Shown piece by piece: positions 1-44,998 of a stretch of DNA of 44,998 nt (within the stretch, counting starts at the first letter, position 1; every line of letters starts with the position of its first letter). A program made the position numbers and the translations under genes. Source of the DNA: Naegleria lovaniensis (Eukaryota > Heterolobosea > Eutetramitea > Acrasida > Naegleriidae). The notes beneath the pieces were generated by a model, which worked only from the letters and a program-made list of their open reading frames with translations, searched no databases and was not told the origin of the DNA. Location of the stretch: positions 671,243-716,240 of the forward strand of contig NW_025407836.1 of NCBI RefSeq assembly GCF_003324165.1, in the 5' to 3' direction.

Positions 1-290
1 GTTGTTTCTCAAAGCTATTCTTGTTGATTGCATCCAACTCCGAAAGAGTCCTCTGCTGATCGGAGTGAGTCACTGGTTTCAACATTTCCGAAAGAGAGTC
101 TCTGCCTCTCTCTCGAGTGCGTTTGCAATCCAATCCAATTCATTGCTAAAAGTCCGATTCGTATATTTCTTTCAATAAGAACATTTTCATTGTTGAAATA
201 GTTGTAGAAATAGTTGTAATAGATAGAAAACAAAAAAAACCAACTTCTCATTTATTTTCACCATTTCAGTTACTTACATTTGAAACAAAT
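1..290. other. 5' flank of the first gene
   Basis: No convincing gene is seen. The stretch is AT-rich towards its right end, with a run of A residues near 231-240. A polypyrimidine-like stretch followed by TTTCAG at about 264-269 could be a 3' splice acceptor for a gene entering from the left, or simply leader sequence. A minus-strand open frame here has the composition of a chance frame and was not called. Confidence 0.4.
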
Positions 291-1449
291 ATGGACAACA
301 ATAATCCTCCTTGCAGTACTGAATCAGCATCAGAATCAACCAATTCATCATCAACACCATGTGCATTGGTGTGCATTCAAGTCACGACCATTACGAATTA
401 TCCTTCTTCTTCTTGTCAAACACATCATGATGAAAGAAGATTTATATTCAAACATGATCATTCATGAGGAGGATGAAGAGACGATGATCATGCATTCATC
501 AGCAGAACATGATGAATGTTGTTATGAAACGACCATCACGACCACAACCATTCATCATCCTTTGACCACATCCACAACGACGACGAGCACAACGACAATG
601 ACTCAATGGTTGGATGCATCCTCTCGACGACGTCATCATGACGAAGAAGAAACAATGAACTTGTCAAAAATGCGCTCTTCGTCCTCCGAAATGCAAGAAA
701 GTGACCAAAAATGTTATTATTATGAACCATCGATGAATTCAAATAAGGAATTGAACCTCTTGGATCATTTCATGGATCACAAGAATCGAGAATCAAATTG
801 CCCTGAAGTGACACGTTCTTCAAAGACTCTCTTCATGGATCATGTTCAAAATTGTGTGGTTGAAATTTCAGATCAAGACAAAATGTCACGAAAATCTCTT
901 TTCAAACATCCAGAACGAGTGTGCACATTATTTAATGTCACTTCGATTGTATTTATTTTCACATTATTACTTGATTTTTATGGACCTCTCTTTTCACCTT
1001 CCTTTCTTTTTCAAACACTTGCTGTGAGTGTGTTTGGAATGTACAGTGTGTATAATCAACGACAAGTCATGATTTCATTCTTTGCAATTTTTATTTCCAT
1101 TTCATTTGCCATTACTCTTTCCGAGACGTTATTGCTCACGTGTTATGGTCACAATAGCTCTGGACTTGTCTTGTATAATAATTGGTTTCATTTGATTCGA
1201 TTTTTATTGACCTTGATACTTTCCTTGTCATTATTGATTGCTTCGTTTCATGTTCGAGTGGAGGTTGCACGATTGAATGCACTTCGAAGACAATTTATTG
1301 CATCATGTTATCATCATGACAATGAACGGAGTGCAATGAAGAAGAAGAGGAACTATCAAGTGCCATTGGATATGACGATCATTAGGAAATTGTATTCGAC
1401 TGAACGATCGTGTGAGGACTCTCATTTTGTGACACAGAACAAGGTGTGA
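291..1449 (+). CDS. Four-helix membrane protein of unknown function, with probable frameshift
   Basis: The first ATG (291) opens an Asn/Ser/Thr-rich stretch (MDNNNPPCSTESASES...) typical of N-termini in this genome, but it stops near 467. A second frame, open through the same stretch, runs to the stop at 1449 and has natural composition from about 427 (ATG). Either one base was lost or gained between about 427 and 467, or translation starts at the ATG at 427. The second half is preceded by Thr/His/Glu-rich low complexity. It then shows four hydrophobic segments, roughly VCTLFNVTSIVFIFTLLLDF, FLFQTLAVSVFGMYSVY, a segment around ISFFAIFISISFAITL, and one around LIRFLLTLILSLSLLIASF, followed by a basic cytosolic-looking tail. 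There is no motif I recognise. It is likely an integral membrane protein; its function is not assignable. Its 3' end faces the gene at 1769-5502 tail to tail. Confidence 0.55.
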
Positions 1450-1768
1450 TCAGGAATGTCATCATGTCCTGCCCCAATGTTACATGTTCCGTCTAATGTA
1501 AAAAAATGACTAACCTGCCCTTGCATGAGCTCATGCAATTCCTTACTGCCCCAACTTGTACAAACACAAGTAAGAAATGCATGAAATGTGAGCTTACCCA
1601 ATCCACAATGTAAATAACAAATAAAATTGGGTGTGCTTCTTGCAAGCATGAATATTTATGTACCTATCGTCGATGACGACACTTTCAAAAACTGCCCTCA
1701 AAATGCAAATAAAAACACCTTAATTCTATTTGTTCATGTTGTTTTTATGTACATTCAATGTGATATTG
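1450..1768. other. Convergent 3' intergenic region with inverted repeats
   Basis: The region separates two tail-to-tail genes. It contains a perfect 18-bp palindrome (1521-1538), a six-base-arm hairpin ACTTGT/ACAAGT (1554-1559 with 1566-1571) and a GTAAG/CTTAC pair (1570-1574 with 1593-1597). A 75-codon minus-strand frame (1422-1649) overlaps the end of the upstream gene and has no support beyond being open. Confidence 0.5.
1521..1538. repeat. Perfect 18-bp palindrome
   Basis: The sequence TTGCATGAGCTCATGCAA equals its own reverse complement. It lies in the 3' flank shared by two convergent genes, where it could act as a protein-binding site or as an RNA hairpin in either 3' UTR. No family is assigned. 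Confidence 0.7.
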
Positions 1769-4700
1769 TTACATCTTTTTAACAAAGAGAGGCAATGAAG
1801 ACAATGGTTGTCCTTTGCAAAATTGACTCTCAAACAAGTAGGACACAAATTCAAAACTCGTAGCAGAAACTTTCAAGGTCAATAAATGACTCTCCTCATC
1901 CACAGCACCGTTGAATCCACTACAGTCATACTTCACCTTCAAATAATAGTGATAAATCGAGCTTGTTTCGTCTGCAGAGTTTGCCTCTTGATGGTATTTG
2001 TGGATCCAATCCATTAATACACTTTTTACCATTGTCGGATCTGCACACATCATATTGAGCTCTTCGTTTTGTGTATCCATGTCCTCATCGGAATGCAGAT
2101 GGCAAGTCACAAATTGCAACTCGGATCTGTCGTACATTGGTCCACAACACGTAAATAGTAATAACTTGAAAAGATATTGTAGAACAAAGTCAATTTTGAG
2201 AAGACCTAACCGATGCAGTTCACAAATCCATGACGTCATGGACTTGTCAAAACACTCACACAATGAAGGATCTGCATTCTCAATACATGGGCACTTTTCA
2301 CAATCTTTGACAAATTGTGACATTTCTAAATAACATTTTTCAATATTGGCTGTAATTTGTTGGGATTTTTCGGTAATTGTACTCTTGTCTAACAAGGCGA
2401 AATTTTCAGATTCAACCTCGTTGCCAACGCCAGAGAATATGCTCTCCTCTTTCATTTTAGCGAGAGAAAAATGTGAAAAATATCGAATGATACGCTCATG
2501 AACAAGTTTGGGTTTTTCATGATGCTGGTGAAGTTGTGACGTCGTCGCCACGTCTGAGCATGGTAAAATTCGATCCTCCAGTGTTGATTTGCTCTTGTCA
2601 GCAACTCCATACACGAAAAACCAATTCGATTTTAGTTCCCTAATCATGTCTGTGAGGCTTTGCGCATTGCCACGAAGTAACGTATTCGTCGGAGAGACAG
2701 AGCTGAGCATGGGTGAGCTAGGGGATAACATGACTTCTTGATGATGTAGCAGATTCTTTTCAGGAGAAATTTCCAAATACTTGGAAGATGTTGCTGAGCT
2801 TGCATACGAATTTGCATCTCCTAAGGGTCGTGCCTGTGTGCCAACCACAATAGGCGAAATCAACTTACGGCCTCCAGATGGTGATGGTGACATGGAAGGT
2901 GAAATGCAACCGCTCGATACATTCGAATACTGTGATGAATGATAAGGCTGCAACAGCATGTTCGATTCGTTTGAGCCCTCGCCACCATAGGTGAAATTTG
3001 GCTTTAATTTCAACAAGACTTGAACTCGATGTTGAAATTCGCCATCCTTCTTCTCGATTGTACGTAAACACCTCTTTGCCAGGTAGAGATAAATTGGAAA
3101 TTCAAAACAAATGTAAGGTGAAAACCACGTAGGGCTACTTAATCGATAGAACATGTTACACTTATCGGTTTGGCCCAACAACTCTGGTACCTCTGGTTTC
3201 ACAACTTCCTTAAATACGGCTCTATTAAAAATCTTTTCCTTGTGCAATGATCGTTTATAGAGTCCGAACAAGACCACAAGTGCTCTCTTTGACACTTCCA
3301 TGTTATTCAAATTCCAAGCAATTTGTGTCGCCAATTTGATTTGTAAATCACTCTTCTCCTCCCAAACTTGAATGCTCGACAACAATTGAGGAAGGAAATA
3401 AATGAGATTTTCCTTCGAGTGAGAAATTCTCAAATGCCAACTCTTGCATACCAAATCACACGAGTGCAAAACATCTTTCAGTGAGAGAAAACCTCCGAGA
3501 ATAATTGCTCTGAAAATAGCTTCATTGGGAGAATTGGTGAGTGTGAATGATTTTTCGTCGTTGTGATCTAATAAATTGTTGTTGTTCAGGGAAAGTGTTG
3601 CTCCAATATTGCTATTGGAAGAGGTTGTAGAGCTATTGTTAACACTGGCCATCATGGAAGTTGAAAGATTCAGAGCATCACTATTAATGGCATGAACGAC
3701 AGTAGGACTACTCATCTCATCGGAAGCTTTCTGATCTAGGTCATTAATTAAGGAATCGCCAACATCATCATTGTCGGAGGCAGTAGAAGAGGACGATGAA
3801 TTTTCAGAAATAACACTGATGGCGACAGGAGAATTTGGAGATGGCATTCGATTGCCGTTATTCATCATGAGGAGAGAAGAGGTGGATAGGGAAGGAGTAA
3901 CGACAGTTGTGCTCGATGTTGTTGTGGTCATCATGCTTGGAGTGGTCGTTGTTGATGAAACACCAATTGAGTCACTACCAGGTGCTGAGGAATACAGAGA
4001 TTTGTTATTTCCACTATTGTGGATGTTGTTGTGGTTCGTTTTTGAATCATTAAGCACATCATCTCCACTATTAGTATTGGTGCTATTCGTATTGGCGTGG
4101 CCATTATTCGTCATCATTGCAATATTATGATTACTATTTCGGGAAGCAACGAGAGAGTGGGCAGAGGAAGTGGTAGATGAGGGTGTTGTTCCACTATTAT
4201 GATTACCACTTCCATTCTGAACCACACACAATAAATCTCTCCACTTTTTCCTATTCAAAACTTCAATTAATTGTTGTGTACCACTTGGTCTCGGAACAGC
4301 AGCACTACCACTATTGGAGGTTTGCATCATCATGGGGGATGAAATGGATGAATGATAATCTGTTGAGGTTGATGATACACTCGGGAAAGCATAATCCAAA
4401 TTGGACGATGAAATAATTTGTTGTTGCGTCGTTGGAGTCGAGGGTGCCAATGACGAAGAGGAAGATACGAGGTTAAATTTTTGTTGTTGGGAAGATGATA
4501 AATTAGGCTCACTAAAGCCAGCGGAATGGTGGTGATGATGATGATGATGCAACAATGAGGATGGAGAGGGAGTATGAACAGAGCTAGGTGTGTTTCCGAG
4601 TTGTTGTTGTTGTTGTTGCTGATGTTGGAAATGTAAGGATGAGGATGGATGATGGTGGGGCAATGAAGGCGATGACAGAGAAGACGCCGAAGAAGGAGAA

Positions 4701-5502
4701 AAGAGCACGGGAGGTGAGGTGGGTGAGGAAGGTGGTGAATGACCACCGAGAGCTCCAAGCATCATCATGTCTGCAAAGAGTACGGTTGAGCCAATGGTTG
4801 AGTTGTTGTTCTGTTCCGTATTGGGCAAAACAATGGGAGAAGATAATTGTTGACTCGAACGTCTCAAGGAAAGTCTTCGGAAAGCATTGGACATGGAAGA
4901 TCTTCGTTTGGGAGGAGGTGGAGGCGGAGACGATATGGTATTGTTGTTGGGGAGAGTGGTATTTGAATTATTATTGACCCCACCAATAATTGGTGAAGCC
5001 GTACCATTGGAGAAGATTGGGAAGGTTGTTGTGATTGTTGTTGTTGATGATGAATATGCTCCATGACATTGGGACTACTTTTCGTTTGATTACCCTCAAG
5101 TGATGAAGAAGAGAGAATACTCGAGGAACTGCTCTGTTTGGAGGCCACATTCGAGTTGGGTTGAGGAGAGAGTGGTGGTTGGGAATGAGTCTTGGGTACA
5201 TGTTGTTGTGATGGTTGAGAATGAGCAAACATGGATGAAAGCGATGAACTCGTCATGGCCTGTCCATCCTCGTGATCAACAATACCTCCTCCGTCATGCG
5301 TCTTGTTGGTTGTAAAGAGAGAAAGAGAACGAGATTTTGGATGCTCTTCATGATGATGCGTTTCCTTATTATTTGTTGTAGTAGAGGTGGAAGAATGTTT
5401 TTGCTGTTTCTTCTTGCCTGATGATGAGGATGTATTAATCATGTCGTCCACAGACCGATTGTTCTGACTACCAGGAAGAAAGTTTTTGAAAAGTGCTTTC
5501 AT
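1769..5502 (-). CDS. Large low-complexity protein with F-box-like segment (frameshifted)
   Basis: Translation starts at the ATG at 5502 (MKALFKNFLPGSQNN...) and reads through Ser/Gln/His-rich sequence to about 5000, where composition deteriorates in that frame. The neighbouring frame becomes natural there (SPIIGGVNNNSNTTLPNN..., then PPPPPKRRSSMSNAFRRLS) and runs to the stop at 1769. The total is about 1,240 residues. No GT-AG pair explains the switch, so a single-base indel between about 4985 and 5045 is the simplest reading. The N-terminal half is disordered, with His, Gln, Ser and Asn runs. The structured C-terminal half (below about 3560) opens with NEAIFRAIILGGFLSLKDV and CDLVCKSWH, which resembles an F-box helix pair, followed by helical sequence with several Cys. 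If it is an F-box, the protein would recruit an SCF ubiquitin ligase, but the match is weak. No other domain is recognised. Confidence 0.6.
4527..4549 (-). repeat. Poly-His coding microsatellite (ATC/TGA type)
   Basis: A tandem GAT/GGT trinucleotide run on the plus strand encodes about eight consecutive His residues in the minus-strand gene. It is one of several homopolymer tracts in this N-terminal half. Confidence 0.75.
4599..4619 (-). repeat. Poly-Gln coding microsatellite
   Basis: A TTG repeat on the plus strand encodes about seven Gln in a row in the minus-strand gene, close to the poly-His tract. Such slippage-prone tracts fit the disordered N-terminal half. Confidence 0.75.
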
Positions 5503-6611
5503 GATTCTATGAGATCGTTTAATTGATAATATTAATGACGATGATGAAGATGATCACTTTCAGTTCGGCAGCACAAGATTTGATGATGTGTGCTCTCTAT
5601 CCAAAGAAGAAGAAGAATCAATCTATGGCCAATGTTATTGTGATGTATTTGTGTCAAATTAAATCGCAAATTTCAGATTGGTGTTGTTGTTGGGTTTCAA
5701 TTCTCTCTCCTGCCTCTTCAGCAACCACTATTGACAATAATATTATAGGAATGTTCTTGTTGAGAGTGAATATCCAAATCCAATCACTTAGTCAACAGAG
5801 AGGAGACGAAAGTTTTAAACACACTCTGTATCAGAGTTGATGTTTGTTGTTGTTGTTATGGTGTTCAACAATACAGGAGAGAAAGTGTGCCCGAGTTGTT
5901 GTTTCTCTTCTTTTGTTGTTGTTGATAATAATGCTCAACCCGGCAACTGTTTGGACGACGGAAATGACTTTGGATTACAGCAATAATTGGAATGCGTCAA
6001 TGAAGTGTTGTTATTGCTTTGTATAAAATCGTTGTTGACGTTTGTCCAATAATGAAGAGTGAACCCACTCAACAAGCTAATAACGAGTGATGAAACGATT
6101 TACAAATTCTTTCGTCTTGGCAATAAATAACAACACCACTCACGATGCGTCCAACGAACTCGAGAGACAATTTGTTTCTTTGAAATTTTGGAAGATTGAC
6201 ATTTTACCGCATGTCTTGCTTCAAAATGGCTCGGAAATGAATGAGGTTGTGACTGATCATTTTTAGCAACTTGTCAAATTGTTCTTGGGTTTCCATCAGG
6301 CTTGAGTAAGGAAATTGTTGGAAAGCTTGTGCAGCTATGGACGTTGTGGTGGTAGTGTTGTATCTGTTGGTATTGGTCTTTAATAACCGGTGGGAATAGC
6401 GTTGGAAGGTATCTGAGGCAATGAGGCATTCTCAACAAACTCACAAGAGAGATATGTCAAGAAAGACTAACGAAGGTCAGAAAAAGCTCGCCTTTATCGA
6501 GAACTGAAGTTAAAATCGCTTGGAATGCAAGATTCAATCTGACGAGAGGTTACTTTTGGCGCCGTTTTTGTAGTCATCCAAATTCAAAATTATAAAAAAA
6601 TTCAGTTCATC
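5503..6611. other. Divergent intergenic region, no supported gene
   Basis: This 1.1-kb stretch separates the start of the minus-strand low-complexity gene from the start of the dynein gene and must hold both promoters. It has scattered TTG/TGT trinucleotide microsatellites (for example around 5680-5695, 5840-5860 and 5895-5925). Open frames at 5523-5840 and 5844-6026 have neither domain nor composition resembling the surrounding real genes. I see no RNA gene. Confidence 0.5.
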
Positions 6612-9600
6612 ATGCCACCTGCTAACGCTTCTAAGGAAGAAAAGGAAGATTCAAAAATTACTGATGAAAGGCAAGCATGGATTGAAAAGATTGTGAGGAA
6701 CACTTTTAGAGTGTCAGAGAAGGAAACAAGAAAGTTACTTGAAACAGATGAATATAGGTAAGTAGATGTGATGTGTTGAGCTAATCATACAACGTTGTAT
6801 ATTTTGAATTTCATCATGTTTCCCCACCCATCGGTGTTTGTTTCGTTTTGCCCTTTGTATATATGCACATTGCTCTGGACCTTTTGGAATCTAAACTTCC
6901 TAATTGCCTCAATGTAACTGTATCCCATTTCATTTAAAGAAAAATCACAAGTACCTTCTTTGAAAATGTAGAAGCCAAACAAATTTTCATCTTCTACAAC
7001 TCGGGCAACAATCTCAGTATTGCAATTCAAATGCCATCATCGTATTTGAAAAAGACAATATACTTTATCAAAAAATCCAAAGTTTCGCTCACACCTGAAA
7101 ACATTGCGAACTCGCTCTTGGTTGGTGAAGTGTCGGAGTCAGCACTCGAAACACTGTCATTGGTATCCAATCAACTTTTCCTTCCAATATTGAAGAATAG
7201 TGTGGAACAATCATCATCAGCCGAAGATTCAGATGAGAAAGTCTCTAGAGATGTCGTTACATATTTTCATAAATTCCTAGCTACCGTGTATGTTACATCG
7301 GGACAAATTGAAGGAAAAACATTATTGCCAATTCCACCCGATGATGTCGTAGTGCAAGAAACAAGAGATCAAGAACAAGACAAGGATATGATTCATGCCC
7401 TCGAAACAGCAGTTGTAAATTGGGCCAATCAAATCAAGGATGTCTTGACAAAAGATCCCGAAGTTCTTTTCACCCCAATTATCATCCAGGACCATTGGAT
7501 GAAATTGAATTTTGGAATTCGAAAAGAGCTGATCTAGATTCAATTTCAAAGCAACTCGCTAGCGATAAGGTCACAAAGGTCATTGAAATTCTCAAAAACA
7601 ATCAAAGTACCTATATTCCATCATTTATGAAAATGGTGGAAGAAGTTGATGTAAAAAAACAAGAGGCATTCGATAACCACAGGTTTTTGAAACCACTAAG
7701 AAAATATTTTGAAAGTGTTAACATCAAGAGTGACAACCATTCAGAATATTTAGAGTTACCAAACGTGTTTAGAAGCATTTTTCACTTGATATTTATGATT
7801 TGGAAAACTTCAACTACTTACAACAAACCAGAACGTCTTGTTGTTCTAGTGAGAGAGCTCTGCAACGATCTCATTGATCATTCTAGAGAATACATTGGAG
7901 GTAAAGAAATTTTCAACACTGAATTTCCTGATGCTGTCGAGAAGTTTGAAAACACTCTGTCCATCTGCGGTTTGGTGAAGAAGTATTTTTTCGCTTACAA
8001 GGCCAAAGTTGAGCAAGAGTGCCCTAATAATCAATGGAAAGTTGCCCCAGCAGCTCTCTTCCACAGATTGGATCTATTCTTGGAGAGATGTAGAGACATA
8101 CTAAATATTTTCAATCAAGGCAGATTGTTTGGAAAATTGGCAAATATTCAAATTGGTGGTACAAAAGGTGATAGTTTAAGTAGAGAGGTGAAAGATATTC
8201 ACGTTAGATTTAGTGAAGAAATTGCCAAGTTTAAAGAAATTCAGTACGATGCACTAATGGTTGAAGAGCACAAGTTCGAAGAAGACTTTTATAACTTTAA
8301 GAATCAAATTAAGGAATTCGAAAAGAAGATTGGATCGATCATCTCGAAAAGTTTTGAAGAAAGTAACACTATTCATGCTGGAGTTAAAGTGATTGAAAGT
8401 TTTGATGGCCTTTTAGATCGTGAGAGTGTTCAACAAGAAATTGTCAAGAAGCAAGGTGATTTACTTACAACCTTTAGAAAAGAGTTGAAGAGAGTTCAAC
8501 AAACGTTCACCGAGTCGAAAAACTCCCCAATTATTTTCCATAACATGCCACCCGTGACAGGAGCAATTCAATGGGCAGAATCATTATTGGAGAGAATTGA
8601 CGGACCAATGACTAAGCTCACTTCATTGAGCAAGACTGTCTTTGAAACTTCTGAAGGAAAAGAGACTGTCAAACTCCACGCTAACATTGTTGGAAAAATT
8701 AAGCAGTATCAACAACAATTGTATACGGAATGGGCAAAGTCTGTTGGTGAGACATCAGAAACCAAGTTGAATGAAAAATTGTTGAAGAGAGGTCAAGATG
8801 GTATGGTCACTGTAAATTTTGATCCTGCACTTGTTAGACTTTTGAGAGAAGTCAATTATCTTCAAAAGATCAACACTCTTCACGAAGGTGAACCTCAATG
8901 GAACATTCCACAAGAAGCTATTGACCTGTTCGAAAAGAATGAAAAGTATAGAACACAAACAGGTAGCTTGGAGTATATTGTAAATATGTACAATGTTGTT
9001 CATTCATCTCTGATTGATGTTGAGAGACCACTCTTCCAACAACAACTCGACAAGATTGACACCATTTTGGAAAAAGCTACAACCGAGTTGTGCTGGAAGA
9101 ATGATTCAGAGATTGATACATTTTTGTCTGAGGCTATGAATGCAGTCAAACTTGCAAGTCATACTCTTTCATGTATTAAGAAAAATATTGGAGAAATTGA
9201 AAAGGCTTTGGTTAAATGGGAGAAGAATCCAATGTTCCAAAGAAAGGAAACAAGAACATTAACAATGAAAGAGTTTGATGCAAGAAGCAAGGAAATGAAA
9301 TCTACCTATGATAAAATGGTCAAGAAAACTGGTGAGCTAATATCCGCCAAATTGAGTGACTGTCTTGAAGTACTACGAGGAGGAAAACAAAAGTCATCTG
9401 AGGAACAAATTCCTCAAGAACTTGGATGTATTGGAGTTGATGAAAATAGTGCAGCATGGAAGAATTTCGTAACATATGCCAATAATATGGTCATTGATGG
9501 AATTTGTAAATCTGTCATGGCCTCCATGAAATCTCTAATGGAGCAAATGAGTGTTGAATATTTGCAAAGAACTGAACAAAGCCCATTCCTCGAAATTTCT

Positions 9601-12600
9601 CTTGTACTTGAAAAGAAACACACCAACATACCACATCATGATATTTATGAAGCATCATTCAGTCCTAGTCTTAAACCAAAAGATGAAGGCTCATTCAAGA
9701 CGGTCATAGATTCATGGATCAATGATTTCTGTACGGTATCGGCCTCTATTTCCCGATTAGACACAGGATCAGGAGATTATCGGAAAGAGGTTATGCAAAA
9801 TACTGAAATCAAGAACGCTATCAAGCAAATTCATGACAGCGTTGATTATGTGACAAATGAATGTAACAAGTTTGCTGAACAGTTCATAGCACACAAGAAA
9901 ATTTATGAGATTGATCAAAAGGAGCACTTTGAAGAATTCCTAGAACATACTTTACCACACGAGCAAACTAAGGGCAAAGCCTACAACATTGATGTTGCTA
10001 AATTCGATGAGCAAATCAAAAAGTACCACGGTATTTATGAACAAATCAAGGAGCTGACAGGTTGTGACAATGCAGGATGGCTACGAGTGGATGCCAAGCC
10101 AATCAAACAAGAATTATTACGAATTTGCACCTCGTGGGAAAAACAATTCTCCAACTTCTTGGCCAATAGCGTCTCTGAACGACTCAATGATATTTTCAGC
10201 TTTATGGCTACTGTTGAGAGTGGAATTGACAAGGAAGTTGCTACCGGAGATATTGCCACGCTGAGAGAGGTGATTCGATACATTCGAGATATCAAGATTG
10301 AGACTGAGAGCGAGCATGGCATTTTCCAACCTTTGCAAGAAATTACTCAACTCCTTGCCTCCTACGGTATCGAGCTTGCTCCAACATTAATTTCTTCGCT
10401 TGAGCAAGCACCAGCCAAATGGGATGGACTTTATAAGAGATCATTGGTGAGAAGAACCGAGTTGAGCGATCTTCAAGATCAAGAATCTACCAAAGTGAAG
10501 GAACAAGGTGTTCAATTCGGTAAACGAGTTCTCAAATTCCAAGAAGAATTCAGAGAGATTGCTGCATTCTTTTACAAATCAGGATCGCAAGAAGCTTACA
10601 AGTCTATCGACAAGTGGCAATTACTTCTTGTCGACATGGAAAAGGAGGCAACTAAATTGAGAGAGTTGCAAGACTTGTTTGAAATTACTGTAAGCGAGTA
10701 TAATGCCCTAAAGACATGCAGAGAAGAGGTTGTTTTGTTAAAGTCTCTGTGGGATATTATTGCTCATATTCTCTCACTCTTTAAGGATTGGATGAAAACT
10801 TCATTCAAGAAGGTTGATGTGGACGCTCTTGTTGAAGAATCAAAGAAGTTGAAAAAAATTATTCAAAACTTTAATGCCAAGGCCAGAGCTTGGGACAGTT
10901 ATATTGGCTTGAACAATGCTGTAACGAACATGTTGACTTCACTTCCTCTTGTTCAAGACTTGAGAAATCCTGCTATGCGAAGAAGACACTGGGATGAATT
11001 GTTAGATGAGACTCACAAGAAAGGTGCCATTGATCCAGATGACAATTTTAATTTAGATCAATTATTAGATCTCGGTCTTCACAGTTATGTTGATACTGTT
11101 CAAACCATTGTAGACAAGGCAAGCAAGGAGTTGATCATTGAAAAGAGTTTAACAAAGGTTGAATCTACATGGGAAAAATTAGCCTTCGTTTTTGGTATGA
11201 TGAAGAATTGAAATGCCCAATTTTGGGTAGCGTTGAAGAAATTGTTGAGGTGCTTCAAGACAATCAAGTACAATTACAAAACATGTCAACCATGAAATAT
11301 GTAGAATTTTTCATTGACTCTTTAACAAAATGGCAAATTGCACTCTCTACCATTGATAGTATCATTACAGAATGGGTAGGAGTACAAAAGAAGTGGCAAA
11401 ACTTGTATCCAATCTTTATGATGTCCAAGGATATCAAGGAAAAGTTGCACGAAGATGCTGTAAGATTTGCTGAAGCCGATTCCGAATGGAGAATATTTAT
11501 GGATGTGGCCAAGACAGTACCAAAAATTACTGAAGCATGTACTGAGCCAACAATTCGTACAAAGCTCAACTCCAGCTTGGATGTATTGGAGTATTTACAA
11601 CACGTAGAAGAAAAGTTAGACATGTGTCAAAAGTCGCTCTCAGAGTATTTGGAGACGAAATGTAAGGCATTCCCAAGATTCTACTTTATCAAAGCAGGAG
11701 ATGTTATTGATATTTTGAGTAAGGGTTCTTATCCCAAGCTTGTCATGAAACACATGTCAAAAATTATCGAAGCTACTTCTACTTTAACCTTTGATGAAAA
11801 TTCTGATATTGCTAACGGTCTTATTAGTAAGGAAGATGAAATCATCTCGTTCCCTGAAAAGTATGAATGTAAAGGTCCTGTTGAGGATTGGTTGAACGGC
11901 GTATTGAAAACGGTTGTCAAGTCTTTAACCACCATTTTAGGAGAAGCTCATGCTGCCTACGTTGAACAACAACGAGATCAATGGGTCTTCCAATTTCCAG
12001 CTCAAATCGTTGTTGTGGCTTCTCGTGTTTGGTTCACAAGCGAAGTCAACTCAGCCTTTGAAAGACAAGAAGAAGGAAATAAGAACGCTCTCAAAGATTA
12101 CTATAATCAACTTAAGGATCAATTGGCCAAACTAACTACCCTGGTTCAAGGAGAATTGACTTCAGGTGACCGAAAGAAGATTATCACTCTTATCACTGTA
12201 GACGTTCACAACAGAGACATTGTTCTCAAGCTGATGGAGGAAAAGGCAGAAAACGCTCAGGTATTTACTTGGCAATCCCAATTGAGATATAGCTGGGATG
12301 ATACTAAAGGTTGTACCATCAACATTGCTGATGCTGAATTTAAATATGGCTATGAGTATATTGGTAATTGTGGTTGCTTGGTTATTACACCACTCACAGA
12401 CAGATGTTACATTACCCTAACACAATCATTGAGATTAATCATGGGAGGTGCTCCAGCCGGCCCTGCAGGTACAGGTAAAACTGAAACAACAAAAGATCTT
12501 GGAAGAGCTTTGGGTATTCAGGTCTATGTGTTCAACTGTACTGAGCAAATGAATCCAGCTTCATTGGGTAATATTTTCAAAGGTCTTGCTATGACTGGTA

Positions 12601-15600
12601 CTTGGGGTTGTTTCGACGAGTTCAACCGTATTAGAGTTGGTGTCTTGTCTGTCGTTGCCACACAATTTAAATCCATTCTTGATGCCCTCAGAGCCCAAAA
12701 GAAAGAATTTATTTTCGAACAGGAAAATATTTCACTCATTCCAACATGTGGTGTTTTCATTACCATGAATCCTGGTTATAAGGGACGTACAGAGTTGCCA
12801 GAAAACCTTAAAGCCTTGTTTAGACCTTGTGCAATGATTGTTCCTGACTTTATGAACATTTGCGAGATCATGTTGGCTTCAGAAGGTTTCATTAATGCAA
12901 AAGATTTGGCTAAAAAGTTTGTGACACTCTACAGATTGAATAAGGAATTACTATCCAAACAAGATCACTACGATTGGGGTCTTCGTGCCATTAAATCTGT
13001 GCTCGTTATTGCAGGAGGTTTGAAGAGAGCTGAACCAACAGTCTCTGAAGATCGAATTCTTATGAGAGCTCTCCGAGATACCAATCTTGCCAAATTATCC
13101 AAGGACGATATTGAAATTTTCAAAGGACTCATCAGAGATTTGTTCCCAAGAATTGAAATTGAGCCAAAGAGTGATCCAGAGTTGGTGAAGGCCATTAAAC
13201 AAGCAACTGAAGAACGTAAATTACAAACTGGAGAAAATGATATTTTCATTGGCAAGGTTGTTCAATTCAAGGAATTGCTCGATGTAAGACACTCTGTATT
13301 CGTTTTGGGTCCTGCTGGCTCTGGTAAGAGCTGTGTCTGGAAAACATTAGCCAAGGCTTTTGAAATTCAAGGCAAGAGAACTTGGTTCCATGTGCTCAAT
13401 CCAAAATCTGTCACCAGTGGTGAATTGTATGGTTATACTCATCCTGTTTCAAAAGATTGGAAAGACGGTCTTCTTTCATTCACAATGAGAGAAATGGCTG
13501 AAACTAAAACCTCAAATCCAAAGTGGATTGTATTGGACGGTGATATCGATGCTGAGTGGATTGAATCCATGAACACAGTCATGGACGATAACAAGGTCTT
13601 GACTTTGGCCAGTAATGAACGTATTCCACTCAATCCAACTATGAGAATGCTTTTCGAAATTGACCATTTAAGAAATGCCACTCCTGCCACAGTTTCTAGA
13701 GCTGGTATTCTCTTCTTGAACGAGACAGACATTGGATGGCAACCATTCAAAGAAAGCTGGATTGAGGCAAGAAATGTTGAAAAAGAAAAGCAAAACCTTG
13801 ATCGTTTATTCTACACCTATGCACCACACATTCTTGGATGGCTTAAAAAACATCATCATATCATTCCAAGACAAGATATCAACATGATTCAAACTTTGTG
13901 TTATTTGTTAGAAAGCCTCATCACACCCGAGTCATGTCCACCAGGATGTTCTCATGAAATTTATGAATACTACTTTGCATTTGCTTGTGTTTGGGCCTTT
14001 GGTGGTGCTCTAGAAGAGGATGAAAGAATACTTTTCAACGGAATGTTTAAGAAAGACTTCCCACAAGTTAAATTCCCAGATACCGCTACCGTTTTTGATT
14101 TCTATGTTGTCACTGAGGGAGACAGTGTCCGCCTTGAACCATGGTCTACTAAAGTCCAAGAGTATATTCATGACCCTGAATTACCATTCAGTGAAATTGT
14201 AGTGAATACTGCTGACACTGCCAGATTAACGTATTTGACTGATCTTTTGGCAGACAAGAAGAAACCTGTATTGCTTGTCGGTACTGCTGGTACTGGTAAG
14301 ACTACTGTGGTGAAAGGAAAGCTGAGAAATCTTGATGAGGATACTCTCTACACGACCATCAACTTTAACAGTAATACCGACGCTGAATCATTCCAAAACA
14401 TTCTTGAACAATCTATTGTTAAGAAGGCTGGTAAAATGTATGGTCCACCAGGTAGAAAGAAGTTAATTTACTTTATCGATGATTTGAACATGCCAAATCC
14501 TGACAAGTATGGAACACAATCTGCAATTGAATTTTTACGTCAACACATGGATTATGGCTTTTGGTACGACAGAAACAACATGAGTACTAAGGAAGTCGGT
14601 AACGTTCAATATATTGCAGCAATGAATCCAAAGGCTGGTTCCTTTACTGTCACAGGAAGACTTCAAAGACACTTTGGTATGTTTGCTTGCACATTCCCAG
14701 CAGATGCAGACTTGAGAACAATCTATTCTCAAATTATCAATTCTCACTTGGAGACCTTTGACAAGAAAGTTCATAATGTTGCTGGTAAATTGGTGGAAGC
14801 TACTATCAAGTTGCATAAGGAGGTTTCAAAGTTCTTCTTACCAACTGCAGTTAAATTCCACTATCAATTTAACCTTAGAGAGATTTCTAACCTTTTCCAA
14901 GGTCTATGTCGATCAACTAAAGAAAATTACACAGAACCATCTCAACTTATTAGATTGTGGATGCATGAATCGTTCAGAGTATTCTCTGATAGAATGACTG
15001 AGCATGAAGATGTTGCAAAATTCAATGCAATGGCTACCAAAATCAGTAAGGATGTCCTTGATTGTGAAATTACAGATGGTGAGAACTTGATATTTGCATC
15101 ATTCATTTCTGACCAAGATGGTAACGGTCCTTACATTGAAGCAACAGATTATCAAAAATTGAAACAAACTCTGGAAAGAAAGTTGGATGAATATAACTCA
15201 TCACGATCCATTATGAATCTCGAGTTGTTTAAACAAGCTATTTGGCATATTTGCAGAATTAGTCGTATTTTATCAAATCCAAGAGGTAATGCTCTATTGG
15301 TAGGAGTTGGTGGTAGCGGTAAACAAAGTTTGGCTAGATTGGCTTCATTCATTAACAATTATGAAATTTCGCAAATCACTGTTACACCATCCTACAAAAT
15401 TCTTGATTTCAAGAAGGATCTTTTGGAATTGTACAAGAAAGCTGGTGAAAAGGACATGAAGATTTCATTCATCCTAACTGACTCGCAAATTATTGACCAA
15501 AAGCAACTTGTGTTCATTAACGACTTTTTATCATCTGGATACATCCCTGAATTGTTCACACCTGACGACATTGAAAAATCTATTCAAGCAGTTCAACCAG

Positions 15601-18600
15601 CTGTTAAATATGCTGGTAAGGATCACAATGATAAGAAAGTGTGTTGGGACTTCTTCCTTGAAAAAGTCAAAAAGAATTTGCACTTGGTGTTGTGCTTCTC
15701 TCCAGTTGGTGAGCAATTACGTACTTGGTGTAGAAAATTCCCTGCCATCATGAATTGCTCTGTCATTGATTGGTTCCATGAATGGCCAAGAGATGCTCTC
15801 ATTTCTGTGGCTTACAGATTCCTTAACTTTGATGATCTTCAATTAGGAGATGAAGCCATGATCACCAATATTTCTGAGCATATGGCATTTGTGCATGAAT
15901 CTGTGAGCGAAGCTTGTAAGACTTATCAACAAGTGGACAGAAGATACAACTATACAACACCAAAGAGCTTCCTCGAACTCATTGAAGTCTACAAGAAGTT
16001 GTTGGCAAAGAAGAGAGAAGAGCTCAATAGCACTATTGATAGATTAAGCAATGGTTTGACCAAGATTAATGAATCTGAAGAAAAGGTGAAAGAATTGTCA
16101 ACCGTTCTTGCTCAAGAAGCTATTGTAGTCGAAGAGAAGAAGAGAGCCACAGAGGACCTGTTAGCAAAAGTCACTAAGGAAAATACTTTCTTGGCGAGCC
16201 AACAAAAAATTGTGGAAGAGGAAGAAGTCAAGCAAAACAAGGTTGTTGCTGAAGTTAATGCTCTTGCAAAAGTTTGTTCCGAAGAGTTAGCAAAGGCAGA
16301 ACCTCTTATTGAAAAGGCCAAGAAGAGTTTGGAAGTGTTGAATGTCAAGGACTTCCAAGAATTGAAATCATTCACAAACCCACCAGCTTTCGTCGACGTT
16401 GTCACTGCCGCTGTCATGATTTTGAAAGCTCCAAGAGGTGTTCCAAAGAATGTCGTTTGGGCTGAAAGCAAGAAGATGATGAACAATCCAAACCAATTCA
16501 TGACCGAACTAATTTCATTCAATGCTGAAACTATTCCAAAGATTCCACAGGAGAATATTGATGCCCTCAAAAATAACAAGTATTTACAACATCCAGAATT
16601 CAAGCCTGAATTGATTCAAAGCAAGTCTAAGGCTGCTGCAGGTTTGTGCGACTGGGTCATTAACGTGGTTGCGTTCTATGACTTGGACAAGTTGATCGAG
16701 CCAAAGAGACAACAATTGGCTCAAGCTATGGAAGAAAAGGAAAAGAATGAGAGCCACCTTAGAAAGATTAGTGACAAATTGAACTCACTCAGAAAGGCCA
16801 AAGAACAAGCAGAATTGGAACACAACAATGCTCAACAAGAACTGATTAGAATTGAAAAGCAAAAGAAAAAGACAGAAGACAAGCTCAGTCTTGCTCACAG
16901 ATTGGTCAATGGTTTGTCTGACGAAAAAATTAGATGGGCTGACTCGATTAAGGACCTCAAGGAACGTGAAAAGACATTGATTGGAGATGTATTACTGGCA
17001 TCTGCTTTCCTTTCATATGTTGGGCCTTTCACTAAAAAGTACAGAGATCATTTGGTGAATGAGAAATGGATTATTGATCTCAAGGAGAGAAAGATTCCAA
17101 CAACCGAAGGTATTGATCCTTTGTTTGGTGTTTTGGCTGAAGATGCCCAAGTTGCTCAGTGGAATAACGAAGGTCTCCCATCTGATAGAGTTTCAATTGA
17201 AAATGGTGCCATTGTCACAAATTGTAAACGTTGGCCGTTATTGATTGATCCTCAATTACAAGGTGTCAAGTGGATTAAGAACATGGAAAGCAAGAACAAT
17301 TTACAAGTTGTTCAATTGACCAAGAAGGGATATTTAGAGACTCTTATTCATGCCATCATGAACGGCTATCCCGTGCTGTTAGAAAATGTTGGAGAGTCAA
17401 TTGATCCAATCCTTGATCCATTGTTATCACAAAGTTACACCAGAAAAGGCAGTTCTGTCAGTATCAAGCTCGGTAATCGTGAGGTTGATTTCGATCCTAA
17501 ATTCAAGCTCTATATTCAAACTAAATTGCCTAATCCTCATTATCGACCAGAAATTGTTGCTCAAACTACCTTGCTTAACTTTATGGTCACGGAACAAGGT
17601 CTCGATGATCAGTTACTTGGTACTGTTGTCAACAAGGAAAGACCTGACTTGGAAGAGCTTCGTCTTTCTTACTTGAGACAACTAAGACAGTTCAAGATTG
17701 ACCTGAAGAATTGTGAAGACGCTCTTAGAAACGAGTTATCGAACGCTAAGGGTGACTATTTGGAGAATCACAGACTCATTGACAACTTGGAAGCTACCAA
17801 AAAGAAGTCACAACAAATCAAGGTTAGCTTGAAAGAAATTTTGGAGAATAACAAGATGATTGATGAAAGTAGACAAGTTTATAGACCTGTATCTATTAGA
17901 GGTTCCATGTTGTACTTCTTGATTGACCAATTGTCCAAGATTGATCACATGTATCAATATTCACTTGAAGCTTTCATGGTTGTGTTCAATAAGGCTCTTG
18001 AAAAGGCAGAAGCTGCAGAGGCTGTAGAAAAGAGAGTGGAAAACATTGTTGACAGCATCACCGAGACATTGTTCAGCTATGTGTCAAGAGGTTTGTTCGA
18101 AAGACACAAACTCATTTTCTCAACCATGCTTTGTATTGAGATTATGAAGAAGAAGAATGAACTCGATCCTACTCACATTGACTTTTTGTTGAGAGCACCA
18201 AGAATTGATGGAATTGAAAGAAAGGAAACTGTGATTGGATGGTGTTCTGAATTGAGTTGGGCATATGTTCAAGCATTGAGTCAAATTGAAGGAACAACAC
18301 CAGCATTCAACCTCCTTCCTGAGGACATGGCTGGTTCTTGGAGAAGATGGAAGGAATGGACAGAGTTTGAAAAGCCAGAAGAAAAGCCACTTCCATTAGA
18401 ATGGAAGAACTTGACACCATTCCAAAGATTATTAATTATTAGATGTCTCAGACCTGACAGATTGACAATGGCTGTCACAAACTTTGTTAAGGAACGTATT
18501 GGAGAAAAATATGTCAGAGATATCCCAGTTGATTTGGAGGTTTCATACCTCGATTCTGGCCCAACCACACCACTGTTCTTCATTCTATCACCTGGTGTAG

Positions 18601-20542
18601 ATCCTGTCAAATCTGTTGAAAAGATTGGTGAAAAGTATGGATTCACTACTGCACTTGGAAAATTCAAGAACGTTTCATTGGGAGAGGGTCAAACCGTTGT
18701 TGCCGAAAATGCTTTACAACACGCTTTCAGAACTGGTGGTTGGGTCATGTTGAACAACCTTCACTTGACTCCAGAATGGTTAGGTACATTGGAAAAGAAG
18801 CTTGACCAATTTGCTGAACAATACAGTAGACAAGAAATGAGAGAAAAGAAGAGAAGGAGAAGGAATCAGCACTGAAAAAGACATCTTCCACGACCAAGAT
18901 CAATGCCGAAGAAGCTGAAGTATCCATTGAGGTTGCTGAAACGACACCTCCAGCTGAAGAACAACCAGCACAAATTCCAGCTGAGGAACATCATGACGAC
19001 GATGAAGAAGAGGAAGAAGACAATGGACATCCTGACTTTAGAGTTTTCTTGTCGGCTGAACCTTCGAATCAAATTCCAATTGGTATTCTGCAAAGATCCA
19101 TCAAATTGACCAACGAACCTCCAAGCGGATTGAAAGCAAACTTGGTACGATCTCTGTTGCAATTTGATGATAATGTTTGGGAAGGAAGCTCCAAACAAAC
19201 AGAATTTAAGGGAATTTTATTCTCCCTTTGCTTCTTCCATGCCTGTATTGTGGAAAGAAAGAAGTTTGGACCTCAAGGTTGGAACAGAAATTATCCATTT
19301 AACCTTGGTGACTTGACAACATGTATTCTTGTATTGAACAACTACTTGGAAGATAGACCAAAGGTACCATGGGAAGATTTACGTTATGTCTTTGGTGAAA
19401 TTATGTATGGTGGTCACATTACTGACGATTGGGATCGAAAACTCTGCAAGACCTACTTGGAAAAGTTCATTCGCCCAGATGTAGTTGATCAAATCGAGTT
19501 GTGTCCTGAATTCTTGTCACCACCCACCAATTTGAGTCATAAGGGTTATTTGGAATATGTGGAAAAGAATCTTCCACCTGAAAGTCCTGTTTGTTATGGA
19601 TTGCATCCAAATGCAGAAATTGGTTTCAGAACTGCTCAAGGTGAAAATATGTTTAACATGATTACAGAAATGCAACCAAGATCTGCTGCAGGAGGAGGTG
19701 CTGGAATGACCTTCCAAGAAAAGGTTCAAGCTGGTATTCGAAGAATTTTAGATGCACTTCCTGAGCCTTTCAATTTGGAGGAAATTTCTGATCGACTCGA
19801 TGAAGAGAGAACTCCTTATCAAAACTCCTTCTATCAAGAATGTGAATACATGAACAAGTTGCTAGCCGAGCTTGATCGTTCACTCAAGGAATTACAAAGT
19901 GGTCTGGATGGTTTATTGACTATCAGTGACAAGATGCAAGTTCTACAAAACGCCATCTACATGAACAAGGTACCAGAGACATGGGCTGCTCTTGCTTATC
20001 CATCTCCAAGAAAATTGGACGGTTGGTTCGATGATTTACTTCAAAGATATCAACAATTGTTGAACTGGACAGCTGATTTGCAAACACCAAAGGTTGTTTG
20101 GATTTCTGGTTTGTTCAATCCTCAATCATTCTTGACTGCTATCATGCAAACTATTGCTAGACAAAAGACATGGGCTCTCGATGAAATGACTTTGGTTGCA
20201 GATGTGACCAAGAAGTATGCTGTTGATGAAATTGAACAAGCTGCAAGAGAAGGTGCCTATGTGACTGGTTTGTCGCTTGAAGGAGCTGCATGGGACTCTA
20301 AGAAGGGAACATTGGTTGATTCCAAATTGAAAGATCTCCATCCAAAGATGCCAATTATTCATATTAAGGCTGTCCAAAACGAAAAGGCTGATCCAAACAG
20401 CTTCTATGATTGCCCTGTTTATAGAACTCAAGAAAGAGGTCCAGATTATATCTTCACTTGTAAATTGAAGACTCGTGATCCTCCATCCAAGTGGATTATG
20501 GCTGGAGCTGCAATGCTTTTGGATTGTCCTTCAACCATCTAA
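6612..20542 (+). CDS. Axonemal outer-arm dynein heavy chain, beta type (DNAH9/11/17-like)
   Basis: This is the force-generating ATPase of the flagellar outer arm. Exon 1 is 6612-6757, followed by a 182-nt intron (6758-6939, GTAAGT...AAAG, phase 2); exon 2 starts at 6940. The joined reading continues FFENVEAKQIFIFYNSG..., matching the family N-terminus. Landmarks: EIEFW in the N-terminal tail; AAA1 GPAGTGKTETTK (~12459) with CFDEFNR; AAA2 GPAGSGKS (~13308); AAA3 VGTAGTGKT (~14278); AAA4 GVGGSGKQS (~15304); stalk coiled coils and microtubule-binding domain ~16010-16920; C-terminal domain with DFRVFLSAEP (~19030) and WNRNYPFN. The length of about 4,580 residues fits a complete heavy chain. Three frame breaks occur: near 7473-7476 (C4 run), 11189-11193 (T5 run) and 18835-18870 (A/G-rich). 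Protein similarity is continuous across each, so sequencing indels are more likely than gene death. The beta assignment rests on AAA1 (YVFNCTEQM, NIFKGLAMTGTWG) and AAA2 wording. Confidence 0.93.
6758..6939 (+). other. Dynein intron 1
   Basis: The donor is GTAAGT directly after ...GAATATAG and the acceptor is TTTAAAG before AAAAATCAC. Splicing joins AG|A (Arg) in phase 2 and removes an in-frame TAA just upstream of the acceptor. The rest of the 13.9-kb gene shows no other convincing intron. Confidence 0.85.
18830..19035 (+). other. Charged, acidic insertion within dynein motor
   Basis: Between the conserved LHLTPEWLGTLEKKL segment and DFRVFLSAEP, other dyneins have only a short linker. Here about 60-70 extra residues appear: a Lys/Glu/Arg-rich part, KKTSSTTKINAEEAEVS, a Pro/Glu/Ala part, and finally HHDDDEEEEEDNGH. 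One of the three frame breaks falls inside it. It has no GT-AG borders, so it is read as coding rather than as an intron. Confidence 0.65.
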
Positions 20543-20825
20543 GGCTTCCCAAAGTTGTAAATAGTAACCTGTTAATTAAACAATCAATTATTGTCATTAT
20601 TATATGACCTCGAACGCTCAAAAATGAGATTTTTTATCGAAAACGAACGAAAAACGAGTTTCAACGACTTTGAACGAGTTCCAACGAGAATTAAACATTA
20701 TTTTCATCCATCCGGAGACGTATGAATATTTAAAATACATCTAATCTTGTCTGCAGTGATTGGTCCAACGACAATTTTGAAAAGTTATTTGTTTTTAATT
20801 TGTAAAGCGCTTGAAATTAAGGAGC
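20543..20825. other. Convergent 3' intergenic region (dynein / FKBP15-like)
   Basis: This is a short AT-rich spacer between two tail-to-tail genes. It holds a four-unit 10-bp tandem repeat at 20653-20692 and related AACGA motifs just before it. No gene is seen. Confidence 0.6.
20653..20692. repeat. 10-bp tandem repeat, four imperfect copies
   Basis: The units are AACGAGTTTC, AACGACTTTG, AACGAGTTCC and AACGAGAATT, in perfect 10-bp register. Two further AACGA-like motifs precede them (20641-20652). The spacing is close to one helical turn. Confidence 0.75.
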
Positions 20826-21888
20826 TTAAAGGAAATCGTCATCGAGATCATCAAATAATTTCGATGTGGTGGCCTTTTTCTTTTTCTGAAGCTCTGCCTC
20901 TCGTTTCTTTTTGGCTTCCTCATCTTCTTCGTCATCTTCAAACAAGAACTTGGTAGGTGTGTTTGTTTTCTGGACAGCTACTGCTGTTGTTTGCAACCAA
21001 GGATCAATTTGGCTTGCGTCACTTTCTTCATCAAATACAGACATGAGAGGTGATTTCTTTGAAGATTGTTCTGGTGATGGTTGAACAAGCGACGATGAAG
21101 GAGAGGATGGTACATTGGATTGAATGGTTGGAGGTGTGTCTTGTTCTGTGGTTGTCTCAGCAAGATCTTGTTGTTTTTCTTCGACTTGTGAAGCGGTTCC
21201 GTCTTGCTCAGAATCTTGAGCTTCTTCGTGCTTAAGAGGTGTTTCAGCATCTTGCACACCTGGTAACTCTTGTTGGTCATGTTGTGTTTCCTCATCCTCC
21301 TCTTGATGATGACCATTCGATTGAACATATTCCAAGTCGTCATCACCTTCAGCTTCCTTTGTAGGAGCAATGACTTCTACATCTTGTGTGGACACAAGAG
21401 TAGTAGAAGTTCCATTTTCCTCTTCTTGCTGAGAACGAGTCGTTGTAATAGAAAAATCATCAACATTGGCAGTTTCTTCCTCACGTGCTGTGTCCTCGGT
21501 GGTGGTTCCGTTTGTGAGTGGTTCTTCACTTCTTTCAACGGTTGCAACTTCATTGTCTCCGTCTTGTAGGGTCACATGTTGTTCTTCACTTCTTTCAACA
21601 TCAGTTGTTGGAGTCTCTTCATCAGCAACATCAACCACAGGTGTGCTCGCACTCAGAGCAGAATCTTCGTCTTCTTCCAATGAAGATTGAATTGTTCGTG
21701 GTTGAGGTGTTTCTTCTTCTTGTGCTGCCTGTGGTGGTTGTTCTTCTTCTTGTTGTTCCTCTCTTTGCTCATCATCCGCTGTGCTTGAGCCGGTTCCACG
21801 ACCGCGGTTGGTTCAACAATTGTTTCCAATGATGAGTTTTGTAAATGTTCATCTGCATCATCTTCCTTCTCAATAGGATGAGCCTCTT

Positions 21889-21924
<36 letters not shown>

Positions 21925-24900
21925 CACTGATATCAATAGCCTTATTCTTCAACAATTCTAATTCTTGGCTCAATACATTAAACCGTTCTTTCCACTCCTC
22001 CTCTACTTGTTTCCGAATACTCTCTAAAACCTCCTTCTTCTCATCCTCGCCCTCATCATCATCACCATTACGATCATGTGCCTTCTGTCGTTCAAGTTCA
22101 AGTGCTTGTTGCAATTCTGTAATTTTTTTTGTAAACTCTTCCGATACTTTCTCACGAATGGCTTGCGCCATGACTTCCATGTTGGGTTTCTCTTCTTCTG
22201 CAGGTTCTTCTTCCTCTAATTGTAAATCTTCGGCTTCTTCTTCTTCCAAATCCAAAGTGAGAAGAGATCTTCGTCGAAGAATGGCTTCATCCATTTCGTC
22301 TTCATTTTCTTCTTCTGGATCATAGTCAATATAAATGTTTGGATCGAAATTCAATAATTCAACGCCACTAAATTCCTCAGAAATTAATTGAATGGCCTTC
22401 AAGCTGAACTTTTTCACAATTTTACCTAAGAATGCAGATGTTGCAGCTTGTGAAAGTTTCTTTCCAGAAATTCCTTGAATGAAGGTATGATAAATCTTGT
22501 TCACAAGAGTTCTAAATATGCTAGTGAAAAGAGTTCTCACATTGTCTGCCTTATTGTCCAATGCTTCCAAGAATTTCTCACGAAGTTTCTTAAGATTGGC
22601 AGTATTTTGTTCTTCCAAGTCGGAAATTTCTTGATTCTTCGATTCGAGCTCTTCATTGAGTTCAGTAATCTTGGAGGCCTGAGCGGTGGCTGCTTCCTTA
22701 AGTTTGTTCATGCTTTGTGTGAGATTGGAAATTTCCTCCGAGGTTTGTTCTTCCAAGTTCTCAACTTTTCCTTCCATGATTTTTCAATACTTTCACGAAG
22801 CATTTCTGCTCCAGATTCCGAGTTTTTCATACTCTTTTCCATATTTTCATTGTGTTCTGTTCGAATTCTTTCAATTTCATGTTTTTGCTCTCGTTTAAGT
22901 TTTTGAATGGCCAAATTGTGCTCGTTTTCAAGTCGTTGAATCTTCTCGTTGAATTCTTCTTCAAGAGAGGCAATCTTTTCCTTATGATCATTCTCTAATT
23001 TGATCTTCTTCTTCTTATTTTCTGCATTGACTTCTTCAATTTCCTTTTTCAAAACTTCAATTTCACTTTGCAAATTTTCAATAGTCTCCTTTTCGGATTG
23101 AACCTGTTCTTGAGCTCGTGAGGTTTTTCTCTTTTGTTCTGCAAGTTGTTTACGAAGATTTGCAATGGTTTCATTGAGTTTTTGCAACTCCTCTTCATAC
23201 ATGCCCTTCTCTGACAAGTTATTGCTCTCGAGACTCAAATGAGTGAGCTCCAATTGTTGTTGAGCATACTTTTCTTGCTTTTTGCGGAGTTGTGAAATTT
23301 TCTCAATCAATGAATCCACTTGTTCTCTCTCTTTTTGAAGATCTGCTTCAAGTTTCATGTTAGTGGCCAATAAATGTTGAATGTTTTCAACAAGGAGAGG
23401 ACCTGACATGAAAATGTGTGATTTCTTGAATTTTCTCAATTGATAGCCATGAGTAGAAATTTCCTTTTCAGCATCTTGCTCTTCTTTTTCTTCATCGTCG
23501 ACAGTTTCTCCGTCTAAATCACTGCCAAACTTGACTGCATTTCTAATGAGCTGAGTGAAAGACATGTTATCAATGGTTTTTTCAATCTTATCAAGTCTTG
23601 TCAAGAGAACTGAAACGTCATCAATCCATTGATTGGTATTGCCAGAAGTAGTAGTGACAGTGGTAGGTACATTGGCAGGCTTCTTCACCTCAGTATTAAT
23701 CGTTGGTGTGGAAACTTGAGAATTCTTTTCAATACTTGGTTGCTGAGAAGGTGTATTGTTGTTATTTTGTGAAGTAATGAGAGACTGAAGATTTAAAAGC
23801 TGTTGTTTGAGAGCTTCAATTTCGGCATTGCTTGTGGCGGCTGTTGTTACAGGTGAAGCCACTGTAGAAACATTGCTCGATGGAGGAGGTGTTAAAGTAT
23901 TGCTACTATTATCAATGGCATTCACGTTGCTAGTTGTCACTGTGTTAGTGGTTGTACTAATGCCGCTATTATTCACAACAGTTTCTTGAGTTATAACAGG
24001 TGCCTGTTGAGTAACTTGTACTACTTCTTGAGTAGTTACTGTCACAGGTTGTTGCTCAATTTGTTGTGGTTGTTGTTGTTGTTGTTGAGGTAAAACAACT
24101 CCATAGGAATGAGCTCCAAGTTTTGCCATTCTTGATTTCAAATCACCTTCTGATTGAATGGCCGTTGGCGGAGGTTGTTGAACTACCATTGGATTTGCAA
24201 CAACAGTTGGTGTCACAGTTGTGGGTGGTTGCATATTCACAGGAGAAGGCATGACAGTATTTTGTGGTGGCATGACTGCAGATGATGAACTCTTCATCTT
24301 TTTCATTTTCACAACCTCAATTTGGAAACATAAAATACTGTTAGGTGGAATAACATTGGAAACTCCACGTTCTCCATATGCCAAATGGGCTGGAATGACA
24401 CAGAATCTTCGACCTCCAACACGAACACCCTTCAATGCTTGTTCCCAACCACGAATCACTTCTGATTCTCCAAATTTGAATGAAAATAAATTAGCTGAAT
24501 TTTCATTGGTGTCAAACAGTTTACCAATGACAAGACCTTTCTTTGCGTCATTGTCAACAAGCCATCCAGAATATTTCACATAAACTCTATATCCCTCCTT
24601 ACAAATAGGAGATGATGAATCAGTACTTCCAAGAGTGTTTGCCAGTTCGTTGAGGTTGACTGTGGATACTTCCATATTAGGTTGTCCCATGAATTTGGCA
24701 ATACAAATTATTTTGGCGAATAGAATGGCATCATTTGCATTTTGGAATCCAATTGAAAATATTCTATTACTGTGCAAATCATGCAACGATGCAAACGTAG
24801 ATTGACCTTGTTGCAATGTGAAAAGTGTATGTTGCGAAGTAATGGGTAATTGAAGAATGATATCTTGAGGATTTCTATAAAAGATCAAACTTGGAATTGG

Positions 24901-25412
24901 AAAATTGTTGAGAATTGCTGCACCAACGCTTCCCAAAGGTTGATATTGTCGTACTTCATTGGAGCTGTATTGTGTTACAATTGTCCATGATTCATATCAT
25001 GGTATAGACAGTAATAGTCCAATGTTTCACACATAATTTCACACAAAAACGAAATGCTTAGTTTCACACACCAATGAAATATAAACACTTACAATGAGAA
25101 TAATTGAACCACCATGGCATGAATTACAGATCCATTCTCACCTCGAGTCTTATTTGGTACGGCCATTTGAACCACGTTTTGAGAGGAAGTTGTGGTCGAA
25201 CCATTGGACGAGGAGTTTGTTGAGCTGATGGATGAGTTGGAGAGTTTTCTTTGAAGTGAAGCAGATGGTTGTTGTTGAGAATTTGGTTTGAATTTGAAAT
25301 CAGATTCGCTTTGATCGTCTCCGGATCCTCCGAACAGAGAACCTAAACGACTTCCACTGTTATTGTTTTTTGAAAGGAGTTTGTGAAAATTGTTCAGAGT
25401 TTGAATGATCAT
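20826..25412 (-). CDS. FKBP15/WAFL-like protein: WH1-like, FKBP, coiled coil, acidic tail
   Basis: Exon 1 is 25412-25093, followed by a 128-nt intron (25092-24965, GTAAGT...ACAG, phase 2); exon 2 starts at 24964. The N-terminus has SRLGSLFGGSGDD, like animal FKBP15. A WH1-like domain (about residues 100-200) contains VRQYQPLGSVGAAIL. The FKBP domain (about 225-330) keeps the usual pocket residues in YSGW, FDT, EVIRGWE and AYGERG, so peptidyl-prolyl isomerase activity is plausible. A Gln/Thr/Pro-rich linker follows, then long Glu/Lys coiled coil and a Glu/Gln-rich tail ending LFDDLDDDFL. Total length is about 1,485 residues. Frame breaks lie at an A5 run (plus-strand T5, 22780-22784) and at about 21780-21815; composition and coiled coil continue across both. 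In animals FKBP15 links early endosomes to actin and associates with the WASH complex; that role here is by homology. Confidence 0.85.
21890..21923 (-). repeat. (ACT)n microsatellite coding poly-Ser
   Basis: About eleven ACT units on the plus strand encode a run of Ser in the minus-strand FKBP15-like gene, between two Glu-rich segments. Confidence 0.8.
24965..25092 (-). other. Intron of the FKBP15-like gene
   Basis: Read on the minus strand, the donor is TCATT|GTAAGTG and the acceptor is AATACAG|CTCC. Splicing joins TT|C to give ...VQLFSFSNEVRQYQPLG, restoring the WH1-like domain. Without splicing, the frame stops at the TAA inside GTAAGT. Confidence 0.85.
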
Positions 25413-26184
25413 TATATTTTCAAATATTGAAATGTCATGATGAAGTTATTCGATATCATCACATTGGGTCAACAATTATTCCATCAAGAAAAATCAGACC
25501 AAAAATTCATGAAATAATCATCATTGTAAATGTGATCAAATTTTTATCAAGCCCATATCATATATTTTCAAAGTCATTATAATTTTCAGAAATTTCAAAT
25601 GGCATGCACTCGAACACACTTACGTTGCCGAAGCGAGTGGATTTCCGTATGCAGACGAAGACATGGTCGTGCTCTCGTCATCGCTGTCGTCCAAAAAACT
25701 CATTTTTTTTTGAGAAAAGATTTTTTCACACTCCGTTTGTCTTTTGAAAATGATTCGTGGCAAATTACATCAACAAGGATCACCCACCCAGAAATGAAGG
25801 TTACAAAACTCATCTCGTAACAGCCTCAACACGATGTAGAGAATTGATGTTGAAATTTGTCCAAGATTCCAAAATTGTGCTGGAAAAATTCAAATTAAAA
25901 AAATAAGCGGAACGAGAGAAGCATTGCTCGAAGATAAAATGCATTATTGAGGCATTATCATCATCAACACTTCTTGAAATCTTCTTGTTCTCACAAGCCA
26001 TCTTGTTTCTTGTATAAATTTAGCAGTAAATATATTTAATATCGATTTTAGTAGAAGCCCAGAGAAAGAAACCACACATCTCTGTGCACATCTATCATCA
26101 ACAACAAACAACATCTCTAATTTAATTACATAATTTTCGTTATACCCATTCCTGCAGCATCAACACCAATCTTCAACAACAAGC
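25413..26184. other. Divergent intergenic region (FKBP15-like / raptor)
   Basis: Both promoters must lie here. The stretch is AT-rich, with repeated ATCATNN-type sequence. Open frames at 25599-25820 (+) and 25810-26001 (-) show no recognisable domain and are not called. No RNA gene is seen. Confidence 0.5.
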
Positions 26185-29100
26185 ATGATAACAAACGATT
26201 ACGACGAAAATCCCCGAAGACGTCCCACGGAAGAAGATGATGACGAAGATGATAATGACCCACAACAACAAAATGGTGGTGATTATGATGAAACTGGTGG
26301 TTTTGATGATGGACCCAAATACCACAACAACAGCAATCGCATGTTGGGTCAACGTTCAAATTCAACCATGATGGGAGGCGATTACTATGATGATTCAGGC
26401 TTTTCTCCAGCTGTTGGACAGCAACACAGCAATCCAACAAATATTATGAACAATGTTTCGCCATCATCAACATCTTCAGTTTCACCTCCATATGGCGGTC
26501 AAGGATCATCAGGAGGATCATCAGACCGACTGGCATCATTCAGGTTAACAAAATCGAGAAGAAGAAAGTCGGCCAATATGGTTGAGAGACCGGTCTTCTT
26601 TACTTCAGAACGACATCAACCTTTTGTTCCCGTTCCAAAAGAGGTTATTGACTGGAGAATGAAACAACGGGTAAGTGGGGTGTTGAATAGTGTTACTTCT
26701 CACCTCTTGATATCACCGCATTTGAATCTCACAATATTGTTGCAAATGTAATTCGATTTTGGTCGGCATATATTCACAACCCATCGATGCCTATCTTAAA
26801 ATCTTTGGCAACCAAACACAAAATTTCAATTCTTTGGGTTGTTTCATCATCACTCACAGTTGAAAACTGTACACGTGGCTCTCGTAGTATGTCTCAATAT
26901 CGGTGTAGATCCACCAGATGTTGTCAAAGTACATCCATGTGCCAAATACGAATGTTGGGTTGACCCACAAGCACATCCACAAAAAGCTCTCGAAGGCATT
27001 GGTGCTAACTTGAAAATGCAATATGAACGATGGCAACCAAGAGCTCGTTACAAGCAATGCCTCGATCCAACAGTCGAAGATGTAAAAAAGACCTGTGTAC
27101 AGTTGAGAAAGAGTGCCAAGAAGGAACGAATTTTGTTCCACTACAATGGTCACGGAGTTCCCAAACCTACCACCAATGGTGAAATTTGGGTTTTTAACAA
27201 AACTTTCACCCAGTATATCCCTCTTTCATTGTATGATTTGTATTGTTGGATGGATTCTCCATCAATTTATGTATTTGATTGCTCTAATGCAGGTATAATT
27301 TTGAACAGTTTCATTCAAATCATTGAACAAAAAGATGTTCCTCCACGTGGAAGTATGATGAGAAAGGAAAATATTATTTTGGCTGCATGTGGAGTGAATG
27401 AAAATTTACCAATGAATCCTGATTTCCCAGCAGATTTATTTACATCATGTCTCACAACTCCAATCAAGATTGCTCTTAATTGGTTCATGCAACGAAACAA
27501 ACTTGTGGACGGTGTTACAGAAGAACTCATTGATAATATTCCTGGGCGAATTAACGATAGAAGAACACCAATTGGAGAGTTAAATTGGATTTTCACTGCT
27601 GTCACAGATACCATTGCATGGAATGTGTTACCTAGAGATTTGTTCCACAAATTATTTAGACAAGATCTTTTAGTTGCTAGCTTATTTAGAAACTTTTTAT
27701 TGGCTGACAGAATTATGAGATCTGCAAATTGTACACCTGTGAGTTATCCAAAACTTCCAGAGACTCACAACCACCCAATGTGGGACGCATGGGATTTAGC
27801 TTTAGATCAATGTGTCTCACAACTTCCAAATTTACTCAACAATCCCAATGCTGAGTATCAGTATAGTCCATTCTTTTCCTCCCAACTAACAGATTTCCAA
27901 GTTTGGTTAGATTTTGGACATCGAATTCAGAAACCACCAACTCAACTTCCAATTTTGCTTCAAGTTTTATTGAGCCAGAGTCATCGTTTGAGAGCTTTGA
28001 CACTTTTAGGAAGATTTTTGGATATGGGAAGTTGGGCTGTTAACTTGGCTCTTTCTGTTGGTATTTTCCCATACGTTCTCAAATTATTACAAAGCAATTC
28101 TTTAGAGCTTCGAAGAATACTAGTATTTATTTGGACCAAAATTTTAGCACTTGACAGACCTTGTCAAGTCGATTTGGTCAAAGATCATGGTCATAGCTAC
28201 TTTATCAATATTCTGGTAGAACGAAATAATGATAGTGAGCTACGAGCAATGGCATGTTTTGTTCTATCGGTCATTGCCGATCGATTTATTCCAGGCCAAC
28301 AAGCTTGTTTAAAGTACAAGAATTTGTTTGATGTTTGTGCAGCTCAATTGATTGAACAGGATTCACTTTTACGAAAATGGGCATGTTTGTTAATTGCTAA
28401 ACTATTGGAAGACTTTGATGAAGCTCAAGAAGTCGCAATCAAAGTTGGAACACATGACAAGATTTTACACTTGTTAAATGACGATGTTCCAGAGGTGAGA
28501 GCAGCTTGTGTTTTCACATTGCAAAAGTTTATTGGTTTGAAGCCTGAAAAGACTGAAGAACGAATTCAAGGTGAGATTAAAATTGGTACTGCTCTCTATC
28601 AGGTGATTTTGGATGGTTCACCTTTAGTGCGAAAGGAGCTTGTTTATGCACTGGGTACTCTCATTCAGCAATACGGAGAATACATTGCACCTGAATTGCT
28701 CAAATCCATCATTAGAGAAGAGACTCATCATCTCACCAGTGCTCCAACCCCGATTCTAGTTTCTGGCTCCAATCCACAAAATCCTTCTACTCCTAGTACT
28801 TTAATTTTCCAACAAAAGAAGAAAAAGAAGAAGGATAGAAAAACCTTGGAAGCAGACCTCAACTCTCAAACTCCAACACCAAAAGATTCCAAAGTATTGA
28901 AAGACATGAAGGACCGAGAGCTTGGTACTCTCTCATATTTTGTATTGGATGTTTGTCGAGTGGTCATCATGCTTTGCTTTGATCCGGTACGTGAGGTCGC
29001 AGAAGAAGCTCACAAGATACTTTCCTTCATGAAGTATTCATTCACGAAATTGAATGATGATGAATTTGAGAGAGAGCTCTTTTTAATCAAAGAAAAGGCC

Positions 29101-30465
29101 TTCAATGCACAATCTGTTCCAAAGAGTCCTTCACTGAAACCAATGCCAAAGCGATTAATGGATAAATTATCAATAAGAAAGAGTGCAAGCGATTCTGATT
29201 TCTTAAAAGCAGGGTATGCTCAACAACAAAACAACTACTCGGATGACGATACTGACTCTGACAGCATGGACGCCACTTCTGCCTCTACCCATCAACTAGT
29301 TTTTATGAAATCTTCCTTCTACGAAAGAAGTTGTGAATATTTTTCGAATCCAATTCTACCAGAAAATGTAACAAAGGATGACTTTGTGTCACCTCAAACA
29401 TTGAAGAGACGAAAACGTAATGAACATTTAGTGAAGGAAGCTAGTACCATGTTGAAACTTGTTGGTAAGAGAAAACTTGAGGAGCAAATTGGATTCTTTG
29501 GAAATGAGACTGAAATTGTCTCGCAAATGAAATTCCACGGATTTGAGCCATATCTAGTAGTTTCCGATGAAAACGACGGGCTTACAATTTGGAACTGGGT
29601 CCGTGGAGCCATTGTGAATCAATTCAAATGTGGTGACATTCTGAAGAGTAGAATAACTGATTTCCACATTATTAACGAGGAGTCAGAACAATCCATGCTT
29701 TTGGTTGCTTCAGCTGCAGGTAATGTGGCCATTTACAAAAATTACGAAAAGAAAGAGGAGCCTGTTTCTTCTTTCAGAGCTGCTCATGAAGCTATCGCCA
29801 ACGAAAGTGGTTTGGGAATTTTAACTGAATGGCAACAACATAATGGAACATTATTTGTCACTGGAGATATCGAAAAGGTGAAAATTTGGGATGTTGAAAA
29901 GGAACTCTGTGTTCAAAATTTGCAATTGGATTCTCCTGTAACCTCGATTACTTCAGATCCAAACAATGGCTTCCTTTTTGCTACAGGCTGTACCAATGGC
30001 AAGATATTAATTTTTGACAAGCGAGAATCGAGTTCGAGTCCTATTTTAAGCCATCAACTTATTTCACACTATGAAGAATGCCACAAGAATTGGGTTGTAA
30101 GCACCAAGATTCAAAATGTGAACAGTTATCAAGTGATTAGTGGTTGTGCCAACGGTGACATTATGTTCTGGGATACTCGAGTGACCAATAAGTGTGTCAA
30201 ACAATTCAATGCCCACAAAGGTTCCATGACTGCTCTGGCCATTCATAACTATGCTCCAGTACTTGCATGTGGTAGTAATAATCAATTTATTAAGGTTTTC
30301 AATACTTCTGCGGAAACTCTAAGCATGATTTATTATCATGATGGATTTTTGGGTCAGAGAATCGGTCCAATTTCATGTCTTGCATTCCATCCTTTCCGAA
30401 TGTGTCTAGCTGCTGGTTCTACTGATTCTATTATTTCACTGTACTCGAGTCAAGAAAAGCCATAG
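26185..30465 (+). CDS. Raptor, TORC1 scaffold subunit
   Basis: Raptor presents substrates to the TOR kinase in TORC1. Exon 1 (26185-26670) ends ...WRMKQR; a 189-nt intron (26671-26859, GTAAGT...CACAG, phase 0) follows; exon 2 (26860-30465) begins LKTVHVALVVCLN, so the conserved junction WRMKxR-xKTV is restored. The protein is about 1,363 residues, close to animal raptor. Domains: a disordered Asp/Asn/Gln/Ser-rich N-terminus (about 1-115); the raptor N-terminal caspase-like domain with GVDPPDVVK, the His of HYNGHGVP and the Cys of FDCSNAG; a HEAT-repeat region (about 480-800); a Lys-rich linker (QQKKKKKKDRK); and a C-terminal WD40 domain (about 990-1360) with FWDTRV and IFDKR blades. The two caspase-dyad positions are present, but raptor proteins are not known as proteases. 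No frame break is seen. Confidence 0.95.
26671..26859 (+). other. Raptor intron
   Basis: The donor is CAACGG|GTAAGT and the acceptor is CTCACAG|TTGAAA, phase 0. Removal joins WRMKQR to LKTVHVALV, a junction conserved in raptor proteins. Confidence 0.9.
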
Positions 30466-30954
30466 ATTTAGGTGTGAATAAAATGTTTTTAAAGAATAAG
30501 TGTTATTTTGTTCCGACAAAATTTCGAAAGTTCAACAAGATCCAAGTGTTGATTCTTCCGTGGCCGTTTTGAAAGGCTGCTGAGCGTGTAACATCCATTT
30601 CAAAAAAAAAACATCATCTTTCTCTCACCACTCTTACACGAACACACAGGTAGGTTCTGAGACATGATCATCATCAACCTTTGGCTAACACACGTGGTCA
30701 TTTGATCAATTTCATGTCTGATTGAACACTTGTATTTCACTTGTGTTTTTGAATTGTACCACGTATCATGATTCACCCGCATTCGCTCATTATTTCACAA
30801 TATCATTGATTTTCCGTAATCTTCCATCTTGTTCATCACGATGATGATGACTCTCATAATGAACCATAATACATCATGACGATGATGATCTACTACACTA
30901 CACACCACACCCACACACCATCCACCAACATCCATCATCACGCACAGAATCATC
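30466..30954. other. Intergenic region (raptor / acyl-CoA synthetase)
   Basis: It contains the raptor 3' flank and the leader of the next gene. An A9 run lies at about 30600-30610. ATCATGATG and CACACACC-like simple sequence becomes dense from about 30830 up to the start codon at 30955. No gene is supported; a short minus-strand frame at 30600-30782 is not called. Confidence 0.5.
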
Positions 30955-32994
30955 ATGGTCTTTCATAGCACTATTCAAAAACCTTGCGAATTGAATGATC
31001 AACTTCCACTCTCCCACATGATCATTCAAAAATGTCGGGAGCATGGTGATCGTGTGGCCATGATCGATGGAACAGCATCCTCTCCCAACGCACCTTTCAG
31101 TTCTCTCACCTTTTCTCAAATGGCCAATTTGATGATTACCATTGGTAATAACTTGGTGGATGATTATCAAGTCGAAAAGGGTCAAGTATTGGCTCTCTTA
31201 CTTCCAAATATGCCCTTGTTCCCATGTATTTTCCATGGAGTGGGTTATATTGGTGGAATTTGTACTACTTTGAATCCATTATATTCTGTGGAGGAAATGC
31301 AAAGTCAATTGCAAGACTCCAATGCCATCATGATGGTTACGGTTCAACCCTTATTGGAAAAGGCTTTGAAATCAGTGGAAGGAACTGGTGTGAAGAAGAT
31401 TTTTGTGTTGGGATTGAGCTCGGAGCAACAATCAATGAAAGAAGATGTTGGTTGTCAAGTGTTGGATGCCAAACTCTTGTTGAAAACTCCAAAAAGTACT
31501 GAAATGATTTATGATCGCAAGATTGTTCCCAAGGAAGATCTTGTGGTATTGCCTTATTCTTCTGGAACGACTGGATTGTGTAAGTATTAGTGTGCATTCA
31601 AATCATGGTTGAATCATGATGTGAAAAATGCTGTTTCCAAATTTGTAAATTTTTCAACATGAATTTTCAAAACTCTTGTGAAATAGGCAAGGGTGTTTGT
31701 CTCACACATTACAACCTTGTGAGTAACATTCTCCAAATTGGTGTTGAATTGGAACCTCTTACGACCAATGATGTCATTATTGCTGTCTTGCCCTTCTTTC
31801 ATATTTATGGATTAACAGTATTGTGTAATAAGGCTCTCTATGAAGGGGCCAAAGCAGTGACAATGGCTAAATTTGATTTGGAAACATTCCTTAAACTCAT
31901 TCAAGAAGTAAGTGTTGTGTCATTGTTTTGAAATAATAACATTGTTTTTTTGTATGCTCGTCATGAATAATAGCATAAAATTACTCGAGTTCATTTAGCT
32001 CCACCTATTATTCTGGCATTGGCCAAACATCCCATTGTGGACAAGTATGATTTGAGTTCACTCAAAGTCATCTTGTCTGGAGCTGCACCACTTTCGGGAG
32101 ATGTAGCCAAATTGGTGAGAGAACGTTTGAAGCTTGTCGTGAAGCAGGGCTATGGATTGACCGAGTCTTCACCTGTATTGAGGTAAGTGAGGCGTTGAGA
32201 TTGTGAACTTGTTGTTTTCAATCAAACATTTACACATTTGAAAATTTCCAATTTTGTTTTCTGAATGTATTCTCCTTTCATAATCTGAATGTGACAAACT
32301 TCTCAACAATTTAGTGTCTGTGGTGATACTCCAGAACGTATCAAGGATGGATCTGCTGGACTCTTACTCAATCATACCACTCTCAAAATTGTTGACACTG
32401 AAACTGGTGAAGAAATTACTGAATATGGTAAACCAGGAGAACTTTGCTTTGGTGGACCTCAAATCATGAAAGGTATGTATTACATGATCTCTTGTATTCA
32501 TTTCTAAATAATTTTGTTTGTAAAACATGATCTCTCGTATTCATTTCTAAATATCATCAGGTTATCTCAATAACGATGAAGCTACCAATAACACTCTCAA
32601 AGATGGTTACCTTCACACTGGAGATATTGGCTACATTGACCAAGAGGGATTTATTTTCATTGTCGATCGTCTCAAAGAACTCATCAAATACAATGGTCAT
32701 CAAGTCCCTCCATGTGAATTGGAAGGTGTTCTTTGTAAACACCCAAAAATTCTTGATGCTGCCGTAATTGGAGTTCCCAATGAAGAGACTGGAGAATTAC
32801 CAAAGGCTTTTGTAGTATTGAGACCGAATGAGAGTATGACTGAGGAAGAAGTGATGCATTATGTGGCTGAACATGTGTCACCTGTGAGAAAGGTTCGATT
32901 GGTAGAATTTGTGGCTGAAATTCCAAAGAGTATTAGTGGAAAGATTTTGAGAAGAATTTTGAAGGCACGTGAATTGGAAAAGTTGAAACAATAG
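30955..32994 (+). CDS. 4-coumarate:CoA-ligase-like acyl-CoA synthetase (ANL superfamily)
   Basis: It activates a carboxylic acid by adenylation and thioesterifies it to CoA; the substrate cannot be told from sequence. The five exons are 30955-31579, 31687-31907, 31974-32182, 32315-32472 and 32561-32994. All introns have GT-AG borders, and the joined frame gives 548 residues, a normal length. Motifs in order: P-loop YSSGTTGL-CKGVCLTH, spanning the first intron, with Cys where most members have Pro; PFFHIYG; QGYGLTES; GYLHTGD; VDRLKELIKYNG; and the catalytic Lys in PKSISGKILRR. The C-terminus (LEKLKQ) is not a canonical peroxisomal SKL signal, and there is no clear N-terminal leader, so the location is uncertain. 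Only 101 bp separate it from the next gene on the same strand. The family call is firm. Confidence 0.92.
32482..32553 (+). repeat. Direct duplication inside intron 4 of the acyl-CoA synthetase gene
   Basis: A 29-bp unit (32482-32510, starting ACATGATCTC) recurs at 32525-32553 with one T/C mismatch, 43 bp apart. Together the copies make up most of the 88-nt intron. Confidence 0.8.
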
Positions 32995-33095
32995 AGATAA
33001 TTATTCATAATAATGATTAAATATCGACAAAATATATTTATTGTAAACAATACCATAGTTTCCTTAAAAGGTCTTAATGAAACCATCAAAAAAAA

Positions 33096-34678
33096 ATGTT
33101 CAAACCAAAGCAAACATTCCGATCGATGATGATCAACAGGACCTCATCTTGGAAATCCTATACAGAGATATTGAACACGAATATTATTAGCAAACGGTAT
33201 ATTTCTACTCAAACGACTTCTCAATTGATTCGTCATTTCAAAAAGCATCATCAACATCGAGGCTTTATTGTTTTTAGTAATTCTACAACGGACAGCCCCG
33301 ATCAAGAACCTTACAAGTTGAGCCATCCATGTATGGAGCCAGTATTGGAGTACATTTCATCACAGCAACAAACAGCTATGTCTTCTGTCGGAAAGGTTGA
33401 AAAAGGCACTGGAAATATGGAAGCCTTGTTTTTGGAAGTTTCTCCCGTGACTCAGAGTTTATTGGGATGCTTTATTCATAATACAAAACGTGGATTGGCT
33501 TTAGGAAGTATTGATTTGTGGCATTACCCACATGCTTCTGAATTTGTGAATGCAGGACTAGTACAAAGTGCTAATGCAGCCAGAAGAATGGCACTCACGA
33601 ATCAATATTGGGGTATGTTCATTTGTAACGAAATGAGTTGTGTCTATTCACATCATTTGATGCGTAACAAAATACCTGACTTTGAAATCATCGCCCAAGA
33701 ATAGGTGGAGGAAAAGCAATTATTCAAACCAATCCAGATTTTACGTTAAATTACTCAAATCCAGAGGTGAGAAGAACGATCATGAATGAGCTTGGAAGCT
33801 TTATTTCATCACTTAGAGGAGTTGTGTATGTGGATGGAGGTTTTGGAATTAACTCTCATGACATGGTTCATGTTTTTGAAAGAACTCGTTTTACAACCTT
33901 TACACCAAAATTGTCCATGAATGGAAACTTGACAGCTCAGAGTCAGGCCAAGACCACCATTGCAGCTTTGGAAGGTGCAATGAGCCTGAGAACAGGTTCT
34001 GAAGACTTGAGTGACTGTATTGTGGCACTACAAGGAATCAAACACAATTTTGAAACTTGTAAATTGCTATTGCAAAAGAAGGTTGGAAAAATCATCTTGA
34101 CAGACACAGATCCGATCGTTATCAAGAATGCAAAATCTATATTCAATAGAGAAATTATTGATGGCAGGGTTGAGGTGCGTCTTGTTTTCGAAGATCAAGA
34201 TTCCATTCTCCATTTAGACAATGTAGATATGTTAGTTCCCTCCTCTGGAATCAAATTGAATGCGCAAAATATTTCAGATATTAAGGCCTCAATCATTTGT
34301 GGAGTGTCATTGAGTCAATTCGAATCGATTGACCTCGAAAAAAATTTGAGAAAGGACCAAGATGTCATCATCATCCCCTCTCTCGTGATTGAAAGCTCGT
34401 CTTCCATTGTTAGAGGTAATGAAGTGTATGGTTTTATTCCTGAAATTGAGAGTGATCCAGAAATTAACAAATACTTTTCACCACAGTATGACTTCTCATT
34501 TTTCAACTTGGTTCGAAGAATGATCACTCTTTCCAAAGAGAAGGATTTGTCGACTGAACAATGTGCTGTAGAGATTGCGGATGAAATTATGAAACAACCA
34601 CATCCATTCATTCCCTCAAGAGGTTCACAAATTATTCAATCGTTAATCAAGGACGAGTGGAATAATGCAGATTTTTAA
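33096..34678 (+). CDS. Degenerate Leu/Phe/Val-dehydrogenase-like protein, probable pseudoenzyme
   Basis: Exon 1 is 33096-33612, followed by a 92-nt intron (33613-33704, GTATGT...ATAG, phase 1) and exon 2 (33705-34678), giving 496 residues. The join gives NQYW-GGGKAIIQTNPD, the amino-acid-dehydrogenase GGGKA block. The preceding LALGSIDLW and the following ERTRFTTFTP and ALEGAMSLR track the leucine-dehydrogenase order. Key parts are missing. The family MTYK Lys falls at MALT, with about four residues deleted before GGGK. The usual catalytic Asp region (EDVG) reads GGFG. The nucleotide-binding GxGxxG reads GIKHNF, although the strand ending ILTDTD remains. A Lys/Arg/Ser-rich N-terminus (first ~45 residues) looks like a mitochondrial presequence. 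I infer a non-catalytic or altered-function relative. The start could instead be the ATG pair a few codons downstream. Confidence 0.7.
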
Positions 34679-34767
34679 CTAAAATTCATTGTTTGAAGTG
34701 TTCTTCTAATGTGTATAAAGTAACAATTGAGTTCCTCAATTCATTTAAAAAAGATAGTTTATTGTAG

Positions 34768-37657
34768 TTATTCATCAGACTGAACAATATTGAGCAATGG
34801 AATTTTACAAACTGTGTGCGAGAATGGGCTTGTTTGTCGAGTGAAAATTCTCTTAATGTCAGTACCGTACAAATACAAATCAGATCCAACAAAGGTTGGT
34901 GTGTAGAGAGAGAGCGATGTTAAAACATCTCCTGATACTGTCCACGATCCCAAAGGATCTTCCGTTGTTGCAAATGAGACTCTTGGATTGTAGTCATTCA
35001 ATGTTCTTGGGACTCCTTTGCTTGCAAAACCTCCAAAAATGAAAATGTAATCACGTGTGACCACCATTGGACCATCTGAATAAGTGAAAGGAAGCACTGA
35101 GTAAGTATTTTCCCATTTTGATGGGAATATGTAAGGTGCTCTCAAAATGTCACTATATGCTTCTTGAGATGGAGATCTACCTCCAAAGATGTAGAGGTAT
35201 TGACCAATTTGTGCAATCTTTCCACCATAAACTTGGTTTGGCAGGACGTCTGGTGAAATTGTCCAAACTCTTGGTTCAGTGATTGATGCTCGGATAATCT
35301 TATTAGTGACAGAGTAGTTTTTAGAGTCTGTTGAATGTATACCACCGTAAATAAATATTGTGTCGTCTACAACAACACAATGGCCTGAGGCAATGGGATA
35401 GGGTAATGTGTATTTGAGTTGTTCCCATCCATTCTCAACATCAGAAACAGGGGCTCGATAAATCTTGTCGCTGATAGATCCATTCACAACTCCTCCAAAG
35501 AAGTAAATGTACTCTTGAGCTCTGACAACATGTGTATTGTAAATGGTGCCAGGGAATGCTTTCTTGGTCTTGTTATTGTAATCGACAAGGTCCCAAGTGT
35601 ATGGATCGCTCAAGTTTCGATAGTGTAACTGGAAGCCGTTCTCTACCAAAGGATAGAATTGCTCGCCAATAAATTGATAAGCCTTGTCATTAACCTCAAA
35701 GTATGGGTAGTGTCTTCTTTCCAAAGAAAATCCAGTGTTGGCGTCAAAAGTCCATCCTAACTTGAATCCTGTTCGATCAGTTGTAATGTTTGGTAACAAT
35801 CCTATTGTTCCTTTTCCTGTTCCAACAATCATGGCGTCTGTAGTGAAACCTACTGATGCCTGGTCCATAGCAGCAACTTCAGTAATTAAATGATTGTACA
35901 ATGTGTCGGTTGGGAGGTCGGTAACTGGTGAAGGAACGGTTTGATAATAATTTCCAGAAGCTCCTGCTCTAGTTGTATGACCTAATTGATAATTCGTATT
36001 CTCGCCCCATGAATACCACTTGCCGTCATTGGTTAATGCAAATGCAACATTTCGTCTAGAATAAATTTTGACAATACTCTTTCCAACAATATTTGTCAAT
36101 GACACCTTGGTTGGTGTGCTCTTGGTAGTAGTGTCACCAACACCAAGTTGGCCCTTTTCATTTCTTCCCCATGCAAACACTGTTCCATTTTCGGTCAACA
36201 CCATTGTGTGGTAATCTCCGCATTGTAAATCAACAATGGTTTCATCACCAAGTTCAGCAGGTTTTGGTATTGGTACAGCTTCCATGATATAGTCTGCAGC
36301 AGATTCGTATCCTAAACCTAATTGTCCATATTGATTGTCTCCAAATGAGTACAATTGATTGTCGGTCGTCAGTACAACTGTGTGAAGATCACCTCCGCAA
36401 ACAAGAGTTACTGCTTTGTTGAGTAAAGCGCCTTCCATGTAAACGTTGATTGGTTTGTTCTTGTCAATGGTTGTTCTATCTCCTAATTGTCCTCTGTTGT
36501 TTTTTCCCCAAGCATAAAGTTTACCAAATTGATCAATGGCATAAAAAACGTATGGTGCTGCAGCCACTTGTTCTACCATCTTTGGACCCTGCAAATCCCA
36601 AGAACAGACTTTCAATGGTACCACACGAGGTTCAATGGTACCATCACCAACTTCTCCTTTACTATTCTCTCCCCAAGTATATACTTCGTGACCATATGCA
36701 AGAACAATGTTGCTATAATAGGAGGAATCAAATTGGAGAATTGTAAGGTTTTGTGGAAGTTGGACAGGTTTCGAAATATCTAGACCATAGGTAGCTCCTT
36801 GAGTGTATTCAGATCTTCCTAGAGAGCCCTTATTGTGTCTTCCCCAAGAGTACAATAATCCATTTCCATGAAGGTGGAGACCATGCTCTTTACCTGCTGA
36901 TAATCTGTTTCTTTTTCTAACGACAGGGTGATAAGAGGCATAATTGCGCAAGTAGCCATGAGTAATATTAAAGACCAATGGAAGTGGAGCAGAGGTTTCG
37001 TTTGTGATCGTCCATTTTGAAGGGTCGTTGAGATAATTAACCGAGTCCTGATCAGTTTGTACAATTATTTATCATTTACGCGAGAAACAAAATATTGTAA
37101 CACTTACCTCCACCAATCTCCTTAACTTATTGTAGGTATGGTTGAAGCCTGTGTTAGTGAATGCTATTAAAGAGTCGAGCTCCTTCACCGTGGCTAAAAC
37201 ATTGTTGTATTGCTTGACCTTGTTTTCGAGCATTGTTTGGTATTGGTCTCTTGGTATGCCGAATTGTGAAATATAATTCTCAGAGTACTGGATGGCTTCG
37301 CTGATGACAGATATCTTTTCAAGAGTTCTTGCCTCGAGCATTTCTTTCTTTTGACTCTTGTAATCTTGCAACACCGAGTAATAGCTATCTCGTCTTTCTC
37401 TATACAAGCCGATTTTATAATAGGCCTCATCTAATGGCAGCTGTTGTGTTCGTACAAGTTGTAAAACTATTCATTCATCATGGTCATATTTTCAATAGTT
37501 CCTTATTAGTTTTACAAGCCTCAATATTATGAATCTTACCTGAGCAGATGAATAAACAGGCCACCAAAAGACTGGCAATCCCAGATCTTCCGAGCGAAAT
37601 AATGGAAGGTCTGCCTTGTTGTTTCATTTTTTTGTGGTGTGGTAAGCCTGAGGCCAT
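34768..37657 (-). CDS. Secreted RCC1-repeat + Kelch-repeat protein, copy A
   Basis: The exons are 37657-37540, 37466-37108 and 37047-34768 (introns of 73 and 60 nt, phases 1 and 0), giving 918 residues. Exon 1 encodes a signal-peptide-like segment (SGIASLLVACLFICS). Exon 2 is a helical, probably coiled-coil, domain (EARTLEKISVISEAIQYSEN). Exon 3 has at least six RCC1 repeats (YSWGRHNKGSLGR, YTWGENSKGEVGDG, YAWGKNNRGQLGD, YSFGDNQYGQLG, FAWGRNEKGQLG, YSWGENTNYQLG). Kelch-type blades follow (YFFGGVVNGSISDKIYRAP, YIFGGRSPSQEAYSDILRAP, IFIFGG). Several N-x-S/T sites fit secretion. It is a full paralogue of the neighbour at 37718 with identical intron phases. The likely location is the cell surface or secretory lumen; its function is unknown. 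RCC1 folds here need not mean Ran exchange. Confidence 0.88.
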
Positions 37658-37717
37658 TACGATCAGACTAAATTAACGGTAAATTTACAGCAGCCTCAAA
37701 ACACACACCATAAAAAA
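37658..37717. promoter_or_regulatory. 60-bp bidirectional promoter between paralogous genes
   Basis: Only 60 bp separate the two divergent start codons, so both 5' UTRs and any core promoter elements must sit here or overlap the first exons. The sequence is AT-rich (ACTAAATTAACGGTAAATTT in the middle), followed by CACACACC and an A-run on the right. No TATA box can be assigned with confidence. Confidence 0.6.
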
Positions 37718-40635
37718 ATGACTACAGCAAGGGCAACCTTGCCCTCATTCGCTCCCACTGGCAAGATGTTCTCGTCAGTAGTAATGATGATGGCTTTGCT
37801 TTTCGCACTAGTGATAGCCACCGGATATGGTATGTACCTTTGTTTCATTTCAACAACTCATCATCTTTTGATATCAATTTCATATTTCCCCAACTATTTG
37901 AACCTAACTTCATTACCATGGATACCTTCAACATCATGATACTTTCAGTTCATGTTGCTTCACAGGCCCCTTCTTCCACTTCATTCACACAATACGTCAT
38001 CTCGCTCATGTTCATGATCCAAAAGAGGGCTAGTTTAATGTCCATCAAACAGGATTTTCTTACGAAAAGAAGCGCTGTTCAATATTCGCAAAGAATCAAC
38101 TCGAATACGCAATCAGCAATGGCCATGTCGAAGCCTTACGTGACCAAGTTAGGTCTCAATCAACAACAATATGATGCTCTATTGGAAGCCAAGATTAAAC
38201 AAGCAGATAAATCCAATCAGGATCTATACGAAGCAAATAGCTACGTAAACGTCACGGAGAATGCCATTTTGGTGACAAACGAAAATATCGAATTAATCAA
38301 TCAGGTATGTAGGTTGGAAGTTTCAAAAGTATTCTAATAGAAATTATTTTAACCCATTCATACTCATTTTAACCTCTCACCTCAGAATCTTACCAGCGTA
38401 CTATTAAGCTATCACAAATGGCAAACTACAGAACAGCACTTGATTTCTGGCAATATGTCCATACAACCAGTGAATGGATATATGGAGTCATATACCACAT
38501 TTATGCCCGTTCTAAGAATTAGAAATAGAATATCGGCAGGTGCAGGTCATGGCCTGTTCATTGGACCAAATGGTCGAGTGTACTCATGGGGAGTAGATAC
38601 AGGAGGTAGCTTGGGAAGAGAAGCCACAAAATCTCAACCATTTCCTTCGTTGAGCACTCCTACTGACCTGCCAGCCAACCTTACCATACAGCAAATTGCT
38701 TCTACATATTATGGTAATCTCATCTTGAGTGAAGATGCTGTCTACGATTGGGGTAAAAACGATTACGGACTTGCTGCTGATGGTACTATCCTTAATAGAA
38801 AAGTTCCAACCAAAGTGTTTTCTTGGGATTTGCAGGGACCAAAAAGAATTGATCAAATTGCAGCTGGTGCATTCAACTACTTTGCAGTAGATGAGAATGG
38901 CAAGTTGTACTCATGGGGAAGAAATGATAGAGGACAACTCGGAGATAGAACCACCATCGACAAATGGAGACCTGTCGACGTTTACATGAAAGGTTCTCTT
39001 GTGAATCAAACTGTTGTTAAGGTTTGTGCAGGACAATTACATACCACTGTATTGACTTCACTCGGTCAAGTCCATACCTTTGGAGACAATACGTTTGGAC
39101 AATTGGGAATTGGAAGAAGTGGCAGTGATAAACCATTCATTATGGAAGCAGCTAATGTTGTCATGAATGGCTCATTGGCATCTAAAACTGTTGTTGATAT
39201 CCAATGCGGTGATTTCCACAACCTTCTTCTTACCGCAGATGGTAAAGTTTATGGATGGGGTCTCAATAACAAGGGTCAAATTGGTGATGGCTCTATTGCT
39301 GCTAGATTATTCCCTGTACAGATTCCAGATTACTCTTTTGACAACCGAAGAATAATTTCAATCATTGCTGATATGAACGTTTCTTTTGCAATTGCTGAGA
39401 ATGGTCCTTTATATGCTTGGGGTCAAAACGATAATTATCAACTTGGTGTAAATGCATCTTCGTATGTTACTACACCTCAAACCGTGTCTCTTCCAGCAGG
39501 ACTTGCTCCCGTTGAATTGGTAATGATGGAGAAATCCACCATCATGCTTGCAACAGACGGAAATTTCTATGGTACAGGTTATTCATCGTCGAATGCTGAA
39601 CTGCTAAATGTTACTACTCCACAAACTAATTTTTCTCTTGTGTATGCATTCCCTAAACAATACTTACCTCTAGAGAGAAGACACTATCCTTATATTGAAC
39701 TCAATGATATTTCATATTCGTTCGTTGGTAGACATTTCTTCTCTTTCCCTGACAATGGTTTTGATGCATTTGTTAGAAATAACACATCTCCAGAGTATTG
39801 GAAAATGTTGGATTACCACAACGCTACCCGTAAAATTTTCCAAGGTTCAATTTACAATACTCACGTTCTTCGTGCCAACAATTATGTTTACATGTTTGGA
39901 GGAATAGTCAATGGTTCCATCTCAAATGTGATTTACAGAGCACCTATTGACAATATTGAGAATGGATGGGAGACTGTCAAACAAACCTTACCTTATGCCG
40001 TTGCATCTGGAATGTCAATCTTACTGGATGATTATTATTACATTTTTGGAGGTCTAGTTTTTTGGCAAGATCAAGCAGGTTTTGTTAATATTTCTGCCAC
40101 GTCTTCGATTCTGAGATGCCATGTTTCAAGTCCAACCCAATGGGAAGTTATGAAATCTGGTAGCCTTCCAAAAGGTGTCTATAGTGGAAATATTGCAAGG
40201 ATTGACGATTATGTCTACATATTCGGTGGTAGAGTCAGTACAGGAGATGCTTATGCTGATATCTTGAGAGCTCCATATCTTAACGTTAGTCAATGGATCA
40301 ACACTTATGCTGTTTTACCTTTCCCAATTGCAGATGGACCAATGGTGATCACTGATGACAATATTTATATCTTTGGAGGTTATATTTCGGAAAATACTCC
40401 TGACGTTTTGGGCAAGTACATTAAGAGAGTATGTGTGACTACTAAGAAAGATCCTGTTGGAATGTGGACCGTGTCAGGAGATGATCTTCCAACCGTACCT
40501 GCTCATTTAGCAGTTACAACATCTGTAGTTGTTGATAATAATCTGTACTTGTATGGATATGATTCAACAAAACCAACGACGACACATATCCAAGACAAGT
40601 TGGTCAACTCTTTCGTTCGAATTCCTTTTGTATAA
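37718..40635 (+). CDS. Secreted RCC1-repeat + Kelch-repeat protein, copy B
   Basis: The exons are 37718-37829, 37949-38304 and 38386-40635 (introns of 119 and 81 nt, phases 1 and 0), giving 905 residues. Exon 1 supplies a hydrophobic signal segment (SSVVMMMALLFALVIATGYG). Exon 2 gives the helical region (KLGLNQQQYDALLEAKIKQ). Exon 3 gives RCC1 repeats (YSWGVDTGGSLGR, YDWGKNDYGLAADG, YSWGRNDRGQLGD, HTFGDNTFGQLG, YGWGLNNKGQIGDG, YAWGQNDNYQLG), then Kelch-like blades (MFGGIVNGSISNVIYRAP, YIFGGRVSTGDAYADILRAP, YIFGGYISENTPD). Domain order, exon plan and many short blocks (SWDLQGPK, GDRTTIDK, ERRHYPY) match copy A, so the pair arose by an inverted duplication. Substrate and partners are unknown. 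Confidence 0.88.
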
Positions 40636-40826
40636 TTAATATTAAATAAGTAGATAACATCTAGTTCAGTGTTTGTCACACCATCTTGAGTACTTGATTT
40701 GTCGTCGTGGTGTTTAATGACCAATATCTATGGCCATTACCATCGCCGAATATATACACGACCAAAGTGTAGTGGCCGTATATTAGTCATATTAGAACAT
40801 GCTCTACTGTTTCACAACAACACCAA

Positions 40827-41228
40827 TCATTGATCGTTCGATTCCAACAGATTATTAATTTTTGTCCAATAATCGGGATCCTTTTGATTCGCTTCATTAT
40901 GAATTTTCATACATTCCTGAACTTGATCCAAGCTCATACAATTACTCCATGGCATCCATGCATGCTTGGTGAGAAAGAGATCAATACACTTCTTTGAAAC
41001 TTCAATTTGTTTTAACTCTTCGAAAGAGTTACTAATTTCTGCATGGAGACTATACGATCGTGAGAGACCGAAGGGTCCACAAAATTTCGAATTTTCTTGA
41101 TTGGTTTTCTCTACAGCGATCATGGCTGAATAGACTTGTTCTTTGGTGAAGGTTGGTCCAGTCCGTTTTGGTTTGACAAACTGAACGATGTATTCTCTTT
41201 TCGTTTCTGGGTTTTTGATTGCTGGCAT
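40827..41228 (-). CDS. Small protein of unknown function
   Basis: The frame from ATG 41228 (MPAIKNPETKREYIVQFVKP...) to the stop at 40827 gives 133 residues. An upstream in-frame ATG at 41282 would add 18 residues (MLTKTAVLVHHFCNNFKK), which could be a short leader. The protein is Lys/Glu-rich and mostly helical, with four scattered Cys (KFCGPFG, KKCIDLF, SNCMSL, QECMKI). These are not in a twin CX9C pattern. It has balanced composition unlike neighbouring chance frames, so it is probably a real gene. No family is recognised. Its 3' end faces copy B of the RCC1+Kelch pair. Confidence 0.6.
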   Translation of the reverse strand: MPAIKNPETKREYIVQFVKPKRTGPTFTKEQVYSAMIAVEKTNQENSKFCGPFGLSRSYSLHAEISNSFEELKQIEVSKKCIDLFLTKHAWMPWSNCMSLDQVQECMKIHNEANQKDPDYWTKINNLLESNDQ

Positions 41229-41781
41229 TTTTTTAAAATTATTGCAAAAATGATGAACAAGCACAGCCGTCTTTGTCAACATTTCTCATTGCTCATTTAT
41301 CTCTCCAACAAACACAATAATTAAATTCAAGTTGTTCATTTGGAAAGAAATAACAATGGAACTTTTGAACCTCTTCTTGTCGTGAATGAAATTCTCATAA
41401 CAGTTGAACAAGTCAGTCTCAACACTCTGATGGACCCATCACTCGACATTATTCAACTACGTTCCGAGATAACCAGTAGGAAGAACCCCAAAACAACGCA
41501 CATATAATTTCAAATCAAAGCACAACACGACCTTTCAACACATTTCAACCTGCCATGATGTAATAATTTTGAATGAATACAACAAAACTACAACAAAAAA
41601 CATCATCTGTGGTATACTTGCAAAGAGCCCTTTAGAATTGTACAACACAACATTCGCATCATTTACGAAAGCTACTCTTCGGCCACTATCTAGGTTTTCC
41701 TTCAACAAACAAAAGAGTCAACACACAAGCAACAAGAGAGACAAAACAACAACAACAACAACTAGCATTTTCATTGATCAA
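41229..41781. other. Divergent intergenic region
   Basis: It holds the promoters of the small minus-strand gene and the multi-pass membrane protein. The frame of the membrane gene is open back to about 41569 but only with a TTG. It is Thr/Asn/Lys-rich there, with an ACAACA run near 41748-41763, so it is treated as leader. No other gene is seen. Confidence 0.5.
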
Positions 41782-43983
41782 ATGAACGAATCCATGACAA
41801 GTGCCTCTCAATGTGGTATGAGTTCCATGTCTCAACCCTACAAACCACCACAAACAACAGTTCGTAAATTTGGTAAACGAGCACCACCGAGTGTTGTCTT
41901 TTCAAGCCTCACCGGAAGTTCTACCAACAACACCTCCTCAACCAATACCTACACTCGACAATACATGACACGTGCCAAAGATTCTTTATTGAATAATATC
42001 ATCATGCTCAAAGATAAATCAGTACAAAAGGATTGGAAATACTATGTATTGACCTTGAGTGTGGTGTTGTATACGAGTTTATGTAGTATCCTGATTGGAA
42101 CTCAGGGAACATTTCATCAAGGAGAATATGGAGATTGGATTTGGAGAGCTGTAAATTTCATCATGACTCTCTCTTTAGATTTGCTACCGTATGAGGGAAT
42201 GATGTCATTGGCAATTTTGTGCATGATTGTCTCATTTGGTGGAATTGTGTTGTATTTTTTGGCATTTCGATTGACACGAAGAGCTCGTTATTTGTTTCAA
42301 TTCAAGACAGCGATTAAGGTTTTTGGAACATTTACCATTACTTGTAGTTTCATCATGATTTATATTCTCTCGTCGTTTTATGATTGTAACTATTCGAAAC
42401 ATGTCAAATTTACAGGTTATTCCACTCCACAGCCAGTATTGTCAAGATTTCCAATGCACATGTGTCACGATGCAACCACGATTATTTTAATGATTTTTTC
42501 AATTTGTTCAATCGTGTGCTTGATTGTCATGAATGTCATATTTTCAATCATTTTATCCAATTCACATGTGTTAAATAAGGCCATGTTTATTGTAGAGACA
42601 CCTACCTTTCCTATCGTCATGTTGACCATTTCAGAGTTGCAGTTGGCAATCATGTACTTTATTCCAGAATCACTCGTTTATGTTCGATCCATTCTACATA
42701 TTGTCTTGTCCTTTGTTTTGATTCCAATGCTATTTTATTCAGTTCCATATTTTAAACGAGTGGAAAATTCCATCATGAGTGGTGTGTGTTTTGCCAAATG
42801 TTTGGCTCCTGTTGGAAGTTTAGTGAGCTATTTTTCCAACTCGTCCAATGAACGATTTTTAGGATTGGGTCTGTCGTTTTTGCCACTTGCTCTCATTATT
42901 GGTGGATTTTTCATTGGATTTGTTGCCATGGAAATCTATACAAGAATGGTAGTGTGGTCCATTCGAAAAGACATGATGTTCAATTTTGATCCCACTCTCT
43001 CAGATACTGAAAATATTCAAAGATTAGAGAAAGAGTCTTCGTTTTTGGTGAAAGATCTCGAAGCTACTAAAAGAATGAGAAGCTTTGAAATGTTTATCAA
43101 GTTTAGCATTTTGAATCATTCTAAAATTAGAGGAACTCAATTGCACGATCGTGATTTAGGAATTGCCATTGTCAAGTCCATGACGAATCACAAAAATTTC
43201 ACACAATCCAACATTTTATGTTTGGCTGGAATTCTAGTTGCCTTTTTTTGGGAAGAAGAATTCAATCGATTTGGATTCGCATCTGCCATGCTGAAACGAG
43301 CGTTCAAGAACAAGTCTGGAATTATACAAGATCTCATCTATCGAGAACGAATCATGGAAATTGAGATTGCTTCAGAACAAGCACGAGGAGTTAAACGTTC
43401 GATTGCTGACATTGTAGATGTGCTTGTCACGTTACAAACAAAACAGAAAAGAATCACTGCACTTCACAAAGCTTTTTGGAAATGTCTCATGGAAGAAGTG
43501 GTCAATTACAACACCGTTTCATATATTAACAGAACTATTACAAGAATGACCCGAGAATGCATTGAAACATTTGGCCATTTAATCAAAAATTATAGACATG
43601 AACGATCCATCAAACGTCTCTATGCCAGATTTGTTGAAGAGGTTTTGTTTGATTTTGAAACGGCCAATGAAATTTATGAAGAAACAGATGAAGCAGATGA
43701 CGATGATACAAGATATCAAGCAGGTTACATCGAGCTTCATCATCATGGTTCTAAAGGAGGGGTTGCAGCAAAGAACAGAGTTCATCCTTATACCTCCTTG
43801 TCACCTAAAGAAAAAACCATGGCAAGTTTGGATTTAACTGGACTCCATGGAGGAAGCACAGAACTTGTTGAAAATGCTGAAGAGCTTGATTTGAAAGAAG
43901 CAGCAGAAGATGAAGCCAACAAACGAGAATTTCTAATTAGAGCTGCAATTTCAACACCACCTAATAGTATTGGGTTTGGATAG
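41782..43983 (+). CDS. Multi-pass membrane protein with long cytosolic helical tail
   Basis: The first in-frame ATG is at 41782 (MNESMTSASQCGMSSMSQ...), giving 733 residues. An upstream extension would need a non-ATG start. A polar Ser/Thr/Asn N-terminus is followed by about eight hydrophobic helices between residues ~95 and ~395 (for example VLTLSVVLYTSLCSILIG, ILCMIVSFGGIVLYFLAF, LGLSFLPLALIIGGFFIGF). A cytosolic helical region follows (EKESSFLVKDLEATKR, RIMEIEIASEQARGVKRS, RHERSIKRLYARFVEEVLF), then an acidic stretch and a disordered end. The last block loosely recalls the LYA-FLEEVL type segment of large TmcB-like membrane proteins found in protists, where it precedes PAS or cyclase domains; none is present here. 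It may be a receptor or sensor. The function is not established. Confidence 0.72.
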   Translation: MNESMTSASQCGMSSMSQPYKPPQTTVRKFGKRAPPSVVFSSLTGSSTNNTSSTNTYTRQYMTRAKDSLLNNIIMLKDKSVQKDWKYYVLTLSVVLYTSLCSILIGTQGTFHQGEYGDWIWRAVNFIMTLSLDLLPYEGMMSLAILCMIVSFGGIVLYFLAFRLTRRARYLFQFKTAIKVFGTFTITCSFIMIYILSSFYDCNYSKHVKFTGYSTPQPVLSRFPMHMCHDATTIILMIFSICSIVCLIVMNVIFSIILSNSHVLNKAMFIVETPTFPIVMLTISELQLAIMYFIPESLVYVRSILHIVLSFVLIPMLFYSVPYFKRVENSIMSGVCFAKCLAPVGSLVSYFSNSSNERFLGLGLSFLPLALIIGGFFIGFVAMEIYTRMVVWSIRKDMMFNFDPTLSDTENIQRLEKESSFLVKDLEATKRMRSFEMFIKFSILNHSKIRGTQLHDRDLGIAIVKSMTNHKNFTQSNILCLAGILVAFFWEEEFNRFGFASAMLKRAFKNKSGIIQDLIYRERIMEIEIASEQARGVKRSIADIVDVLVTLQTKQKRITALHKAFWKCLMEEVVNYNTVSYINRTITRMTRECIETFGHLIKNYRHERSIKRLYARFVEEVLFDFETANEIYEETDEADDDDTRYQAGYIELHHHGSKGGVAAKNRVHPYTSLSPKEKTMASLDLTGLHGGSTELVENAEELDLKEAAEDEANKREFLIRAAISTPPNSIGFG

Positions 43984-44998
43984 GTGACCGCCTTGACTTG
44001 TAATCTTAATTTTTCGACATGCTTAATCATGGGATTTTTAATTTTTATGAAATCGTCGGGGATGGAGGTATATCTATGTGTTGATATGACTTTCATCCAT
44101 TAATTATGGGTAATTATTGAACTGTATTCGCTTAAAGTAGACCTCTCGTGCATGGTCGGGGTTTTCGTCATCTTTGATGTTGAGCTTGATCCAAGCATTT
44201 CATTCGATAGATTTTGAAGAGTAGTATATTCGTGCTAGCGACATCATTGGATAGTGAGCTAAGTTGGTTGAGTCGTTCAACAAATGGTAACAGGTGTCAA
44301 ATTTTTGATAGAATTTAAGCGACACCATTTTTGTAGATCTCACGAAAATAATGGGGGTCATGATAGAGCGTTCGATCAGGTTTAGGGTAGTTTTCGAGAA
44401 AATCAAGTTTAAAGGAGTTTCAACGAGGTCAAAAATGACATGAAAATTTTTCAAAAAAAAATTAAAAAAAAATGAAGCCAAACTTCCCTGCATTTTTGAG
44501 GTGATCATCATCAACATCGGGTCATGTTTCCATTCATCATCATGACATATTCATATTGATCACATCAAATGTGCACATCATGATCAACATTCATCAGGAA
44601 TATTTTGTGTGTATGAATACACATGGAAATGATAATCATCAAATAGTAATGGTTGGAATTGTAGTGAACTGCTCCCGTTGGATGTGATGATCATGGAATG
44701 AATCTGATGATCGGAATGTTGTTACAGTGATCAGAAACCATAGAATTGATCGTTGGTTCAATTCAAAATGATGGTTATTTCATGAATGGTATTCAAGTGA
44801 AGTGTGATGGTGGCTCTATGGTAGAGCTGAAAAGTACGATCGAGACAAGCACTTCACAGAACTTCATGAAATTGATATGGATGGATGTTCTGATCATCCA
44901 AACAACAAATCATCAGTTTTATTCATTGACATGATTGTTTCATGGAATAGGAGCACTTCGCTTTTCTCGGAAAACATCATTTCTTGAGGAAGGGTACA
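43984..44998. other. Terminal region without a supported gene
   Basis: It is AT-rich, with a poly-A-like stretch (44453-44471) and, from about 44500, dense ATCATCATGA/GATCATG simple sequence. A minus-strand frame at 44200-44517 lacks any recognisable feature. A stretch at about 44690-44990 (+) reads protein-like in one frame but is broken by several TGA codons (see findings). The right end may reach into the 5' region of a gene beyond the window. Confidence 0.45.

Follow-up and report, generated by a model that had tools for sequence, protein, structure and literature searches.

The window, the whole 44,998-nucleotide stretch of Naegleria lovaniensis DNA analyzed here, contains two genes whose start codons face each other at positions 37657 (minus strand) and 37718 (plus strand) and whose stop codons lie at 34768 and 40635, the limits of the region studied. 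GT..AG splice sites were picked by hand, giving the following features.

34768..37047, minus strand: minus gene exon 3, RCC1 propeller followed by Kelch repeats and the stop codon; RCC1 186 bits, Kelch_4 37 bits
37108..37466, minus strand: minus gene exon 2, helical domain; modelled helices at exon-product residues 11-47, 51-68, and 72-118, mean pLDDT 78
37540..37657, minus strand: minus gene exon 1, carrying the start codon and a hydrophobic signal segment whose hydropathy peaks at residue 26 (2.45); intron donor GTAAGA, in phase 1
37658..37717, no strand: spacer between both start codons, exactly 60 bp from ATG to ATG
37677..37690, no strand: near-palindrome CGGTAAATTTACAG, the window copy of an inverted element common to the four head-to-head spacers examined
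37718..37829, plus strand: plus gene exon 1, carrying the start codon and a hydrophobic signal segment whose hydropathy peaks at residue 17 (2.36); intron donor GTATGT, in phase 1
37949..38304, plus strand: plus gene exon 2, helical domain, ending in phase 0; called helical through a 23% identity alignment to the modelled minus exon 2
38386..40635, plus strand: plus gene exon 3, RCC1 propeller followed by Kelch repeats and the stop codon; RCC1 174 bits, PF24681 59.7 bits

The plus and minus genes encode proteins of 905 and 918 amino acids, respectively, which are 42% identical by BLASTP (359/862 residues, E = 0.0), with 46 to 47% identity between the exon 3 products. Both genes have three exons separated by GT..AG introns in phases 1 and then 0. 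The first-pass annotation of this DNA had described two paralogues of about 900 residues diverging from a 60-bp spacer with a common three-exon layout, and our models confirm that this head-to-head arrangement of two genes is real. Other genes in the window, all on the plus strand, include a frame beside the pair with a TmcB-type TPR match (41569-43983; 48.8 bits, cut-off 27), a Raptor homologue (26839-30465; Raptor_N 240 bits, with WD40 repeats), and a frame matching dynein heavy chain N-terminal regions (7420-11211), which is followed in another reading frame by a second long frame (11169-18875), with an intron likely between the two. In the S-adenosylhomocysteine hydrolase, 12 of 442 aligned residues differ from PDB 5v96, a Naegleria fowleri structure, which points to a Naegleria other than N. 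fowleri.

Exon 3 encodes both repeat regions. RCC1 scored far over the Pfam cut-off of 21.7 (174 bits for plus and 186 bits for minus), with six stretches passing singly in each protein and seven repeats counted by eye, and both proteins therefore belong to the RCC1-like propeller superfamily by the curated cut-off for RCC1 repeats. In the downstream part, the plus gene product matched PF24681 (59.7 bits, cut-off 50), Kelch_4 (27.5, cut-off 21.6), and Kelch_6 (27.7, cut-off 25.3), and the minus gene product matched Kelch_4 (37), Kelch_6 (34), and Kelch_1 (20.6, cut-off 20.1), its PF24681 score of 48.6 bits being slightly below the cut-off. By whole-protein scores over the curated cut-offs, both are Kelch repeat proteins, the plus gene through PF24681 and the minus gene through Kelch_4. 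No Kelch_4 or Kelch_6 repeat passed singly in either exon 3 product, and the 45 places listed from a Kelch_6 search of the whole genome included none at a family locus. The Kelch repeats of the pair are diverged and individually weak. No known extracellular domain, EGF and fibrinogen included, was matched in either exon 3 product in the Pfam scan.

AlphaFold2 modelling of minus exon 2, with plus exon 2 aligned, gave three helices with a pLDDT of 78. The exon 3 model, built from only two sequences, had a mean pLDDT of 42 and was too poor for use. The exon 2 model had no match at E 0.001 in Foldseek, and a Pfam scan of this exon gave only matches below the cut-offs. A helical domain, at least six RCC1 repeats, and the order of RCC1 followed by Kelch, all read from the sequence at first pass, are borne out by the three modelled helices, the six singly passing RCC1 stretches, and the Pfam Kelch matches downstream.

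The genome searched comprised 30.69 Mb in 97 contigs; the published assembly of this species is described as 30.8 Mb in 111 contigs and 77% coding, with introns in 47% of genes and a median intron length of 80 bp (PMC6125883). When the two exon 3 products were compared with the genome, at least 67 and at least 74 matches were found among the best candidates scored. Among the matches listed, 11 loci had matches entering the Kelch half, and the remaining ones stopped by approximately residue 415, inside RCC1. These 11 loci are the two window genes, C8, C32, C15, and six on contig C39. The pair is therefore not singular in this genome, since all 11 match along both propellers among the matches listed. 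We modelled the nine other loci, eight in full and C15 in part, with splice sites picked by hand and the window pattern in view; under this procedure, three exons with phases 1 and 0 were found in 8/10 full models, and the shortest intron among the family models was 42 bp. One exception is the paralogue 362m, which lacks the first intron, so that its signal segment and helical domain form one uninterrupted exon. The other is 165m, whose exon layout deviates from the family pattern and whose start codon is uncertain.

Several paralogues differ from the window pair in their tails. In exon 3 of 362m, C-terminal EGF repeats matched EGF_Teneurin with 66 bits (cut-off 24.3), and the C15 frame gave EGF_Teneurin matches of 34.8 and 26.3 bits against the same cut-off. 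The paralogue 406m matched Fibrinogen_C with 27.4 bits (cut-off 22) over a short stretch of approximately 33 of 221 profile positions, and this was the one place with fibrinogen-C in the whole-genome search. EGF and fibrinogen matches in 165m were both below the cut-offs. For 410p, EGF and fibrinogen were absent among the matches listed, though its tail looks similar by eye, and the exon 3 products of C8m, C32m, 366p, and 403p had no EGF or fibrinogen matches. EGF_Teneurin itself is frequent in the genome, with at least 150 matches among the best 150 of 636 candidates. RCC1 and EGF_Teneurin occurred together in at least five other open frames, on C26, C11, C23, C73, and C19 (paired by the same contig, strand, and frame length), those on C23 and C73 resembling copies of each other. 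From these frames, exported RCC1 proteins may form a broad group in this genome.

We judged signal peptides by hydropathy and inspection of the cleavage site. Each window protein has a single hydrophobic segment, at the N-terminal, with Kyte-Doolittle maxima of 2.36 (plus) and 2.45 (minus), which argues against a nuclear location. The N-terminal maximum was 1.6 or higher in 9/10 full models, the tenth, 406m, reaching 1.54. That the hydrophobic first exon is joined to the remainder, as had been proposed, is upheld by 362m, where no intron separates the segment from the helical domain; together with the same layout in the paralogues, this exon also led us to reject a separate gene for the hydrophobic exon. 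N-X-S/T sequons past residue 60 numbered 135 in the ten family proteins, compared with 102.7 ± 9.0 in 500 shuffles (maximum 133; 0/500 reaching 135). The excess was uneven, 403p being under its own shuffles, and in a control set of six other frames from the window, the TPR protein lay 2.2 sd above its shuffles, with the remaining five within one sd or below. We therefore take the sequon excess as supporting evidence only. The EGF and fibrinogen-C matches in paralogues and the single exon of 362m make an exported family likely, and we regard export of the family proteins as very probable from their sequences; the lumenal or surface location assigned to the pair at first pass accordingly gains support from these paralogues.

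An alternative concerns how the proteins are held after entry into the secretory pathway. With an uncleaved signal anchor, they would be tethered to membranes or retained in the lumen of the ER, Golgi, or phagosome, and would act there as scaffolds or in protein quality control instead of outside the cell. The minus gene would fit this: its N-terminal stretch of approximately 25 residues has basic residues ahead of the hydrophobic run, and its cleavage site (VRT/QQ) is poor. C15m has a longer tail ahead of its hydrophobic run. By contrast, the signals of C8m (MMKYLIGISLLICCLAVAPIVWA/QN), 362m (..LSSA/QE), and 403p look cleavable by inspection, and some paralogues carry EGF repeats or a fibrinogen-C motif, features characteristic of proteins that are secreted or on the surface. 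We therefore consider anchored or resident proteins unlikely as the general case, though a signal anchor is possible for the minus gene.

The neighbors of the window pair, 406m, 410p, 362m, 366p, and 403p were examined. Three pairs of family genes are arranged head to head, namely the window pair with 60 bp, 406m/410p with 75 bp, and 362m/366p with 396 bp between the start codons. In addition, 403p is divergent from a giant EGF-repeat open frame of 8,789 codons that also has a hydrophobic N-terminal stretch, with 272 bp between the start of 403p and the first ATG of this opposite-strand frame (L051 1074, minus). Five clustered family genes lie around this frame (C39:360500-414500). By its short shared spacer of 60 bp, the window pair qualifies as a candidate bidirectional promoter pair. 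In a tree that took C15m as a partial sequence and left a conversion tract unmasked, C8m, which lies on another contig, grouped with the plus gene (91.3/85), and the minus gene joined them next (74.8/70); 406m and 410p were sisters, and 362m and 366p were not. From these positions, 406m/410p probably arose by local inverted duplication, the window pair may have done so, and 362m/366p are unlikely to have done so in a simple form. The window genes may thus not be sisters, and the inverted duplication by which the first-pass annotation had explained them does not follow from the tree, in which the plus gene is closer to C8m than to its neighbor.

The sister genes 406m and 410p (L051 4535-8347 and L052 3923-7512) contain 413 identical nucleotides within an otherwise diverged coding sequence, and third positions were identical at 30/30 in four windows, compared with mostly 10 to 19 of 30 elsewhere. 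This tract is likely the product of a recent gene conversion. The longest identical run in the window pair was 18 nucleotides, with no conversion-like tract. From the tree and alignments, the family would have diversified by dispersal, local rearrangement, gain and loss of tails, and gene conversion in one pair.

A short motif recurs in the last 60 bp before the start codons. Against a mostly coding background, TTTACAG was the top 7-mer in this interval, being present in 5/10 nonredundant members (Bonferroni 5e-5 over 16,384); 406m, a near duplicate of 410p that carries the motif too, was excluded. The five are the plus gene of the window, 410p, 403p, 165m, and C15m. The minus gene of the window has the variant TTTACCG at -26; 366p and 362m have TTTACAG only farther out (-142 and -227), C8m has only TTTACCG (-121), and C32m has neither form within 250 bp upstream. 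In the next 190 bp upstream, TTTACAG occurred twice in 1,900 bases, or approximately 0.6 per 600 bases, which is well over the rate of the sample. Among 48 sampled open-frame starts, many of them internal exons, only that of C15 had the motif in the last 60 bp.

In the head-to-head spacers, the motif is part of an inverted element, GTAAA-N0..30-TTTACAG, which was found at seven distinct places in 114 kb of DNA (the window and the additional DNA fetched): the four head-to-head spacers, just upstream of 165m, the C32m coding sequence, and one elsewhere. In the whole genome, the pattern gave 222 strand-counted matches, compared with 1,039 for its backward control, and, being below this control, it is no general feature of the genome. 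At the genome rate, the four spacers, with 803 bp in total, would be expected to hold approximately 0.006 inverted matches, but the true surprise is smaller than this value implies, because the pattern was picked after the spacers had been viewed and because the spacers are noncoding. An extended form, TTTACAGYAGC, occurred 49 times in the genome, compared with 65 for its backward control; the spacers of the window pair and of 406m/410p account for three of the 49. The inverted element is likely a two-sided promoter element, as judged from its sequence and position. As an alternative, TTTACAG, which resembles a 3' splice site, may be a splice acceptor in the 5' UTR. An intron formed by the inverted element itself was rejected by length, since the copy in the window is 12 bases long and the longest one sampled 39, compared with 42 for the shortest modelled intron. 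The shared promoter proposed for the 60-bp spacer is thus supported at the level of sequence, by the TTTACAG enrichment and the inverted element.

Close spacing could also be an accident of a gene-dense genome, the two genes being regulated separately. The coding density cited above (77%; PMC6125883) would favor such an accident, as would the finding that 15/33 gaps between convergent or tandem open frames in the 114 kb were shorter than 100 bp and that 362m and 366p are not sisters. On the other hand, three family pairs and the 403p/EGF frame are divergent and have the inverted element in 4/4 spacers. Moreover, the spacers of 60 and 75 bp are shorter than all eight divergent gaps between open frames of at least 150 codons in the same sample (139-1,875 bp, taken as upper limits, since short first exons go undetected). 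An accidental arrangement is thus a real but not a favored possibility, and co-regulation of the head-to-head genes is plausible, somewhat better than an even chance on these sequence features.

Taken together, the earlier observation appears to have been true and understated, in that the pair is part of a probably exported double-propeller family. Our preferred reading, to which we give a probability of roughly 0.55 from the sequences, is that the window contains two members of an exported double-propeller Naegleria family that would serve in prey or surface recognition and be expressed from paired promoters. The N-terminal hydrophobic segment would direct the proteins into the secretory pathway, probably with cleavage, and the helical domain may oligomerize. 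An RCC1-type propeller, with seven blades by visual count, and a Kelch propeller would offer surfaces for binding in the extracellular space or the endomembrane lumen. Recognizing or holding prey or surfaces would be the most likely role, some paralogues having EGF repeats or a fibrinogen-C motif, and this part is a reasoned guess that we hold tentatively. In the compact spacers, the inverted GTAAA..TTTACAG element would probably act on both sides and fire both genes jointly.

A bolder and rather improbable extension of the preferred reading is that these proteins are an extracellular recognition class of Naegleria's own, with RCC1 and Kelch propellers on a helical dimerizing stem and with or without EGF or fibrinogen tails. 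Facing partners would be switched on together by the family-specific inverted element, may heterodimerize, and would have diversified by gene conversion between facing genes. If true, a protist lineage in which few molecules of adhesion are known would have a modular repertoire for recognition. Adhesion factors are described as still mysterious (PMC8296547), and in Willaertia a "regulator of chromosome condensation" is named among the most expressed movement-related genes (PMC7285305). In the titles, abstract openings, and selected passages of the literature available to us, we found no published account of an RCC1 and Kelch family in Naegleria. Attachment of Naegleria to surfaces and prey is poorly known; the family supplies named candidate genes that can be tested in nonpathogenic Naegleria, and the inverted element, as a promoter candidate, can be tested directly.

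The closest solved relatives of the RCC1 part by sequence were the propellers of UVR8 (PDB 4dnw and others) and the RCC1-like domain of HERC2 (3kci). Both proteins are intracellular and are not known to have a signal segment or Kelch repeats, and UVR8 is marked by GWRHT repeats with a tryptophan cluster. These relatives would favor intracellular RCC1-type proteins, such as a Ran exchange factor or a UVR8-like protein, with the hydrophobic exon absent from the mature product. A pangenome study likewise lists 18 accessory Naegleria genes as RCC1/UVR8, with possible protection from phototoxicity (PMC9928731). However, GWRHT was found in 0/10 family proteins, and on this ground we reject a UVR8 reading. 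Moreover, the layout with phases 1 and 0 is kept in 8/10 full models, 362m encodes the segment and helical domain in one exon, and two family members have EGF tails; we therefore consider intracellular proteins of this type extremely improbable. Accordingly, the name RCC1 should not by itself lead Naegleria genes to be read as regulators of Ran or as UV-B receptors.

Returning to the probably exported family, its Kelch part weakly matched by sequence the Kelch domains of KLHDC10 (9d8p) and LZTR1 (9mey), which have other partners and domain orders, and matched the Pfam attractin/LZTR1 propeller below the cut-off. Attractin is extracellular. A weak match over approximately 30 aligned residues was also obtained with the β-lactamase inhibitory protein II BLIP-II (3qhy). 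BLIP-II is a secreted protein that has RCC1-like repeats and binds a bacterial enzyme; it differs from the family in being bacterial and having a single propeller.

Comparison of exon 3 by tblastn gave matches in 33/50,697 phage and 76/72,556 plasmid records, and the 20 listed for each lay mostly over the RCC1 part. Two matches covered at least 80% of the query and had 13 RCC1 stretches each with no Kelch match, one of them being annotated with a secretion-sorting domain; a further plasmid match, from Hymenobacter canadensis, covered 74%. The Kelch part gave one weak match in the 50,697 phage records. In searches of phages, plasmids, genome contigs, and viral contigs, with this genome as the eukaryotic coverage, no RCC1-then-Kelch protein was found outside this genome. 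Among 985 stop-to-stop frames of at least 200 codons at 160 loci (80 of 130 confirmed in genome contigs and 80 of at least 585 in viral contigs), 220 matched the profile of the RCC1 part, one that of the Kelch part, and none both; with RCC1 as the source of three of the four seed peptides, this screen would overlook Kelch fusions of other subtypes.

Some of these prokaryotic and viral proteins have settings that suggest work beyond the cytosol. A Hymenobacter RCC1 protein has an annotated T9SS sorting domain (24.2 bits, under Pfam's cut-off of 27); a Synechococcus phage RCC1 protein is encoded near a tail-fibre gene. The nearest parallel in architecture is WP_320690687.1, from a Monoglobus pectinilyticus plasmid and obtained in the plasmid comparison, which carries Kelch and RCC1 in one protein far above the Pfam cut-offs and whose gene adjoins an RHS-repeat gene. 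It is bacterial, with no evidence of common descent of the fusion with the Naegleria family, and its order is reversed, with Kelch at approximately 58 to 235 and RCC1 from approximately 334. A fusion of Kelch and RCC1 thus exists in bacteria in the opposite order, and the premise of the first-pass annotation that both propellers are usually intracellular appears doubtful here in view of this protein, the sorting domain annotated in Hymenobacter, and the five RCC1 and EGF frames of the Naegleria genome.
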